This document shows, piece after piece, positions 1 to 64,000 of a stretch of 64,000 nucleotides of DNA. Origin of the DNA: Bradyrhizobium paxllaeri (lineage in GTDB: Bacteria > Pseudomonadota > Alphaproteobacteria > Rhizobiales > Xanthobacteraceae). The DNA is taken from contig NZ_CP042968.1 in the NCBI RefSeq assembly GCF_001693515.2, positions 5,890,001-5,954,000 of the forward strand. Reading direction: 5' to 3'. A program made the translations under genes and the position numbers. The notes below the pieces were generated by a model, which had not been told where the DNA came from, searched no databases, and worked only from the letters and a program-made list of their open reading frames with translations. Each line of letters starts with the position of its first letter. Position 1 is the stretch's first letter.

Positions 1-28
1 GCTGCGGATAGAGTGATGTCGGAGGGCA

Positions 29-529
29 TTGTTTGAGTCCTTCTGTTCTCATCGCTTTCATTGCGCGACAAGCAAAAGGCTAGATCTCGATAGTTTAACG
101 CTTGGAAATATCTGGACTTTCTGCAGTATTATTGAGGGACTTACTGTCCTGTATATGGTACTTTTTGTACTTTTACTTCGAACGTCTCCATTAATACTAC
201 GAGCGCCGATCTTTGGTGAACAATGCTTAGGGGAATGGGAGTGGGCTCAGGTCGCGCGCGAGCGGATTTTCGCCAACGTGCCGCCGGTTCATGCGCCGGT
301 GAGCAAGGCAGCAGCCCAAGCCCCTGCGGCCAGACGCTCGACGCGATATGTTTGTGGACAGTTTGAGGGGGATGATGAGCCGGAAGTCGGCTGCAAGCTC
401 GCTGCCAACGGGAAGTCCGTTCTGTTGGGTGCGCATGCTGATTGCGGCGCGACCATCATCAATGTCAGTTCGGTGAATAGCCGAATGCCGACGCAAGCGG
501 TCTCAGTCTGCAACTGGGTAAATCGGTGA
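29..529 (+). CDS. Hypothetical protein, doubtful
   Basis: An open frame of 166 codons with no family I recognise. The N-terminal half is low in quality, with many Cys, Phe and Leu, and includes one hydrophobic stretch around residues 38-58. The C-terminal half has an Ala/Pro-rich linker followed by a Cys-containing segment (CGQFEGDDEP, then GAHADCGATI) that looks more protein-like. If a gene is present, the real start may be internal, near residue 43. No convincing ribosome binding site was seen. It may equally be a chance frame. Confidence 0.22.
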   Translation: MFESFCSHRFHCATSKRLDLDSLTLGNIWTFCSIIEGLTVLYMVLFVLLLRTSPLILRAPIFGEQCLGEWEWAQVARERIFANVPPVHAPVSKAAAQAPAARRSTRYVCGQFEGDDEPEVGCKLAANGKSVLLGAHADCGATIINVSSVNSRMPTQAVSVCNWVNR

Positions 530-879
530 TTGTTGGCATCACCGTTGCGCGCGTGAACAGGGCCACGCAGCACGGGCGGGCGACGCCGTCGCGCCGGAAA
601 AAACCCTGAGCGATAGGCGCGGTCTTACGGCCGAACCGGAATCGACAACGATGAACCGGACAGGGCTTATGCGTCTCGGCAACGATGCTCCATCGCCAAG
701 GCCGTTGTTTTCTTGCGTTCGATAACCCGGTTTGCATCACTGGCGTGCGGCCAACGTGAACCGCGATCTACGATGACGATAGCTTTAATTGCTTTCAAAA
801 GTTAAGGCGATGCAATGGGCTCGGCACCGCCAAGCGGATCATCTGCTGTCATGAGAACTCTTTGGCCGGCTGATTTGCG
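530..879. other. Intergenic stretch with no recognised gene
   Basis: I see no convincing coding sequence between the doubtful upstream frame and the terminator hairpin at 880-903. Short open frames on both strands lack family features. Confidence 0.4.
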
Positions 880-903
880 AAAAGCCGGCTTGCGCCGGCT
901 TTT
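880..903 (-). terminator. Intrinsic terminator of the porin-family gene
   Basis: A perfect 10-bp inverted repeat (AAAAGCCGGC at 880-889, GCCGGCTTTT at 894-903) with a 4-nt loop. It lies 33 bp beyond the stop of the outer-membrane protein gene and ends in a T run on either strand, so it could terminate transcription from both sides. Confidence 0.7.
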
Positions 904-936
904 CATTAGGGCCGCTGGTTCCTGAGCCGATCTATC

Positions 937-1608
937 TTACTTGAAGCGGTAGTTTAAGCCTACCTTGACAGAGTGCACGTTGTTGTCGAACGAACCAGCC
1001 GTCACAAGCCCGGCCGGTGAGACAGCGACAAAGCGCGTGCTTCCAAAGTTATAATACTGGTATTCGATCTTGCTCGACCAGTTCGAGGCGAAGAGGTACT
1101 CGAAACCGGTTCCGATTGTGTAGCCACCATTCTTGTTGTCGAGAGTGAAGCTGTTCGGCCTTGCGACCCCATAAGTCGTATCCTGATATGCCCATCCGCC
1201 CTTGACATAAAGGAGGGTCGGACCTGAGACATAACCGATACGACCAGTGATGGAGCCCAGAGCGTTCCGGTCCTGCCTCAGGTTAACAGTGCTGAAACGC
1301 GCGGCCTGTGCGCCGCCGGAAAGCCAGCTGTACTGGCCTTCGACACCAACGATCCAGTTTGGTGCCAATTGATAGTCGCCGCCAACCTGAAGACCGCCAG
1401 CGAAACGAGATTTATCGAAAATCGAGCCGCCGCTGAATGCGCCGCCAAGGTGGCCGCCGACATAAAAGCCGGTCCAGCTGTAGACGGGTTCAGCCGGAAG
1501 ATAAACTGGCGGTGACGACTTGGTGTAGGTTCGCCCGAGATCGGCCGCGAGCGCAGAGTTCGTGCCGAGCACCGCGAGCGCGAGTGGACCAAGCATCATC
1601 TTCTTCAT
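937..1608 (-). CDS. Outer-membrane beta-barrel protein, Omp31-like porin family
   Basis: A 223-residue outer-membrane protein of the small beta-barrel family abundant in Rhizobiales. The start is placed at the ATG at 1608 because a GAGGAA ribosome site lies just upstream and because it gives a clean signal peptide (MKKMMLGPLALAVL, cleavage near residue 21 after ALA). The mature start ADLGRTYTKSSPP and the phrase YSWTGFYVGGHLGGAF are typical of the family. Alternating hydrophobic strands continue to a C-terminal LNYRFK, close to the usual terminal aromatic barrel signature. It is monocistronic, with a hairpin terminator at 880-903. The likely role is structural or porin-like in the outer membrane; the substrate is unknown. 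Confidence 0.9.
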   Translation of the reverse strand: MKKMMLGPLALAVLGTNSALAADLGRTYTKSSPPVYLPAEPVYSWTGFYVGGHLGGAFSGGSIFDKSRFAGGLQVGGDYQLAPNWIVGVEGQYSWLSGGAQAARFSTVNLRQDRNALGSITGRIGYVSGPTLLYVKGGWAYQDTTYGVARPNSFTLDNKNGGYTIGTGFEYLFASNWSSKIEYQYYNFGSTRFVAVSPAGLVTAGSFDNNVHSVKVGLNYRFK

Positions 1609-2184
1609 CAGATTCCTCAATTCGTTAGGCCTGTGATCGTGCACTTCGGCCGCTGTGTTGCTTTCGCCCCTCCATTAGCCAATCGAACATTGCGACAACG
1701 TTACGCGAGTAGGCCCGCGGCTCGGGATAACGCCGAACGGCCAAACATACGCAAGTCCACGGGCAGGTCAGTTTTGATCGCGACCTTCAGGACTTTGATT
1801 GTGATTTGTCATCTTTGATTCCCAGCAATGAGAGCGTGCCGGTTTTCACCTGCGGATCGAATGAATCGAAGGACAAAAGATGCCGCCGATCACTTCATCC
1901 TCGACGATGATTTTGTAAGCTGCGCCACGTTCACCGAAAAACTGAGGATCCGGATGATGGTCTTCCTCATCATCTTCTTCCGGAGGTTCTTCTTCAGCGG
2001 AATGGTATGCATTGTATGTCGCGGTCAACGCACCTTCTGCGATCGCTTCCACAGCGGGGATCGTCCTCTCTGAGTTCCACGATCACGACACTTCCTAACT
2101 TTAATTGTTTCAAACCTTGCGTTCCCAAAGCAGAAAATTCGCTGTGGACCTCGTCCTGCCTCACGAAGAGGGAGCGCGCAACCT
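1609..2184. other. Intergenic region with a possible decayed frame
   Basis: No intact gene is evident. On the minus strand a 68-codon frame (2052-1846) contains an acidic run (EEEPPEEDDEED) and a protein-like tail (AAYKIIVEDEVIGGIF). It appears to continue upstream in another frame (VIVELREDDP), suggesting a frameshifted relic, possibly of an acetyltransferase. This is a weak reading. Confidence 0.3.
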
Positions 2185-2529
2185 TCAGTGCCCGACAGCA
2201 TTCGACAGCAAGTTCAAGATGGCCACACCGGCCACGATCAGCCCAATCCCCACACAGGCCCACAGATCGAGCGCCTGCCGGAAGACAACAACACCGACGA
2301 TGGCCGTCAGCACGATACCCAGCCCCGCCCAGATCGCATAGGCCACACCGAGCGGAATCATCTTCAACGCCACGGAGAGCAAGTAGAACGAGGTGAGGTA
2401 GCAGAGCCCCATGGCGACCGTCGGGACCAGCTTGGTGAACCCGTCGGATCTCAGCAGGAAAGCGGATCCCGTGACCTCGCAAATGATGGCCAGCGCGAGA
2501 GCGCCATGTGCGACAAGGGCGGGATTCAT
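2185..2529 (-). CDS. Small multidrug resistance (SMR) efflux protein
   Basis: A 114-residue inner-membrane protein with four hydrophobic helices, the usual size for EmrE/QacE-type proton-drug antiporters. The membrane-embedded glutamate needed for proton and cation exchange is present at residue 18 in IICEVTGS. The family phrases YAIWAGLG and the last-helix GIGLIVAGVAILNLLS are also intact. SMR proteins act as antiparallel dimers exporting cationic lipophilic drugs; a paired type needs a second subunit, and none is adjacent. The gene starts 33 bp after the RND pump stop on the same strand and is probably the last gene of the tetR-MFP-RND operon. Confidence 0.9.
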   Translation of the reverse strand: MNPALVAHGALALAIICEVTGSAFLLRSDGFTKLVPTVAMGLCYLTSFYLLSVALKMIPLGVAYAIWAGLGIVLTAIVGVVVFRQALDLWACVGIGLIVAGVAILNLLSNAVGH

Positions 2530-2562
2530 GATCGCTCCTATGAGATGTGGCCGAGCTGGACG

Positions 2563-5500
2563 CTACGCTTTAGATGGCTTCGCAAGCGAAGCCTCGACTG
2601 CCGCGCCATCATTCGTCGTCGGCCTCCTGGTCCGCAGCACCCGCAGAACGAAAACGAAGAAGGCAGGGACAAAGAAGATCGCAAGAACCGTCGCCGAGAT
2701 CATGCCGCCGAGGACGCCCGTACCGATGGCGTTCTGGCTAGCCGCGCTCGCGCCCGATGCGATGGCGAGCGGCACGACGCCGAGCGTGAAGGTGAGCGAG
2801 GTCATGATGATCGGCCGGAAGCGGATGCGAGCCGCGTCGACCGCGGCGTCAGCGAGCGATCTGCCTTCCGCGTAGTAGTCCTTGGCGAATTCCACGATCA
2901 GAATGGCGTTCTTCGCCGACAGGCCTATGATAGCGATCAGCCCGACCTTGAAGTAGAGGTCGTTCGGCATTCCTCGGAGCATCACGGCCAACACGCAGCC
3001 TATCACGCCGAGCGGCACGACGAGCATGACGGAGAGAGGGATCGACCAGCTTTCGTAGAGGCCGGCGAGCAGCAGGAAGACGAAAAGAATGCTGAGGCCG
3101 AATAGAATTGGCGCCTGCGATCCCGATTTGATCTCTTCAAGCGACTGACCGGTCCATTCGAAACCGATACCGTTCGGCAGCTCCGAAGCAAGGCGCTCCA
3201 TCTCGGCGATCGCCGCACCCGACGAATGACCTGGAGCCGGTTCGCCAGCGATGCGCACTGTCGGATATCCGTTGTAGCCGACGATCTGCGGCGATCCCTT
3301 CTGCCACTGAGCCATGGCAAATGAGGACAGGGGCACCATGCCGCCGCCCGCATTGCGGACGTTGAGCTTCAGAAGATCTTCCACCCGCAGGCGACCATGG
3401 TCCCGAGCTTGGATGATGACCCGCTGCATGCGGCCGGCGTTCGGGAAATCGTTGATGTAAGACGATCCGAGATTGGCCGTGATGGTGTTGTTGATATCGG
3501 CGAAGGTCACGCCGAACGTGTTGGCTTTCTCGCGATCGATAACGAGCAGAACCTGCGCCGCATCCGACAATCCTTCGATGCGAAGGCCCGCGAGCAGCGG
3601 GCTCTTGCCGGCCTTCTCCATCAACGCCGCCGCCGCTTCCGTAAGCGCCACCTGCCCCAGGCCATTGCGATCCTGAAGCCGGAAGGCGAAGCCGCCGGTC
3701 GTGCCGAAGCCCTCGATCGGCGGCGGCGAGAGCGCGAAACTGGTGGCGTCCTTTAGTGCAAACAGTTGCGCGTTGGCGCGATCGGCAATCTCTTGGGCGG
3801 ATTGGCCCGCGCCCCGCTCGCTCCAGTTCTTGAGAGTGACGAACATCAAAGCGGCGTTCGCGCCGTTGCCCGAGAAGCTGAAGCCCTGAATAGCCACGAT
3901 ATCGCTTATGGCCGGCTCCGCCTTGAAGATCTCCTCGATCTGCTTGATCGATGCCAGGGTCCGGTTGGCGCTGGCTTCGGGCGGGCCCTGGATGTCAACA
4001 ATCAGATAACCCTGGTCCTCGTTCGGAAGAAAGGCGGTTGGAAGGCTGACGAAAAAGTAGCCGAGGCCGATAACTAGGGCGAGATAGATCACCATCATGC
4101 GTCCGGCCCGCCGCACGATGCCGACGGCAGCGCTGGTGTAGCGGTTGGTCAATGCTTCGAATTTGCGGTTGAACCAGCCGCCAATTCCCCGCTTCTGGTG
4201 GTGGCCATGCTTGATCGGCTTAAGGAAGGTCGCGCAAAGCGCTGGCGTCAGCGACAGTGCCAGAAATGCAGAGAACAGGATCGAGACGACCATGGTCAGG
4301 CTGAACTGGCGATAGATGATGCCCGTCGAACCGGGGAAGAACGCCATCGGGACGAAAACGGAGGAAAGAACGAGCGTGATCCCGAGGATGGCGCCCGTTA
4401 TCTGGTTCATGGCCTTCTTGGTGGCGTCCTTCGGTGAAAGTCCCTCCTCCGCCATGATGCGCTCGACGTTCTCAACGACGACGATGGCGTCATCGACAAG
4501 GATGCCGATCGCCAGCACCATCGCGAACATGGTCAGAACATTGATCGAAAAGCCGGCCGCCAGCATCACCGCGCCGGTGCCCAACAATGCGATCGGCACG
4601 ACCAGCGTCGGGATCAGCGTGTAGCGGAAGTTCTGCAGGAAGACGAACATCACCGCGAAGACGAGCACGACCGCTTCGAGCAGCGTTTCCAGCACCTTCT
4701 CGATCGATGCGGACACGAAGGGACTGGTGTCGTAAGGCACCGAATATTTGACGCCCGGAGGGAAGAATCGCGACAGTTGCTCGAGCTTAGCCTTGACGGC
4801 ACGTGACGTCGCGACCGCATTGCCGGTTGAGGAAAGCTGAATGCCGACGGCCGCACTCGGTTGGCCGTTCAGGCGGCTGGAAAAGTTGTAGTTCTCCGCG
4901 CCGAGTTCCAGGCGGGCGACGTCCTTGAGCCGAACCGTGCTGCCGTCCGGGTTTGCCCGCAGCACGATGTTGCCGAATTCTTCTGTGTTCGCGAGTTGCC
5001 CCTTGACGAGAACGGTCGCTGTCAGATCGGTCGTGACGGGATTCGGCGACGCGCCGATCTGTCCAGCCGCGACCTGGGCATTCTGTGCCGAGATGGCGGC
5101 GTTGACGTCGGCGGCGGCCAGTCGGAGACCGACCATCTTGTCTGGATCGATCCAAACGCGCATCGCGCGTTGAGCGGCGAACAACTGCGCGCGTCCCACT
5201 CCGCCAAGACGACGGAGTTCGCCAAGCACGTTGCGATTCAAGTAATCGCCGAGCGCAACTTCATCGAGCTTACCGTCGGTGGACGTGAGCGACACGATCA
5301 TAAGGAAGCCGGCAGAGGCCTCTTCCACGGTCACACCCTGCGCGGCCACCGCCGCTGGCAATCGCGATTGAATCCGCCGGAGCCTGTTTTGCACGTCGAC
5401 GGACGCCTGCTCGATGCTCGTGCCGGCCTCGAAAGATACGTTGATGCTGATCGATCCCGACGTGTCCGACGTCGATTCGAAATACATCAACCTGGCGGCA

Positions 5501-5712
5501 CCATTTAGTTCCTCCTCGATCAGGCGTGTGACACCCTGATAGATTTCCTGCGGCGAGGCCCCCGGATACGACGTCGAAATCGTCAGTTGCGGCGGGGCGA
5601 CCTTGGGATACTGCGCCACCGGCAGGAGCGGAATCGAGATGGCACCGGCAATGGTGATGAACAGGGCAAAGACCCAGGCAAGCACCGGCCGCCTGATGAA
5701 AAACTGAGCCAT
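2563..5712 (-). CDS. RND multidrug efflux pump, inner-membrane subunit (AcrB/MexB type)
   Basis: A 1049-residue hydrophobe/amphiphile efflux RND transporter, the expected full length. It starts at the ATG giving MAQFFIRRPVLAW, the canonical N-terminus, 4 bp after the stop of the adaptor gene. The proton-relay aspartate pair is present in GILVDDAIVVVENVE near residue 405. Two large periplasmic loops and a second six-helix bundle (LFGLSILFVFLLLAGLYESW onwards) are intact. It should form a trimer that captures drugs in the periplasm and hands them to an outer-membrane channel. No outer-membrane factor is in this operon; the NodT-like gene at 16675-18384 is a candidate partner by inference only. 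Confidence 0.95.
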   Translation of the reverse strand: MAQFFIRRPVLAWVFALFITIAGAISIPLLPVAQYPKVAPPQLTISTSYPGASPQEIYQGVTRLIEEELNGAARLMYFESTSDTSGSISINVSFEAGTSIEQASVDVQNRLRRIQSRLPAAVAAQGVTVEEASAGFLMIVSLTSTDGKLDEVALGDYLNRNVLGELRRLGGVGRAQLFAAQRAMRVWIDPDKMVGLRLAAADVNAAISAQNAQVAAGQIGASPNPVTTDLTATVLVKGQLANTEEFGNIVLRANPDGSTVRLKDVARLELGAENYNFSSRLNGQPSAAVGIQLSSTGNAVATSRAVKAKLEQLSRFFPPGVKYSVPYDTSPFVSASIEKVLETLLEAVVLVFAVMFVFLQNFRYTLIPTLVVPIALLGTGAVMLAAGFSINVLTMFAMVLAIGILVDDAIVVVENVERIMAEEGLSPKDATKKAMNQITGAILGITLVLSSVFVPMAFFPGSTGIIYRQFSLTMVVSILFSAFLALSLTPALCATFLKPIKHGHHQKRGIGGWFNRKFEALTNRYTSAAVGIVRRAGRMMVIYLALVIGLGYFFVSLPTAFLPNEDQGYLIVDIQGPPEASANRTLASIKQIEEIFKAEPAISDIVAIQGFSFSGNGANAALMFVTLKNWSERGAGQSAQEIADRANAQLFALKDATSFALSPPPIEGFGTTGGFAFRLQDRNGLGQVALTEAAAALMEKAGKSPLLAGLRIEGLSDAAQVLLVIDREKANTFGVTFADINNTITANLGSSYINDFPNAGRMQRVIIQARDHGRLRVEDLLKLNVRNAGGGMVPLSSFAMAQWQKGSPQIVGYNGYPTVRIAGEPAPGHSSGAAIAEMERLASELPNGIGFEWTGQSLEEIKSGSQAPILFGLSILFVFLLLAGLYESWSIPLSVMLVVPLGVIGCVLAVMLRGMPNDLYFKVGLIAIIGLSAKNAILIVEFAKDYYAEGRSLADAAVDAARIRFRPIIMTSLTFTLGVVPLAIASGASAASQNAIGTGVLGGMISATVLAIFFVPAFFVFVLRVLRTRRPTTNDGAAVEASLAKPSKA

Positions 5713-5716
5713 CGAA

Positions 5717-6919
5717 TTACCTCGCCTGGCTGTTCGGCTGGTTTGCGGTGATCCCCGCCTCCCGATCCGTGAGCTTCCACGGCTCCGGGACAACTTTGCC
5801 GCCCGACCGGACCTTCTGCACGCCATCGACGACGACCCGTTCGCCCTCCTTCAGGCCGGACTTGACGACCCATTCCGAGCTGAGTGCCTGCCCAAGTTCG
5901 ATGTCCCGCGTCTCTGCAATCCCGCCTTCCGATACGAAGTAGACCTGCGCCCTGCCGTCGCGTGCCCGGATCACCGCACGCTGGGGTATCGTGATTGCGC
6001 CCTCGCGAACGGCCTGCGCAATGCGCACACGAACATACATGCCCGGTAGCAGATCATGTTTCGGGTTCGGGAATTCCGCGCGCAGGGTCACCTGCCCCGT
6101 GGTGGAATCGACGCTAGCGCTGGCAAACAGCAACCGCCCCGCCTTCGGGTAGAGGCTGCCGTCGTCGAAAACGAGTTCGACCGGAGCCTCTCCCGGCGCC
6201 GGGCTGGCGAGCTTGCCTTCCTCGACGGCGCGCTTGAGTGCCAACAGATCCTGCGCCGACTGCATGAAGTCGACATAGACGGAATCCACCTGTTGGATCA
6301 GCGCCAGATTCTGGGTTCCGTCGGCAGTGACAAGCGCGCCCTCGGTGACGAGGGCGCCACCGATGAGGCCACTGATTGGAGCGCGGACTTCCGTGTAATC
6401 GAGATTTATCTTTGCTTCCGCGAGCGCGGCTTCGGCCGATGCGACGTCGGCATCGGACTGGGCAAGGGTCGCGGTTGCCGCATCGAGGTTCACGCCGCTG
6501 GTGGCGTCGCGCTCGTGAAGGGTCTTCTGCCGCTCGAACTGCTGTTTAGCATTTTGCTGAACCGCCCTGGCTCGCCGCAGCGAGGCTTCGGCGCTTGCCA
6601 CACGCACCCGGAAGAGCTTCGGATCGATGCGGTAAAGGATGTCGCCCTCGTTGATGGGCGTACCCTGCCTGAACACGCGCTCCTGAAGGATTCCGGAAAC
6701 ACGCGCACGAACCTCTGAGATGCGCGTCGCTGCAACGCGGCCCGGAAGCTCGCTCACGACCGGAACTGGACGCGCTTTGAGTTCGATCACACCGACGGCG
6801 GGAGGAGGTAGCTCCGCGCCTTGCTGCGCGGCAACCCCATCGATTCCCAAGGCAAGGAACGCCATTGCCATCAGATACGTTCTCGCACGCGGCGAAAGCC
6901 CGCTGCTGTACATTTTCAT
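5717..6919 (-). CDS. RND efflux periplasmic adaptor (AcrA/MexA type membrane-fusion protein)
   Basis: A 400-residue membrane-fusion protein with a hydrophobic signal segment (about residues 12-31), a lipoyl half-motif (VRARVSGILQERVFRQGTPI), an alpha-helical hairpin (about 105-175), the second lipoyl half (APISGLIGGALV) and beta-barrel domains to the C-terminus. It bridges the RND pump encoded 4 bp downstream to an outer-membrane channel. There is no lipobox, so the N-terminus may remain as an anchor or be cleaved. Two in-frame ATGs lie at 6919 and 6913; the AAGGAAG ribosome site abuts the first and is better spaced for the second, so translation may start at 6913. The gene follows tetR by 33 bp. 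Confidence 0.93.
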   Translation of the reverse strand: MKMYSSGLSPRARTYLMAMAFLALGIDGVAAQQGAELPPPAVGVIELKARPVPVVSELPGRVAATRISEVRARVSGILQERVFRQGTPINEGDILYRIDPKLFRVRVASAEASLRRARAVQQNAKQQFERQKTLHERDATSGVNLDAATATLAQSDADVASAEAALAEAKINLDYTEVRAPISGLIGGALVTEGALVTADGTQNLALIQQVDSVYVDFMQSAQDLLALKRAVEEGKLASPAPGEAPVELVFDDGSLYPKAGRLLFASASVDSTTGQVTLRAEFPNPKHDLLPGMYVRVRIAQAVREGAITIPQRAVIRARDGRAQVYFVSEGGIAETRDIELGQALSSEWVVKSGLKEGERVVVDGVQKVRSGGKVVPEPWKLTDREAGITANQPNSQAR

Positions 6920-6952
6920 CTTCCTTGAGTGTCGAACAATTGTGGGGCGGTA

Positions 6953-7522
6953 TCAGCTTTCGTCGGAATAGGACGCATAGATCGCCCTGATGCCCGCGAG
7001 GATTTCGGATCGCTCGGCTGCGCCCCATTGGTGGAAGCCGAAGAGTTCGGTGCAGTAAAAGCCCGTTAGCGCCAGGTAGGCCATCAGTGCCGCCTTGGGC
7101 CGCTCGCCCTTCGCCATCGCGCGGAGGTCCATAAGTGTCCAGTCGCGCATCTGTTGCTGGACCTTCGCCTCGCTCGACATCGCGGCGCTGATCGCAAGCG
7201 CCACCGCCTTGTCCCGATCGTCGGGAATCTGCTCGGCGACCGCGATCCGGCCGAACAGTTCGGGATGCGGCGTCCCGGCGCTTTCCGCCACCGCCGTATC
7301 GATGCGCTCAAGCTCCGCCTTCACGCGGCGGTCGATCAAGGCCTCCAACAGCGCGCTCTTCGACCCGTGGTCGTAAACGACCCGCGATTTGCTCACGCCG
7401 GCCTCTTGGGCGACCGCATCGATCGAAAGCCCCGCCGCCCCGAGATGGACAACCACCCGCTCGGCAGCATCGAGAATGTCGTCGGTCGTGATTTTGCGCG
7501 TTCTGGACAATTTGTTCCTCAC
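6953..7522 (-). CDS. TetR-family repressor of the RND efflux operon
   Basis: A TetR-type regulator of about 189 residues with the N-terminal DNA-binding domain ITTDDILDAAERVV followed by the helix-turn-helix LSIDAVAQEAGVSKSRVVYD, and a divergent ligand-binding C-terminus. The GTG at 7522 is chosen because it gives the usual short leader and puts a 10-bp palindrome, CGAACGTTCG at 7540-7549, just upstream as a likely operator. An alternative ATG at 7576 has a better ribosome site (GAGGAAC) but adds 18 residues and buries the palindrome in the coding region. The order tetR-MFP-RND-SMR on one strand with short gaps suggests an autoregulated drug-inducible operon. Confidence 0.88.
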   Translation of the reverse strand: MRNKLSRTRKITTDDILDAAERVVVHLGAAGLSIDAVAQEAGVSKSRVVYDHGSKSALLEALIDRRVKAELERIDTAVAESAGTPHPELFGRIAVAEQIPDDRDKAVALAISAAMSSEAKVQQQMRDWTLMDLRAMAKGERPKAALMAYLALTGFYCTELFGFHQWGAAERSEILAGIRAIYASYSDES

Positions 7523-7539
7523 TGGCGACCAATAATATA

Positions 7540-7549
7540 CGAACGTTCG
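7540..7549. promoter_or_regulatory. Palindromic candidate operator for the TetR regulator
   Basis: The perfect 10-bp palindrome CGAACGTTCG lies 18 bp upstream of the GTG start of tetR within an AT-rich stretch (AATAATATAC). Its position and symmetry fit an autoregulatory TetR-family site. Binding is inferred. Confidence 0.5.
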
Positions 7550-7608
7550 GACTTTAATGCAACCCTGGACGCTCATACCCAGTTCCTCAAGCAGCCGAGA
7601 CTGGATCG

Positions 7609-9048
7609 TTAGTCCGTGCTTCTGGCATGGTCTGAACGACCTTCTCCGAGTTGGCTGAAGGCAAACTTGCCTGACGGCAAGCAATGGGAAAATTCAGCTC
7701 GACGGTCGTCCCGCCTCCCGGCGTCTGACAGAGAGAGACTGCCGTTGTGTGTGAGCATCACCTGGGAAACAATCGAAAGCCCAAGTCCCATGCCTTCGGC
7801 TCGCGTGTTTCCACGCTTAAATGGTTCGAGCAAAAGGTCGGGCTGACTGAGTTGCAGACCCGGTCCAGAGTCGATCACACTGAGACGCCCAGACGGCCCT
7901 ACTTTGACGAGAATGGGACCGCTGGCCCCTGCATGACGCACAGCATTCCGAATGAGGTTCGAAAGCGCAATCGCGATAGCTGCCTCCGACCCGCGTATCC
8001 AGACCGGGCAGCCCGGCTCGGTGAACCCAATATTGATCCCGCTCTTCAGTGCCATCGGGACGTGCTCGGCCGTAACTCTTCGTGCAAACGCGACGAGATC
8101 TACTTCGGTGAGCTCGGCGGACTCAATGGAGATGCGCGCCAACTGGAGTAGCATGGTGACGATCGATGATAATTTCTGGTTCTCGGCAACCAGTTTGGCG
8201 CGCAGCTCAGGATCCTGGACTTGCTCAAGCGTGGTGCGCGCATTGGTAAGCGGCGTTCGGAGTTCATGCGCCGCGTTGGACAAGAAATTTCGTTGAGCCT
8301 TCGAAGCAACGTCAATGCGCGACAGCGCTCGATTGAATGCCTTCACCAGCGGCAACAATTCGGCTGGAGCATCCTGTTCCGGAAGCCGACGACCGTTCGG
8401 CACTCCATCGATCTTCTCGGCGGCTATTGCGACAGCGCGGACCGGACGCGCAATGAGTGTCGGGACGAAGACCAAGGCTGTGAATGCCGTCGCAACCAGG
8501 ACAAACAATACTGGGAACGCGACAAGCGTCGCGTCGGTGAGCGTTCCGACCGTAAGCTGCGTTGCGGTATAAGCGACACCTCCTGTTTCGATCCAAACCT
8601 CGCCTACGGACGTATTTCTGACGGCAGCCATCTTCTTGAGATTTAGATTTTTGGTCTGCCCGTCAATCGCATAGGCAATGAAACTCGTCCCTTGCTGCGA
8701 CATCGGCGTCTTCTGGGGACGCCACTTCGGCACTGGGCCATAACTGACCTCTGCACTCTTGTCGGACACGACATACCAGAACGTTGGGAAGTCGCGGATA
8801 ATCTGATCGAGTCGCGGGGTCCGTTTGACAATCAACTGACCTTCCGGGTTTCGCGCAACCGCCGCCTTCAATGCGTCGGCCACATCGGCAGCTCCCCACG
8901 TGCCGTCATCGTCACCGCCAAATCGAATCAACAGAGCGGTAGCGCAGATCAGCATGATGCTGGTGACCACTCCGATGAGAGTCGCAGATAAAACGGCGAT
9001 CGAGCGGTGAATACGTCTAAGTTTTTTGCCACACTTCAAGATCATCAT
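7609..9048 (-). CDS. Sensor histidine kinase with a frameshifted C-terminus
   Basis: A 479-residue membrane kinase, the partner of the response regulator whose stop it overlaps by ATGA. It has a first membrane helix near residues 15-40, a periplasmic sensor part, a second helix (LVAFPVLFVLVATAFTALVF) and a HAMP-like linker. The H-box is NAAHELRTPL, the N-box LSNLIRNAVRHA and the G-boxes DSGPGL and GMGLGLSIV. After HNGSLSLSD the frame diverges from the family; the next frame restores a GGGTTVELNFPIA strand and stops at 7587. The shift coincides with a (TC)4 run at 7731-7738. The catalytic core is complete, so activity may persist with an altered tail. It is paralogous to the kinase at 19772-21157. 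Confidence 0.88.
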   Translation of the reverse strand: MMILKCGKKLRRIHRSIAVLSATLIGVVTSIMLICATALLIRFGGDDDGTWGAADVADALKAAVARNPEGQLIVKRTPRLDQIIRDFPTFWYVVSDKSAEVSYGPVPKWRPQKTPMSQQGTSFIAYAIDGQTKNLNLKKMAAVRNTSVGEVWIETGGVAYTATQLTVGTLTDATLVAFPVLFVLVATAFTALVFVPTLIARPVRAVAIAAEKIDGVPNGRRLPEQDAPAELLPLVKAFNRALSRIDVASKAQRNFLSNAAHELRTPLTNARTTLEQVQDPELRAKLVAENQKLSSIVTMLLQLARISIESAELTEVDLVAFARRVTAEHVPMALKSGINIGFTEPGCPVWIRGSEAAIAIALSNLIRNAVRHAGASGPILVKVGPSGRLSVIDSGPGLQLSQPDLLLEPFKRGNTRAEGMGLGLSIVSQVMLTHNGSLSLSDAGRRDDRRAEFSHCLPSGKFAFSQLGEGRSDHARSTD

Positions 9049-9716
9049 TCGCCACTCAGCAGATATCCGAGACCTCGGACGGGTCGGATGGCTACCCTGC
9101 AATTGGCTTGGCGAAGGCGACGGCGCAGCCGGGAGACATGGGCCTCAATTGCGTTCGATTGGATCTCGTCCTCAAACCCATAGGTCGCTGCTTCAAGAGT
9201 TTCGCGCAAAACGACGCGTCCGCTGCGCCGAACCATGGCCTCAAGGATCGCCAGTTCGCGCCGCGGGACCACAATTGGACTCTGATCGATGCTGACCGTG
9301 CGGTTGACGATGTCGTAACTCAAATTTCCGATGCTAACCACTGCACCCCTATCGAGAAAGAGACGTCGCAGCACTGCCTTCGCCCTAGCAACCAGTTCGA
9401 TCGGTTCGAACGGCTTGGCGATGTAATCATCTGCGCCCTCATCGAGCGCGCGCGCGATATCGATCGGATCGTCGAGTGCAGTCAACACAAGCGTTGCCGG
9501 GCTCGGCTTCTGTTGCCTCAGGTCGGGCAGCAACGCCAATCCATCGCCGTCCGGAAGCCCCCGATCGATCACGACAAGTTCGAAATTCCGCACGGCCACT
9601 GCGGCTCGGCCCTCGTCCAGCGTTGTGACCATATCGGACGAGCCAAGAGCCGTCGCGAGCGCATCCCGATGCCACGGCCCCAGCTGCGGATCGTCCTCCA
9701 CGACCAAAACTCGCAC
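9045..9716 (-). CDS. OmpR-family response regulator
   Basis: A two-domain response regulator. The receiver has the acidic pocket VVEDD, the phospho-acceptor aspartate in VVIDRGLPDGDG and the lysine in IAKPFEPIEL. The C-terminal winged helix has ETLEAATYGF and SNAIEAHVSRLRRRL. The start is set at the GTG at 9716, with AGGAG six bases upstream. This matches the equivalent TTG start of its paralogue at 19101 and leaves the upstream GTAA repeats outside the gene. It overlaps the kinase by 4 bp. The probable role is to control its own operon and envelope or efflux genes; the signal is unknown. Confidence 0.9.
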   Translation of the reverse strand: MRVLVVEDDPQLGPWHRDALATALGSSDMVTTLDEGRAAVAVRNFELVVIDRGLPDGDGLALLPDLRQQKPSPATLVLTALDDPIDIARALDEGADDYIAKPFEPIELVARAKAVLRRLFLDRGAVVSIGNLSYDIVNRTVSIDQSPIVVPRRELAILEAMVRRSGRVVLRETLEAATYGFEDEIQSNAIEAHVSRLRRRLRQANCRVAIRPVRGLGYLLSGE

Positions 9717-9754
9717 CACAGTCTCCTGAATCATTTGCATCCGCGCTCCAATCA

Positions 9755-9780
9755 TTACTGGCAGGTTACAATAGGATTAC
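9755..9780 (-). promoter_or_regulatory. Three GTAA repeats phased at 11 bp (candidate response-regulator operator)
   Basis: On the minus strand GTAA occurs at 9780-9777, 9769-9766 and 9758-9755, exactly 11 bp apart, 39 bp upstream of the response-regulator start. The same GTAA-N7-GTAA arrangement stands before the paralogous regulator at 19040 and again at 24812. Direct repeats on one helical face are what OmpR-family dimers bind. Confidence 0.6.
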
Positions 9781-9976
9781 GGCCAGCGCGCAAGAGCTAC
9801 ATTATTTTAACTATTTGATATCAAATAACATTCAGCGCGCCTCTTAAGATGCCTGACGAGTGTTCACCTGCGCTAGCGTTGGGTCCAAGAATTTTGTTCA
9901 CACTGCTGATCGGGTCGAAGCAACCGGATGCCGACTTCACGGTTGCACGCAATCCGCCGATCCGCTTGAAGACGGC

Positions 9977-10366
9977 TCACATTTGTTCGGATCCATGCGC
10001 GAATGTCTCTTCGGCCCGCCAATCAAGACCCAGCCTCCGAGCCTCATCACTGGGCATCGCAGAGCAAAGGACACGCTCCAGTTCACCGACAGCATCAAGA
10101 GCGCGCTTTCGCCGTTCCTGGACAAGGCTAGTTTCTTCCAAACCGGGAAGGTCATCTTGGCTCAGTGCGTCGAACAGCTCGTAGATTGCAGTGACCGCAT
10201 TCCTTCCGACACGTTCCACTTCATCGGTCGGGCCAATCAGCGAGAGCAAATGCCGAAGCTGGGTGCAAATACAGGCCCGACCAAAACCCAACCGCATGAT
10301 GCGGACGCGCGACACTTCTTCACGCAGCAGGTCGACGTGCATACCCAGCATGCGGGGGACGTTCAT
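9977..10366 (-). CDS. Hypothetical helical protein
   Basis: A 129-residue protein with no family I recognise. The ATG at 10366 is chosen because GGAG lies eight bases upstream. Composition is that of a soluble, mostly helical protein: LREEVSRVRIMRLGFGRACICTQ, then a long charged helix (ETSLVQERRKRALDAVGELERVL). There are three cysteines and no signal peptide. It stands alone between the two-component operon and the glycosyltransferase. Good amino-acid composition supports a real gene. Confidence 0.5.
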   Translation of the reverse strand: MNVPRMLGMHVDLLREEVSRVRIMRLGFGRACICTQLRHLLSLIGPTDEVERVGRNAVTAIYELFDALSQDDLPGLEETSLVQERRKRALDAVGELERVLCSAMPSDEARRLGLDWRAEETFAHGSEQM

Positions 10367-10946
10367 CGTGGACACTCCAGAGTGCGATTGCTAGGTCCAC
10401 CAGTCTGCTCAGAGTGACCTGCTCTTCGTGACGACCAGATCGGTCGGCTCGTTTGCGTGATGTCGAAACCGGCATCCGTCAACGTGAATAGCCTCGGCTC
10501 TACCATCCTCTTCAACTTCCGATGGACACTCATTTGAGTGGTTTCTCCGCCGCCGTGATTGCAGTCGTATTACGTCGGGATCATCAGCCGCTGTAAGCAT
10601 GCCGAGCTTACACGCTGGTCGCTCGCGGGCACGATGCCCGTGACGATTGCCGACTGCGAGTGTCAGGCTATCGTAATGGTCCCCACCAACATCTTGTCGA
10701 TCTTGCTGCCGGGACGAGGGTTGTCCGGCGTATAGCTGGGGCCGGCACATGATCGAGATCGAAACGTCGGGCAAGGATGTTCATTCCGCCCACTCGCCAG
10801 GATCTGTGTGCGCGCCGACTCGCCGCGCACGGCGCAAAAACGATATTGGGTCGATCGGAGCACGGCTCGCCTCGATTGTTATTCAAATTCTCGGCAAATC
10901 GCGCTTCCCACTAAACGACTTGCCGCCGGATTTTTCGTTTTCGGCC

Positions 10947-12524
10947 ATGGCCAAACGGTCGGATCGCTGCCCGGCGCCGTGGCGCCGCCCTTTCATCCGG
11001 TGGCTCGAGGGAGTTGAAGAGGGATGGTCCGTGCCATTTCTGCTCGTCCTGTTCGTGGCAATTTGGACGACGTACCTGTCGATCAGCTATCTTGGAGCCG
11101 GCCTGCATCCCGATGTGCTGGAAACCTGGTCGCTTGGACGACACTTCGCGTGGGGTTATCCCAAGCATCCGCCGCTGATGGGATGGGTCACCGGGACTTG
11201 GACTTCCATTTTTCCTCTGACCGATTTGTCGTTGCACCTGATGGCGATGACCAATGCGGCCGTGGCGCTTTGGTTTGTTGACCTGATTTCAAAGCGATTT
11301 GTGAATGGGGACAAGCGAGTGCTCGTACTGCTTCTGCTGATGCTGACGCCCGCCTACCAGTTTCACGCGCAACGCTTTAATGCCAACGCGGTGCTGTTGG
11401 CGATATGGCCCCTTGCCACATACTGTTTTCTCCGCGCTTTTGAGACGAGAGCGACACTCTGGGCGATTGCTGCGGGGTTCACGGCCGCCTTGGCGATGTT
11501 GGGAAAATACTACTCAATCTTCCTCGTCGCGAGCTATGCACTTGCGGCGATTGCCCATCCGCTAGGGAGGGCCTATTTCGCTTCCGCCTCACCTTGGATC
11601 TCCGCCGGCGTCGGGCTGGTTACCCTATCGCCGCATCTTCACTGGCTCGCCACGACAGGTGCCGCGCCCTTCCATCATGCGTTAACGCATGCCACCGCCG
11701 ACGTATCGACATCGTCCCGCGATTCCATCTCCTTCGTGATGGGGCTTGCAGCGGCAATGAGCGTATCCGCCATAACCTGGATAACGATTGCCGGTTACCG
11801 GATAAGACGTTTCTCACGAGACTTCGCTGCGATGAACTCAAGCCTCAAGCTCCTTTATTGCATCGCAATTGGTACGATTGTGCTGCCCGTTATCACTTCG
11901 CTGCTCATGGGTACCGACTTGCCGTCCTTGTGGGCATTGCAGGGATTGTTTCTGTTTATCGTGCCCGTCGTGTGCGGCACGAGCTATCGGATAGAACGCT
12001 TCTATACGGTAAATGCAATTGTCCTCGTTTCCGGTATCGCCATTGTAGCGGTCGTAATCGCGGCGCCGATCCACGCCCTCTATCGCAACAGCTATGGTTA
12101 TGAAGAAGGCCGAAGCTTCTATCATCAAGCAGCAAACGAGCTTGCTCACCAGTGGCACGAACGGACGGGAGCTTCACTCCCAGTCGTCGGAGGCAATGAC
12201 AGCCTTGGGATGGCAACTGCGTTTTACAGCCCCGATCATCCGCATTAGGGGCAGCCCTTCGCACATCTGTACAATTTGCAATTGCCTCCCAAGACAACGG
12301 TCGAGCGAGGCTGGGCGGCACTTTGCTTTCGCGACCAAGTTGATTGCATCGATGCGATGAGGCGACTGGCGATCCAAGCCGGAGACCTCGTCGAGCGCGA
12401 GTTTGCGCTTCAATCGAAACTGTTCGGTTTGCCAGGCATCAAACGAAATGTCGTTGTATTCATGGTAACGCCGCACCAGTCAACGCGCAGCGCCATTCCG
12501 AACTCGGCCCGGGAGTTGGATTGA
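10947..12524 (+). pseudogene. ArnT-like GT39 glycosyltransferase interrupted by an in-frame amber codon
   Basis: A polytopic glycosyltransferase of the dolichyl-phosphate-mannose/ArnT superfamily (GT39/PMT_2 fold), which transfers a lipid-linked sugar in the periplasm. Family phrases include DVLETWSLGRHFAWGYPKHPPLMGW (acidic residue in the first periplasmic loop), LLLMLTPAYQFHAQRFNANA and AMLGKYYS. The frame reaches YSPDHPH and then reads TAG at 12246-12248. The same frame continues for 92 more codons that clearly complete the family C-terminus (LPPKTTVERGWAALCF to KRNVVVFMVTP). Restored length is 525 residues. Either the gene is inactivated by a nonsense mutation or its last domain is lost. 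The start at 10947 is the first ATG giving a normal N-terminus. Confidence 0.8.
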
Positions 12525-12770
12525 CGCTAGAACGCAGGTGAGCAGACGCCCTCTCGACCGCGACATTGGCCTTTGCGTAAGGCATGGACGATCTGCTGCG
12601 TATGCGCGCACCGTATGATTTTAAGTTCTTGTTGAATGCCGCGCTTTGAGTTCGGTAACGCTCGATTTGCGGCGGTTGCCGGCATCCGTAACCAGGACCA
12701 TTCAGAACTCGATCGCGCGTCGAACATTTCGAACAGCACAAATAATCGATCCAGCCGTCAGCATGCAGCC

Positions 12771-13335
12771 TCACGCATTCAGATCGTACCGCATAACCGG
12801 TCGTTCCAGAGTTGGCGAGGCAACCAGCTTGAATCCTGCACGCTTGAATGTCGAGACATGACCGGTACTCGAGGTGCTCAGCGATTTGCTCGCCTCAATA
12901 GGATAGGCTTCGACCGCGGGAGCTTGCGCCCGTTTTGCCATTTCCAATGCAGCTGCGATCAGCGCGGCGTGACACGTGCTTGCGCCATCCATTGCGAACG
13001 TAGAAGCACGAGATCGACCAAATAGCGGCATCGTCAGTGCATATGAGCCGCCATGTGCGGTCAATCCAAGGAAGGGAGATGCGTGGTGCGATCTGGCAGC
13101 CCCCACCGCCATAGCGCCATCGAAAGCGAGCAGGCCGCGTGCTGGTCCCTGGTCGGCATCTCCTTTGAACGCCTTCCTGTTGTGGTCCGGCGGTCGCCTT
13201 CGGTAAGCACTGCCAATGCGCTACGATATGCACCAGCATCCGCCTTTTGCTCCGTTCTGACCGAACAGGTCTTCCAGCGCCGGCCAAAGATCGGTCGCGA
13301 GGGGCCGAATGATAAATTCTTGCAGTATACAAGCC
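12771..13335 (-). pseudogene. GNAT acetyltransferase relic
   Basis: Pieces of one acetyltransferase lie in different minus-strand frames: WPALEDLFGQNGAKGGCWC, then an in-frame TAG, then KAFKGDADQGPARGLLAFDGAMAVG. These are followed by CQIAPRISLPWIDRTWRL and SISCFYVRNGWRKH in a second frame, and finally LIAAALEMAKRAQAPAVEAYPIEA to RPVMRYDL back in the first frame. Order and content match a GNAT enzyme with the GGCWC N-terminal phrase. At least one stop and two frameshifts make it non-functional. Confidence 0.7.
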
Positions 13336-13475
13336 TCCTCTGACGGTACGGTTGCGAGTATCCTTATTGATTATTCAGTCCTGCGCTGGAGATTTGCTGG
13401 GTCGCCAAACAGGGATTCCCACAACGATGAGAAGGATGTTCCGAGCACAGATCCCTCGGTGCGATCCGCCCCTTC

Positions 13476-13832
13476 TCACCACCAACTCCCGCATTCACTG
13501 CGATACCTGCGGCAATTTCCTTCTCCAACCTCGCCGCGTTCTTCCTTGTAGACGCAGGCATGGCGTAAGCGCTCACAGTACGAGGTGCGTCCGCCACACT
13601 CGCTACGATATCGACGGCAATTCCCCTCTCCGGTTTCGCCGAGCTCTTCCTTGTACATGCATGCATTCCGCAAGTGCTGGCAGTACCGGCTATCGGATAC
13701 TTCCACGACAAGCCCCATGGGAGCATCAAGCCCCTGCACTTGGCGGCCCATCGTCGGTGCGGCTGACGGCGCCTCCAGTCCGGCGACTGCAACACCGACG
13801 ATCGCGAGTAAGCCAAGGGCTCGGTTCCGCAT
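13476..13832 (-). CDS. Exported Cys-rich protein with a tandem 32-residue repeat
   Basis: A 118-residue protein with a signal peptide (MRNRALGLLAIVGVAVAGLEA) and two near-identical tandem repeats. The first runs from YCQHLRNACMYKEELGE to NCRRYRSECGG, the second from YCERLRHACVYKEERGE to NCRRYRSECGS. Each repeat has four cysteines in the same positions, so two disulfide-bonded units in the periplasm are likely. Charged residues alternate with the cysteines. I know of no assigned function; a small periplasmic binding or stress protein is possible. It stands alone on its strand. Confidence 0.75.
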   Translation of the reverse strand: MRNRALGLLAIVGVAVAGLEAPSAAPTMGRQVQGLDAPMGLVVEVSDSRYCQHLRNACMYKEELGETGEGNCRRYRSECGGRTSYCERLRHACVYKEERGEVGEGNCRRYRSECGSWW

Positions 13833-14221
13833 AATCTCTCCATTCCGCTTTTCATAGGCTGAAGGCCGCGCCGCTTAACGCCTTCGGACGCGGCGCACGA
13901 AGGTGCTGCTCCGAGCTAACTCTCATTGATTGCAGCAACGTTACATTCAGCTTCCCCCAAGGGCCGAGAGCTCGTTCGGTTTCGCGAGATCGCGCCGCCG
14001 AACATGTAATTGCGGCAATTCTTGGGATGACAGTTCGGACGCACTCGGTCCCCCCCCCGCGCGCTTAGCGACATCTGTAATACTTCGGTAACCCCGAGAG
14101 ACGACGCAACCGCCTCACTGCTCGACAACGCGCATCTGCGCAATGTCGCGAACCAGCAAACAGTGGAGCTGTGCCCGATGACCTCTAAGACTAGCCGCTT
14201 CATCATCTTGTTAGTCTCATC
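13833..14221. other. Intergenic region
   Basis: Nothing certain is coded here. It contains a run of nine C at about 14050 and, at 14178, an ATG followed by codons for MTSKTSRFIILLVS. That stretch would be the front half of a signal peptide for the next gene if one base were added or lost near 14216. Confidence 0.4.
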
Positions 14222-15532
14222 GTGGCGATGATGGCCGACGTTACAGTTCTCTCGATGGCGGGCCGCGCGCAAACCGCGCCGAGGGACCGCCAAGCGAACG
14301 CCGAAATCCTGCTTGTGAATATGCGCCGCGCTCTGGCGACGGTCCTTGTCGCCTATAAGGCGCCAGAAACGGCAAAATCGCATGCTGGCGCGATCGTTCT
14401 CAACGGAACCAAAGAAGCAGCGCTCGAAATCGATCGGCTGACGTCGGTGCTGGCCTCTCGGCAACCGCGCGCGATTTCGGAGGCGACACGCAAGACCGCC
14501 GAAGCAATCGGTAGACTCGATGGTATCTTTCGTATGGCTGGCACCACCGATCCGCGTGCCGCGGAAGGTATGCGGGCCCTGTCGGCGAACTGGGCGACTT
14601 ACACCGCCCGCTATGCGCTGGCGCGGCCGGCGCAATCTAAGGCGAAGGCCAACCCCGCCCAGGTCGCCGAAGTTCGGAGTAACGTTGCACGCCTGCGAAG
14701 CGAGGTCCAAAATCTACGCACCAAAGTTCGCGGCAACGCTGCCGTAACGCGCGATCTCGACGCGCTCTACGCCCGCATCGATCGATTGGAGCAACGCCGG
14801 ATTACGGAAGAGACATATCATTCGACTTTGGTGGCGTTGTCGGCCATCAACGGCGTGTTCGTCGGTTATGAGGTGGTGTCTCGCGTCTACTATCCGGATG
14901 TCTATGTGATCCTGCATGATTGCCGCGAACAGTTTGCCTATTATCAGGGTTATTGGGATGGCTACTATGATGCATATTATGAAAGCTTGCCGGCAACCTA
15001 CTACGAAGCTCCTTTCGAAGCGCCGGATGCTACGGTCGTCAACGTCGACGTGACGATCAATCAGCAGGTCGAAAACTACACGACGCAAAACATCGACGTC
15101 TTCGTCCAGGAAACCGGAGCTGCTGAAGCGGCATTTGAAGTCACGCCGGCGGCGCAGGACATTCCAGAGCGCTCAGCCACCACCGGCATGGAGCATGCTC
15201 CGGACGCAGCAGAACTTGCCGAGACCGTGAAGCCAAATGCGGAAACGTTGCGGACGCTTGAGGTCGACGGGGCGGTTTCCGAGGCGCCTCGGTCGGCTGC
15301 CGACCGCTCTGTACCTGCCGATGCCGACGCGACGGCGCAGCCTGTTCCACAGTCGCCCGGCGCAACGCCAGCGGGACGCGATAACGATGAAAAAGAGTCT
15401 TCCGCCGCGCCGGCAACAGCGCCCGCGCAGATCAAGCCCGGAGTGAAACCTGCAACGAAAAACGAGGGCGATTCCGACGCTTCGGATCCAAAGATCCAAA
15501 CTCCTGCCATCCAACCGATAGAACCCGTCTAG
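14222..15532 (+). CDS. Hypothetical exported protein with coiled coil, Tyr-rich segment and acidic tail
   Basis: A 436-codon frame starting at GTG. Residues 1-20 resemble the second half of a signal peptide (SMAGRAQTAP). A helical region follows (about 25-120), then a coiled coil (AEVRSNVARLRSEVQNLRTK). Next come a Tyr-rich hydrophobic patch (VSRVYYPDVYV, YYQGYWDGYYDAYYE), a beta-like segment (NVDVTINQQVENYTTQNIDV) and a long Ala/Pro/Glu disordered tail. The order suggests an envelope protein. The true start may be the ATG at 14178, out of frame by one base. The function is unknown. Confidence 0.7.
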   Translation: MAMMADVTVLSMAGRAQTAPRDRQANAEILLVNMRRALATVLVAYKAPETAKSHAGAIVLNGTKEAALEIDRLTSVLASRQPRAISEATRKTAEAIGRLDGIFRMAGTTDPRAAEGMRALSANWATYTARYALARPAQSKAKANPAQVAEVRSNVARLRSEVQNLRTKVRGNAAVTRDLDALYARIDRLEQRRITEETYHSTLVALSAINGVFVGYEVVSRVYYPDVYVILHDCREQFAYYQGYWDGYYDAYYESLPATYYEAPFEAPDATVVNVDVTINQQVENYTTQNIDVFVQETGAAEAAFEVTPAAQDIPERSATTGMEHAPDAAELAETVKPNAETLRTLEVDGAVSEAPRSAADRSVPADADATAQPVPQSPGATPAGRDNDEKESSAAPATAPAQIKPGVKPATKNEGDSDASDPKIQTPAIQPIEPV

Positions 15533-16294
15533 CCCCGCCAAGACCCTGCTGCGCCTACTGAGTATGGTGAAAATGAAAGCCATGATGGTGACGAGGCACC
15601 GCAATAACTTCACCACTTGAGCCGGGAGGACAAGGCCTTGCAGGCCAATGCGCCCGCTCGGTACCAATCCAGGACCTTCGTCAGGGCCCGACGCTGTAGA
15701 TCGAGCGGCGCGGAAGCAGAGTGCTGGCAAGCAGCGATCGATTCCCTTTGGATGAACGCAAGATCGAAGGATGCGAACCGAATTGTGCGCGAGATCTTAT
15801 CGCACACAGCGAACCACGCATCCGTTGGGTCGCGGGCGCAAAGTCGAATCTCTTGAGAAGTTCCTTCCACAAAGCCGACGCGATGTCGCACCGCGAAGGC
15901 GCTTCCAGTTTGAAGAAACGATTGGTGCAATCGGCTCTGATCGCTTCAGCCGCGGCATTCGGTCGCTTCCAGCTATTGCACGTCCGTTCGGCTCGAGCTC
16001 GCGAGCAGCGCTAACGCAATTCAAGCAGCGCCTTTTCTGACATGGTCGCGGACATCGGCTCAATCAGCGTGATGCACTTTGCTTCCGACCAGGCATTTGG
16101 CTGGATCCGAAACGCCCTCAACGTTTGAGAGACCTAGATTGGTTCGGGCTCTCTGAGTTCGGCTTCCGCCAAACCGCATACGTAAGGCTATTGCAATATC
16201 AGACCATATGGTCAGCCAGTCCGCTTGACCATGCGAGAAACCGGCGCACGGACAGGTTCGGGATCGATCACATCACACTCAAGGTTTACCAACG
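15533..16294. other. Long stretch without a recognisable gene
   Basis: I cannot support any coding sequence here. A minus-strand frame (15930-15610) and an overlapping plus-strand frame (15721-16014) are open, but neither has a ribosome site or family feature. An AT-rich patch near 16190-16220 may hold the promoter of the DUF2147 gene. Confidence 0.4.
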
Positions 16295-16759
16295 ATGCAA
16301 CATGGCCTTCGCTCATCACTAACTTCTACGTCTGCTTTCATTGCCGCCCTCGTCTTTGCGTGCAGTAGCTCAGTTAGCTTGGCTGGATCGACTGTCGATC
16401 CCGCCGGTATTTGGCTGACCCAGGCTGGCGATGCCAAGGTACATGTGAGCCGGTGTGGGCAAGCTATCTGTGGTCGGGTGGTTTGGCTGAAGCAACCGAT
16501 CGACGGCGCCACAGGTAAACCTCAGACGGATGACAAGAACCCAGATCCATCCTTGAAGAAGCGTCCGATTATTGGTCTTCAGCTCTTCGCGGATATGCGT
16601 CCCGCTAAAGCAAATACGTGGTCGGGTCGCATTTACAACGCGGATTCCGGCCAGACTTACGCCAGCACCGTGACTCAGCTTGATCCTGCACGCCTGGAAG
16701 TACGTGGCTGCGTTGGAGCTCTCTGCGGAAGCGAGTTGTGGACGCGGACATCACGATAG
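16295..16759 (+). CDS. DUF2147 family exported protein
   Basis: A 154-residue secreted protein with a signal peptide (hydrophobic core about residues 13-30, cleavage after SLA) followed by a DUF2147 domain. Family phrases are DPAGIWLTQAGDAKVHVSRC, CGRVVWLKQPID, NPDPSLKKRPIIGLQL, WSGRIYNADSGQTY and LEVRGCVGALCGSELW. Two cysteine pairs probably form disulfides. DUF2147 proteins are periplasmic beta-rich proteins of uncertain function. The last 85 bp overlap the 3' end of the convergent NodT-like gene, which suggests that gene has been extended rather than this one. Confidence 0.85.
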   Translation: MQHGLRSSLTSTSAFIAALVFACSSSVSLAGSTVDPAGIWLTQAGDAKVHVSRCGQAICGRVVWLKQPIDGATGKPQTDDKNPDPSLKKRPIIGLQLFADMRPAKANTWSGRIYNADSGQTYASTVTQLDPARLEVRGCVGALCGSELWTRTSR

Positions 16760-18384
16760 TTAATACTCGACGAACTTCCCCCGCCCCTGCCGTGCAGATC
16801 GCGACGAGAATCGTTCCACGGCAGGGGAACGTGCGGTGCTGTATTTCCATCGATGATTTCTGGGCGAGAAACGTCGAGCATACCGTCCCAGCCGCCGCCG
16901 AGTGCCTTATGGAGCGCGATATAGTCTGTCGCGATGGCAATTCGGGTTTGAATTAGAGCTTCCTCTGCTCCGTAAAGCGAGCGTTGAGCATCGAGAACAT
17001 TCAGGAAGCTCGCGGAGCCGCCTTGATAAAGCGATCGCGACAGCGTTGCTGCTTCACGATATGATGTAACCGACGCGGCCAGCTTTTCGCCTCTAATTCG
17101 GCCCTTCACGAGCGCTAGAATTGCGTTCTCTACTTCTTCGAGCGCTGTCAGCACGATGCTTCGGTAGGCGAGGAATTGTTGGTCTCGCCGCGCTCCGGCG
17201 ACATCCACAGCGGCTGCCAACCTGCCGGCATTGAAAATCGGTACGGTCAACGTTGGACCGAACGACCAGCCGATTGACGAGTTCTTACCCAGATCGCCGA
17301 TCTTCGTTCCGGACGTGATAATGTTTCCGGTGAGGCTGACGTTCGGATATCGCGCAGCTTCCGCTTGGCCGATCCGCGCTGTCGCCTCCGCAAGTTGACG
17401 CTCGGCAAGACGGACGTCTGGTCGGGACGACAGAATGTCGGCTGGTACGCCAGTCGCGATCGGCAGCCGTGGCGAAGGGATTGGAGCGCCCCCTCTTAGT
17501 AGGCCGACGACAGCCGCAGGCTCTCTCCCGATTAATACCCCGAGCCGATTTAGAGCGTTTGCGTGTAGTATCTCGATCGCAGGAATATTCGCCTCGGTGC
17601 TGCTCGCCAAGCCTTCCGCATTTGACAGATCAACGGCCGAGACAGCCCCAGCCGCGAACCTAGTCTGGGTCAGCGCGGCGGTTTCGCGTTGCGCCTGCGC
17701 GGTCCTGCGCGCCAACGCGATTCGGGCTTCATGTCCGCGGGCGTTCACATAGGCCGTGGCGACGTCGCCGATAAGGGTCAACAGGGCGGCATCAAGCTGC
17801 TTCTCGGCCGCTTCCATGCCATACCAGGCGGCCTCTGCGTTTCGCCGATTTGCCCCGAACAGGTCGAGTTCCCAACTTGCATCGAAGCCAACCCGAAAAA
17901 AATTACCAGTCTGATCGACGCCACCCGCGCTGTTGCCTGGCGTGGCCTCCAGCGAGGGAACGTTAGGAGGACTCACGGCTACGTCACCAGTGCTGCTTCG
18001 GGTCGCCGCGGCCCTGCCACTGATCGTCGGCAACAGACCGGCGACGATTTGCCGGTAGCTGGCGCGCGATTCTCGAACACGCGCCATCGCTGTTGCGACA
18101 TTGAGATTGCCTGCGACTGCTTCATCAATCAGTGCGTTCAACACTGGATCGCGCAAACGCCGCCACCATTCTTTCAGATGAGTCGGCGCAGTCGGCCGCG
18201 CATGCTTTCTATTGCTCCAATGCGCTGGAACCTCGAGCTGCGGCGGGACGTAGTCCGGACCTACCGCACAACCGACGAGCGACAGGGTGCAGACCGCGGC
18301 CAGAACGAGGGAGCCAGCACAATACCTTCGGCGGTTGCCAGGATCCGATGATGTCGTCGCTCCTACCGGAGCGCCCCGTTCCAT
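16675..18384 (-). CDS. NodT-family outer-membrane efflux lipoprotein
   Basis: A 569-residue TolC-like outer-membrane factor with two OEP domains. The lipobox LSLVGC gives a lipid-anchored N-terminus ahead of AVGPDYVPP, a family hallmark. Other hallmarks are SWELDLFGANRRNAEAA, LLSSRPDVRLAERQLAEATARIGQAEAARYPNVSLTG in parts, and the final LGGGWDG. It forms a trimeric channel with an inner-membrane pump; the divergent MacAB-like exporter (21403-24727) is the nearest candidate. The start is set at 18384; an ATG at 18429 is also possible. About 60 extra residues after LGGGWDG, ending in low-complexity sequence, run into the 3' end of the DUF2147 gene. Confidence 0.88.
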   Translation of the reverse strand: MERGAPVGATTSSDPGNRRRYCAGSLVLAAVCTLSLVGCAVGPDYVPPQLEVPAHWSNRKHARPTAPTHLKEWWRRLRDPVLNALIDEAVAGNLNVATAMARVRESRASYRQIVAGLLPTISGRAAATRSSTGDVAVSPPNVPSLEATPGNSAGGVDQTGNFFRVGFDASWELDLFGANRRNAEAAWYGMEAAEKQLDAALLTLIGDVATAYVNARGHEARIALARRTAQAQRETAALTQTRFAAGAVSAVDLSNAEGLASSTEANIPAIEILHANALNRLGVLIGREPAAVVGLLRGGAPIPSPRLPIATGVPADILSSRPDVRLAERQLAEATARIGQAEAARYPNVSLTGNIITSGTKIGDLGKNSSIGWSFGPTLTVPIFNAGRLAAAVDVAGARRDQQFLAYRSIVLTALEEVENAILALVKGRIRGEKLAASVTSYREAATLSRSLYQGGSASFLNVLDAQRSLYGAEEALIQTRIAIATDYIALHKALGGGWDGMLDVSRPEIIDGNTAPHVPLPWNDSRRDLHGRGGGSSSSINYRDVRVHNSLPQRAPTQPRTSRRAGSS

Positions 18385-19100
18385 CAGTCCCGCCGTCACT
18401 TTGCCAGCGATACGTTTGCAGCTGTTCATCGGTGCATGGGCGGCGGAGCCCGCCGCAGTTGCAGAGCGCGATTGCGCCAGCGCGCGACTCGTCGGACGAA
18501 GCCAATAATGAAGGTGAAGAACTGAGGCATTCGTTCCGATTCTCTCCCGGAGTCGCGCTGTGACCGTTGCGATGGCGCCGAACTGGCGGGCAAAGCATTG
18601 CGGGTAGATTACGTTCTGGCATTAGTTTCGCGTATTGCGTTCGCAATCCAGACGTCGGAAAATGGTTGGGGAGGATTTCGCAACGCGAGGTCAACACACG
18701 AATGCGCGTTCCTCTTATGAGTACGGACAGTTGCGGATCGATGTTTGACAAACTCAGGTGCAGCTGCAGCGCGATGCGTACGGCCGGCCACCGGCCCTTC
18801 GCTCAGGGCTAGTCTTGGCCAACAACTCCGTTTTGCCAGCCAACTACCGGACATCGACACGTCAGACGATCAGACAGGTTATGGCGGCCCCCACCAGGCT
18901 GACGGCCGAGCGCCATCTAGCCGCCGGAACCAATTTGCTGCTGGGCGGTGGACGAAAGGAAGGAGGCGTTGGGTTCGAAGTCTAATGGCTGCCCGGAGGG
19001 TCGCCGGCAGTCCCGCATTGCGCCGCGCACGGGCCAGTCGTAATCCTACTGTAATGTTACGGTCATCTTTCGACCATCTGTACTATTGTGGGAGAACGAG
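18385..19100. other. Intergenic region between divergent efflux and two-component genes
   Basis: Open frames in this stretch lack family features. The last 60 bp carry the GTAA repeat promoter element of the response regulator at 19101. The rest may hold the promoter of the NodT-like gene, but I see no clear motif. Confidence 0.4.
19040..19065 (+). promoter_or_regulatory. GTAA repeats phased at 11 bp (candidate response-regulator operator)
   Basis: GTAA at 19040-19043 and 19051-19054, then GTCA at 19062-19065, each 11 bp apart. The sequence GTAATCCTACTGTAA differs from the site at 9780-9766 by one base. It lies 36 bp before the regulator's start. Confidence 0.6.
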
Positions 19101-19775
19101 TTGCGATCGTTGGTCATCGAGGATGACGGGCACTTGGGGCCTTGGTTGAGGAAAACGCTCGCGACCTCTATCGGCGGAGCCGAACTGGTCGCGACCCTCG
19201 ATGAGGCCTTGGCGGCTATCGCGGTTCGTCAATTTGACTTGATTGTGATCGATCGGCGGCTTCCGGATGGTGACGGTGTCGAGCTGCTTGCACGGCTGCG
19301 AGGGCTGCAGCCTCGTCCCGGCATACTCGTTTTGACAGCGCTCGATGATCCGATCGACATTGCCCGAGCGCTCGACGCGGGCGCCGACGACTACCTGGTC
19401 AAGCCTTTCGAACCGATCGAGCTCATCGCGCGCGCCAAGGCGGTGGTCCGGCGGCTTCAGCTCGATCAAGGAGGCCTAGTCGCCGTGGCCAATTTGACGT
19501 TCGACCTGGCGTTGAGAACCGCTTACATCGACGGTGAACCCGTTGTCGTTCCAAGGCGCGAACTCGCCCTGCTGGAGGCGCTCGCGCGACGGGCGGGACA
19601 AGTTGTCTTGCGCGAAACGTTGGAAGCTGCGGCGTATGGTTTTGACGACGAAATTCAGTCAAATGCCATCGACGCTCATGTCTCCCGCCTGCGCCGGCGG
19701 CTTCGCGAGAATGGATGTAAGGCAGCAATCAAGCCTCTGCGTGGGCTCGGGTACTTGTTGAGCGACACGCGATGA
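19101..19775 (+). CDS. OmpR-family response regulator (paralogue of the one at 9045-9716)
   Basis: A 224-residue receiver plus winged-helix regulator closely similar along its length to the regulator at 9045-9716. Shared phrases include LTALDDPIDIARALD and YGFDDEIQSNAIDAHVSRLRRRLRE in parts. The phospho-acceptor aspartate is in VVIDRRLPDGDG-like IVIDRRLPDG. The TTG at 19101 is chosen because GGGAG lies six bases upstream and it gives an N-terminus (RSLVIEDD) aligned with its paralogue. It overlaps the kinase by ATGA. It probably controls its own operon and perhaps the exporter 3' of it. Confidence 0.9.
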   Translation: MRSLVIEDDGHLGPWLRKTLATSIGGAELVATLDEALAAIAVRQFDLIVIDRRLPDGDGVELLARLRGLQPRPGILVLTALDDPIDIARALDAGADDYLVKPFEPIELIARAKAVVRRLQLDQGGLVAVANLTFDLALRTAYIDGEPVVVPRRELALLEALARRAGQVVLRETLEAAAYGFDDEIQSNAIDAHVSRLRRRLRENGCKAAIKPLRGLGYLLSDTR

Positions 19776-21157
19776 GAGGGTTTCGCCGCTCCATTACTTT
19801 GATTACGGCCACGCTCTTGAGCGTCGTCATCACGATCGTAGTGGTATGTACTGCTGTCTTGCTTCTTGGCCTCGTCGGCGACGACGGCGGCTACGCCCAG
19901 TATGATGCTGCGACGGCCATCAAGGCGGCAATTTCTCGGAATGAACGAGGCGAGCTGGTCATCAACGAGCATCGCGCTCAGACCGCGAAGCCCACGCCAA
20001 CGGTCTCAGAGTTTAAGCGGGACTTTCCAGGATTTTGGTTCGTTGTCTCGGATGGCCACAACGTCCTCCACTACGGACCTGTCCCCGAGCGCATAATGGC
20101 AGGCCTAGCCCATCAGGGGGACAGGGCTTCGTCTTCTGGATACGAGGTCCACGGGGAGTCGATGCAACTGGTTCGATCGGCGTCGATCGCCCAGACAGAC
20201 GCTGGCAACGTTTTGATTGAGGTCGGCGGCGTTGCTTACAGCGGAACACAGATTGCGATAGGTACGATTAAAGACACGTCTTTCATGACCATTCCCATTC
20301 TTGTCGTCCTGATCACCACGGTTCTCGCTGCACTTGTGATCGTACCGGTGCTGATCGCGCGCCCCGTACGCCGCGCCGCGGCGGCCGCTGAGATGATCGA
20401 CGGCGCTGGCGAGGGAGTTCGCCTGCCCGAGCAAGGTGCCCCTTTGGAACTGATTCCAATGGTCAGTGCTTTCAATCGCGCACTGGAACGGATCGATGCG
20501 ACGGTTGCTGCGCAGCGCCGTTTCTTATCCAATGTTGCCCACGAATTGCGGACACCCTTGGCGCGAGTCCGGACGCGCCTGGAAGATATCGATGACAAGA
20601 CATTGAAAGCAGCGCTCGTTGCGGATCTTCAGTCGCTTTCCTCCACCGTAACAATGCTGCTGCAGTTGGCGCGGCTCTCATCGGGTCCTGCGGAATCCGC
20701 CGACGTGGATCTTGTAGAATTGACGAAACGCATCGCCGCCGAACACGGCCCAACAGCTCTGTACTCCGATATCGAGATTGAGTTCTCCAGCCCGGCGGAG
20801 ATCGTCAAAATCAAGGGCTCCGACCAAGCCATTGGTATCGCACTCTCCAATATTGTTCGTAACGCGTTGCAATACTCGCGTCGAGGTCAGCAGGTCCTGA
20901 TCGAGGTGGACCGAACCGCGACGGTGCGCGTCGTCGATCATGGCCCAGGGATTAAACCTGAGGACAGGGCCGCGGTGCTTCAGCCTTTCGTCCGGCGTCG
21001 GCAGGATGGCGATGGCACCGGACTTGGACTTGCAATTGTCGCGCAGGTAATGGCCTTGCACAAAGGCTTCGTCACGATCGAAGACACTGTCGGCGGAGGG
21101 ACGACTGTCGTTCTGAAATTCTCTCCTTTGACCCCTTCTCAAAGCCAGCTTCACTAA
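19772..21157 (+). CDS. Sensor histidine kinase, partner of the 19101 regulator
   Basis: A 461-residue inner-membrane kinase. It has one membrane helix at about residues 8-32, a periplasmic domain, a second helix (FMTIPILVVLITTVLAALVIVPVLI) and a HAMP-like linker (ARPVRRAAAAAEMIDGA). The H-box is NVAHELRTPLARVRTRL, the N-box LSNIVRNALQYS and the G-boxes VDHGPGI and GDGTGLGLAIVAQ. The terminal strand VGGGTTVVLKFSPL is intact, which shows what the frameshifted paralogue at 7609-9048 has lost. The signal is unknown; linkage to efflux genes suggests envelope stress or a toxic compound. Confidence 0.92.
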   Translation: MRGFRRSITLITATLLSVVITIVVVCTAVLLLGLVGDDGGYAQYDAATAIKAAISRNERGELVINEHRAQTAKPTPTVSEFKRDFPGFWFVVSDGHNVLHYGPVPERIMAGLAHQGDRASSSGYEVHGESMQLVRSASIAQTDAGNVLIEVGGVAYSGTQIAIGTIKDTSFMTIPILVVLITTVLAALVIVPVLIARPVRRAAAAAEMIDGAGEGVRLPEQGAPLELIPMVSAFNRALERIDATVAAQRRFLSNVAHELRTPLARVRTRLEDIDDKTLKAALVADLQSLSSTVTMLLQLARLSSGPAESADVDLVELTKRIAAEHGPTALYSDIEIEFSSPAEIVKIKGSDQAIGIALSNIVRNALQYSRRGQQVLIEVDRTATVRVVDHGPGIKPEDRAAVLQPFVRRRQDGDGTGLGLAIVAQVMALHKGFVTIEDTVGGGTTVVLKFSPLTPSQSQLH

Positions 21158-21402
21158 ACGCAGAATTGAAGATGTCTGAGTTGGTTCAGCTGCGCTACCG
21201 CGCGGGGTCCCAGCGTCAAGGCTAGTATTTCGCTTGTAAACGCAAGACTTATGACCGTCAGCAGATCTTGCAATCCGTAATGTTTGCGCAAGGTTGAGCG
21301 GAGATTCATTCAACCCGGATGATGGCTAGTCCAAAAGGAGCGCGCGGCAAACGCAGCTTCTAGATTAGCGACGATGCGGGATCGGTGAGGTTGGCTCCAA
21401 AG

Positions 21403-22821
21403 ATGTACTCAGTGAAGTCCGAAGACAAAGCCCAGGAGGGCATGGAACTGCTTCTCGAATCGCCACGTCTCGACACGGCAACCGACCAAGTCGAAGGCGA
21501 AGGCGGAGTGTTGTCCAAGGAGGCCCTTCTCGCTAGTCACCGGCCCTCTCGCTGGTTGCGCTGGGTTGTAATCTGTGCCGGGCTTTTGATCGCCGCGGGG
21601 GGTATGGCTGCGCTGTGGCTCGCGTCGTCTCCAGATCCCGGCTATGTCACGGAGTCGATCCGGCGTGGGCCGCTGAAGGTTACGGTATTGGCGACTGGAA
21701 AGCTCGCGCCCACCAATCGGGTTGATGTTGGAACGGAGTTGTCCGGAATCATCCGTCGTGTCCTCGTCGAGAATAATGACCGCGTCGCCAGAGGGCAGCT
21801 TCTTGCCGAGCTCGACCCCTCGAAGCTCGATGATGCTGTCGTTCGAGCTCAGGCCGCCCTACGCGTCGCCGAGGCAAATGTCGAAACGGCAACGGCAACC
21901 ATCGGCGAAACGCGAGCGACTTTGACGCGTTTGCAGGAGATCTGGCGATCGTCGAGTGGAAAGGCACCCGCCAAAGCCGAGTTGGAGACGGCTGAGGCGG
22001 CGTTCGCGCGCGCAAAAGCGGCACTCGTGTCCGCCACTGCGGAAGTCTCTCAGGCGCGTGCTCGGTTGTCGACAGATGAAACAGACCGGGCAAAGGCTGC
22101 CATTCGGGCCCCAATCGATGGCGTAGTTCTGAGCCGTCAGGCGGAACCTGGCCAGACGGTTGCGGCGTCATTCCAAACACCCGTTCTGTTCACGATCGCT
22201 GGCGATCTTGCCGCCATGAAGCTTGAAGTCAGCATCGACGAAGCTGATGTTGGTCAAGTGAAGTCTGGGCAAGCGGCTACTTTCGCCGTTGACGCCTTTC
22301 CCGATCGTAGCTTTCCAGCGACCATCGTTAGCGTCAATCTCGGTCCAAAGACGACGAATAGTTCAGCAACGCAAGGCGCCGCAGCGACGCCGGCCGCATC
22401 AGCGGCCCCGACGTCTGTCGTCACCTATACGGCCGTTCTGAACGTTAGCAACACGGATGGCAGCCTTCGTCCCGGCATGACGGCGCTCGCAACGATCGTC
22501 ATAAACAACAAGGCAGATGTGCTGCTGGCTCCCAATGCAGCATTTCGTTATAAGCCAGCGGCCACGCCGGAACTGCCGGCATCTGGCGGATTCCTCGGTT
22601 CACTGTTCGATGATGCAGCGCCTGAGCAGCCGCTCGCGGACGAACGTCCTGCGGCCAAGCACGGCGAACAGCGAATCTTGCACACGATGGACGGCAATCG
22701 CCGCCTCAGGCAAGTGAAAGTAAAGATCGGCCCAACGGACGGACGACTGACAGAAATTCTCGAAGGCGATCTCGCGGCCGGAACTGACGTCGTGACTGGT
22801 CGACGGGCCTCCGGCACATGA
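21403..22821 (+). CDS. MacA-like membrane-fusion protein of an ABC exporter
   Basis: A 472-residue periplasmic adaptor. A cytoplasmic N-terminus of about 55 residues precedes one membrane helix (WVVICAGLLIAAGGMAALWL). Lipoyl halves (VGTELSGIIRRVLVENNDRV and APIDGVVLSRQAEPGQTV) flank a helical hairpin, then come beta-barrel domains. An inserted Ala/Thr-rich loop (SSATQGAAATPAASAAPTS) is typical of this subgroup. The start is uncertain: GTG at 21385, ATG at 21403 or ATG at 21442. The stop overlaps the ATPase gene by ATGA. It should link the ABC pump to an outer-membrane channel such as the NodT-like protein. Confidence 0.88.
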   Translation: MYSVKSEDKAQEGMELLLESPRLDTATDQVEGEGGVLSKEALLASHRPSRWLRWVVICAGLLIAAGGMAALWLASSPDPGYVTESIRRGPLKVTVLATGKLAPTNRVDVGTELSGIIRRVLVENNDRVARGQLLAELDPSKLDDAVVRAQAALRVAEANVETATATIGETRATLTRLQEIWRSSSGKAPAKAELETAEAAFARAKAALVSATAEVSQARARLSTDETDRAKAAIRAPIDGVVLSRQAEPGQTVAASFQTPVLFTIAGDLAAMKLEVSIDEADVGQVKSGQAATFAVDAFPDRSFPATIVSVNLGPKTTNSSATQGAAATPAASAAPTSVVTYTAVLNVSNTDGSLRPGMTALATIVINNKADVLLAPNAAFRYKPAATPELPASGGFLGSLFDDAAPEQPLADERPAAKHGEQRILHTMDGNRRLRQVKVKIGPTDGRLTEILEGDLAAGTDVVTGRRASGT

Positions 22822-23531
22822 CAGCACCGGTCATCCGTCTGCGAGATGTCATGAAGAACTACGGCTCGGGAGACGCCCCCTTCCGAGCGCTTCGCGGCGT
22901 CGATCTCGACATCGCGACAGGTTCATTTGTAGCCGTGATGGGACCCTCAGGATCCGGAAAATCGACTTTGATGAACATTCTTGGCTGCCTGGACGTTCCC
23001 ACCAGCGGATCGTTCCGGTTTAAGGATGTCGCGGTCGAGCGTTTGGGTCAGGACGAAAGAGCGTTGTTGCGGCGGCGACACCTCGGCTTCGTGTTTCAAG
23101 GCTTCAACCTGCTCGCTCGCACCACCGCCATCGAGAATGTCGAGTTGCCGCTGGTCTATCGGCGGGACGATCGACGCCGGCGCCGCGCGGCGGCCATGGA
23201 AGCGCTTGAGCGCGTTGGACTTGGTCCCTGGGCGCAGCACACGCCTGCTGAGTTGTCCGGCGGTCAGCAACAACGTGTCGCAATTGCGCGTGCGATCGCG
23301 ACTGGGCCCGCAGTGCTGTTGGCGGATGAGCCAACCGGGAATCTCGATAGCCAGCGGTCCGTAGAAATCATGATGCTGTTGCGCGAGTTGAACCAAATTG
23401 GCGGAATTACGATCGTGATGGTCACGCATGAAGCAGACATGGCTGCATTTGCGCAGATTACAATTCACGTTCGGGATGGCCTGATTGATCGGATCGATCG
23501 TGCCGGCAGCACAAGGTCGAGCTCGTGCTGA
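22818..23531 (+). CDS. ABC exporter ATPase, MacB/LolD type
   Basis: A 237-residue ATP-binding protein with Walker A GPSGSGKSTLM, Q-loop FVFQGFNLLARTTAIENVELPL, signature LSGGQQQRVAIARAI, Walker B VLLADEPTGNLD and switch histidine in MVTHEAD. The N-terminal phrase on pairing with macrolide-type transporters is typical of the MacB/LolD class (3.A.1.122/125). In this operon ATPase and permease are separate genes, unlike fused MacB of E. coli. It overlaps the adaptor by 4 bp and the permease by 7 bp, so the three are translationally coupled. Confidence 0.93.
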   Translation: MTAPVIRLRDVMKNYGSGDAPFRALRGVDLDIATGSFVAVMGPSGSGKSTLMNILGCLDVPTSGSFRFKDVAVERLGQDERALLRRRHLGFVFQGFNLLARTTAIENVELPLVYRRDDRRRRRAAAMEALERVGLGPWAQHTPAELSGGQQQRVAIARAIATGPAVLLADEPTGNLDSQRSVEIMMLLRELNQIGGITIVMVTHEADMAAFAQITIHVRDGLIDRIDRAGSTRSSSC

Positions 23532-24727
23532 GCGCCAGCGTTGTACTGGCAATCCGGGAGATTCGTCGCCATCTGCTGCGATCGTTGCTAACGGTGCTCG
23601 GCATCATCATCGGTGTCGCAGCGGTGATCGTAATCGTCACGGTGGGCCGCGGTGCAACTGTCAAGATCGTGAAGCAAGTCTCTGAACTCGGCGCTAATCT
23701 CCTGATCGTCGAACCGGGCCGCCTCCGAATGGGCGGCACCGAAAATCCACCGCCTTTTCACATCCAGGATGTGGAGGCCGTTCGCTCCCAACTCCGCGGA
23801 GTCCGTGCCGTTGCACCCCAGGTCCGAACCGCGGTCGTTGCTGTTCGGAGCGGGATAAATCGAAGGGTGTCTGTTGATGGCGTTACCGATGAATATTTGA
23901 TCGCGCAGAGTTGTACGCTCGCCAGCGGACGCCGCTTCACGCCCGAGGAGGAGGAACTGGGCAAGACGGTCTGTTTGATCGGCGCGGAAATCAGACGCAG
24001 CTTCTTTCGTGACGAGGATCCGCTCGGAAAGCCAATCAAACTGGAAGACTTGGTTTGCGAGGTTGTCGGTGTCCTCACTGCTCGCGGACAGAGCGGCTTT
24101 GGCGACGATCGGGACTCGACAATCGTGCTGCCTTTGAAAGCGGTCCAACGACGGCTGAGTGGAAACCGCGAGGTCCAGACAATCTTGATCGCCGTCGACC
24201 CGACCTATTTGACTGCCGATCTCAAGAGTTCGCTCACCTCCTTGTTGCGCGAGCGGCGACGACTGGCCACCGGCACACCGGACAATTTCTCGATCACTGA
24301 CACCAAGCAGATCATCGATGCGGTTTCCGGTGTTTCCAAGGCGATGACGGCATTGCTAGGAGCCGTTGCGGCGGTGAGCTTGCTGGTTGGCGGCATCGGC
24401 ATCATGAATGTCATGCTGGTCTCAGTGACTGAGCGAACGCGCGAAATCGGCATTCGCATGGCGATCGGTGCGGTTCCGCGTGATGTCCTGCTCCAGTTTC
24501 TCGTCGAGGCAATGATCCTCGCCTGTCTCGGCAGCGTCGCCGGGATTACGTTTGCGCTGATCTGCAATCTCCTGCTCGCGTCGATCTTGACAATTCCCTT
24601 TCTATTCGATCCTTGGATCAATCTCGCCTCGTTCCTATTTTCGCTGTTCCTCGGCATCGGATTCGGATATTTCCCGGCGCGACGCGCCGCAACGCTCAAT
24701 CCAATCGAGGCGCTTCGCCATGAATAG
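23525..24727 (+). CDS. ABC exporter permease, MacB-like FtsX domain protein
   Basis: A 400-residue permease with an N-terminal helix (LLRSLLTVLGIIIGVAAVIV), a periplasmic MacB core domain (about residues 50-260) and three C-terminal helices forming the FtsX domain. The latter starts at MTALLGAVAAVSLLVGGIGIMNVMLVSV in parts and ends PARRAATLNPIEALRHE, the family's typical C-terminus. It starts at a GTG overlapping the ATPase stop. With the adaptor and an outer-membrane factor it should form a mechanotransmission-type tripartite exporter driven from the periplasm. The substrate is unknown. Confidence 0.93.
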   Translation: MLSASVVLAIREIRRHLLRSLLTVLGIIIGVAAVIVIVTVGRGATVKIVKQVSELGANLLIVEPGRLRMGGTENPPPFHIQDVEAVRSQLRGVRAVAPQVRTAVVAVRSGINRRVSVDGVTDEYLIAQSCTLASGRRFTPEEEELGKTVCLIGAEIRRSFFRDEDPLGKPIKLEDLVCEVVGVLTARGQSGFGDDRDSTIVLPLKAVQRRLSGNREVQTILIAVDPTYLTADLKSSLTSLLRERRRLATGTPDNFSITDTKQIIDAVSGVSKAMTALLGAVAAVSLLVGGIGIMNVMLVSVTERTREIGIRMAIGAVPRDVLLQFLVEAMILACLGSVAGITFALICNLLLASILTIPFLFDPWINLASFLFSLFLGIGFGYFPARRAATLNPIEALRHE

Positions 24728-24811
24728 AAACGTGGATCGGATTCCACGATCGGCAAATAGCAAAGCGCTGTACGCATGCCCGCTCGCCCCAGGCCGGCCC
24801 TGGTTAAACGT

Positions 24812-24826
24812 GTAACACTACGGTAA
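24812..24826 (+). promoter_or_regulatory. Third GTAA-N7-GTAA site, without an intact regulated gene
   Basis: GTAACACTACGGTAA has the same 11-bp phased GTAA pair as the sites upstream of the two response regulators. It is 85 bp after the exporter permease stop and is followed by short or decayed frames, so it may be an orphan promoter of a lost operon. Confidence 0.45.
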
Positions 24827-25085
24827 CGCGGCAGCCCTAGCACGACACATGTGTCTTTCGATGGTGGCCCTCATTATCGCCTCGCCTGTGCCAGCGTCGA
24901 TTCGAACCGGCGTGACGATGATCGAGTTTGTGCATGTTATCGAAGGTACAACCGATGAGGCTTACGGTCGCCTCGTAATCCGACACCTATCGCCCTGGTC
25001 ACTGCGCACCGGCAAGCCTGCTGGCAAAGTCACCAGGGATTGGCAGTCCCGCCTCTGCTGCGCAGGGACCTAGTGGAGCAAAGCA

Positions 25086-25256
25086 ATGACTGTTTCCGCG
25101 CTTGTAATGATCATCATCTTAGCTGCCATTAGTGCAATGTCACTCGTGATGTTTCTCCATCCACAGCACCGCTCGCCTTCGCAGAACAGCGATCTCGATC
25201 GACGTCAGCGCGTCCGCGTGCGGTCAGCACCAACACCGCCAGGACGGCGGAGTTGA
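25086..25256 (+). CDS. Small single-helix membrane peptide, tentative
   Basis: A 56-codon frame with a GGAG ribosome site. An N-terminal membrane helix (LVMIIILAAISAMSLVMFL) is followed by a basic, Pro/Arg-rich tail. It could be a genuine small membrane protein or a fragment of a decayed transporter, since a likely transporter relic follows at once. I do not recognise it. Confidence 0.35.
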   Translation: MTVSALVMIIILAAISAMSLVMFLHPQHRSPSQNSDLDRRQRVRVRSAPTPPGRRS

Positions 25257-25450
25257 CAGAAGGCCTCATGCTCTGTGGGGAACGGTCAGGCAACAACAGC
25301 ATCTTGGCGGCAGCGACGGGCTTGATCATGCTTTCTGCCCCGCCCGACCGTGCAGGGACGGCCGCCATCAGTGCCCGGTCGCACTCGTCATAATCGACCT
25401 GTGGGCACTCGCGCTTTTAGCCTTTTGACCGAGCGTTCGGAACCGTGATC
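25257..25450 (+). pseudogene. Possible relic of a QacA/SmvA-like MFS transporter
   Basis: The frame reads SILAAATGLIMLSAPPDRAGTAA and, about 100 bp later in another frame, FGTVIGVAMP. In 14-helix MFS drug transporters these phrases occur in this order (APPERAG, then YELG..FGTVIG). No longer similarity is visible, so the call is tentative. The surrounding 24728-25535 interval otherwise holds no intact gene. Confidence 0.3.
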
Positions 25451-25535
25451 GGCGTTGCGATGCCATCTTCTCGTGACGGCCATTCTCATCTGCCTCAGGG
25501 CCCGGCGTTCTCGTATGCTCCAATGGAAATGATCA

Positions 25536-27311
25536 ATGGAACGCGAGGATATCCCATATGACGAGTTGGCGGCTTCGCATGTTTCCGCGCGCCGCGTGCT
25601 CGGTCTGTTCAAGCCTTATGTCGGCCACGTGCTCACTGTGCTTGTTCTTATCCTCGCGTCGTCGATTGCGGGAACCGTTGCGCCTTTTCTGTTGCGGGCG
25701 ATCGTCGATGACGCATTGCCGCACGGCGACCTCCGCCTGCTGGCGCTGCTAGCTGGTGGCCTCATCGCGATCGCTTGCCTGGGCGCTGCGATCACCGTGC
25801 TGCAGGCCCTGGTTACATCCAAGGTCGGTCAGGCGATCATGCACGACTTGCGGGTGCGGGTATACGCGCATCTGCAGTCGCTCTCACTCGGGTTTTTCAC
25901 CGCAACGCGGACAGGCGAGGTCCAGTCACGCATCGCCAGCGACATCGGCGGCCTGCAGGCACTAGTCACTCACACCGCCGGCGACCTGACGCGCAATGTC
26001 AGCACTGTGGTGATGACCACCATCGCCATGCTAGCGCTGGAGTGGCGGCTGGCGCTCTTTTCCTTCCTTGTACTGCCGATAGCGATATGGATCAGCCATC
26101 GTGTCGGGCGCATGCGCGAGACGATCACCTACGAGCAGCAACTACGGATCGCGGATATGTCCTCGGCCGTGCAGGAATCGCTTTCGGTTTCCGGCATCAT
26201 TCTCGCGCGCACGATGGGTCGCACCCATCACCTGACCCGTCGGTTCGCCCGCACATCGGAAGGCGTCGCAGCGCTCGAGGTGCGCTCCCACACGGCCGGG
26301 CAGTGGGAATGGTCGCTGATCGATCTGGTACTTCAGGCACTGCCGGCGCTCACCTTGCTGCTCGGCGGCTGGCTGATGAGCCAGGGCGCCGCGGTGACCA
26401 TCGGCACCCTGGTCGCCATGATCGCGCTGCAGGAGCAGCTTCTCTGGCCGCTGGAGGAAGTTCTGCAATCGGGCGTCCAGATCAGGACGACCCGCGCGTT
26501 ATTCGCGCGCATCTTCGAGTATCTCGACCGACCGGTCGAGATCACGGAACGCCCTGATCCTATCGTTTTCGACCAAAAAAAGATCCGTGGTGCGGTGCGA
26601 CTCCATGAGGTCTGCTTCTCCTATAACAAATCCGGGCCGCCGACGATCGCCGACGTATCGATCGACATTTCCGCCGGCTCGCACGTGGCGATCGTTGGTG
26701 CCACGGGATCTGGCAAGACCACGCTCGGCTATCTTCTGGCACGACTCTACGATGTTGATGCGGGCTCGATCCTCTATGACGGTGTCGATGTCCGTGATCT
26801 GAGCTTTCAATCACTGACGGAGGTGCTGGGTGTCGTCACCCAGGAGCCATACTTATTCAACGCAAGCATTGCCGACAATCTTCGCTTCGCCAAGCCGGAT
26901 GTCACGGACGATGAACTGGTTGCTGCGGCCAGGGTAGCCCAGATCCACGAGCTCATATTGGCGCTCCCAGATGGCTACAACACGCTGGTGGGCGAACGCG
27001 GCTATCGTTTCTCGGGTGGCGAAAAGCAGCGACTCGCCCTGGCCCGCACGATCCTGCGCAATCCCCGCGTACTGCTAATGGACGAAGCGACCAGCGCCCT
27101 CGACACGGCCACCGAGCGGGCCATGTCGGAGGCGCTTGCAGTGCTAGCCAAGGACCGCACCATCATCACCATCGCGCACCGGCTCTCCACCGTCCGATAC
27201 GCCGATCAGATCATCGTGATAGACAAGGGGTGCGTGGTTGAACGGGGTAACCATAACGAATTGCTCGCCCTCAATGGTGCCTACGCCCAATTGGTGCGCT
27301 CAGCAAATTGA
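25536..27311 (+). CDS. ABC exporter, fused permease and ATPase (MsbA/MdlB-like)
   Basis: A 591-residue half-transporter with six membrane helices (about residues 28-310) and a C-terminal ATPase. Walker A is GATGSGKTTLGYLL, Q-loop VVTQEPYLF, signature FSGGEKQRLALAR (Phe in place of the usual Leu), Walker B VLLMDEATSALD and switch TIAHRLSTVRYAD. It should work as a homodimer exporting a lipid or drug. The ATPase signature and the C-terminus (GNHNELLALNGAYAQLV) are standard. It stands alone, flanked by decayed sequence on both sides. Confidence 0.93.
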   Translation: MEREDIPYDELAASHVSARRVLGLFKPYVGHVLTVLVLILASSIAGTVAPFLLRAIVDDALPHGDLRLLALLAGGLIAIACLGAAITVLQALVTSKVGQAIMHDLRVRVYAHLQSLSLGFFTATRTGEVQSRIASDIGGLQALVTHTAGDLTRNVSTVVMTTIAMLALEWRLALFSFLVLPIAIWISHRVGRMRETITYEQQLRIADMSSAVQESLSVSGIILARTMGRTHHLTRRFARTSEGVAALEVRSHTAGQWEWSLIDLVLQALPALTLLLGGWLMSQGAAVTIGTLVAMIALQEQLLWPLEEVLQSGVQIRTTRALFARIFEYLDRPVEITERPDPIVFDQKKIRGAVRLHEVCFSYNKSGPPTIADVSIDISAGSHVAIVGATGSGKTTLGYLLARLYDVDAGSILYDGVDVRDLSFQSLTEVLGVVTQEPYLFNASIADNLRFAKPDVTDDELVAAARVAQIHELILALPDGYNTLVGERGYRFSGGEKQRLALARTILRNPRVLLMDEATSALDTATERAMSEALAVLAKDRTIITIAHRLSTVRYADQIIVIDKGCVVERGNHNELLALNGAYAQLVRSAN

Positions 27312-27402
27312 GGCCCACTGCTAGATCGCAACCTACAGCGCCCGCCCCACGAACGGTCTTTTGGACGAGCATGTGAGCGCCCGCATCATGGCCACTGATC
27401 GG

Positions 27403-27574
27403 ACCGTCGTCCGCCGACAACAGGATGGCGACGGCACACCGGACTTGGGCTCGCTGTCGTCGCGCAGGCATGGCGCTTCACAACGACGGCGTCACAATCG
27501 AGAATAAGTCGGGCGGTGGAACGACCGTCATGCTGATGTTTTTCGCCCTGAGCATCTCAGTGGTTAATCGCTAA
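27403..27574 (+). pseudogene. C-terminal relic of a third histidine kinase
   Basis: About 170 bp match the 3' end of the kinase gene at 19772-21157: GRRQQDGDG, GTGLGLAV-like codons broken by an inserted dinucleotide, then MALHNDGVTIENKSGGGTTVMLMF and a stop at 27574. Two small indels disrupt the frame. Everything upstream of the G2 box is missing. The nearest GTAA operator (24812) may once have served the same operon. Confidence 0.65.
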
Positions 27575-28054
27575 AGAGCGCAGATCCGCTCGAGCTTGGA
27601 ATGCGCGAGTTCCTGCCAGAAGCGAATGCGGTTGCCGAAAGGATCGCTGACTTCCATGACATCACCCTCAGGATCTTGCTCGATCCTCGGTCGGCCAAAG
27701 CCGAGCTTCTTGCCGATAAGCGTGAAGCTTCACGCCGGCTCGCGATACGCCCATATAGAGCGGCCGACGAGCCTCGAGTCGATGCTCGAACTCTACCGCG
27801 AAACCAAGAAAGTCACAGTAGAACGCGCGCGCCTTGGCCTCGTCGAAGATGCGTAGAATCGGGACGGCCTGCAAGAATTCGAGACCGCGAGGCGGTTCGA
27901 CGTCCATCTTGACTGATGCTGTGATCCAGTCGTCATGACCGAATGTGACAGCGATCAGTTCCAGCGCGATCAACTCAGACACATCGATGTTGCGGGCTGC
28001 AAGCGCAAAACGCAGTCGCCTGGCCATTGCTTTGGCCTGATCCATTGTGGGCAC
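27571..28054 (-). pseudogene. Glyoxalase-superfamily gene with an internal out-of-frame deletion
   Basis: From the GTG at 28054 (GAGGAGG five bases upstream) the frame reads an N-terminal helical domain (MDQAKAMARRLRFALAARNIDVS, FGHDDWITASVK). It is followed by the start of a glyoxalase/bleomycin-resistance fold (AVPILRIFDEAKARAFYCDFLGF, RRPLYMGVSRAGVKLH). It then shifts frame; the other frame carries GKKLGFGRPRIEQDPEGDVMEVSDPFGNRIRFWQEL and stops at 27571. Some 25-30 codons normally between these parts are absent. The uncorrected frame ends at 27668 with an unrelated tail, so metal or ligand binding is probably lost. Confidence 0.7.
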
Positions 28055-28319
28055 AGTAACCTCCTCTACCAGCGAAGCCAATCCATGCTCGTGTGACGGC
28101 CACAAGGCGGCAAAAGCCATCATTGGAGCGCGAGGTGGAGGGTTCGCACCAGCTCGATCAGCAACCAAGATTACCGGTACATTACAGATTCACAGTGAAG
28201 AGCGGCTCGGCCGGTGGTCTTGCTTTCAAGCATCTCGCCGCCTTGGCCATCGGACGTAATCTTCAGGCAATGCAGCCAACCTACGTTCCGAGCCACAACT
28301 TGTGCAAGGAGCTCTCCAG

Positions 28320-28637
28320 ATGAAAAGACAGATCGTGATCGCGGCCGCGGCTCTCATTGCCGCTACCTCATTGTCGCCATCGACCGCACAAGCCGGTGAT
28401 GGCGCAATTGCGGCGGGCGTGATCGGCGGCCTCGCGGTCGGAGCCCTCACCGGCGCCGCCATCGCGAACTCCCATCGTGCACCCGCCTACGTGTACGACG
28501 AGCCTACCTATGTCCCCGTCTATCGTTCACCTCGGCGGGTCCACGTGTATCGCTATTATGAAGCCCCCTATTACTCCGGCCATGGCTATTCGTCGGGTTA
28601 TAGTGACGGATACCGCGACGCCTCCTGGGATTGGTAA
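28320..28637 (+). CDS. Small exported Gly/Ala- and Tyr-rich protein
   Basis: A 105-residue exported protein. The ATG at 28320 has AAGGAG eight bases upstream. A signal peptide (MKRQIVIAAAALIAATSLSP, cleavage after AQA) is followed by a glycine-zipper-like hydrophobic segment (AAGVIGGLAVGALTGAAIA) and a Tyr/Pro/His-rich tail (YEAPYYSGHGYSSGYSDGY). Proteins of this shape are common in Rhizobiales envelopes, but no function is assigned to my knowledge. It is monocistronic. Confidence 0.75.
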   Translation: MKRQIVIAAAALIAATSLSPSTAQAGDGAIAAGVIGGLAVGALTGAAIANSHRAPAYVYDEPTYVPVYRSPRRVHVYRYYEAPYYSGHGYSSGYSDGYRDASWDW

Positions 28638-28769
28638 ATCCTCGGTGGCCGTTGCCTCCATGAGCCGGCGAGATGTGCTTCCCCGCTTCGGGCCGTGCAC
28701 ATGGAGGCGACGCGTTCTGTCATTCAGTGAGTTTGCGGTCTAGATCGCTCGAGGAGGCCAGGCAAAAGG

Positions 28770-29160
28770 TTTGGCCAACGCGCCGGGGGCGATGGCGCCG
28801 TCGCATCCTCGCAGCGTCCACTCTGACTCGAGCACGTGCGCATCCGAGCCCTCGAAGTTATCCAGAATCAGACGCCTCCATATCCCTCCCCAGCTTCTGC
28901 CATTGTCGCCGACGGGATCGGCGAACTCAGAGTCGATGTGTCCTCTATTCGTCAACGTTTCCTCGAAGCTTTCCGGCTGCGCCACGACGGCTTTGAATGG
29001 CCGAGGGCCCAAGCAAAGCGGCGCTTGCTGCCGAGAGGTACGCATGGGGGTAGAGGTACTTGGCAATGCGAACGGCGTGCCGAAGGACTGTCGCGTCGGC
29101 GTCGTCTTCGGGATCAATATAGATCCCTCGGAAGAGCTGGATGAGTGGGCTCCGCACCAG
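28770..29160. pseudogene. Two inverted fragments of one unrecognised gene
   Basis: Minus strand (29157 down to about 29004): LIQLFRGIYIDPEDDADATV to YLSAASAALLGP. Plus strand (about 28790 up to 28983): RIRALEVIQNQTPPYPS to VDVSSIRQRFLEAFRLR. Both read like well-conserved protein, end within about 20 bp of each other, and point away from a common junction near 28984-29003. They look like successive parts of a single coding sequence separated by an inversion. I do not recognise the family with confidence. Confidence 0.4.
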
Positions 29161-29193
29161 GAGTAACGAGGACGACGATGTCCGTCGGCGCTC

Positions 29194-30345
29194 TCACAAT
29201 TCAACCGGCATCCAAACTCCTCCGGCCGCGCTTGAGCGCAGGACGGCGTCCACCATCGCAACACCGGCGAAGCCATCTTCAATGGTTGGAAAAGTCAGCC
29301 CCGGATTGGCGAGGGAAGCAGTACGACTGGCCACGATAGCTGTGGCCACTTCGGCATAGATCGTCGCGAACGCTTCCAGGTATCCCTCAGGATGGCCAGG
29401 TGGAATACGATTGACGCGTTGACCGGCGGCATTCATGGACGCCGTTCCGCGGCGAATCAATCGTGGTGCGTCACCGAGCGGCGACCAGGTGAGCAGGTTC
29501 GGGTCTTCCTGCCGCCAATCCAAACCGCCCTTCTCGCCGAAGATCCGTAACCGCAGCCCGTTATCGTTTCCGGGTGCAACCTGGCTGGCCCATAATGCGC
29601 CCCGCGCCCCGTTCCCGTAACGCAGCAGGATCTGCACGTTATCATCGACACGGCGGCCAGGCACGAAGATGGTCGCCTCGGCCAGAATCTGCTCAGGCAT
29701 CATCCCGGTGACAAAGTGCGCCAGCTGATATGCATGGGTACCGATGTCGCCGACGCAGCCGCCAGCACCCGCGCGCGCTGGGTCGGTACGCCAGTCGGCC
29801 TGCTTCTGGCCCGCGGCCTCAAGCGGATCGGCCAACCAATCCTGCGGGTATTCGACCTGCACGATCCGGATCGCGCCGAGTTCGCCGCCCTGAACCATAG
29901 CGCGTGCATGGCGGACAAGTGGATAACCGGAATAGTTATAAGTGACGGCAAATATCAGTCCGCTCGCGCGCGCCTTGTCGCGCAAGCGGCGCGCCTCCTC
30001 AAGGGTTGTCGTCAGCGGCTTGTCGCAAATAATATGAACGCCGGCATCCAGGAAGGCGGTGGCGACAGGTACGTGCATATGGTTTGGAGTGACGATCGCA
30101 ACCGCTTCGATACCGTCAGTTCGCGCGGCCTCGGCCCGCGCCATGGTCCGAAAGTCAGGATAGGATCGATCGGACTCAAGGCCGATAGCCGCCGCCGATC
30201 GGATCGCCTTATCGCGTGAGGCTGAAAGCGCGCCAGCGACGAATGCGTAACGATCGTCCAGGCGCGCGGCGATACGGTGGACGGCGCCGATGAAGGCGCC
30301 TTCTCCGCCGCCAACCATTCCAAGTCGAATGCGTGGCTCAGCCAT
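29194..30345 (-). CDS. Gfo/Idh/MocA-family NAD(P)-dependent oxidoreductase
   Basis: A 383-residue dehydrogenase. The start at 30345 has AAGGGAG upstream and gives [20 protein letters not shown], the Rossmann glycine-rich loop. The catalytic-region lysine is in [18 protein letters not shown] and the substrate domain has [18 protein letters not shown] with the usual His. It probably oxidises or isomerises a sugar or inositol derivative. It is 31 bp downstream of the sugar-isomerase gene on the same strand, so the two likely act in one carbohydrate pathway. Confidence 0.92.
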
Positions 30346-30376
30346 GTCGCGCGCTCCCTTCGATTTATTCCAGCGC

Positions 30377-31450
30377 TCAGATGAGGCCCAATGTTCGTCG
30401 GATCTGCGTCTCGTCGCTGGCGCCACCGGCGAAGTCGTCGAAGGCTCGTTCCGTGACGCGGATGATGTGGTCACGGATAAAGGCGGCGCCTTCGCGCGCG
30501 CCGTCCTCTGCGTTCTTCAAACAGCATTCCCACTCCAGCACCGCCCAGCGGTCGAATCCGATGGCAGCCAGCCGCGAGAAGATTGCCTTGAAGTCAACCT
30601 GCCCGTCGCCGAGCGAGCGAAAGCGCCCGGCGCGATTAATCCAGGGCTGGAAGCCCGAATAGACGCCCTGCCGCCCAGTCGGATTGAACTCCGCGTCCTT
30701 GACGTGGAAGGCGCGGATGCGCTCGGCGTAAATGTCGATGAAGGTCAGATAATCCAATTGCTGCAGGACGAAATGGGACGGATCGTAGTTGATCGCGCAA
30801 CGCGGGTGATTGCCGGTGCGCTCGTAGAACATCTCGAAAGTAATGCCGTCACACACGTCCTCGCCCGGGTGGATTTCATAGCAGATGTCGACGCCCGCTT
30901 CCTCATATGCATCGAGGATCGGGCGCCAGCGACGCGCGAGTTCGTCGAACGCCGTCTCGATCAGGCCCGGCGGCCGCTGCGGCCAGGGATAAAGAAACGG
31001 CCAGGCCAGCGCGCCGGTGAAGCTCACGCTGCCGGTGAGGCCGAGACGGCGAGACGCCTGTGCCGCCTTCATCATTTGATCTACCGCCCAGATCTGACGT
31101 TCGTTCGGCCTGCCCCTGACTGCAGGGGGTGCAAAAGCGTCGAAGGATTCGTTGTAGGCCGGGTGAACCGCAACGAGCTGCCCTTGCAAGTGGGTGGATA
31201 ATTCCGTGATCACCAGACCGTGGCTCGCGGCCACGCCGGCAATTTCATCGCAATAGGCCTGAGAGGCCGCGGCCTTGTCGAGATCGATCAGGCGTGGATC
31301 GGAGGTCGGGACCTGCACGCCCTTGTAACCGAGTCCAGCCGCCCAGCCGCAGATGGCATCGAAGCTGTCAAACGGCTGCGCATCGCCGATGAACTGCGCC
31401 AGAAAAATAGCGGGCCCCTTCATGGTGGCCGGTCGGAAAGTTGCTGACAT
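30377..31450 (-). CDS. Sugar-phosphate isomerase/epimerase, xylose-isomerase-like TIM barrel
   Basis: A 357-residue TIM-barrel protein of the AP-endonuclease-2 superfamily. Metal-binding residues are visible in VDICYEIHPGEDVCDG, INYDPSHFVLQQLD, RAFHVKDAEFNP and the final VLEWECCLKNAEDG. GGAG lies seven bases upstream of the ATG at 31450. Similar genes stand beside Gfo/Idh/MocA dehydrogenases in inositol or rare-sugar catabolism, and that is the context here. The exact substrate cannot be told from sequence. Confidence 0.9.
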   Translation of the reverse strand: MSATFRPATMKGPAIFLAQFIGDAQPFDSFDAICGWAAGLGYKGVQVPTSDPRLIDLDKAAASQAYCDEIAGVAASHGLVITELSTHLQGQLVAVHPAYNESFDAFAPPAVRGRPNERQIWAVDQMMKAAQASRRLGLTGSVSFTGALAWPFLYPWPQRPPGLIETAFDELARRWRPILDAYEEAGVDICYEIHPGEDVCDGITFEMFYERTGNHPRCAINYDPSHFVLQQLDYLTFIDIYAERIRAFHVKDAEFNPTGRQGVYSGFQPWINRAGRFRSLGDGQVDFKAIFSRLAAIGFDRWAVLEWECCLKNAEDGAREGAAFIRDHIIRVTERAFDDFAGGASDETQIRRTLGLI

Positions 31451-31619
31451 TACATTTCTCCGGGTCAGGCCACAGGTGCCGGCGAGATGGCAACAGGAGA
31501 GACGGCCCCAGTGCCAGGCAAACTATCGCACAATCTCGAGCCACGTTGCTTGTTTGCTTCATTATATCCTCCCGCCGTTTCTGCCTGAAGGGCACTGCTA
31601 TTAGGCATGTCTCCAACAG

Positions 31620-31880
31620 CCGCTCGGCGAACATCTCCTATAACAAGTTCCTGGCGAAGCTCGCTTCCATCACCGCAAACCCAACGGGCAGTACGTCATC
31701 TCGCCATGGGACCGACTTTCGTCGAGACGCTGGTCGGGAAGTTTCACGGCATCGGGTCGGCAACCGCTGCCAAATTCAACACCTTCGGAATCTGGACCGG
31801 CCTCGACATTCACAACCATTCCCCTCGCTTTCCTGCAGGAAAACTTCGGCAGGTCCGGCACCTATTGCTACTAGATTGAA
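31620..31880 (+). pseudogene. DNA polymerase IV (DinB) relic
   Basis: Fragments in changing frames match the palm and helix-hairpin-helix part of Y-family polymerase: NISYNKFLAKLAS, then HRKPNGQYVISP (other frame), MGPTFVETL, VGKFHGIG, ATAAKFNTFGI and GLDI, and finally a GKSGTYYY-like end with a TAG. The catalytic N-terminus and the little-finger domain are absent. It is an isolated remnant. Confidence 0.7.
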
Positions 31881-32030
31881 GCAGTTCCGTTCGCCAAGCG
31901 AAAGACGAGATCAGCCTCTCAGTGGCGGGTGGCCATCATTCGATCGTCGCTCGCTAACCCGACGTCCGCATCGTCCTCAGACTGCCAAAAGTCAAAAACG
32001 GTCCTGCGCATGACTTCGCTGATTTCGTTC

Positions 32031-33149
32031 TCAGTCACCGGCGGCGTCGCCGAGCTTCAGAAAATACCGTGTATGCCGCAGCTCGCCTGTCTTGGTGAGC
32101 GCGCCTTTTTCGACGAGGTCTTGCAGATCGCGCGTGGCTGTGGCGCGCGAGGTCTTGCTGATCGAGATGTAGTTCTCTGCCGAAAGGCCTCCTTTGAATC
32201 CGTCGATGCCCTCCTTGAACATGCGGGCGATGACCCGGTCCTGGCGCTCGTTGAACTGACCGCGGAAGGTTTCGTAGAATTTCGCCTTGATGACGAAGAA
32301 ATCAACGCGTTTGATAGTGTTGCGCTGCGCTTCAAGAATCGTGTTGGCGAAGTATGTGAGCCAGGCCGTGATTTCCAGCTCCTTGTTGTTGCGCTCCAGC
32401 GCCGCGTAATAGTCCTTACGCTTGCGCTCGATCGTGTAAGCGAGCGCGATCAGGCTGGGCTGGCTGAGATTCTGTGCGAGCGACTTTTCGGCAAGCGCAC
32501 GCCCGATGCGGCCATTGCCGTCTTCAAACGGATGGATGCACACGAAGTAGAGATGCGCGATCCCGGCCCGGGTCAGCGCCGGCAGCGGGTTTTTGCCGCC
32601 GGGCGCCGTGTCGTTAAACCAGGCATTGAAGCGGGCCATCTCGGCCTGCATGCGCGATGATGGCGGCGTGTCGAAATGCACCGTGCGCTTGTAGTCTGGT
32701 CCGGAACCGACCTGCATGGGATCTTCATGCGTGCGGTAACCGCCGATAACACTGATCTTCTTGTCGCCGGCCAGCAGCATCTTGTGCCATGCGAACATCG
32801 TCGCATCATCGAGCGCGGGGCCGAAATTGCGATAGAGATCGACCATCATCTCCGAGATGCCGCGCTCCGCTGGATCGATACCGGGTCTGGCTGGCCCGAG
32901 GCCGAGCTGGTGGCGCAAGGACGACTGCACGCTGTCGCGGTTGAGAATCTCGCCCTCGATCTCCGAAGTCTTGACCGCTTCCTCGCTAATCAGCTCAATC
33001 TTGAGGGTCTCCTGATCGTCCGCCCCCATATGTTTGCAGGTCCCGACGAATTCCCCTGCCTGGACTAGGAATTGCGGTTCCAGAGACTCCAAGGCCTTCG
33101 AATCATAGGAAAAATTAGGCCAACCGGGCTGTTTCCAGTTCCAAGTCAT
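32031..33149 (-). CDS. Fic-family protein with N-terminal inhibitory motif and winged-helix C-terminus
   Basis: A 372-residue Fic protein. The N-terminal DUF4172-like domain contains KTSEIEGEILN, the S-x-x-E-G inhibitory helix of class II Fic proteins. The catalytic loop HPFEDGNGRIGRA is complete, so AMP transfer or removal is possible. The C-terminus (GGLSAENYISISKTSRATATRDLQDLVEKGAL in parts) is a winged helix that could bind DNA. Four GAGCTATAG-type half sites begin one base before the start codon, so autorepression is plausible. It lies between two pseudogenes and may have come with a mobile element. Confidence 0.92.
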   Translation of the reverse strand: MTWNWKQPGWPNFSYDSKALESLEPQFLVQAGEFVGTCKHMGADDQETLKIELISEEAVKTSEIEGEILNRDSVQSSLRHQLGLGPARPGIDPAERGISEMMVDLYRNFGPALDDATMFAWHKMLLAGDKKISVIGGYRTHEDPMQVGSGPDYKRTVHFDTPPSSRMQAEMARFNAWFNDTAPGGKNPLPALTRAGIAHLYFVCIHPFEDGNGRIGRALAEKSLAQNLSQPSLIALAYTIERKRKDYYAALERNNKELEITAWLTYFANTILEAQRNTIKRVDFFVIKAKFYETFRGQFNERQDRVIARMFKEGIDGFKGGLSAENYISISKTSRATATRDLQDLVEKGALTKTGELRHTRYFLKLGDAAGD

Positions 33150-33221
33150 GAGCTATAGGCCCCTCCCTCTATAGCTCACCAATGTCAGGTATTATGAGTT
33201 ATAGGGTATCATTTATAGCTC
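33150..33221. promoter_or_regulatory. Two consecutive inverted repeats upstream of fic (four half sites)
   Basis: GAGCTATAG at 33150-33158 pairs with CTATAGCTC at 33169-33177. GAGTTATAG at 33196-33204 pairs with TTATAGCTC at 33213-33221. The arrangement immediately before the fic start is a strong candidate operator, perhaps for the Fic protein's own winged helix. Confidence 0.65.
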
Positions 33222-33322
33222 AATGGCGGCCCCTCCCCAGAGCGCCTGACTCGCGGAACACACAGTGAACGTTCCATTAAAACCCTTATTTGCAATTTTC
33301 CGGCACAGGCGTCGAGGGGACG

Positions 33323-33965
33323 ATGGCCACTGATATCACCCCAGCTGAGACATCGACCAAGCCTACCCTACTTGGACCCTTCCTAGGCTTTGTCACCCCA
33401 ACCAGCATTTCTGGCTGCATCTCGAAGGCGACAGCGATGAAATCTATGTGAGCCTCTACGCCTCTGACGTTGATGCGGCTTCGACAGCCAAGGCCAAGCT
33501 CACCTTCACCAAGGACCGACTCTGGACGGATTGCGGGTCCAGGGCCTCACGCCTGACACCCGCTACTTCTACAAGCTATGGACGAACGTGGCGTGCGCGA
33601 TCCCGCTCGCCTCCAGGGTCTGGCCGAGAAAGAACTCTGCTTCCGTACACTCCCCGAGAACGATGACGGTCAGATCGATTTCCTGATGATGAGCCTGTCA
33701 CACTCCAACTGTTTCGCATGAGGACGGATTCGACGGCCACGCCGTCTGGGCAGACATTCCACAGATCATCTCCAGCGAGAGCAAAAAAAAAGTCCGCTTC
33801 GCGCTGCTGGTCGGCGATCAGGTCTATGCCGACGATTGGCAGGACCGCGTTCTCGCTGCCAAGACCCATGACGAACGGTTAATGCTCTATCTGGATGCGT
33901 ACCGGCGCTTCTGGAGCCACATCCACTCAGCGATACCTTCGTACCGATGGGTGACGCTTTCATCC
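33323..33965 (+). pseudogene. PhoD-like alkaline phosphatase relic, 3' truncated
   Basis: The ATG at 33323 has GAGGGG upstream and begins a plausible gene (MATDITPAETSTKPTLLGPF). It then shifts frame repeatedly: GWLHLEGDSDEIYVSLYASD, GLTPDTRYFYKLW, EDGFDGHAVWADIPQIIS and FALLVGDQVYADDWQDRVLA. The QVYAD phrase marks the PhoD/calcineurin-like phosphatase family. It ends at RFWSHIHSAIPSYRW, before the remaining metal-binding motifs, at the convergent MFS gene. Confidence 0.7.
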
Positions 33966-35234
33966 GGTTCGCGGGATGCTCAAGTTTTGCTGCACGGCTA
34001 CACGCACGCTGCTAACCACCCTTCGCAAGCGCGTCTGGACCCCGGTTAGAGCAAACCAGACTGCAGCTGCGAGCTGAAGACCGATGTTGCAAGCAAACGC
34101 GGTCTGGTAAGCGATCTCAGGATAGTGCCCATCTATAGGCGTCCAAAACTGAACCACCAAGCCTGTCATATATTGCACGACAAACGCACCACCGACATGG
34201 AAGAGATTCAGCGCTGCATTGGCCCTGCCCGCGAGTTCGCTTCGGAAATAATCGGCCATGGTCGCGTAGCTCACGACAGTACCAGCACCGGCCGCTGCCA
34301 CGAAGATCCACGGCACATACGACGGGAGCGGCAATCGCAGGATCAATACCAACTGGGCCAAGATGAGCATCGTGGCGACGAGGCTCAACAGCGTCCGCGG
34401 TGCGACAGCGTGCCGGCGCAACCGATCGACCGCGACACCCCACAGAAGTGCGCCCAAGCTCAATGCAACTGCCATGATCAGCAGATGCCAGAGCAATACC
34501 GGCCGGTCGAGTCGCTCGACATCGCTGAGCCATGGCGCCGCCCATAGTCCCTGCAGCGCCCAGGCGGTCCCAATACAGGTCGCCGAAAGTGGGGCCAGGC
34601 GCCAGAAGCGTGGATCGGCGTAAATCATCTTTAGACTGGTCGTTGGCTTGCCTGCCACCGATATGGCCGTCGGCGTCCTTGGCACGACAACATAGATGAT
34701 GAGCGCGCATACGGCCGAGCCAATGGCGAGCAATTCAAACAGCCCTCGCCAGCCTACCGAAACCAGCAGGAATTCCGCAGGCAAAGTTGCCGCCACGGCC
34801 CCCAATGCTCCCAGCATCGTCATCATACCGTTAAGTAGTGGGATACGTTCGCTGGGAAACCAGAGCACGAGGGCTTTTAAGCCCGCCGTCAACGATGCAG
34901 CGACACCAAGGCCGATCAGTGCTCGACCACCGAGAAGCAGCCAAAAATTGTCCGAGACAGCAAGTAACGCCGCTCCCAGAGCCGCGGCAACCATTACGCC
35001 ACCCTGAACCCGCCCGGGACCATACCGGTCCAACAACGTGCCGATCGGAATCTGAGCGACCGCGAAGGTCAGGTAATAGACGGACGTCAGCAGGCCAAGA
35101 TCGCCGGCGCTAAGGCCAAATTCCGCCGTCAGGGGTCCAGCGACCGTCGCGTTGATGGTCCGGAACAGAAATGAAAGGTAGTAAGCAGCAACAAACGGCA
35201 AGAACACGCACAGAATCAGACGCCAATTTTTCGT
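33960..35234 (-). CDS. MFS transporter, start codon apparently mutated
   Basis: A roughly 424-residue, 12-helix major facilitator with motif A-like GTLLDRYGPGRVQGG between helices 2 and 3. The family-like N-terminus (KNWRLILCVFLPFVAAYYLSF) is preceded by GGAGGCCCA and then ACG, exactly where an ATG would be expected. The open frame continues upstream to 35603 through unrelated sequence overlapping the ribbon-helix-helix gene, which I take to be fortuitous. The gene may be silent, read from a weak start, or use the upstream frame. The last residues run into the PhoD relic. The substrate is unknown. Confidence 0.7.
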   Translation of the reverse strand, partial: TKNWRLILCVFLPFVAAYYLSFLFRTINATVAGPLTAEFGLSAGDLGLLTSVYYLTFAVAQIPIGTLLDRYGPGRVQGGVMVAAALGAALLAVSDNFWLLLGGRALIGLGVAASLTAGLKALVLWFPSERIPLLNGMMTMLGALGAVAATLPAEFLLVSVGWRGLFELLAIGSAVCALIIYVVVPRTPTAISVAGKPTTSLKMIYADPRFWRLAPLSATCIGTAWALQGLWAAPWLSDVERLDRPVLLWHLLIMAVALSLGALLWGVAVDRLRRHAVAPRTLLSLVATMLILAQLVLILRLPLPSYVPWIFVAAAGAGTVVSYATMADYFRSELAGRANAALNLFHVGGAFVVQYMTGLVVQFWTPIDGHYPEIAYQTAFACNIGLQLAAAVWFALTGVQTRLRRVVSSVRVAVQQNLSIPRTG

Positions 35235-35310
35235 TGGGCCTCCGATATTGCGACCAGCGGTCTTAAGGTCATCCGATCGAGGCGGTCTCGGTGCGTCGAC
35301 AGATTGCCGC

Positions 35311-35898
35311 CTAGCATGCGGTCTGTTGCAAGGGTATTCCTGCCTTGCCTGGAAAGCTGAGAAGGCTGCCGCCCTCCCGCACGGCAGCGGATGACCTTGC
35401 TTTATCACCAACTGACATGCGGACAGCAGGCTTTTGAGCTGGGGAGCATGGCTGCGGCGCTGCGCCTGCGAGAGAAATCGTCCGAGGGTCGTGTATCGGA
35501 GTGCCGAGCCGATCCATCGTCTCCTGCATGAGCGACGTTCCTGACTGAACGCGGCGCCTGACTTGCGCGGCGAATTCGTCGAAGCGCTCGGATCCAAGGA
35601 CACAGGCCGCGCGTTGCTCCGCTGCGGGCAGCACCGGTGTTATGGCGAGATGGAAGCGCGCCTGAAGTGCAACGGTCTCATTTACAATTCTAAGGCCGCG
35701 GTCGAGCTCTTCGAGTTGGCGGCTCATACGCGAAATGCGAAGGTCTAGCGGGAGGCCGTCGGTGTTATCGTCGGCACCGAGGAACTGAGCGAGGGCCGCC
35801 TCAACGAGTGCCGACTTGCTTGTGCCGGCGCGTTTGGCCGCTGCCGTCAACCGCGCGGCCATTTGTTCCGATAGGTAAGCGCCTATTCTGGGTTTCAT
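35311..35898 (-). CDS. Ribbon-helix-helix (CopG-like) relaxase-accessory protein
   Basis: A 195-residue protein with an N-terminal ribbon-helix-helix (MKPRIGAYLSEQMAARL, KRAGTSKSALVEAALAQFL) and a helical body ending SGTSLMQETMDRL. In related elements this gene lies between the relaxase and traG and binds the origin of transfer. The ATG at 35898 has AAGG six bases upstream. After TMDRL some 60 residues look unrelated to the family and may come from a deletion that removed traG. This is the last recognisable backbone gene on the left. Confidence 0.8.
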   Translation of the reverse strand: MKPRIGAYLSEQMAARLTAAAKRAGTSKSALVEAALAQFLGADDNTDGLPLDLRISRMSRQLEELDRGLRIVNETVALQARFHLAITPVLPAAEQRAACVLGSERFDEFAAQVRRRVQSGTSLMQETMDRLGTPIHDPRTISLAGAAPQPCSPAQKPAVRMSVGDKARSSAAVREGGSLLSFPGKAGIPLQQTAC

Positions 35899-36129
35899 GA
35901 AGGGCCTTGCGCTTGCGTTACGCATCCGATGATTGGCTGCCGAAGTACCTTGGCCGCCAGGAACGGGACCACAAAACGAGGCATCGCGTCTTTAGGCAAC
36001 CGCTCAACCGCAGTTGTCGTACGTTTGGATAGACTCGCGCACAAAGACTGATCAAGCCGATATGGGACCTGAAGCGATGATGAATCGAAGTGTGTCGCGG
36101 ATCAGCGCGAAGGTCTGGCACGGTTGCGA

Positions 36130-37884
36130 TCAAATACCGAGACCGATTTTCCTCTCAAAGCTCCAGGTCACCCGTTCCCCTCCGATTGCGACGCCTGATA
36201 CCTCTCGACCAAGATGCCGCTCCAATGCCGGTCGCCACGGCACCAGCTGCAAGCCAACGCCGTCGTCAATCATGGCGAACCGGCCCGACGCCAGCACAAG
36301 GCGTCGACGATAGATGCCAGCCACATGCTCTCCCTCAGAACAGGGGCGATGCGGCAACCCTGTCTCGGCTGAAAGCCGCGCGGTAGCTGCATCAAGTTCT
36401 CTTTGCCTCAAGGTGTCGAGCAGATCGCGAGCGAAGATGACCCGCTGCCCCTGCCGCCGCGCAAGTCCTTCGCCTGCGAGATGATCTATCCGGCGTTCCA
36501 TCGCATCTCGTGCTGCGATGCCAAATCCAGCGCTGCTGATCTCCGAACCTCTGCCAATCAACTGTCGGTCGATCCAGGTCGCTCCCTGCGCCGTGACCTG
36601 GGCCTCAATACTGAGATCCGACCGCGTGGCGAGCGTGAGATGCTTGCGCCCCTGTGCATCCTCATGTGTCCGCGCCTCCACGATCGCGCCGGGCGTAGCG
36701 TCGCCGGTCATTTCGATATCGATAAACCTGATATGGTGCGTTCGTCCATCGACGCCTTCGACGATTGCGTAGGCCGACCCTTTCAGCTCATCCTGTAGCC
36801 CGCGCTCGACGAGGCGCCCGAGTACGGTATCGACCGGCTCGTCACCGTGCAGGGCAAAGCCTGAAACGTCGGGCTCGCGGTGAAAACCGCTCATCGCCCG
36901 ATGCATTGTTTTGATGATGTCGCCACGAATCGCGAGATCACGCAGCTTGTCCTCGATGCCGGGCTTGAGGGTCCAGCAACCGGGTGCGATCTGCTCGGCA
37001 AGACCGAGACGTTCCAGTCTGGCCGCCCGTCCGAGCATCAGGCGGCGGAGTTCGGGGTCTTCGCCAGATGCACTGGGGCGAAGGTCCGCCACGCCGGCAC
37101 CTTCGTCGGCGGCAACGCGCAGCGCCCGATCGAGGCTTGTCCAACGTTCGACCTCGACCTCCCTTTCCAGGGCCGAGCGGATTTCCTGCTCGCTGCGTGG
37201 TCCAAGCTCAAGGGTAACGCGCTCGGCAGCACGATCCCGAAAACCACGGCTGATGTAATCCCGGCTGATGACCAGGTCCTGACCATCCTCGGAACGTCCC
37301 CGGATCAGGACATGAACGTGCGGATTGTCGGTATTCCAATGATCGACCGCGATCCAATCCAATTTCGTTCCGAGATCCCGGCTGACATCGGTCATCAGCT
37401 CACGGGTGAAGGCGCGGAGATCGCCGAGCTCGGCAGCGTCCTCCGGAGAAATGATGAAGCGAAAATGATGCCGGTCATCCCTGCAGCGCTCGGCGAAGGC
37501 GCGTTCGTCCGCCGCGTCCGACGACACGTCGAACATCCGGGCTTCCGCTCCGTCCCGCGTCACGCCGTCTCGCTTCAAATAGGTGATGTGCTTGGCGAGG
37601 GGCGCCGAGCGAAAGCGGGTGCCCTGATGACGGACCACGCGCGCCTTCATCACCACACGTCGTGAGGTCGATCGCTGCGACAGGGAGAGCGCAGCACGCC
37701 GGCCCCGACCAAAGCGGGATCGGCTGGCACCGCCCTTGCCACGTCCAAAGCTGTGGCCGACATGGCCAGCCTTCTTTGCGGCGCGCATGACCTGACCGAC
37801 AAAGCTCTTCGGACGCGAGAGACCATGCCCACTATCGCGAATGCGACCCGGACGGATACGAAACTCATTGTCGCGCTGACTCAT
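36130..37884 (-). CDS. DUF3363/VirD2-type relaxase
   Basis: A 584-residue mobilisation nuclease. A basic Ser/Arg/Gly-rich N-terminus (about 1-80) precedes the relaxase core, with HITYLKRDGVTRDG, HHFRFIISPEDAAEL and the metal-binding NPHVHVLIRG, followed by the DUF3363 C-terminus (ALERHLGREVSGVAIGG). It should nick the element's oriT and lead transfer. The start overlaps a preceding frame by ATGA. It appears full length, unlike several other element genes. Confidence 0.9.
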   Translation of the reverse strand: MSQRDNEFRIRPGRIRDSGHGLSRPKSFVGQVMRAAKKAGHVGHSFGRGKGGASRSRFGRGRRAALSLSQRSTSRRVVMKARVVRHQGTRFRSAPLAKHITYLKRDGVTRDGAEARMFDVSSDAADERAFAERCRDDRHHFRFIISPEDAAELGDLRAFTRELMTDVSRDLGTKLDWIAVDHWNTDNPHVHVLIRGRSEDGQDLVISRDYISRGFRDRAAERVTLELGPRSEQEIRSALEREVEVERWTSLDRALRVAADEGAGVADLRPSASGEDPELRRLMLGRAARLERLGLAEQIAPGCWTLKPGIEDKLRDLAIRGDIIKTMHRAMSGFHREPDVSGFALHGDEPVDTVLGRLVERGLQDELKGSAYAIVEGVDGRTHHIRFIDIEMTGDATPGAIVEARTHEDAQGRKHLTLATRSDLSIEAQVTAQGATWIDRQLIGRGSEISSAGFGIAARDAMERRIDHLAGEGLARRQGQRVIFARDLLDTLRQRELDAATARLSAETGLPHRPCSEGEHVAGIYRRRLVLASGRFAMIDDGVGLQLVPWRPALERHLGREVSGVAIGGERVTWSFERKIGLGI

Positions 37885-38108
37885 GACGTCTCACCGCGTT
37901 TTCGAAGGCCGACGGCTCTCGGCGCATTGATTTCTTTGAGGCTTCTGAGTGGAGCGATGGCATGACCAAACTCGTCGCGCCGCAGAACCTCAACGCCATC
38001 AACCATATGCACTGAACCGAAGGCGGCGCTTTTCCCTTGCCATGCGCGGTTGATCGTTCGGGTCATTGCGGAGGGATCATCCAATAGCGCCTGACCGAAC
38101 ACGTCGGC
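37881..38108 (-). CDS. Hypothetical frame coupled to the relaxase
   Basis: An open frame whose stop overlaps the relaxase start as ATGA, usual for genes of this operon. Its last 75 or so codons (DVFGQALLDDPSAMTRTINR to INAPRAVGLRKRGETS) have protein-like composition. The frame is open further upstream, but that part overlaps a strong hairpin and looks non-coding. Related elements often carry a lytic transglycosylase gene here; I see no catalytic motif of one, so at most a C-terminal remnant survives. Confidence 0.3.
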   Translation of the reverse strand, partial: ADVFGQALLDDPSAMTRTINRAWQGKSAAFGSVHMVDGVEVLRRDEFGHAIAPLRSLKEINAPRAVGLRKRGETS

Positions 38109-38827
38109 TGGTGGCCGATCTGTTGCGAAAGAGCGGCCGCGACTTGGCAGTTGACTTGCGAAGCCCCCACTGTTTTGCGAGCGTTTGCGATAGCGATCGT
38201 TACCCGAAGGGCCGAGACACCCGTAGGGTGGCTCGGTGAGGAGCGAAGCGACGAGTAGAGCGCGGGCCGAAGGCATCGCCCGTATGCCATCAGCACGGCA
38301 TTGTCGCACTCCTCCACGAACTCTTGGCTGCGTGAGCGAGGGTTCCTTTAGTAGCAAACCCGAAAGTCTTAGCGTCATGATCGTGTTGCAGCGTTTCGAA
38401 TGCAAACCGAATGTCCGTCACGGGGCGCCAGCGAATCTGGAAACTGACGGCTGATATCACGAGCTGCCCGATGTGCAGCCGCCGGACGCTTACGGTTGAT
38501 CGGTTGATCTGCCCCTGCTCGTAATCACCACCGCTGAGATTGCGAAGAACTTCGACAGAAGGCGATTCAGCTCATTTGCTGCCGATGCGAGCAAGAGAAC
38601 TGCAAACACGAGCGCTACCACCACACATGAAGCGCAATCCCGACAGACGATGAGCGTGCCACCGTGCTCGCGACCGTCCAAGGTGAAGCTGCTTCGCGCC
38701 GGCCGTTCGGCCGTCCTGGACCGCCGCTGCGCGCGACGGCACGGCCAATTGTTGGTCGGGACGGAGGAATGGTCCCGCACTCGATCGAACAGAGGAATGG
38801 AGGATCGGAAGCGCCGATCAAGCACGG
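38109..38827. other. Non-coding interval with a candidate oriT hairpin
   Basis: About 700 bp without a supportable gene between the relaxase module and the peptidase gene, which normally lie close together. The most notable feature is the hairpin at 38212-38236. The remainder shows no family signature on either strand. Confidence 0.4.
38212..38236. other. Strong hairpin near the relaxase gene, candidate oriT element
   Basis: CCGAGACACCC (38212-38222) pairs with GGGTGGCTCGG (38226-38236), 10 of 11 positions, with a GTA loop. There is no T run, so a terminator is unlikely. Relaxase targets usually lie near such inverted repeats upstream of the relaxase gene. The nick site is not identifiable by eye. 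Confidence 0.35.
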
Positions 38828-39340
38828 TCACTCCTCCCAGGTCCACACCGGAAGCGCACGGCCGATCACAGCAAGCGCAGGCAGAAATCCGAAGTAGCGG
38901 CCGTCCAGCGACTCGCCGGACTGCCAGTTCATGAGAAAAAGCTGGCCTTCACCGACCACGCGGCACCCCTCCCATTGGGGTAACGGCCGACTGCGCCCGT
39001 CGCGATCCTTGGCCCCGCCCACCGCAATGCCGTCGACCGAAATCGTGCCCCCGGCTCTGCAGACCGTCTGCCCCGGCAGCGCCAGCACGCGTTTGAGCAT
39101 TGGGGCGCCGATAGGCAGATAGCCATTCGAATCGAGAAAGATCGCAAGCGGCTTCGGCGGCTGAACGGCAACCAGTTCCGTGACTGCGAGATTTTCCGCG
39201 GGCTGCAAACGATAGAGGCCGATTGGAACGCTGGCGGATGCATTCCAGATGTAGAGCGGACTTGGCTCCATGATCATGGTCGTGACAAGCGCGGCAGCAG
39301 CGCCACCCACGGCGGTCATGATCATCAGGCTGCCCGTCAT
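38828..39340 (-). CDS. TraF-like conjugative signal peptidase (S26 family)
   Basis: A 170-residue membrane protease with an N-terminal helix (MIMTAVGGAAAALVTTMI) and the S26 motifs: catalytic serine region NASASVPIGLY, catalytic lysine in LKRVLALPGQTV and the late motif ESLDGRYFGFLP. In conjugation systems TraF processes pilin. With no trb genes left it probably has no substrate here. It overlaps DUF2840 by ATGA. Confidence 0.9.
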   Translation of the reverse strand: MTGSLMIMTAVGGAAAALVTTMIMEPSPLYIWNASASVPIGLYRLQPAENLAVTELVAVQPPKPLAIFLDSNGYLPIGAPMLKRVLALPGQTVCRAGGTISVDGIAVGGAKDRDGRSRPLPQWEGCRVVGEGQLFLMNWQSGESLDGRYFGFLPALAVIGRALPVWTWEE

Positions 39341-39801
39341 CGCGTGGCCCTCTGCCGGTGGAGCCAGGCCTGATGTCGCGCCTTCGTATACGGACGGGGG
39401 TCCTCATTCACGGAGAGGCGGTTGTGAATATGATGCCAATGATCGGGCGCGACATCGGCCGGATCGATGCCGAGCGCCTCGATCGCTTCAACAATCTGCA
39501 GCACGCGCTCGACCTTCGGCCAGCCGGAGAGCCGCAGCAGAATTTCGCCGCCGGGCTTCACATACGGCACGGTCGAGCAACGCTGTCCTGGAGCGACCGC
39601 ACGCAAGATGTCGATCCGCGAAATAGCGGTTCCAAAGTCGCTGGATGTCCAACGGACGAAGGCAAAGACGCTGCCCGGTGCAAATGACAGGATGCGGCGA
39701 TGACGATCGATTTTCTTTTCTTCAGCGATGCGACCGAATCGAATGCGGTTTTCGATGCGCTTCTCGAGCCACAGAATCTCGACTAGCGTAAGATCGTTCA
39801 T
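39337..39801 (-). CDS. DUF2840 family protein
   Basis: A 154-residue soluble protein of the DUF2840 family, found almost only in these elements next to the TraF peptidase. Recognisable parts are LVEILWLEKRIENRIRFGR, APGSVFAFVRWTSSDFGT, RIDILRAVAPGQ and the C-terminal VAPDHWHHIHNRL. The function is unknown. It is coupled to the peptidase gene, and its start overlaps an upstream frame (ending NRAVSA) that may be the stub of a deleted gene. Confidence 0.88.
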   Translation of the reverse strand: MNDLTLVEILWLEKRIENRIRFGRIAEEKKIDRHRRILSFAPGSVFAFVRWTSSDFGTAISRIDILRAVAPGQRCSTVPYVKPGGEILLRLSGWPKVERVLQIVEAIEALGIDPADVAPDHWHHIHNRLSVNEDPRPYTKARHQAWLHRQRATR

Positions 39802-40090
39802 GCAGAGACCGCTCGGTTCGGGAGGTAAGGATCGTGTGTCCGGTATTCGTTGAGGAACAGGTGCGGTAGCGAGCCTGGATTGTGAACGTCAGCACGATTA
39901 GTGAGGCGCTGGCGCTGGTCGGGCCCAACGCGGTTTGCGGCGTCCGTTAGAGGAAACACGAAGGACTTCTGGTTGCGGCGGCAGCAAAGTGCAGGGAACC
40001 AAGGCCTTAAGCCCGATTCCGGTCCTCGATACCGGGGGGATCCGATCCCTGATGGCACGACGATTGCGGTCCCCGCTAGCACGCGTTGAT

Positions 40091-40222
40091 TCAAGGGCTG
40101 TCCCCCCGCATTAGAGATGAGATCGCGCCTGCGAAGTCTCTGGAACGGCGTGGGCGCGAGATCGCCGGGCAGTGCCGAAAGAGCTCAAGCTGGTCGCGCT
40201 CGGAATTGGGCTTGCGCCGCAT
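40091..40222 (-). pseudogene. repA remnant (replication initiator N-terminus only)
   Basis: The ATG at 40222, 22 bp after the HTH gene, begins MRRKPNSERDQLELFR, the typical N-terminus of the element's RepA. A missing G then shifts the frame; the next frame reads LSALPGDLAP, the expected continuation. Similarity stops near 40152 and the frame ends at 40091. ParA and the rest of RepA, normally some 1.5 kb, are absent between here and DUF2840. Confidence 0.65.
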
Positions 40223-40244
40223 GGTCACTACTCTCACGCGGCGA

Positions 40245-40514
40245 TCAGCGACGTTCCTGCCCCGCATACGGGCGCTTCTTGGCCGGCAGCACAGTCCCTT
40301 TGCCGGGATCGGATGTCGACGTTTTGGCGCCGAGATCAGCCCAGGCTTTCAAATCGTCCAGCGCATAGACGACACGGCCGCCAATCTTGCGATATGTCGG
40401 TCCAGTGCCGTAGGTGCGGTGCTTCTCGAGCGTGCGACCGGAGAGGCCGAGATAACGCGCGGCTTCCGGTGTGCGCAGGAAGCGCGGGGGTAGACCGGCC
40501 AACGGATCGGACAT
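40245..40514 (-). CDS. AlpA/excisionase-like helix-turn-helix protein
   Basis: An 89-residue DNA-binding protein with a MerR-like helix-turn-helix: FLRTPEAARYLGLSGRTLEKHR, GTGPTYRKIGGRVVYALDDLKAWAD. A basic tail follows. GGAG lies seven bases before the ATG. In related elements it precedes repA and probably regulates replication or excision genes. Intact. Confidence 0.88.
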   Translation of the reverse strand: MSDPLAGLPPRFLRTPEAARYLGLSGRTLEKHRTYGTGPTYRKIGGRVVYALDDLKAWADLGAKTSTSDPGKGTVLPAKKRPYAGQERR

Positions 40515-40648
40515 TGGAAAGCTCCAGGGTGACAGCGCACTGATGATGGGGGCGCCGGAGTGAGTGCGGTCATCATGGAGAAGCGCGGCTTCGGAGGGGG
40601 ATGCCGAAGATCAAGGGGTCGATTTTCGATACCCCCAAGCGGATGGTG

Positions 40649-41167
40649 CTATCTGTCCCGGCGCCTGGGCCGCAGGAGCTGACGATAGCCGCCGCGCACC
40701 AGCGCGAGGCCACGCTGCACCAGACGGATGGTCCGATTGCGCAGGTCGTGGGTTTTCCAGGCACGATCTGGGATGCGCTTCTTGCCGAACACCGCTTCGG
40801 CGATGGCGCGATATGTACTGCCGGCACTTTGTGCATCGAGCGCGCGAATAGCCTCGCTCAGGCGTTCGCGCCTTTGTTTTGAGAGATCACGGAACGCAGG
40901 CCCTGCCGTGCGCCCGTTCATCGCGCGCCACAGCCGTCGTGCAGCATAGGCGCGTTCCTCGAAATCGCCGTCGAACGGCAGTTCGGCAATATAGCGAGCG
41001 CCGACAGCCGGCGGCTCTCGCAACCAGACGCGGTGTTCAACCGCACCAAAACGAAGCACCGCGTGCCAGCCGTCGCTTGCACGGCGAACCTGGCCAGCCG
41101 CGAGATCGAGTAACGGCTGAGACGCTGCGGCAGCGCTGCGCGGTGACGCGGTCACTGCGACCGGCAC
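40649..41167 (-). CDS. DUF2285 domain protein, 3' part of a split gene
   Basis: A 172-residue frame covering the DUF2285 domain, with EHRVWLREPPAVGARYIAELPFDG, STYRAIAEAVFGKK and the end LVQRGLALVRGGYRQLL. The same frame extends upstream through QSIFWAPEVLPTVV, but no ATG/GTG start is found before 41167. In intact elements this follows a DUF6499 domain in one protein. Here the two parts are in different frames, shifted near 41227, so this piece may be made from the GTG at 41167 or not at all. Confidence 0.7.
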   Translation of the reverse strand: MPVAVTASPRSAAAASQPLLDLAAGQVRRASDGWHAVLRFGAVEHRVWLREPPAVGARYIAELPFDGDFEERAYAARRLWRAMNGRTAGPAFRDLSKQRRERLSEAIRALDAQSAGSTYRAIAEAVFGKKRIPDRAWKTHDLRNRTIRLVQRGLALVRGGYRQLLRPRRRDR

Positions 41168-41228
41168 GACGGTCGGCAGAACCTCGGGCGCCCAAAAGAT
41201 ACTCTGTTCTGTGAAGGACCTCAGTGGG

Positions 41229-41423
41229 TCATGGGCGAAAGCAGATGCCCCACCTCCTCCTGAACTCCGGTGTCACTTCGCCATCTGGGCTGCTGGCGAT
41301 CGTCGCCTCGTAATCGCGTCGGTAGTCCGCGTTACGACGAAGACATTCCCAGGCGATGTCGGTTATCTCTGCATCCTGAAGACTCTTGTAGGATTCCGGC
41401 GACCGCCAGTCGAACTCAGGCAT
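41229..41423 (-). CDS. DUF6499 domain protein, 5' part of a split gene
   Basis: A 64-residue frame, MPEFDWRSPESYKSLQDAEI to FRRRWGICFRP, matching the DUF6499 N-terminal domain that usually continues into DUF2285. It ends at TGA 41229 just where the other frame picks up the DUF2285 part (HDPLRSFTEQSIFWAP). A single-base indel near CTTTCGCCCATGACCC would rejoin them. Confidence 0.65.
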   Translation of the reverse strand: MPEFDWRSPESYKSLQDAEITDIAWECLRRNADYRRDYEATIASSPDGEVTPEFRRRWGICFRP

Positions 41424-41588
41424 TGCTTCCGCCCCATTGCACGCAACTAACAAGGATTGCGTCGCAATAATTACGAACGACGGAGTCGTAGGAAGACCCT
41501 AATTTGGCACCACGTGGTGCTCTCAGGTGACCACGCGCCGGCAGGAGAAGAAGATTCCAAAATCGACGACTCGGCCGATGAACTTCTT

Positions 41589-41861
41589 CTAATTTGATCC
41601 AGTGCCGCGCAAGAGACGTCCCTGTTCGGTCATCCACTTAGCGCGCGAAAGATGGCTCTGGAATGCATTCCGCGCGCGGTCCGGCTCGCGATCCGGATCG
41701 ATATGCAAGACCACACGAGCGACTTCCCGCCAGTCCGCGCCTTCGCTGTCGGCCTGCAGAAGGCGAATGTACGTGACGACATGCTGTTCGTCATAGGACG
41801 TCAACGCCGGATCCCTTGGAGCTAGATCGGCAACATCTGGATCACGTGGCGGCGTCTGCAT
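41589..41861 (-). CDS. Short ICE-backbone protein, probably DUF2285 family
   Basis: A 90-residue protein, acidic at the N-terminus: YDEQHVVTYIRLLQADSEGADWREVARVVLHIDP, then RARNAFQSHLSRAKWMTEQG. Proteins of this type accompany the DUF6499/DUF2285 gene in Rhizobiales elements and are usually annotated as DUF2285 family. The function is unknown. No strong ribosome site was seen. Confidence 0.75.
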   Translation of the reverse strand: MQTPPRDPDVADLAPRDPALTSYDEQHVVTYIRLLQADSEGADWREVARVVLHIDPDREPDRARNAFQSHLSRAKWMTEQGRLLRGTGSN

Positions 41862-41918
41862 GGTGTTACGCTTCGCGGAATTTGCTCTAGTGACGGTTCG
41901 TGTAACCGCACTTTGTTA

Positions 41919-41941
41919 AGTATATCGAGGTGCAATATACT
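41919..41941. promoter_or_regulatory. Inverted repeat before the XRE regulator
   Basis: AGTATAT (41919-41925) and ATATACT (41935-41941) form a 7-9-7 inverted repeat 25 bp upstream of the ATG at 41966. This fits an autoregulatory operator for the helix-turn-helix protein. Confidence 0.5.
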
Positions 41942-41965
41942 GAGCAAGCGGCGACCTTGCACCGC

Positions 41966-42196
41966 ATGGATTTGCGGGAGACATTCGCCACCAATTTGCG
42001 TCGTCTACGCAACGCGAGGGGATGGTCTCAAGACGAACTTGCTTGGGAAGCTGAGATAAGCCGGAGCTATCTGAGCCAGCTTGAAAAGGGCGTGTACTAC
42101 GTCAGCATAAAGGTCATTGGTCGCCTTGCCGACAAGCTCAACGTCGAGCCTGACGAATTCCTAAGGCGGACTGCAAAGAGAGGTCGCGCCAAATAA
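41966..42196 (+). CDS. XRE-family transcriptional regulator
   Basis: A 76-residue Cro/C1-type protein made up almost wholly of the helix-turn-helix domain: NLRRLRNARGWSQDELAWEAEISRSYLSQLEKGVYY and IGRLADKLNVEPDEFLRR. The ATG at 41966 is preferred over the GTG at 41930, because the latter would place the start inside the inverted repeat. It is the only plus-strand gene of the backbone and probably controls the divergent operon starting with the 90-residue protein. Confidence 0.88.
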   Translation: MDLRETFATNLRRLRNARGWSQDELAWEAEISRSYLSQLEKGVYYVSIKVIGRLADKLNVEPDEFLRRTAKRGRAK

Positions 42197-42211
42197 GCGC
42201 GCCTTCCGCGA

Positions 42212-42287
42212 GCCGGCCGTAGGCCGGCGAGCCCTGGACGCGGACACGCGTCACCGCCGCCGATCCGGCTTGCCGGATCGGCGGCGG
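42212..42287. terminator. Tandem GC-rich hairpins between convergent genes
   Basis: GCCGGCC (42212-42218) pairs with GGCCGGC (42222-42228), followed by a perfect 16-bp inverted repeat at 42254-42269 and 42272-42287. A weaker third repeat follows at about 42310-42340. They separate the convergent XRE and DUF932 genes. No T run follows, so termination is likely but not certain. Confidence 0.4.
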
Positions 42288-42343
42288 CGCATCAGGTCGT
42301 CTGGCAAGCCGCGCAACCGTTCCCGATTGCGCGGCTCACGGTG

Positions 42344-43540
42344 TCAGATTGCGCGCTCCATCAAGCGCTTTGCTTTTCCTTCCAGTTCCAGACGCGCATC
42401 CTGATGAGCCTTACCGCGGGCAAACGCGGTAATGCCCTGCACGAAATCGAAGATGCTTTCGGGTTTGCGGTGTTCTTCGCCCAAGACGGTCTCGATGATT
42501 TTCGACGTCTCGGACTTGGAAAACCCGCTCTTGCGGAGGAAGGTCTCTCGGTCCTCGTCCGTGCGGGCAACAATCCGCTCCCGCGCGGCCTTGATCCCGG
42601 CAATGAAAGGGGCCGGTGACGAGTTGGCGAAGCTTGTCAGCGCGGGCGCTGCCTCATGCGCGAAGCGCTGACCTGCGAATTTCGAATGGCGGATTGTGAT
42701 TTCCTCGAAATTCTCCACGCCCCAGAGATTGCGGTTCATGCAGACGGCGCGGAGATAGAAGCTGGCAATGCCCAGCGTCTTGCTGCCGACTTCGCTGTTC
42801 CAGCAATAAAATCCCCGGAAATACAAATCCGGCGATCCATCCGACAGGCGCCCCGCCTCGATCGGGTTGGTGTCGTCGACCAGAAACAGAAACACGTCGC
42901 GATCGCTGGCGTAGAGCGTCGTGGTGTCCTTGGTCACGTCCACAAAGGGATTGTGGGTCATGGTCGCCCAGTCCATCACGCCTGGAACTTTCCACCGGGT
43001 GTCGCCCGTGCCGTTGCCCGCGATCTTCATGACGGCGGCGACTAGTTCGTGGTCCCAGATGCGGCCATAGTCCGGCCCGGTCACGGCGCGAAGTTCGACC
43101 CGTCCGTTATCGGCTTCCAGCGTCTTCACGAGCTCGGCGCGATGTGACAACAAGCCGTGTTGCAGGTTGATGGCCGATAGGGCTGCGGGAAGCTGCCGCA
43201 GATAGGATGTCGGCGCACCGACGAGCGTACACAATTGGCCGAAGCTCCAATGGGTCGGCGCCACCGGTTCGTCACGTCCCGGCACCATCAGCGCCAGCCG
43301 CTCGGAATTCTCCCGGTTCGCCTCCACCCGGATCGCCCGGCTTTCCACTGTTCGCGTCTGCGCCCGCTCGGCCCGGCCTCGCACCGCCTTATAGAGGTCC
43401 GGCAGGTTCAAATACCGCTCGTCGTCCGGCCGCGAGAACCATTCGGACGACACGCGGCTATTCCTTTGGCCTCGCGACACATCAACGCGAAAGCCGCCGG
43501 AATGTGGTTGATCGTTCTGAGGCTGAGTCATCATGTTCAT
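42344..43540 (-). CDS. DUF932 family protein
   Basis: A 398-residue DUF932 protein. The ATG at 43540 has AGGAG nine bases upstream. Family phrases are HWSFGQLCTLVGAPTSYLRQLPA, VTGPDYGRIWDHELV, LYASDRDVFLFLVDD, YFRGFYCWNSEVGSKTLGI and the tail SIFDFVQGITAFARG. DUF932 proteins are plasmid- and phage-borne and have been related to host takeover, but their activity is not settled. The leader contains a perfect hairpin 23 bp before the start, a position shared with other genes of this element. Confidence 0.9.
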   Translation of the reverse strand: MNMMTQPQNDQPHSGGFRVDVSRGQRNSRVSSEWFSRPDDERYLNLPDLYKAVRGRAERAQTRTVESRAIRVEANRENSERLALMVPGRDEPVAPTHWSFGQLCTLVGAPTSYLRQLPAALSAINLQHGLLSHRAELVKTLEADNGRVELRAVTGPDYGRIWDHELVAAVMKIAGNGTGDTRWKVPGVMDWATMTHNPFVDVTKDTTTLYASDRDVFLFLVDDTNPIEAGRLSDGSPDLYFRGFYCWNSEVGSKTLGIASFYLRAVCMNRNLWGVENFEEITIRHSKFAGQRFAHEAAPALTSFANSSPAPFIAGIKAARERIVARTDEDRETFLRKSGFSKSETSKIIETVLGEEHRKPESIFDFVQGITAFARGKAHQDARLELEGKAKRLMERAI

Positions 43541-43562
43541 GGTCGTTCTCCTATGGGCTGAG

Positions 43563-43588
43563 GTTGAAGCGCAGCGCTGCGCTGCAAC
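43563..43588 (-). promoter_or_regulatory. Palindrome in the DUF932 leader
   Basis: GTTGAAGCGCAGC (43563-43575) and GCTGCGCTGCAAC (43576-43588) form a near-perfect inverted repeat (12 of 13), starting 23 bp before the start codon. A second repeat, GCGCGC-GGAA-GCGCGC, lies at 43665-43680. Confidence 0.5.
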
Positions 43589-43854
43589 CCTGCCCGTCGG
43601 CGAGACCTGGGGTAGCAAGGGCAAGGGCGGCTGGACGCGGAGGGGGATCACCCGCCTGACAAGGGCGCGCGGAAGCGCGCGTCTGCACGCGCCTGACGAC
43701 GTCGTCGTCATGAAGATCCTTTGCGCGGAAGACCGGGGAAACCCGTCCGGCCGGCACGCATGGCGTGCTTCACCCTTGCCGGCGCGAGGGCGGAGCCCTT
43801 AGCAATCTCTTCAAAAAGAAAATGCTCTTCTTCCTGTAAAGCCGCGCAAGAAAA

Positions 43855-43885
43855 GCAAAAAGCCCCGCCTCCGAGGAGGCGGGGC
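43855..43885 (-). terminator. Intrinsic terminator of the DUF736 gene
   Basis: An 11-bp GC stem (43862-43872 and 43875-43885) followed on the minus strand by TTTTTGCTTTT. It lies 17 bp beyond the DUF736 stop and separates that transcript from DUF932. Confidence 0.85.
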
Positions 43886-43901
43886 CGATGGTCCTGGGAG
43901 A

Positions 43902-44213
43902 TCAGTCGCCGTTGCGGCGGGACCAGATCAGGGTGAAGCCCTCGTCGCCCTCGACCTTCACCAGCGAGGCGTAGATCGGGGCCGGGAAGCTCGGATCGTC
44001 GAGCTTGACCGAGAGGTATTCGCGATCGCTGTCGCGGGCGGTCTTCTTCCAGGCGGCGCCGAACTCAGTGACACCGGCGAAGATGCGGTAGTCGGGCGCC
44101 TTGTCGTTTTCCTTCTCGGTTGCGGCGAACCTGGTCTTGATGTTCAGCGTCAGCGTCTTGATCGAGCCGATGTAGCCGTTGTGCGAAGCGGTGAAGGTGC
44201 CGATGGTAGCCAT
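43902..44213 (-). CDS. DUF736 family protein
   Basis: A 103-residue protein of the DUF736 family, very common on Rhizobiales elements: [69 protein letters not shown] precedes the ATG. It is a small soluble beta-rich protein of unknown function and usually highly expressed. It has its own strong terminator and a structured leader similar to that of the DUF2493 gene. Confidence 0.93.
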
Positions 44214-44235
44214 GGTAGTCTCCGTTTGTTGCTCG

Positions 44236-44392
44236 GGCCGCGCCCATCGCGGCCTCGATGGCGATCCTTGGCCCGGGGAGCGATCGGCCCGCAGCCTTCA
44301 GGCCCGCAGCGCCAGCGGAGGACGGCGATAGCCTGCTTTTTTGTTTTCCCGCGACGAATGCCGCCCCTTCGCGGCAGGGGAAAAAAGCAGGC
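44236..44392 (-). promoter_or_regulatory. Structured leader of DUF736 (proximal hairpin plus distal nested stem)
   Basis: The proximal inverted repeat GGCCGCG (44236-44242)/CGCGGCC (44248-44254) starts 23 bp before the start codon. The distal repeat GCCTGCTTTTTT (44331-44342)/AAAAAAGCAGGC (44381-44392) starts 118 bp before it and encloses a smaller GCCGC/GCGGC hairpin. Both parts recur at nearly the same distances before the DUF2493 gene. Confidence 0.55.
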
Positions 44393-45057
44393 GCAGCCGT
44401 TGCGGGAAGGCGATCGAGGCCTTGGCCGTCCCTCGGGCCTGATCAGCCCATTCGAGGTTGCGTTGGACGCGAGCCATGAACGAACTGAACGGAGACAACC
44501 ATGGCGGCCGACACCGACGCAGCACAAGGAAACAGCTGGATCTATCGGACACATGCTGACGGCGGCGCGTCCACGGCAAGGAAGACGCATCCCGGCAAAC
44601 GCTAACGCCCCCTCATCGCATTCCCGCGTGCCGGGGGGAGCGGCCGGAGTGATCCGCCAGATAGTGATCACAATGCTCCAGTCAGCACGCGATCAAAGCG
44701 TCCGGCCTCTTCGCTTGCTGCTGATCGACGAGCACGACACCAACGTCCCTTGGTCCGCCGCAGATGGTGTAGATCAGAGTGATCGAGGTCTCGATCATGG
44801 TGGGTTTTCATGCGGCGATCGCCGCTGTGCGCGAAAAGAAGCGGCCGCGCGCCGGTCAGGCGCGGGGCCGAAATTTTGGAACTCGCCGGGGCCGCTCGCG
44901 CGGCCCCGGCTCGATCCTCACTCTGCGGCCTGCGAATAGTCGCCGCCGCCTTGCGGATCATCGAGCGCGAGGGGCGGCGCCCCTTGGTTCACTTCCGCAA
45001 GGATGCGAATTGTCGTGCCAATGCAAGCAAGACCACTAGGCGGAAGTTCGAACGACA
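44393..45057. other. Interval without a convincing gene
   Basis: GC-rich open frames exist on both strands, but none has a clear family signature. A 38-codon minus-strand frame (44798-44682, ITLIYTICGGPRDVGVVLVD) reads like protein and may be a small gene or fragment. Confidence 0.35.
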
Positions 45058-45303
45058 AAGGCAGCCGTAGGAGCGTCAGCATAGCGCCGCCACTTGGCGG
45101 GACGCGGGACCGACTGCAGTCGCGAGACCGGTTAAGAAGGCACCCGAACGCGGGACAGTGATAGCGACGCCGGCATGCAATGACGGCGGGGCACGCGAGC
45201 GAGTGCCTCCGGCGAGCGACACATTATTCGGGCGCGAGGGATCGAGCCGGATGGCCGGGACGCCATGCGGCTCGATTCACGAAAGCCCGCTGCGGCGACA
45301 GCC
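45058..45303. repeat. Dispersed repeat copy A (empty site of the group II intron)
   Basis: About 245 bp shared with copy B (53175-53375 joined to 55933-55980). It includes the palindrome CGACTGCAGTCG and, at 45241-45276, a hairpin: ATCGAGCCG/CGGCTCGAT closing a second stem ATGGC/GCCAT around the loop CGGGAC. In copy B the intron is inserted between ATGGC and the loop. The function of the repeat is unknown; it is likely a structured element. Confidence 0.8.
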
Positions 45304-45332
45304 GTACGCGCAAAAAAATATCTAAGTAAAAT

Positions 45333-45530
45333 TCAAGCCCGCGGAAGCTGGACGTCCTCTCTGGCTCTGGTCAAAGCGTCGTAGATCCTGACCTGAAGCA
45401 TGGGAAAGCGCTTTTTCAGCTCTTCCGCTCCGGCGCGCGCGCCGTCTCTGGTCGCAAATTCGGCCTTGAATCGGCCGTCAACTTCGAGCGCATAACCAGA
45501 AGCTGGCAGTTCACGAGTGGCTACGACCAT
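45333..45530 (-). CDS. Small hypothetical protein
   Basis: A 65-residue protein (MVVATRELPASGYALEVDGR, GARAGAEELKKRFPMLQVRIYDAL) with AAAGGAAC before its ATG. The pattern of a short beta hairpin followed by a helix and strand resembles small proteins seen in related elements, but I cannot name a family. It ends 30 bp before repeat copy A. Confidence 0.65.
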   Translation of the reverse strand: MVVATRELPASGYALEVDGRFKAEFATRDGARAGAEELKKRFPMLQVRIYDALTRAREDVQLPRA

Positions 45531-45661
45531 TTTGTTCCTTTGGCTCGTTGGTCGATCAATGACGACTGCTTAATCTGAGTCGCCCGGAGCAGGCCAGCGT
45601 GCGGCCACACTTGCGAAAGCGAAGATCCAACGCGAATCGCTGCCGGCATGCAGAATGTTGG

Positions 45662-46207
45662 TCACGGATGCGCATTCGAGCCATCCGAGCAGCTAGCCGG
45701 GCGACCGCCCAGCCGGATGCATGCGCGATAGAGCCAAGGTGCGACATAGCTGCCCGCCCATATCCCGCGTCCGGCGTGCTCGGCAGCGTGCTGCGCGGCA
45801 CCGTATTGCCCCCTCGAATATTGGGGCCAATCGAGCGCGAGGCCATTCCGAACCAGCCACTCTCCGAGGTCGATGCGACTGACGAAACATTTTGCCACCG
45901 TTCGTCCGTATTGATCATGGGAAACGGGCTCACAATTCACCGGTCGCCGCGCGATGAAGGCGTCAAGATCGCTCGCGGCCTTTGCACCACATCGATACAG
46001 ATTGCTGTCGGAACCGCGGCAGAGCTGAGTGCTTTCCGGCGCGTCGATTCCCCAGAGGCGAACGCGAGTACCGTGAATTTCCAGCGTGTCGCCGTCGAGG
46101 ATGCTGGCCCGCCCCGTCAATTCGCTGGGTAACGCGACCGCGCTTGAAGCGAGAACGATCAATGTCGCGAACAAACCAGTGCTTGCGCTCGTCCTAATGC
46201 CGATCAC
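45662..46207 (-). CDS. Thermonuclease-family (SNase-like) exported nuclease
   Basis: A 181-residue secreted nuclease of the staphylococcal-nuclease fold. The GTG at 46207 is chosen because GGGAG lies five bases upstream and gives a clean signal peptide (TGLFATLIVLASSAVALPSE). Active-site features are ILDGDTLEIHGTRVRLWGIDAPE (catalytic Arg in the RLWGIDAPE loop) and DQYGRTVAKCFV. Such genes are standard cargo of this element family. It probably degrades DNA or RNA in the periplasm; the biological role is unclear. Confidence 0.9.
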   Translation of the reverse strand: MIGIRTSASTGLFATLIVLASSAVALPSELTGRASILDGDTLEIHGTRVRLWGIDAPESTQLCRGSDSNLYRCGAKAASDLDAFIARRPVNCEPVSHDQYGRTVAKCFVSRIDLGEWLVRNGLALDWPQYSRGQYGAAQHAAEHAGRGIWAGSYVAPWLYRACIRLGGRPASCSDGSNAHP

Positions 46208-46338
46208 GCTCTCTCCCGGATACCAAGCTTCGCCGTCCGCAGCCATTGCGATGTTCGCATACCCGGTGCCACTCTCACGCCAGCGCCAAGAGGCAGGACA
46301 GAGCCGCGGCTGACGAGCCTCGGGCCAAGCAAGGCGCC

Positions 46339-47034
46339 CTATTGACCTTGGCGAGTTATGACCGGCTGCGGCGCACCCTGCCATTCAAGACGCCAAATGC
46401 CGCCTTGCCGCAGATTCTGGACAAGGTCGGGACGAAAGCAGGCGAGACAGGTGCCTCCAGCGTGGCGAACCGAGGGATAGATAATTCCGTTACTCGAATG
46501 ATCGATACGCAAGTGTCGAGCCAGGGTCTGGCCTGCAGGATAGGCAATTGCGGGGTCCTTATTCAGGACCGGGTCGAGTTCGACGTCTACGCCACGCAAA
46601 TCGTGAAACGAGCCGAAAAAATCGGCAATGAGTTCGGCGTAGTCGGTGACATTTTCGAAGCGCCCAACGGCCTCAAGCTCGCGCGTCAGGTGATAGGAGA
46701 CCTCGCCAATCGCAGTATCGGCATCGAAGGCGCAATACCAGGCACCTCGGTCGTCGTCATTGAAACGATTGCCACCTGGGCGCGTATGCGTGAATGCAGC
46801 GTTGATGAACGTAAATCCGGCCCGGCCAAACACGAGTTCGCGCGGATCGAGCTGCGGAAGCCCTGTCTCCTGCGCGACCAAGCGGCCGTTTGTAGCACTC
46901 TCGAGCGCTGCCAGATCTTCAAGCGCACCGTGATTGGCAGCAAGCGGAAGCAACACCGGGTCTTTGAGCCGACCGGTTGAGATCAGCCGCACGGTGTCGC
47001 GCTGTGTCAGGTTGAACGTTGGTAGCTGGGACAT
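46339..47034 (-). CDS. RES-domain toxin
   Basis: A 231-residue RES domain protein. The domain has THTRPGGNRFNDDDRGAWYCAFDADTAIGEV in parts, with the conserved Arg, Tyr and Glu, and the late SNGIIYPSVRHAGGTCLACF. RES toxins such as MbcT, Res and ParT degrade or modify NAD+ or its targets. The start codon follows the antitoxin stop with no gap, so the pair is translationally coupled. It is intact and therefore probably kept in check by the partner. Confidence 0.92.
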   Translation of the reverse strand: MSQLPTFNLTQRDTVRLISTGRLKDPVLLPLAANHGALEDLAALESATNGRLVAQETGLPQLDPRELVFGRAGFTFINAAFTHTRPGGNRFNDDDRGAWYCAFDADTAIGEVSYHLTRELEAVGRFENVTDYAELIADFFGSFHDLRGVDVELDPVLNKDPAIAYPAGQTLARHLRIDHSSNGIIYPSVRHAGGTCLACFRPDLVQNLRQGGIWRLEWQGAPQPVITRQGQ

Positions 47035-47478
47035 TCATAACCCGCCACGCAGTGCGTCAATATGTCGACGCACTTCCAGCATCTTCGGAATGCCGCCTTC
47101 TATCATCGTATCAAGTGGACGTCGGCCGCCATAGAGCGGTCCCTTGTTGGGTAGCCGCACCCATTCGTCCGACAACGGCTCGGAAAATAGCAAACGGAGG
47201 CCTTTGAAGATGCCGACAAGTGCACTGATCCTGGTCAGCGTGTCCTGCGATAGCGTGCCAGACCACTCACCTTTTTTCATGCGGAACCAAGTTCGTTCCG
47301 ACACGTCGCCGAGCAGCGCGCAGACCTCGGGCCCTGTTAGACGCCAGATTTCGGTCAGACGAACCATGCCGTCGACCGCAGACGGCGTCAGTCGTTCACG
47401 TGTGGAAGCATCCGAGAGATTCGGCGCTGATTGCGTCATCCCTGGGTCTATCACCGATCTAATAGCTGCCTGATTCAT
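47035..47478 (-). CDS. Xre/MbcA/ParS-type antitoxin
   Basis: A 147-residue antitoxin with an Xre-like helix-turn-helix (MVRLTEIWRLTGPEVCALLGDVSERTWFRMKKGEW) and the C-terminal toxin-binding domain of the DUF2384 group (LSQDTLTRISALVGIFKGLRLLFSE, ending GGIPKMLEVRRHIDALRGG). The ATG at 47478 has GGAAG upstream. It lies directly before the RES toxin. Inverted half sites at 47496-47525 just upstream are the likely operator for autorepression. Confidence 0.9.
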   Translation of the reverse strand: MNQAAIRSVIDPGMTQSAPNLSDASTRERLTPSAVDGMVRLTEIWRLTGPEVCALLGDVSERTWFRMKKGEWSGTLSQDTLTRISALVGIFKGLRLLFSEPLSDEWVRLPNKGPLYGGRRPLDTMIEGGIPKMLEVRRHIDALRGGL

Positions 47479-47495
47479 CGGAACGCTTCCGTCAT

Positions 47496-47525
47496 TTGGC
47501 AGACAATATACTGCCAATTGGCAGT
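47496..47525. promoter_or_regulatory. Operator-like repeats of the RES/Xre pair
   Basis: A perfect 16-bp palindrome, ACTGCCAATTGGCAGT at 47510-47525, plus a third half site TTGGCAG at 47496-47502 that forms a second inverted repeat with CTGCCAA at 47511-47517. It lies 18 bp before the antitoxin start. Confidence 0.65.
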
Positions 47526-47639
47526 TATTTCAAGCTTGGGCCTCCAGATTAGTAAGCCACTGATAAGAAAGAGGATTATCTGGCTCAGCGTCAGACAGTT
47601 TCGGGGTAGCCAGGGCTCAAAGGCTAACGGCAACACACG

Positions 47640-47833
47640 CTAAGATTGAATATTACCTGATGCACGCTCTTCTGGCGGCCGGCACCAACTGGGGCCTTTT
47701 CCGATTCGATACGCGTAGATCCCGGTGGTCATGCAGACAAAGAACGGCAACGCATAGATTGCCAGTGCAAACAGTGCCCACAGACGGCACCGAACCCGGC
47801 GATATTGAGACGAATACCAATGATGATGATCAT
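47640..47833 (-). pseudogene. Relic of a small element-encoded membrane protein
   Basis: From the ATG at 47833 the frame reads MIIIIGIRLNIAGFGAVC; after a shift the next frame reads ALFALAIYALPFFVCMTTGIYAYRIG and then diverges to a stop at 47640. Proteins with the phrase FALAIYALPFFVGMTAGIYAY occur in related elements. The second half, normally a Gly-rich membrane helix, is gone. The rest of 47526-48011 shows nothing. Confidence 0.45.
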
Positions 47834-48011
47834 GGTGATGGTCCCGTGACAGATATCTCGCGGGTTACGCCACCACCACGGCGCGCCCAGTATGGCCGCG
47901 CCGTCGGGGTGACGAGAGTAGCGATTTGCCGACAGCGCAGATTCGCTGCGTTGAATTTTCGCTGCGCATCTGGCCCGGGCGGAAATGTACCTTTGTCGGG
48001 AATGGCGGCGC

Positions 48012-48950
48012 TCACGCGCCGCCATTCCCGAACTTCCAGACAGGGATGCCGAGCTTACGCGCCTTGTCGGCGAGATTGTCCTGGATACCGGTACCAGGGA
48101 ATACCATGACCCCAACGGGCAAGACGTCGAGCATCTGATCGTTACGCTTGAAGGGCGCGGCCTTGGCGTGTCGGGTCCAGTCCGGCTTGAAAGCGATCTG
48201 TGTTACCTTGCGGTGATCTGCCCATCGGGCAGCGATGCGCTCGGCCCCCGTTGGCGAGCCGCCGTGCAGGAGGACCATGTCAGGATATTTGGCACGGACC
48301 TTGTCGAGAGTGTTCCAGATCAGGCGATGATCGTTGCAATCGAGTCCTCCGGTAAAGGCGATCTTCGTGCCTGCGGGCGTCAGCGGCTCGAGCGCAATGC
48401 GACGCTTGGCGGCGAGAAAGTCGCGGCTATCAATCATAGCCGAGGTCAGCGTGCCGTGACTTATCAAAGATCCCGAGCGTGGTCGCCAGGCTGATCCGGT
48501 GTGGCGTTCGAATTGCCCGGCGGCCTCATCGCGGAAGAACTCTATGGCGTTGCGACGTTCGATCAGAGTCATGCCCTCTGCGATCAGGCGTTCCAACTCG
48601 ACCGAGCGGATTTCCGAACCGTCCTGATCCTTCTGGCTCCGCTTCTGCGCTATTTCATTGCCATCGAGCTCGCGTTCGATCCGCTCAGTGGCGCGGTGGA
48701 AGATATTCACGCTCGACCACAGGAGGTTTTCGAGATCGGGTTCGAGGCGGGTCTCTCCGAGTGTCGCGATCAGGGCGTCGAAGATATCGGCGACGGCGTT
48801 GGCAATGGTGCGCGCCTCCGGCAGCGGTCTCGGATCGGCTTCGTCCTGGAAGGGGCGATAGCCATGAAGCTGGAGTTCGGTGAGAACGTGATCGGTCGGG
48901 GATGTTGTGAGCGCAGGATCGTAGTCCTGTTCGTCGCGATTGGTCGTCAT
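48012..48950 (-). CDS. DUF2493 (SLOG superfamily) protein
   Basis: A 312-residue protein. The N-terminal two thirds are helical and charged; the C-terminal domain is the DUF2493/YpsA-like SLOG fold with TKIAFTGGLDCNDHRLIWNTLDKV, VLLHGGSPTGAERIAARWA and PVGVMVFPGTGIQDNLADKA. SLOG domains bind nucleotide derivatives; the role in these elements is unknown. The start is set at 48950 (MTTNRDEQDY). Its leader shares a two-part structure with the DUF736 gene. Confidence 0.9.
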   Translation of the reverse strand: MTTNRDEQDYDPALTTSPTDHVLTELQLHGYRPFQDEADPRPLPEARTIANAVADIFDALIATLGETRLEPDLENLLWSSVNIFHRATERIERELDGNEIAQKRSQKDQDGSEIRSVELERLIAEGMTLIERRNAIEFFRDEAAGQFERHTGSAWRPRSGSLISHGTLTSAMIDSRDFLAAKRRIALEPLTPAGTKIAFTGGLDCNDHRLIWNTLDKVRAKYPDMVLLHGGSPTGAERIAARWADHRKVTQIAFKPDWTRHAKAAPFKRNDQMLDVLPVGVMVFPGTGIQDNLADKARKLGIPVWKFGNGGA

Positions 48951-48971
48951 GGCGTGTTCCTTTGTCGGATC

Positions 48972-49145
48972 GGCCGCGACCATCGCGGCCTTCGTGGCGA
49001 CGAAAGGCGGCGGGCGGACCGGACCTGCACCGCTGAGCTGGGCGAAGCGGCCGAAGCGGAGCGAAGGATGGTGGCGGCCGGCTATTTTGTATCGCGATGT
49101 AAAGCGTCAGTAAGGACGCGACGGAAAATAGCCGGCCGCCACCAT
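48972..49145 (-). promoter_or_regulatory. Structured leader of DUF2493 (proximal hairpin plus distal 21-bp inverted repeat)
   Basis: The proximal repeat GGCCGCG (48972-48978)/CGCGGCC (48984-48990) starts 22 bp before the start codon. A perfect 21-bp inverted repeat (49068-49088 and 49125-49145) starts 118 bp before it and encloses a GCGTC/GACGC hairpin. The same layout precedes DUF736. Confidence 0.6.
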
Positions 49146-49283
49146 TGCGTGGCCGGTTCGCTTGCCGCAGGGTCGCCCTCTCAGAAGGCCAGGGCTGCGG
49201 CCTCTCCGACACACTCGGCGAAACGCTCGCGGGCCCGGTCGAGCGAACCCGGAAAGCGACGCGCACCTTTCTCTGGCGGCGTC

Positions 49284-50324
49284 TCACCGCTTCACGAAGC
49301 GCGCCACATCTTCCGGAGCAAGTTGCAGCCGCAGGGACTCCCGAAGCGCATCCTTGCCAAATTTCCGGAGATCCTCGTTGAAGTCCTCGCAGCGCGGCGA
49401 CAGAGGTATCGCTTCGATCCCGTTCGTGCGAGCACGTGCGGCCAATCTTTCCAGCGCTCCATCCCCGGCAGAATCGCGGTCGCGAACGATGTAAAGACGG
49501 CGCAGACCCACGGCGAAAAGGATGGCTGCCAGATGAGCCGCCGACAGTGCGGCGACCATCGGCATGGCCGGCAAGATGCAACGGAGCGACAATATGGTTT
49601 CGATCCCCTCCCCAGCCGCCATGACGTCATCCGCGATACCGAAGCGGACGGCGTGACCAAGAAGATGGCCCATCGCGCGTCGTGGTGAGTCGATCGGCGC
49701 TTTGCCGTTGGCCGAACGGTCGAACCCTTCAGGATTGAGGTAGGTGCGATGCACGCCGGTGATCCGACCGTCGAGATCGGTCACCGCCGCGATCATCGCG
49801 GGGTAGGTCTCGGACGGTTCAGAAGGGCGCGGACGATAGTAGCAGCGCGGATTGAATCGAAGGCTTTCGTTGCCGGGAAGGACAGTGATGCCGCGGGCAT
49901 GCAGATAAGTCTCTACTATCGTGCCCTTGATCGGATGCGAGATCGCGAATAGCCGCCGTGCCGATTCCGGCGAGCCGGTTGCTGACGCACGTGGCTGGCG
50001 CTTCGAATCCGGCTCAGGTCGCGGAAGCCTGAGGAACCGTCGTGCTTCGGCTGCGACCTCGCGGAAATCGACGAGGCCGCAACTTTCTCGAATGATGTCG
50101 AGCAAATCGCCATGCTCGCCGGTGGCAGCATCGGTCCATTTGCCGACGACGCGTTTACCGGACACGCCTGACAGGCGTACGAACATCGACCGACCGGCCG
50201 TGTTCCTGACATCACCAACCTGCCAGTAGCTTCCTACCCGTCGCCCATTGGAAAGATAGTGACGGCACACCGCCTCGGCCTCGCGCGCCAGACGATCTGC
50301 CAGCTCCGTTGCATCGCACGGCAT
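49284..50324 (-). CDS. Toprim-domain primase-like protein
   Basis: A 346-residue protein. The N-terminal half (about 1-110) resembles the zinc-ribbon-lacking primase-associated domain (DUF7146), with VGSYWQVGDVRNTAGRSMFVRL and GEHGDLLDIIRE. The C-terminal toprim domain has VMAAGEGIETILSL and LYIVRDRDSAGDGALERLAARA, supplying the Glu and Asp-x-Asp metal ligands. It probably has a role in element DNA priming. It starts 1 bp after the truncated parB stop, in the usual order. Confidence 0.9.
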   Translation of the reverse strand: MPCDATELADRLAREAEAVCRHYLSNGRRVGSYWQVGDVRNTAGRSMFVRLSGVSGKRVVGKWTDAATGEHGDLLDIIRESCGLVDFREVAAEARRFLRLPRPEPDSKRQPRASATGSPESARRLFAISHPIKGTIVETYLHARGITVLPGNESLRFNPRCYYRPRPSEPSETYPAMIAAVTDLDGRITGVHRTYLNPEGFDRSANGKAPIDSPRRAMGHLLGHAVRFGIADDVMAAGEGIETILSLRCILPAMPMVAALSAAHLAAILFAVGLRRLYIVRDRDSAGDGALERLAARARTNGIEAIPLSPRCEDFNEDLRKFGKDALRESLRLQLAPEDVARFVKR

Positions 50325-50325
50325 C

Positions 50326-50847
50326 TTACACCCCCGTGCGATCGGAGATATGTGAGAGCGGATAGCGCGCCAGGCGCAGGCGCTGCTTGACGATTGCCGG
50401 CGTCACGAAATGTCGGGCGGCAATCTCCTCTTCGCTCATGCCGCCATCACGGCGGGTCTGGAACGCGCGGAACTGGTCGAGCGGATGTAGGCCGATACGC
50501 TGGTCCTTTTCGGCGAGGGAGCCATCCTCGGCAACGCCGTCATTCCTGACCACGCAGGGCCCCGGTTGGGTCTTCGCCATCCGCTTCTGCTTCACCAGGA
50601 ATTCTAGAGCACGGTACCGCCGACCTCCAGCGGGCACTTCGAACATGCCGGTTCGCAGACCATCGGTATCGACGACAGCGCGAACACTGAGGCTTTGCAA
50701 TAAGGTGCGGTTCGCGATGCCCTTGGCCAGTTGCGCAATCGAGATGCCGGCCTCGACGCGGCGGACGTTGGAATGGCTCAACACCGGCTTGTTGAAGGGA
50801 ATATCACGGGACGGACTGAGCTTGATCTTCTGAACGGCGCTTGCCAT
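50326..50847 (-). pseudogene. ParB N-terminal domain gene, 3' truncated
   Basis: A 173-codon frame from the ATG at 50847 with the ParB/RepB nuclease-like domain: IPFNKPVLSHSNVRRVEAGISI, TGMFEVPAGGRRYRALEFLV and HPLDQFRAFQTRRDGGMSEEEIAARHFVTPAIVKQRL in parts. In intact elements the protein continues for several hundred residues after KQRLRLA. Here it stops after RYPLSHISDRTGV and the toprim gene follows at once, so the remainder has been deleted. A partly functional DNA-binding fragment is possible. Confidence 0.7.
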
Positions 50848-51320
50848 CTCGAATTCTCCGCAGCGGGCGGCCGAGAGCCTCTCTCTCGACCTCCAACCCG
50901 CCGCGAAATTCGACTGCCCTCCTCTCACTCTCTGACGCGCCGCGGCCACAGGAGGCCGAAGCATTCGACGGATCCTCAGGCAGCGGCTTCCTCACCATCG
51001 GGAGCGGAGTCGATCCTATGAGGCCAGGAATCGGCCACTCTGGATGCAGCGCATGCCGCCCTCACGACCGCGCGGTTGCCCTTGCGCGGTCTCTTGAGCC
51101 ACAAGCCGGTGTAGTCGGCGTGTCGTACGGTCGGCGCGATTCCAAACGAGGTGCAACGAACGCGGCGCTACTTTCCGTGATTTGACTCGAAGGTGGCCGG
51201 CCGACACCTGAACGAAGTCGCTGGCCGCATTAGGTATGCATACTGCACACGCGGAAGCGAGCGCCGACGGAACAATCTGGTCGGGCAGCAGTGAAGCACT
51301 TGAAGCAGCGAGATCAGCTT
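50848..51320. other. Interval between parB and hipA without a gene
   Basis: I see no supportable gene. A hairpin CGAGAG/CTCTCG (50872-50877 and 50883-50888) starts 25 bp before the parB start, echoing the proximal hairpins of the other element genes. Confidence 0.4.
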
Positions 51321-52601
51321 TTAATCGATCAGCTTCGTCAAGGCTTCCGGTGCTTCCAGGAAGGCGTACGGGTTCAAGAACTGTCGGCGCCAGAGGAAGT
51401 TCCGATCTACTTTGCTGAGCTTTGCCTCGTCGCATACGGCGGACCAGCGCTGCACGATCATCTTGACTTGTTTGGTTGCAAGTAGGATTGCCTCAGCATT
51501 GCTCATCAGAAACAGCGGCGCCGCTTTCAGCCACAGCGCGATTTGGCTCGCACGCTCTTGGCCCATGATCAGCATAGCTTGGGTGGCTTCGCCACCTGTC
51601 CGATTTTGCGGACAGATGTCATATGCGGGGGTCAGAGACAGTTCCTTGCCATTCCAGAAAGCCGCGTGATTGCGCGCATGGTCATCGGTATTTCCACAGA
51701 GAATGTTGAACAGCATTCGTGCGAAGAGTTCTTTGAGGGTCTCCCTCGGCGCCTGAAATCGGTGACGAATGACCGTCGCGAGTTGCTCATAGCTGGCATA
51801 GCGCGCCATGAGTTCATCGAGCTCAAGCAGCGTGAGGGCGGACACCATGGATTTACGGCTCCAGCCGTCTTCCATTTTCAGGCGATCAAAGCGTTCAATA
51901 AGAAGGATGTCCCTTCCCGCCGCACGCTCAAGTCTAACCGGCGCCGCAGTCAGGCCGACTTCAGAGGCGAGACGCATGGCGATGTATTCGGCCTTGACCA
52001 CGCTATAGAGATCGTTCTGCGATGAGAACTTCGCAATAAATTTCCGGTTGCCCGACGTAATCATCGCCTTGGGGCGGGCACCTCCGATCGAGCTACCATG
52101 GAGAAGGGCTCGGTCGAGTTCTTCCGTGAGCGGAACTCCCTTTTCGACCAGCGCAGCGGCATTCTGGAGTTCGTGGAGAGGGACCTCAACTCCTTCCCGA
52201 GCCGCGTACGCCGCAGAAGATACCTGAAAATCCAAAGCGCCGATGCGGTCTGAGCCGGATTCCAGCAGAAAGGTGAGCTCATCGACATTGCCCGGATCGA
52301 CATTGTTGCCTTGCGCTCCGAATTTTCGATTAATAATGATCCGGCGCCCCCAAGCGTCAGGAGCCGCATCGCGAATACAGTTCGGCATGCTCAACCCTGC
52401 CGTCAGCGACAAGATTCCGCTCCGCAGTGGCAATTCTGGTTCATAGAGCGGGATAGCGTTCTTGCGCGCGAGGTAGCTTCGCCCGTAGTTGAATACGAGT
52501 CGCCTGCCGCTCGCCGATAGAAGGCCGGCGACGACAGGCTCTGTTTGATCAGGAAGCCATACCCAGACAAAGGCCTGGGTGTATTTGGCGTCAGAAATCA
52601 T
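51321..52601 (-). CDS. HipA-like serine/threonine kinase toxin
   Basis: A 426-residue HipA-family kinase. The N-terminal Couple_hipA domain covers about residues 5-110 (LLSASGRRLVFNYGRSYLA, LPDAWGRR-like APDAWGRRII). Kinase motifs are SSIGGARPKAMI, the ATP lysine in NRKFIAKF, the catalytic LCGNTDDHARNHAAFW and metal-binding AYDICPQNRTGG. HipA kinases phosphorylate tRNA synthetases or similar targets and cause dormancy. The start at 52601 overlaps the hipB-like gene by 11 bp. It appears intact. Confidence 0.92.
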   Translation of the reverse strand: MISDAKYTQAFVWVWLPDQTEPVVAGLLSASGRRLVFNYGRSYLARKNAIPLYEPELPLRSGILSLTAGLSMPNCIRDAAPDAWGRRIIINRKFGAQGNNVDPGNVDELTFLLESGSDRIGALDFQVSSAAYAAREGVEVPLHELQNAAALVEKGVPLTEELDRALLHGSSIGGARPKAMITSGNRKFIAKFSSQNDLYSVVKAEYIAMRLASEVGLTAAPVRLERAAGRDILLIERFDRLKMEDGWSRKSMVSALTLLELDELMARYASYEQLATVIRHRFQAPRETLKELFARMLFNILCGNTDDHARNHAAFWNGKELSLTPAYDICPQNRTGGEATQAMLIMGQERASQIALWLKAAPLFLMSNAEAILLATKQVKMIVQRWSAVCDEAKLSKVDRNFLWRRQFLNPYAFLEAPEALTKLID

Positions 52602-52926
52602 CGGCGACCTCGACACGTGAACTGCGAACCGATTTCGGCAGCAGCGTCATCAGTTCGCGATTGGTTTCGACGGCCTTGGTCAATGCCGCCTGATCCGTAT
52701 CGAATAGTCGCACACCGACAAGTGCCGCGACCTCGAAGGCCACACCGATCGTGCATCCGGGATCGCCCGTCTCGATGCGTCGCAGAAGACCGCGCGAAAT
52801 CCCTACCCGGTCGGTCACATCGACGGCCTTAAGCTTGCGTTCGATACGCGCCTTGCGAATGAGTTGGCCAAGAAGAACCACGGCGTCGGCGGCGTAGGGA
52901 GAAATAGGGCGCTGGATTTTCGACAT
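52591..52926 (-). CDS. HipB-like antitoxin
   Basis: A 111-residue helix-turn-helix protein with LIRKARIERKLKAVDVTDRVGISRGLLRRIETGDPG, a Cro/C1-type domain, followed by a C-terminus suited to hold the HipA partner. It overlaps the kinase gene, the usual hipBA arrangement. A palindrome at 52949-52964 lies 22 bp upstream and is probably its operator. Confidence 0.9.
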   Translation of the reverse strand: MSKIQRPISPYAADAVVLLGQLIRKARIERKLKAVDVTDRVGISRGLLRRIETGDPGCTIGVAFEVAALVGVRLFDTDQAALTKAVETNRELMTLLPKSVRSSRVEVADDF

Positions 52927-52948
52927 TCCACCCGATCCATAAACAGAC

Positions 52949-52964
52949 CATAATAAGCATTATG
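52949..52964. promoter_or_regulatory. Palindromic candidate operator of hipBA
   Basis: CATAAT-AAGC-ATTATG (52949-52964) is a perfect 6-4-6 inverted repeat 22 bp before the hipB-like start. Further AT-rich repeats built from TCCAT/ATGGA lie at about 53005-53045. Confidence 0.5.
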
Positions 52965-53174
52965 ACTTATTTATAGATCATTCCTAGGGAATGTCAAGAA
53001 ACTGTCCATAAACGTTCCATATAATGGTATATGCTCTAATAATGGACCAAAAACGTCCAAGACAAGCATGATCGGGTCCCAAAAGCGCAAACCTGTCACG
53101 ATAGCCGCTCATCGTATGAAGCCTTGGCGCCCGTGACCTGCGAGAACGCCGTAGCGAAGCGCCGGCCGGAGAAA

Positions 53175-53375
53175 GAGGCAGCCGCAGGAGCGTCAGCATC
53201 GCGCCGACGCGGGAACGCGGCGGGACGCGGGACCGACTGCAGTCGCGAGACCGGTTAACAAGGCACCCGCAGAGGGGCAGTGATAGCGACGCCGGAATGA
53301 AATGACGGCGGGCACCGAAGGCGAGTGCCTCCGGCGAGCGACTCATGATTGCGCGAGGGATCGAAGCCGGATGGC
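53175..53375. repeat. Dispersed repeat copy B, 5' part
   Basis: This segment matches repeat copy A (45058-45255) base for base apart from scattered changes and small indels, then stops abruptly at ATGGC where the group II intron begins with GTGCG. The missing 3' part resumes at 55933. Confidence 0.8.
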
Positions 53376-55932
53376 GTGCGCCGTTGAGGCGTGGAGAAGA
53401 AGGGAGTGTTCGAAAGAATGGAGCCTGCTGGTTATGGCTCTTACTTGCCCGGCTTACCGGTGTCGGAAACGACTGAGACTCCGAAAGGAGAACGGGACCA
53501 AAGCATGCCGGGAAACGTCTCGAAATCGGGCGCCGCAGTCCGGTGGAGAGCACAGAGTAAGGTGTGCATGGTGAAAGCTGTATTGCCTGAATCCCAGTTT
53601 CCAGTTGCCAAAGGGCTGGCCGTAGCGAACGCGGCTGACACGCTATGCCACGCGGGGCAGATCGCACCGGCCAGTGCGATCTGCCACCAGTCTGCGTGGG
53701 ACGACCACCATCCGTGGGTCAAGGAGACGAATGGGACACCTAAACACACCGCAACTTCCTACACACGCAACTACGGGATCGCCTGCAGCAGGCTCTTTCA
53801 AAGACCTGTATGGCGACGGAGCCGTCATAGTACCCAAATGCCCGGCGTAATGGCCAGGACAGCCACCGCGAGGTGGACGATCATGCGTATAAGGCCGGGT
53901 GACCGGACCGAAAGCGCCTCCGATCGGGGGAAGGACGATGCCGCTAATAACGGTATTTGCAGTATGCGTAGAAGAGATTCTTCGACGGAGAGGTTCTGCT
54001 GATGCAGGCCGCTACCATCCAGAGAAGAATTGAATCACTGCCGACTTTGTCGCGGTCGGGTAAGCGCGTAAATGGCCTTCACCGCTTGATGAGATCTCCG
54101 CATCTCTTCGAGTGGGCCTACGAAAAGGTCTCCCGCAACAAGGGAGCCCTGACGCCCGGTGTAGATGGCAAGACCTTCGACGGCATGTCGCTGGCGAAGC
54201 TCGCTGACATCGCCAGGCGCGTAGCCGATGGCACTTATCGCTTCCGGCCAGTCCGGCGGGTCTATATCCCAAAGGACAACGGCAAAACACGACCGCTGGG
54301 TATCCCAACGGTGGAAGACCGGCTCGTGCAGGAGGCGGTCAGGATTCTGCTCGAAGCGATCTACGAACCCGTGTTCCTCGATGAGTCGCATGGGTTCCGC
54401 CCGAGACGATCCTGTCATACCGCACTCAAGTCCATCAAGAAGACCTGGACGGGCTGCAAGTGGCTGGTCGAAGTGGATGTGCGTGGGTTCTTCGACAACA
54501 TCGACCATGACATTCTGCTTGGGCTTCTGAAGAAGCGGATCGATGACGATAGGTTCATCGCTCTGATCGAAGGAATGCTCAAAGCAGGTTACATGGAAGA
54601 TTGGGTCTACGGACGCACTTACAGTGGCACGCCACAGGGCGGTGTTGTCTCGCCCCTGCTCGCCAACATCTATCTGCACGAGCTGGACCAGCACATGCAG
54701 ACGATGAAGACGGGCTTCGACAAAGGCCGCGACCGACGTCCATTCCCGCGCTATGCGGCGCTGGAACGGCGCGTCCTCAGTCTCCGCCGGAAAATTGAAC
54801 GGCTCCGCGCCAGCGGCGCGGATCGGGCCGAGATCGACGCGGCACTCGCGGAGATCAAAGCCATTAATAAGGAGAGACGGAAAGTGCCCTCCGTCGATCC
54901 GATGGACCCCAACTTCAAAAGGCTCCGCTACTGCCGCTACGCTGACGACTTCCTCATCGGCGTAATCGGGAACATGCGAGAAGCGTGTGAGATCATGGCT
55001 TGCGTCGAACAATTCCTGACGCAGAGATTGAAGCTCACCGTGTCGCCCGAGAAAAGCGGGGTCTATGCCGCTTCAAAGGGAGTGACCTTCCTCAGTTATC
55101 GCATCTCGACATACACATCCTACGGGGCTGGACGCAAATCCAACCGCACGGGACCGGATGGACGGACATGGCGCGTGGTACGCCGGCCGACCACCGGGAA
55201 TGTCAGCTTGCGAGTGCCGCGGAAGGAGGTTACCGCGTTCTGCAAGCGACACGGCTATGGCGATCTCGCCAGAAAAACTGGCCGTCCTCGCGAGCAGTTC
55301 TTGGTCACCAGCGATGTCGCAACCGTCCTCGCCTATAACTCAGAGTTCCGTGGTTTTGCGAACTACCATTCGTTTGCTGATGACTTCAAGAGCGCCTTGG
55401 GACTGTTGGAGCTTGTTGTGTTCCGCAGCCTTGTGAAGACGCTGGCGATGCGACATCGGACGACGAGAGCGAGAACCATGGCACGTCTGTGGAATGGTAC
55501 GGACTACGAGGTCAAATCCGTGGTCCGTGGAAAGCTTCGTAGCATCAAGCTGTGGAGACTGAAGCATCTGACCCAAACCTACTGGACGAGTCCTGTGGTC
55601 GACAACGTCACGGCAGGTGCGTGGTGGGTCAAAAGCCCAAATGATCTGATCGATCGCCTCAACGCTCGCAGATGCGAAGCGTGCGGCGAGACGAAAGGGC
55701 CATTTGAGATGCATCACCTCCGCCGCATAGGAGACCTGCGAAGCGGATCGCTGACGGTTTGGAAACGGTCCGGTTGGCGGCGCAAGACCATCGTCCTGTG
55801 TCCGTCATGCCGTGTAACCGTGTCCGGTCGAGAGCATGCGCGTATGGAAAGCCGTGTGCATTGAAAAGTGCCCGTACGGTTTGGGGGGAGGCGTAGGGAT
55901 ATCCTCTGCGAGGTGTCCCGCGCCTACCCTAC
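53376..55932 (+). mobile_element. Group II intron with encoded reverse transcriptase
   Basis: The 5' end is GTGCG, the consensus group II start, and the 3' end is CTAC. Both are fixed by comparison with the uninterrupted repeat at 45255/45256. The length is 2557 nt. Domain V is at about 55848-55882 (AAAGCCGTGTGC, TTGAAAAGTG, CCCGTACGGTTT), followed by a domain VI hairpin. The protein gene lies at 54002-55864. It appears complete and may be able to splice and move. Confidence 0.88.
54002..55864 (+). CDS. Group II intron reverse transcriptase/maturase
   Basis: A 620-residue intron-encoded protein. Reverse-transcriptase blocks include VYIPKDNGKTRPLGIPTVEDR, LVEVDVRGFFDNIDHD (first catalytic Asp), TYSGTPQGGVVSPLLANIYL and the catalytic YADDF. 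A maturase X domain follows (about 400-540), then a C-terminal HNH-like zinc motif (RRCEACGETKG, EMHHLRRI, LCPSCRVTV). The last His usually seen after the second Cys pair is Arg here, so endonuclease activity may be reduced. Its TGA lies inside domain V. It drives splicing and retrohoming. Confidence 0.93.
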   Translation: MQAATIQRRIESLPTLSRSGKRVNGLHRLMRSPHLFEWAYEKVSRNKGALTPGVDGKTFDGMSLAKLADIARRVADGTYRFRPVRRVYIPKDNGKTRPLGIPTVEDRLVQEAVRILLEAIYEPVFLDESHGFRPRRSCHTALKSIKKTWTGCKWLVEVDVRGFFDNIDHDILLGLLKKRIDDDRFIALIEGMLKAGYMEDWVYGRTYSGTPQGGVVSPLLANIYLHELDQHMQTMKTGFDKGRDRRPFPRYAALERRVLSLRRKIERLRASGADRAEIDAALAEIKAINKERRKVPSVDPMDPNFKRLRYCRYADDFLIGVIGNMREACEIMACVEQFLTQRLKLTVSPEKSGVYAASKGVTFLSYRISTYTSYGAGRKSNRTGPDGRTWRVVRRPTTGNVSLRVPRKEVTAFCKRHGYGDLARKTGRPREQFLVTSDVATVLAYNSEFRGFANYHSFADDFKSALGLLELVVFRSLVKTLAMRHRTTRARTMARLWNGTDYEVKSVVRGKLRSIKLWRLKHLTQTYWTSPVVDNVTAGAWWVKSPNDLIDRLNARRCEACGETKGPFEMHHLRRIGDLRSGSLTVWKRSGWRRKTIVLCPSCRVTVSGREHARMESRVH

Positions 55933-55980
55933 CGAGACGCCTTGCGGCTCGGTGTACGAGAGCCCGGTCCGCGACCAGCG
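55933..55980. repeat. Dispersed repeat copy B, 3' part
   Basis: CGAGACGCCTTGCGGCTCGG and the following bases match 45256-45303 of copy A. This proves that the intron was inserted into an existing repeat. Confidence 0.75.
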
Positions 55981-56305
55981 GGCGCGCCCAACGCCGACGG
56001 TCGGCACCCCATCGCTTCAATGCGCTATTGAGAATATGGGTCGCGAACAAGCCGGAATCGCAAGCCCGTATGTACAACCATCACAAATGAAGCACGTCTT
56101 TGACCGCGAAGCGTGCGTCCGATTGCCACCAAGCGCATGCCACGGTTCCGCGTCTTTCTTAACCAGTTGCAAACAGCGGCATCCGCGGTATCGGCGACCC
56201 GTTGCGAGGCATGCCATTCCGACAAAGCGAAGACTTATCGCGGTTTCAATGGAAGAGCGGCGACTTATTTGTCGGATTGAGCACTGATCCCCCAGTGGAA
56301 TCCCA
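55981..56305. other. Interval up to the attachment site
   Basis: No gene is supported here. The stretch is unremarkable up to the tRNA fragment. Confidence 0.35.
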
Positions 56306-56353
56306 TGACTCTTAATCAGCGGGTCCCAGGTTCGAGCCCTGGTGCGCCCACCA
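56306..56353 (+). other. 3' fragment of tRNA-Lys(CTT), likely attachment site
   Basis: TGACTCTTAATCA gives the anticodon loop with CTT; GGTTCGAGCCC is the T arm and the fragment ends CGCCCACCA. The 5' half of a tRNA is absent, and the anticodon stem stops pairing after three base pairs. A 48-nt tRNA 3' end alone is the classic duplicated att core left at the far end of an integrated element. For a plus-strand tRNA the element lies to the left, consistent with the ICE remnant. Confidence 0.75.
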
Positions 56354-56640
56354 TCGCGAACAAGCATCATTCCAGGTTTGTCACTACGACTGCACGGACC
56401 GCCGTCCGGCCAATTTGCACGCTATGCCAGCCGACGCCACCATCAGATTCTGGCTCCCCTTTTTCCATCAAGCCTTCTCGTTTTCCATATCAAGGGGTCG
56501 GGCGACAGAAGGCGTGAAAGCATGCACGAAGGGATCGATCGCGAGCTGAAGTATCTGGATCCGTACTTTCTGAATCTACGGCAGCACCTCATCGAACGAA
56601 TAAGCGGTTCGTCGGCGCCACTCATTCTTGGTCTCAACGA

Positions 56641-56949
56641 TTGACGCATACCGACGAACTGCCGCTCATGCCGCCACGCCCTGCCCTTCCTGCGCGTTAT
56701 CCACCTGTTGGCATATGGCCTGCACTCATGCGCGCCGATATGGCGGCCGCCTACCTAGACTACCGCGACACCGGCGAGCTCGCACGTGCCGTGGTGCGCG
56801 GGGAAGCACCACCTCCAACCGGCTATTATCGAATTGGGCGATCTCGACAGCCAGTTTGGTCTAAGGCCGTTATCGATAACCTCACGACGCCAGCCAAGCC
56901 TAAGGATCTAGACAGATTGGAAAGAAAGAATTTGGCCTCCCTAGTATGA
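56641..56949 (+). CDS. Excisionase-like small DNA-binding protein
   Basis: A 102-codon frame from TTG; an internal ATG at residue 10 is also possible. The core, LMRADMAAAYLDYRDTGELARAV and YYRIGRSRQPVWSKAVIDNL, resembles small winged-helix proteins paired with integrases. Its stop overlaps the recombinase start by ATGA, which supports both the gene and a role in recombination directionality. Confidence 0.65.
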   Translation: MTHTDELPLMPPRPALPARYPPVGIWPALMRADMAAAYLDYRDTGELARAVVRGEAPPPTGYYRIGRSRQPVWSKAVIDNLTTPAKPKDLDRLERKNLASLV

Positions 56950-58241
56950 AACTACTCGTCACAGAATCGAAGCTTCCTCGCTACTTCCGCCGAAAATCAT
57001 TGAAGGGCGGTCAGTGGGCATACTTCTTTGAGCCGCCGACTTGGGCCCGCAGACAGGGCTGTCACGTCAGGGCTGAAGCCTTGGGACACGAACGCGTGGC
57101 CGCCGTCGACCGAGCCAAGAATGTTCTGCTGCCCGCATTCGACAGCTGGCGCTCAGGAGGATTGACTGACATGATTCCAGCATCTCCTGCGCCGGGCAGC
57201 TTTGATTGGTTGATCGGCGTATTCAAGACCCATCAGAAATGGAAGGAAATCGATCACAAAACTCAGCGCTTCTACGAACAAGGACTCGCGCTGTTTTCCA
57301 ACCAAACCTTAAAGGATGGTAGCTGCGCGGGCTCGAAGCAGATTTCTGATTTCACGAAGGCCTTCGTGGACGCAATTTACGCAAAACTGCTTGTTGTGGA
57401 CGACGAAGACGCTGACGGTAACATCGTCAAACGAGAACGTCGTCGCTTCGCGAATGCAGCCATGATCGCCTGCCGGCGCGCCTGGTTTGTTGGTCAACGC
57501 GCGCAAGAAGCAATGGTGCCGGCGATCAATCCATTCTCGCGGATGGACCTAAAGAGCCGCGCGCCTGGCCAGCCGGCACGCGAAACCCCCACGGCGACTT
57601 GGGACGAACTCATTGCATTCAGAATGGCCGCAAAGAGCCTCGGGTACAACTCGGTGGGGACGGCGGCACTGCTGACCTGGGAATGGTTGCAGCGCGAAGA
57701 GCATGTGTTTGGCGTCTTTGATGTCTCGCACTACCGGCCCAAAGAGCGGCCGAACAGCGCAAAAATCGTGCATCCGAAGAATGGCGAGGAGGCCTGGTGG
57801 CCCTTGTTCGACGACACCGGTGAGCCTCTTTTCCCCGAACTCATGGCGGAGCTCGATGCGATCAAGGACACTATCGTCTCAGGACTGATGATTCGGCGCG
57901 ACCATGGGCACCGCAGGTCGAGTGCTCAGCTCCCTTGGATGACAGAACGCAAGGATCTTCGCTATCTCCGGCGCGTCGTAAAGAAGATCGTTGCAGCTGC
58001 TGGAATTCGAACTGAACTATCATTTACCTCGTTCCGTCACGGCGGCTTTACGGAAGGTGCCGACAGCGACCTTACAGATGCCGAGTTACGGGCCGCCGCC
58101 CGTCATCGATCGACACGCCCGCTGCCAGCCTATGCCAAGCGGACGCGCAAACAGCTGATTTCAGGCTCCAAGAAGCGTCGTGAGGAACGAACAAAACCTG
58201 CGCTGCTCAGGACCCGGAATGATACCTCACAAGCATCATGA
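56946..58241 (+). CDS. Tyrosine recombinase (integrase)
   Basis: A 431-residue phage-type integrase. An N-terminal arm and core-binding part (about 1-220) precede the catalytic domain. The first catalytic Arg is in EWLQREEHVFG, the His/Arg box is FTSFRHGGFTEGA, a further His is in AARHRSTRPL, and the nucleophilic Tyr is in PAYAKRT. It lies about 590 bp beyond the tRNA-Lys att fragment, on the side away from the ICE backbone, and so may belong to a second island using the same tRNA. Confidence 0.88.
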   Translation: MKLLVTESKLPRYFRRKSLKGGQWAYFFEPPTWARRQGCHVRAEALGHERVAAVDRAKNVLLPAFDSWRSGGLTDMIPASPAPGSFDWLIGVFKTHQKWKEIDHKTQRFYEQGLALFSNQTLKDGSCAGSKQISDFTKAFVDAIYAKLLVVDDEDADGNIVKRERRRFANAAMIACRRAWFVGQRAQEAMVPAINPFSRMDLKSRAPGQPARETPTATWDELIAFRMAAKSLGYNSVGTAALLTWEWLQREEHVFGVFDVSHYRPKERPNSAKIVHPKNGEEAWWPLFDDTGEPLFPELMAELDAIKDTIVSGLMIRRDHGHRRSSAQLPWMTERKDLRYLRRVVKKIVAAAGIRTELSFTSFRHGGFTEGADSDLTDAELRAAARHRSTRPLPAYAKRTRKQLISGSKKRREERTKPALLRTRNDTSQAS

Positions 58242-58297
58242 GCCACTAGATTTTTGCTTGTCGGGCTTCCAAAAGTTCATCTACGACCGCAACCAAA

Positions 58298-59080
58298 CTA
58301 TTTTCCCGTCCATGACGGCTTGCGCTTTTCGCCAAAAGCCTTGAGGCCTTCCTTGGCGTCTTCCGTCATCGCCAGCAGCGCAATCTGGCTCTCGGTGTGG
58401 GCGATGCTCTCGTCGAACGACATCGAGGCGATCGCGCGCATGGCATATTTGCCGCGGCGGATTGCGGTCGGCGACTTGTCGACGATACGGCTGACCAGCC
58501 ATTCGACCTTGGCGTCGAGTTCGGCCGCCGGCACGACGTAGTTCAGGAGGCCGGCCTCCTTGGCGATGCTGGCGTCAAACGGCTCACCGGTTAGCGCCCA
58601 CTCGCTGACCAGCCGCTTCGGCGCGATCGATTGCAACAGGCTCAGCACCTGCATCGGGAACACGCCGACCTTCACCTCGGGCAAACCGAAAATCACATGG
58701 TCGGCGGCGACGGCCATGTCGGTCATGCACAACAGCCCCATACCGCCGGCCATGCAGACGCCGCCCACACGGGCGATCGCGGGCTTGGTGGCATTTTGCG
58801 ACAGCCGCAAGAGATCGGCGTAGTCGACATTCGGCCTGGAAAAATCCATCGCGAAGGCGGCGCCGCTGTTCTGCAGGTCGGCGCCGGCGCAGAACGCCTT
58901 GTCGCCAGCCCCCGTCAGCACGATGACGCGGACGTCCTTGTCGTCATGGGCTTCGCGATAGCCGCGGGCGATGCCGGCGACGACATCGGCATTGATGGCG
59001 TTGCGCTTGTCCGGCCGGTTGATGGTAATCCAGAACGCCTGCCCGCGCTTTTCGCGTATCACGCTGCTTGTATCGGTCAT
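58298..59080 (-). CDS. Enoyl-CoA hydratase/isomerase family protein
   Basis: A 260-residue crotonase-fold enzyme starting at MTDTSSVIREK. Oxyanion-hole segments are DKAFCAGADLQ and GVCMAGGMGLLCMTDMAVAA; the second carries Met in place of one of the usual glycines' neighbours. The catalytic Glu is in FGLPEVKVGVFP. It hydrates or isomerises a CoA thioester. It is the last gene of a minus-strand cluster and lies 71 bp beyond the oxidoreductase stop. Confidence 0.92.
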   Translation of the reverse strand: MTDTSSVIREKRGQAFWITINRPDKRNAINADVVAGIARGYREAHDDKDVRVIVLTGAGDKAFCAGADLQNSGAAFAMDFSRPNVDYADLLRLSQNATKPAIARVGGVCMAGGMGLLCMTDMAVAADHVIFGLPEVKVGVFPMQVLSLLQSIAPKRLVSEWALTGEPFDASIAKEAGLLNYVVPAAELDAKVEWLVSRIVDKSPTAIRRGKYAMRAIASMSFDESIAHTESQIALLAMTEDAKEGLKAFGEKRKPSWTGK

Positions 59081-59151
59081 AGTCCTGCTCGCTTTTTTGT
59101 CAAATGCTGACAAGCATTTGCGGCAGGACGACGGTGGACTGCAAGGGCGTT

Positions 59152-61260
59152 TTAACTCTTGCGCGGAGTGGCTGGCGCCGCTTTTTTGACCCAGACCTTG
59201 TTGTCATGGAACGCCGCGCCGCCGATCGGTGCAATCGTTTCGGCGCCGGTCAGCATATTGATGCCGCGGCCGCCGATATGAGCCTTGTTCGGATGGATGG
59301 ATTCGGCGATCAGGACGCCACGGCGTACACCGTCAAACAGCTTTACAGTCAGCGTGGTTTCGCCGCGCATGTTGCCGAGCGTCACGGCGTCGCCATCGAT
59401 GATGGAGAGAGCTGAGGCGTCTTCGGGGTGCATCATCACCGTCGGCACGCCCTCGCGGGCCTGCGATCCCGGCGTCTCGTTGAAACTGGTGTTGAGATAG
59501 CTGCGCGACGGTGACGTGGCGAGGCGGAACGGATGTTTCTCGTCCGCTTCCTCGATGATGGTCCAGTGGTCGGGCAGCGAGGGCATCTCGGCCCAAGGCC
59601 CCAGGCCTGGATTGCCAACCGGCGGATTCGCCCAATCGGCCTTGAAGTGGAACTTCTTGTCCGCGTGCGCGAAGCCATCGAGATAGTGGGAAGTGCGAAA
59701 ATCCGGCTGGATGTCGCGCCACAGATCCGCTTCCAGCGTTTCGATATCGCCGTGGCCGCTCTTCTTCAGCGTCGCATCGATCAACTCGCGCGGCGTCATC
59801 TCAAATGCAGGATGCACAGCATTGAGCCGGCGGCCGAGGCCCTGCAACACTTCATGGTTGGAACGGCACTCGCCGGGCGGATCGATCAGCTTGGGCCCCA
59901 CCGAAATATGCTGGTGGCCGCCGCCATAATAGAGATCGTCATGTTCCATGAACATCGTGGCAGGAAGCACGATATCGGCCATGACAGCCGTCTCGGTCAT
60001 GAACTGCTCGTGCACCGCCATGAACAGGTCTTCACGGGCAAAACCCTTTCGCACCAGCGCCTGTTCGGGCGCTACGGTCACCGGGTTGGTATTCTGGATC
60101 AGCATCGCCTTGACCGGTGGTCCGCCCTTCAAGGCTTCGGCGTCGCCGGTCAGGATGCGCCCAATCTGGGACTGGTCGAGCCAGCGCGTCGTGCGATCGA
60201 TCGCGTCATGCCCCTCGATGATGGATTCGTCGAACTTCCAGATCGACGCATTGTTGAAGAAGGCGCCGCCGCCTTCATATTGCCAGGCACCGGTCACGGC
60301 GGGAATGCAGTTCGCCGCATGCATCTGCGCGGCACCGTTGCGGCTACGGGTAAAGCCATAGCCGAGGCGGAAGAACGTGCGCTTGGTCTGGCCGACCAGG
60401 CGCGCGAACGCCTCGATCTCCTCGACCGGAACGCCCGAGATCTTCGAAGCCCATTCCGGCGTACGGGTCTTAAGATGCGCCTCGAGTTCATCGGGGCAAT
60501 CGGTGTAGCGGTCCATATAGGCGCGATCCGCGTAGCCCTCGCGAAACAGCACGTGCATGACGCCACAGGCGAAGGCGCCGTCGGTGCCGGGCCGAAGCAG
60601 GATCTTGATATCGGCCTGCTTCATGGTGTCGTTGTTGTAGATGTCGATCGCCGCAATTTTGGCGCCGCGCTCCTTGCGGGCGCGCGAGGCATGCGTCATC
60701 ACGTTGACCTGGGTATTCACTGGATTGGTGCCCCAGATCACGACGAGATCGGAGACACCCATCTCGCGCGGATCGACGCCCGCGATCTTGCCGGTGCCGA
60801 TGGCAAACCCGATGCGCGCGACGGTCGCACAGATCGTGCCGTAGAAGCGCGAATACTTCTTTACATGCGACAGGCGATTGATGCCGTCGCGCATGACGAG
60901 CCCCATCGTGCCGGCGTAGTAATAGGGCCAGACAGACTGAGCACCGAATTCGCGCTCGGCCAGATCGAACCGCGCGGCGATTTCGTCCAGCGCCTCATCC
61001 CAGGAAATCCGCGCGAACTGACCCGAGCCCTTCGGTCCGGTGCGGCGCATCGGATAGAGCACCCGGTCAGGATGGTGAATGCGCTCGGCATAGCGCGCAA
61101 CTTTCGCGCAGACGACGCCCGCCGTGTAGGTCTGCACCTTGGAGCCGCGGACCCGGCCGATCGAGCGGCCGTCGATCACCTCGACGTCGAGCGCGCAGGC
61201 CGACGGACAATCGTGCGGACAGGTGGAATGGCGGATATCGACCTTGGCATGCTGGTTCAT
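59152..61260 (-). CDS. Molybdopterin-dependent oxidoreductase
   Basis: A 702-residue enzyme of the formate dehydrogenase/DMSO reductase family. The N-terminal cluster motif C14-x3-C18-x3-C22 with a later Cys in GVVCAKVARYAERI should bind [4Fe-4S]. Cofactor-binding phrases include VVIWGTNPVNTQVNVM, IDIYNNDTMKQADIKILLRPGTDGA and QNTNPVTVAPEQ, and the C-terminal molydopterin domain has LATSPSRSYLNTSF. No Tat signal is visible, so it is probably cytoplasmic. The substrate is unknown; the neighbours suggest catabolism of an organic acid or aromatic compound. Confidence 0.92.
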   Translation of the reverse strand: MNQHAKVDIRHSTCPHDCPSACALDVEVIDGRSIGRVRGSKVQTYTAGVVCAKVARYAERIHHPDRVLYPMRRTGPKGSGQFARISWDEALDEIAARFDLAEREFGAQSVWPYYYAGTMGLVMRDGINRLSHVKKYSRFYGTICATVARIGFAIGTGKIAGVDPREMGVSDLVVIWGTNPVNTQVNVMTHASRARKERGAKIAAIDIYNNDTMKQADIKILLRPGTDGAFACGVMHVLFREGYADRAYMDRYTDCPDELEAHLKTRTPEWASKISGVPVEEIEAFARLVGQTKRTFFRLGYGFTRSRNGAAQMHAANCIPAVTGAWQYEGGGAFFNNASIWKFDESIIEGHDAIDRTTRWLDQSQIGRILTGDAEALKGGPPVKAMLIQNTNPVTVAPEQALVRKGFAREDLFMAVHEQFMTETAVMADIVLPATMFMEHDDLYYGGGHQHISVGPKLIDPPGECRSNHEVLQGLGRRLNAVHPAFEMTPRELIDATLKKSGHGDIETLEADLWRDIQPDFRTSHYLDGFAHADKKFHFKADWANPPVGNPGLGPWAEMPSLPDHWTIIEEADEKHPFRLATSPSRSYLNTSFNETPGSQAREGVPTVMMHPEDASALSIIDGDAVTLGNMRGETTLTVKLFDGVRRGVLIAESIHPNKAHIGGRGINMLTGAETIAPIGGAAFHDNKVWVKKAAPATPRKS

Positions 61261-61344
61261 GCGTTTCTAGGTAACATCAAACATCGCGGTCGCCGAGAGG
61301 CTTTGTCCGGCAATTCACCCACAAAAACGGCCTTTAGCCATGCG

Positions 61345-62097
61345 TCAGGCGCCCAGATAGGCGCCGCCATTGGCGTGAATTGCCTGCCCGTTGATGTAGC
61401 GCGCGCCGGGCCCGCACAGGAACCGCACGGTTGCGGCGACGTCTTCCGGCCGGCCCCGATTGCCGCTGATGGTCTGGTGCGTCAGATGATGCGCCGGCTC
61501 CGGCTTGTCCTTCGGCCGTGGCGTACCGATCAGCCCCGGTACGACGCAGTTCACGGTGATGCCGTCATCGGCCAGGTCGTGGGCCAGCGCCCGCGTCAGG
61601 CCGATGATGCCCGCTTTCGCCGTCACCACATGCGCGCGGTTCTTCGCGCCCGTATGCGCGCTGAGACCGCCGATATTGACGATGGTTCCCGCGCCGGACT
61701 TGCGCAGCGCCGGCAGGCAGGCTTTTACGCAGAGGAACGTGCCGTCGAGCGTAACGTCGAGGATTTCGCGCCACGCCGCATAGCTCATCTCAGCGAACGG
61801 CTTTTCGCGCCGCCGCGCGGCGTTATTGACAAGGATATCGATCCGGCCGAATTGCTTCACGGCGGCATCCGCCATCGCCTGCACCGCCACGGCGTCGGCA
61901 ACGTCGCCGATATGGACCAACGCCTTGCCGCCGGCAGTCTCGATCTCGCGCGCGACGGCTTCCGCCTCAGTGCGATTGCTGCGCGCATTCACCACCACGG
62001 ACGCGCCGCCTTCCGCCAAGGTCAGGGCGATCGCACGGCCGATATTTCGGCCTGCGCCGGTGACGACAGCGACCTTGCCGGAGAGTTCTTTGGACAT
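61345..62097 (-). CDS. Short-chain dehydrogenase/reductase lacking the usual catalytic Tyr
   Basis: A 250-residue SDR with the NAD(P) motif VVTGAGRNIGRAIA, VNNAA-type ILVNNAARR, and the late PGLIGTPRP. The usual Tyr-x3-Lys is read as AHVVTAKAG: the Lys is present but Val stands at the Tyr position and His one residue before. Similar HVVTAK sequences occur in an SDR subgroup, so this may not be a defect. The catalytic Ser region is GGLSAHTG. It lies 6 bp from the MmgE/PrpD gene. Confidence 0.9.
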   Translation of the reverse strand: MSKELSGKVAVVTGAGRNIGRAIALTLAEGGASVVVNARSNRTEAEAVAREIETAGGKALVHIGDVADAVAVQAMADAAVKQFGRIDILVNNAARRREKPFAEMSYAAWREILDVTLDGTFLCVKACLPALRKSGAGTIVNIGGLSAHTGAKNRAHVVTAKAGIIGLTRALAHDLADDGITVNCVVPGLIGTPRPKDKPEPAHHLTHQTISGNRGRPEDVAATVRFLCGPGARYINGQAIHANGGAYLGA

Positions 62098-62103
62098 GAG
62101 CTG

Positions 62104-63477
62104 CTACCCGCGCAATGAGGAGAGATCGATGCGGCCATCAAACAGTCTGGCCATCAGTTTCAACGCCGCATCGCCTTGTGCAGCGCTCCAGCCGCCATGC
62201 CTGACGTTGAGCACAAACTTGTCGGTCACATCCTGCCGCGTCAATGGCTCCTGCGCGCCGCCCCGCAGATGGGGCTGCCGGTCTTCGACCACGCTGCCAT
62301 CCGCGAGAGTGGCGCGGATGTGGCCGGTATAGTTGCTCGGATAGGGATTGTCCGGATCGATCACGAATTTCACCTTGGCAGCGAGCGCCAGCACGCGCGG
62401 GTCGCGGATCGCATCTTCCGTGAACGCGCCGAGGCCGACGCCGCCATGCACGAAGCCAGTGGCCAACAGATAGGGCACGGCGAATTTGGCGGCATAGCCG
62501 TTGGGCGGGCGCTGCTTGTCGGCGAGCGGCTCCCAGAGACGGTGCACCGTCCCCTCCGCCACTTCGCAGACCATCTGGACGACATCCTCAGGTTCGATAC
62601 CGCGTGCGGCCAGCCGGCGCGCGCAATCAATATAGGGCTGCGCCATCGTCCCGCACGGATAAGGCTTGAACGCCAGCGTGTCGGTTACCCAGCGCGTGCC
62701 GAAATCGCCGGTCAGCGCGTCGTAGTCACCGTTCGTGGTGTGCGCAAAGCCGTGGAACAGGCCGTGCACGCCCTCGAACACCGTTCGCGGACCGACGAAC
62801 CCTGCCCGCGCCAACAGTGCCGCACGGATGCCCGATTGCGCCGCCCATCCGGCATGCAGCCGCTTGGTCCAGGCGCCTTCGGCGAGATATTCGATGATGC
62901 CGCCGGCCATGCTTCCGGCGATGCCGAGCGCATCGACGATCTGTCTGGCGTTGAGGCCAAGCGCCGCGCCGACGCCGGCGGCCGCACCCATCGCGCCGAA
63001 GATCGCGGTCGGGTGGAAGCCGGCCTTGTGAACGGCCTTCGGCACCACGAGGCTCAAGCGGCAGAGCACTTCGGTGCCGACCGCGATCCCGATCAACGCC
63101 ATGCGGCCGTCAGGATTATGCCGCTCGCAGGCGGCGAGCACGGCCGGCACGATCACCGCGCCGGCATGGACCGGGCCGCCCTCGAACGTGTCGTCGAAGT
63201 CCTCGCCATGTGCAGCCGTGCCGTTGACGACGGCGGCGCCTGCCGCATTCAGGGTGCGTCCGTGCCCAATCGCGGTGCAAACACCGTCGTCGTCGCAACC
63301 TGCCAACGCGCTTCTGATGTAATCCTGGTTGCGCGCGGTTACGCATAGGCCGACCACGTCGATCAGCAGGTCCTCGCATTTGCGCGTGGTCGCGGCCGGC
63401 AACGCGCCGGGCTTCAGCGCGACGACCTTCTCTGCCAGCGTTTCAGCAACCGAAATTCTGGGCAGTCCGGAGGCCAT
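62104..63477 (-). CDS. MmgE/PrpD family protein
   Basis: A 457-residue protein of the 2-methylcitrate dehydratase/cis-aconitate decarboxylase-like family. Hallmarks are DVVGLCVTARNQDY, NGTAAHGEDFDDTFEGGPVHAGAV in parts, GFHPTAIFGAMGAAAG and KPYPCGTMAQPYIDCA. It probably handles a branched dicarboxylic or tricarboxylic acid. The start is an ATG at 63477 or a TTG at 63486 that overlaps the preceding stop. It belongs to the minus-strand catabolic cluster. Confidence 0.92.
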   Translation of the reverse strand: MASGLPRISVAETLAEKVVALKPGALPAATTRKCEDLLIDVVGLCVTARNQDYIRSALAGCDDDGVCTAIGHGRTLNAAGAAVVNGTAAHGEDFDDTFEGGPVHAGAVIVPAVLAACERHNPDGRMALIGIAVGTEVLCRLSLVVPKAVHKAGFHPTAIFGAMGAAAGVGAALGLNARQIVDALGIAGSMAGGIIEYLAEGAWTKRLHAGWAAQSGIRAALLARAGFVGPRTVFEGVHGLFHGFAHTTNGDYDALTGDFGTRWVTDTLAFKPYPCGTMAQPYIDCARRLAARGIEPEDVVQMVCEVAEGTVHRLWEPLADKQRPPNGYAAKFAVPYLLATGFVHGGVGLGAFTEDAIRDPRVLALAAKVKFVIDPDNPYPSNYTGHIRATLADGSVVEDRQPHLRGGAQEPLTRQDVTDKFVLNVRHGGWSAAQGDAALKLMARLFDGRIDLSSLRG

Positions 63478-63482
63478 GCCGG

Positions 63483-64000
63483 TCAAATGCGGAAGATCTT
63501 GGTGTAGCGCGCCTTGATGGCCTCGCTTTCCTTCTCCACCGCCGCCGCGTCGTCCTTCATGGTCTTGATGTCCTTGAGCGACGTGCGGCCCGCCTTCTCG
63601 ACCGTTTGAGAGTGCACCGAGCGGAGACCGCCGACATCAATGATGAGCTGCTGGGCCTCCTGGCTGAGACTGAACTGCTGAAACAATCTTGCTGCGTTGG
63701 GATTGGGCGCATCCTTGAAGACGCCGTTCGGCCCGATGATCAGCGGCGACCCCTCCGTGGCATAGACCGGCTCGACCGGGCGGCCCGCCTCCTTCATCTG
63801 GAAGATGTTGTATTCATTGCCGTCGGCCATCACCGCGCGCTCGCCGAGATCGAGCTTCTTCGGCGGATCGGCCGATGACTGCACCTGCATGATGTTCTGC
63901 TTGGCGAGCTTCTCGAAGTAGCTCCAACCGAGATCGCGCTGCATCTGGTAGGTCGCGGTCATGATGGTGCCGCTGTAGCCCGGATGCGCCTTGACGATCT
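63483..64000 (-). CDS. ABC transporter substrate-binding protein, C-terminal part
   Basis: The C-terminal 170 or so residues of a periplasmic solute-binding protein; the gene runs off the window edge. The phrases IVKAHPGYSGTIM, DLGWSYFEKLAKQNIMQVQSSADPP, VYATEGSPLIIGPNGVFKDAPNPNAARLF and LRSVHSQTVEKAGRTSLKDIK fit the iron/organic-acid type (SBP_bac family, AfuA-like). Its place upstream of the catabolic genes suggests uptake of their substrate. No start is visible within the window. Confidence 0.88.
   Translation of the reverse strand, partial: IVKAHPGYSGTIMTATYQMQRDLGWSYFEKLAKQNIMQVQSSADPPKKLDLGERAVMADGNEYNIFQMKEAGRPVEPVYATEGSPLIIGPNGVFKDAPNPNAARLFQQFSLSQEAQQLIIDVGGLRSVHSQTVEKAGRTSLKDIKTMKDDAAAVEKESEAIKARYTKIFRI

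Follow-up and report, generated by a model that had tools for sequence, protein, structure and literature searches.

The window, by which we mean the whole 64-kb stretch of Bradyrhizobium DNA analysed here, holds a relaxase gene, a run of genes of the kind found in the leading regions of conjugative elements, a structured repeat and a group II intron that splits one copy of this repeat (Table 1). The families recognised in the run are DUF736, SNase, RES with an Xre-type neighbour, YAcAr (DUF2493 in the naming used for relatives), DUF7146-toprim, a weak ParB-like protein, HipA and HTH. The DUF736 gene starts 841 nt away from copy A of the repeat, and the HTH-HipA pair starts 245 nt away from copy B. 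Plasmid pCW1_1 carries a similar set, which runs in one direction from a thermonuclease and ArdC through a DUF3363 relaxase. ARAGORN found no tRNA in the window, and a tRNA-bounded island was rejected on this ground.

Table 1 Features of the repeat, the intron and their surroundings in the window (M1 to M3, modules of the repeat; R2, covariance model of M3; both are described in the text).
Feature	Position	Strand	Basis or remark
Relaxase gene	36130..37884	-	DUF3363; Relaxase domain below cut-off
Third, diverged M3	38186..38263	+	R2, 28.2 bits, E 0.0008; 302 nt 5' of the relaxase gene, antisense to it
Genes of leading-region kind	42344..52926	- (those with a Pfam match)	Pfam; names from relatives
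Copy A, uninterrupted Frpo-like element	45054..45312	+	M1 and M2 at ~45059-45227, M3 at 45231-45311
Copy B, 5' part (M1, M2, start of M3)	53171..53375	+	Alignment with copy A
IBS1, GATGGC	53370..53375	+	Occupies the loop and the 3' strand of M3's small helix
Group II intron	53376..55932	+	2557 nt; GTGCG start, CTAC end
EBS1 candidate, GCCGTC	53821..53826	+	Can pair with IBS1 at 6/6 positions by complementarity, one G-U; in 21/21 aligned introns
Intron-encoded reverse transcriptase-maturase-HNH protein, 620 aa	54002..55864	+	RVT_1, Intron_maturas2, AI2M-like HNH
Intron domains V-VI	55847..55932	+	Rfam RF00029 (Intron_gpII), 54.1 bits
Copy B, 3' part (remaining M3)	55933..55987	+	Alignment with copy A; R2 search

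When copy A was compared with the joined flanks of copy B (53100-53375 plus 55933-56100), a single unbroken alignment was obtained, with the break at 53375/53376 and 55932/55933. The initial annotation, made from the letters of the window, had claimed that a 2557-nt intron splits a repeat copy to the base and had named a break elsewhere in such an alignment as a refutation; the break fell exactly where it had been placed. The insert has the GTGCG and CTAC ends that it had read, and at its 3' end lies the RF00029 match, the sole gathering-level Rfam match in the window. The best PDB match of the intron protein in a sequence search was LtrA (376 bits), and the protein scored just below the cut-off of TIGR04416 (298.9 against 300). 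The stretch between the two junctions combines conserved 5' and 3' ends and a domain V with a reverse transcriptase/maturase and an EBS1-IBS1 pairing. IBS1 varies among copies, and the variant CAAGGC pairs more poorly with EBS1. A possible EBS2, CGGCTT at ~53450, is complementary to AAGCCG; it is distant from EBS1 and reads CGACTT in some copies. Judged from its sequence, the insert is a full-length group II intron whose boundaries are known to the base, and it would be expected to splice and to home.

That the target is structured and duplicated, with an empty copy 8 kb away, was also borne out. The repeat itself exists as described in the initial annotation, but its length of 245 bp (45058-45303) was re-measured as ~258 bp (45054-45312). 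The host genome (8.38 Mb, one contig) contains a further copy, copy C (G000:C1:1381822-1382022), and because an intron with 86% identity to that of the window interrupts this copy at the very same base, insertion at this base is not a matter of chance. The local alignment of copies A, B and C ends where the repeat ends, and the intron-bearing copies B and C are closer to each other (242/260 ungapped positions) than either is to the empty copy A. An alignment of 39 uninterrupted copies (A1) divides the element into three modules, of which M1 and M2 are long hairpins alike in build and M3 is branched. Judged by eye, M1 and M2 have been exchanged between copies.

Two covariance models of M3 were built: R1 from 37 Bradyrhizobium-type copies, and R2 from 39 R1 matches, some of them from outside the order and none from F. 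The M3 of copy A scored 87.4 bits with R1, among whose training rows copy A stands, and 72.7 bits with R2. In a comparison with the exons of loci L052 and L053, the counterpart of the diverged M3 on the relaxase side of the window carries an intron in B. centrolobii, and L053 adjoins a DUF3363 relaxase.

RNAalifold folded alignment A1 into 50 pairs, 14 of them with changes on both sides. In the wide 39-row alignment of M3 (A5), which was fitted to the model and in which one row (L066:1268) runs into the end of an intron, 96.5% of the cells pair and 21 of the 26 pairs show both-sided changes. The covariation of the wide set was 0.442, compared with 0.142 (sd 0.009) after shuffling and at most 0.065 with slid partners. 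In the structure backed by this set, the insertion point falls where the small helix of M3 meets the next helix, and not at the edge of a loop as had been described earlier. The helix 3' of the site has a both-sided change in one of its seven pairs in the narrow set and in six of seven in the wide set. The small helix directly 5' of the site is nearly invariant, so covariation neither supports nor opposes it. As RNA, copy A folds better than its own shuffles (z -3.97). The hairpin with a 6-nt loop proposed in the initial annotation stands as a fold of copy A alone but not as a conserved structure, and as such it was rejected, because none of its nine pairs has a both-sided change in 37 copies. 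An asymmetry of wobble pairs between the strands was weak (22 versus 13 events in A1, p 0.18; 17 versus 9 in A5, an alignment that leans towards the model) and was dropped as a strand test because the signal is too weak. Rfam gave no match for copy A at E ≤ 5, and for 20 loci at E ≤ 0.01 none besides one group II intron match in L039; identity of the element with sRNA-Xcc1 or another Rfam family was rejected accordingly. Exact -35/-10 strings were absent from the two copies tested, by a crude test that also misses TATAAT in F.

With copy A as the query, matches were found in 108 of 146 Bradyrhizobium genomes (E ≤ 0.001, at most eight matches each). Among 72,556 plasmid records the repeat occurred in 69, exclusively from Rhizobium, Mesorhizobium, Bradyrhizobium, Agrobacterium, Neorhizobium and Ensifer, and mostly as a short part. 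M3 by itself reached further. R1 located it in 44/297 genomes of the order, in 35 of 122 genera (E ≤ 1e-4 per genome), and R2 in 14/289 genomes sampled from the class and 16/299 sampled from the phylum, six of these 16 lying outside the class. A BLAST search with one rhizobial M3 returned 16 plasmids, including pSB102 and plasmids of Pseudomonas, Xanthomonas, Stenotrophomonas and Citrobacter, and none among phages. M3 is the most widely conserved module, and it occurs in sampled genomes across Pseudomonadota.

The element has a usual orientation. With neighbour strands called by a simple custom gene caller and every element turned to point right, the 5' neighbour was on the opposite strand at 63 of 77 loci (30/32 in the first set) and on the same strand at the remaining 14; in the class and phylum set the counts were 24 and 11 of 35. 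On the other side of the element the strands were mixed in the first set, with 17 genes on the plus and 13 on the minus strand and no gene at two loci. The genes on the 5' side were run through Pfam for 37 of the 48 Bradyrhizobium-type loci, related loci being counted apart; the 11 omitted were near-duplicates (L017, L019), short (L043) or on the plus strand (L028, L030, L045, L049, L050, L055, L056, L059). ArdC accounted for 14/37 of these genes and the ParB HTH for 10/37. In a set of 29 loci, 7 were ArdC and 4 ArdA, and in the class and phylum set of 35 we found 9 ArdC, 4 DUF736, 3 ArdA, 2 ParB_N and 1 SSB. Most copies lie 5' of, and antisense to, leading-region genes such as those for ArdC, ParB-like proteins and ArdA.

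ArdC is present in 87/297 genomes of the order, and the association was also seen from its side. At 30 ardC loci taken by ArdC score, R1 found M3 in nine, always on the 5' side and on the opposite strand, with E values below 1e-4 in six and of 0.0086, 0.012 and 0.13 in the others; the remaining 21 had no 5'-side M3 with R1 at E ≤ 1, apart from which one more match at E 0.71 was treated as chance. When R2 was run on the same 30 loci, two of its matches (L223, L232) were at places that already supply R2 rows. The test is quoted from R1 because R1 contains neither of these places. According to an excerpt of PMC7213743, ArdC is needed in the recipient.

The strand that folds can be compared with F through the order of the genes. 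The excerpted text of PMC11541004 states that the relaxase end is typically transferred last; if the relaxase end enters last here as well, the plus strand of the window would be the transferred strand, folding as in F. Transfer of the plus strand would agree with F and with the way the relaxase and leading genes are arranged, an argument from gene order.

The link to F came from the covariance models. As a control for which no match was expected, R2 was run on 23.5 kb of the leading side of F, and it matched two places, with no others at E ≤ 10. One (66.7 bits) lies 470 nt 5' of ssb, and the other (54.4 bits) lies 5' of the gene at 64032, which by its position we take for ygeA. R1, which contains Bradyrhizobium-type rows only, found the same two places with 52.4 and 40.4 bits. 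When the 2.1-2.2 kb around each were compared, the two places were found to share one block of 541 nt with 90% identity, spanning from just past M3 to ~20 nt before the gene. In the parts of PMC9849209 available as excerpts, Frpo2 precedes ssb and Frpo1 precedes ygeA, the two having 92% identity and lying ~5 kb apart; both are described as single-strand DNA promoters, in the absence of which downstream fusions lack their early rise. From the M3 places, the shared block and these published positions, as far as the excerpts give them, it follows that M3 corresponds to the gene-distal end of the duplicated block of F. In a BLAST search of the F block against the collected loci, M3 was picked out in many, for example in L010 with 81% identity over 63 nt. 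We base the link to F on the covariance models and on this F-block search, because BLAST with a rhizobial M3 gave no match among 20,395 E. coli records. An intron check of the E. coli M3 took 60 of the 5363 matching records, evenly spread; in three with truncated matches, which were examined by annotation, no reverse transcriptase is annotated within ~3 kb. By these sequence comparisons, M3, and M3 only, is homologous to the region of F that holds the Frpo single-strand promoters, and the element that the initial annotation had called one of unknown function is now related to that region through the R1 and R2 matches.

We then considered where related introns reside. The first 300 nt of the intron, used as a query, matched 34 places in 22 of 142 Bradyrhizobium genomes. 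Thirty of the 34 were examined; 29 had the 5' end of the intron and 26 had at least 230 nt of 5' exon, the unreadable ones being one place without the intron 5' end and three that end at a contig border. All 26 readable 5' exons are M3 and break off at one and the same point, as judged by profile for 25 of them and by eye for L188. They represent 24 distinct places, since L205 and L206 duplicate L192 and L193, and several others are 5' fragments of the intron (29-125 nt). A search with the intron protein yielded 21 Bradyrhizobium loci among the 80 kept, from species that partly overlap those of the nucleotide search, and 14/14 of those with a visible 5' exon were in M3, including L053, in which the exon corresponds to the M3 beside the relaxase gene of the window. 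Near-identical introns were present behind differing 5' exons within single genomes: B. centrolobii has at least three such exons (L053, L055, L056), and B. neotropicale (L049, L050) and genome G096 (L183, L209) have two each.

Outside Bradyrhizobium, related introns (≤52% identical in the loci of the protein search) sit elsewhere than in M3. Six of their 11 located 5' junctions were run through Pfam. The ArdC N domain was recognised in two of these 5' exon frames, just the zincin domain that is part of ArdC in another, and an alpha/beta hydrolase in a fourth; the last two matched no Pfam family. A tree of 22 intron proteins serves as background only, as the frameshifted row L058 gives an absurd branch. 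The initial annotation had considered retrohoming possible if the site is recognised, and the use of the same base in all readable intron loci agrees with such recognition. By the criterion of exon sequence, the M3 target is the home of a whole intron lineage and no one-off.

Among known systems, HNH-type bacterial group II introns such as that of LtrA share with this one the 5' GTGCG, domains V-VI, the RT-maturase-HNH protein and EBS1/IBS1, and differ in their target, which is here a non-coding, structured module that conjugative elements carry in multiple copies. RmInt1 in ISRm2011-2 is also a rhizobial intron homed in a multi-copy mobile sequence, but RmInt1 is not known to have an endonuclease domain and resides in an insertion sequence, whereas here the HNH domain is present and the target is a Frpo-like element. 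Class C introns resemble ours in recognising a site with a stem-loop. They lie behind terminators or in attC sites and their proteins are not known to have an HNH domain; because the protein of our intron has one, membership of class C was rejected. As to the element, Frpo1 and Frpo2 of F (and the ssi sites of IncI plasmids) are alike in the distal M3, in lying 5' of leading-region genes and in the strand that folds relative to the gene. The Bradyrhizobium element differs from Frpo1 and Frpo2 in its gene-proximal part (M1, M2) and in the class of its host, some of its copies carry the intron, and -35/-10 sequences were not found in it by the exact-string test. An excerpt of PMC10104558 describes a putative junction of a group II intron that arose anew in an evolution experiment, within the leading region of an IncI plasmid of E. 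coli; it resembles our case in that a plasmid leading region would harbour an intron of this group. Among the open-licence PMC papers listed, this is the only one that mentions both 'Frpo' and 'group II intron', and nothing closer appeared by title.

Other readings of these observations have to be weighed. M3 might be mainly a priming site (ssi) for the second strand and no part of a promoter, with the intron exploiting its conservation in the same way; transcription and the synthesis of primer RNA both figure in the title of the Frpo paper, and a toprim gene is present in the region. Most copies, however, lie 5' of genes in a fixed orientation, which is more than priming requires, and we regard a mainly priming role as somewhat unlikely. 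It is also conceivable that the element is a structured RNA, either a plus-strand non-coding RNA or a minus-strand leader, from which the intron is spliced out or in which it is tolerated. The strong covariation of M3 with its conserved unpaired bases and the fold of copy A as RNA (z -3.97) are in line with this, and the wobble-pair test of the strands is compatible with it. No Rfam family matches, on the other hand, no T-run is seen by eye at the end of the element, the intron would be antisense to the transcript of a minus-strand leader, and the homologues in F are described in the excerpts of PMC9849209 as single-strand DNA promoters; a structured RNA therefore seems quite unlikely to us.

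The abundance of the intron could have arisen by inheritance of intron-bearing elements within ICEs, with no active homing. The likeness of copies B and C (242/260), greater than that of either to copy A, is what such descent would leave, but near-identical introns behind different 5' exons within single genomes argue against it, making inheritance an unlikely source of the many copies. Finally, the repeat may be an ordinary rhizobial intergenic mosaic repeat (RIME-like) whose proximity to leading genes is incidental. While the exchange of modules between copies, seen by eye, and the module-like pieces on Rhizobium and Mesorhizobium plasmids could be taken in this sense, the usual orientation, the gene association and the homology to F make it very improbable.

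The overall explanation we favour, with a probability of roughly 0.78, is that a leading-region intron lineage has specialised on M3, the most conserved module of a Frpo-type element. In the sequences, it is founded on the homology of M3, the specificity for the site, the usual orientation and the complementarity of EBS1 and IBS1. The repeat would be the alphaproteobacterial form of the Frpo/ssi region, placed 5' of conjugative genes that enter early, and by homology with F it would act while the transferred strand is single-stranded, its alphaproteobacterial copies presumably having promoter activity. The intron would belong to a mobile lineage of conjugative leading regions that moved onto M3 in Bradyrhizobium and may have become fixed there because M3 is conserved, is present in multiple copies per genome and is renewed by conjugation. 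After splicing, the intron RNA would use EBS1 to pair with the small helix of M3 on the plus strand, reverse splicing would take place at the boundary of the two helices, and the RT/HNH protein would then complete retrohoming. Since M3 is the far end of the element, insertion would spare the gene-proximal modules and the gene. If the plus strand is the one transferred, every conjugation would present the site in single-stranded form, with the entering strand as the probable target. The whole arrangement suggests that the intron has specialised on DNA that passes from cell to cell in single-stranded form.

A more far-reaching version, which we put forward tentatively and at somewhat less than even odds, is that the intron exploits the single-strand phase of conjugation, its RNA recognising the folded M3 on the entering strand and inserting before or during second-strand synthesis, and that M3 represents a family of control elements for early entry that spans Pseudomonadota, F and rhizobial ICEs included, without a match in Rfam 15. 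If insertion does occur at that stage, each transfer of the conjugative elements of the genus would offer fresh targets.

In either form, a retroelement gains a target that by homology works on single-stranded DNA, and a link between conjugation and retrohoming thereby becomes testable. The covariance model of M3 would mark leading-region control elements across Pseudomonadota, far beyond F-type sequences, and in this way may point to the anti-defence genes that adjoin them.

The group II intron is not always complete where it occurs in M3, the branched, gene-distal module of the Frpo-like element. In two genomes it was reduced to its first 44-57 nt within M3 (fetched loci L027 and L030), and an enoyl-CoA hydratase gene follows shortly after the remnant in both. 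A gene of the same kind lies in the window. The intron copies in L076, L077, L186, L188 and L191 begin with GCGCG, not GTGCG, and are perhaps splicing-defective or have a variant 5' end. Another group II intron match was found on a Bradyrhizobium plasmid (L039), ~1.6 kb from an Frpo-like element.

Coordinates of the features described in this part
Feature	Locus	Position	Strand	Match
Site of an intron remnant in M3	L027	1446-1704		
Site of an intron remnant in M3	L030	1496-1751		
Enoyl-CoA hydratase gene	window	58298-59113		
Second group II intron match	L039	5853-6067	minus	Rfam RF02005, 56.4 bits
Tandem Frpo-like elements	L031	1021-2044		
Two M1-like modules and an M3 degenerate by eye	L041	~3980-4260		
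Recurrent stretch (~48 nt)	window	56306-56353		

The element itself also varied in its architecture. In the Bradyrhizobium-type copies L021, L031, L038, L066 and L077, the M2-M3 junction was enlarged by an insert of ~390 bp, constant in orientation, which contains a terminator-like hairpin as well as a tiny reading frame whose product is rich in lysine (MAKKAKKAKKTAKAA...KKKK). L031 holds a tandem pair separated by ~130 nt, in which the first element is empty and the second has the lysine-rich insert. On a Mesorhizobium symbiosis plasmid (L041), two M1-like modules were seen in the nodA-nodS interval, together with an M3 judged by eye to be degenerate. Outside Alphaproteobacteria, G874, G749, G819 and G911, from the class/phylum sample (L256-L274), had 2-6 M3 matches per genome, some only a few kb from each other, and one match in this set lies 5' of an SSB gene.

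The short recurrent stretch in the window was found again in 18 of 21 related genomes at 80-100% identity, in many cases at multiple places per genome; it is possibly a tRNA end or an attachment site.
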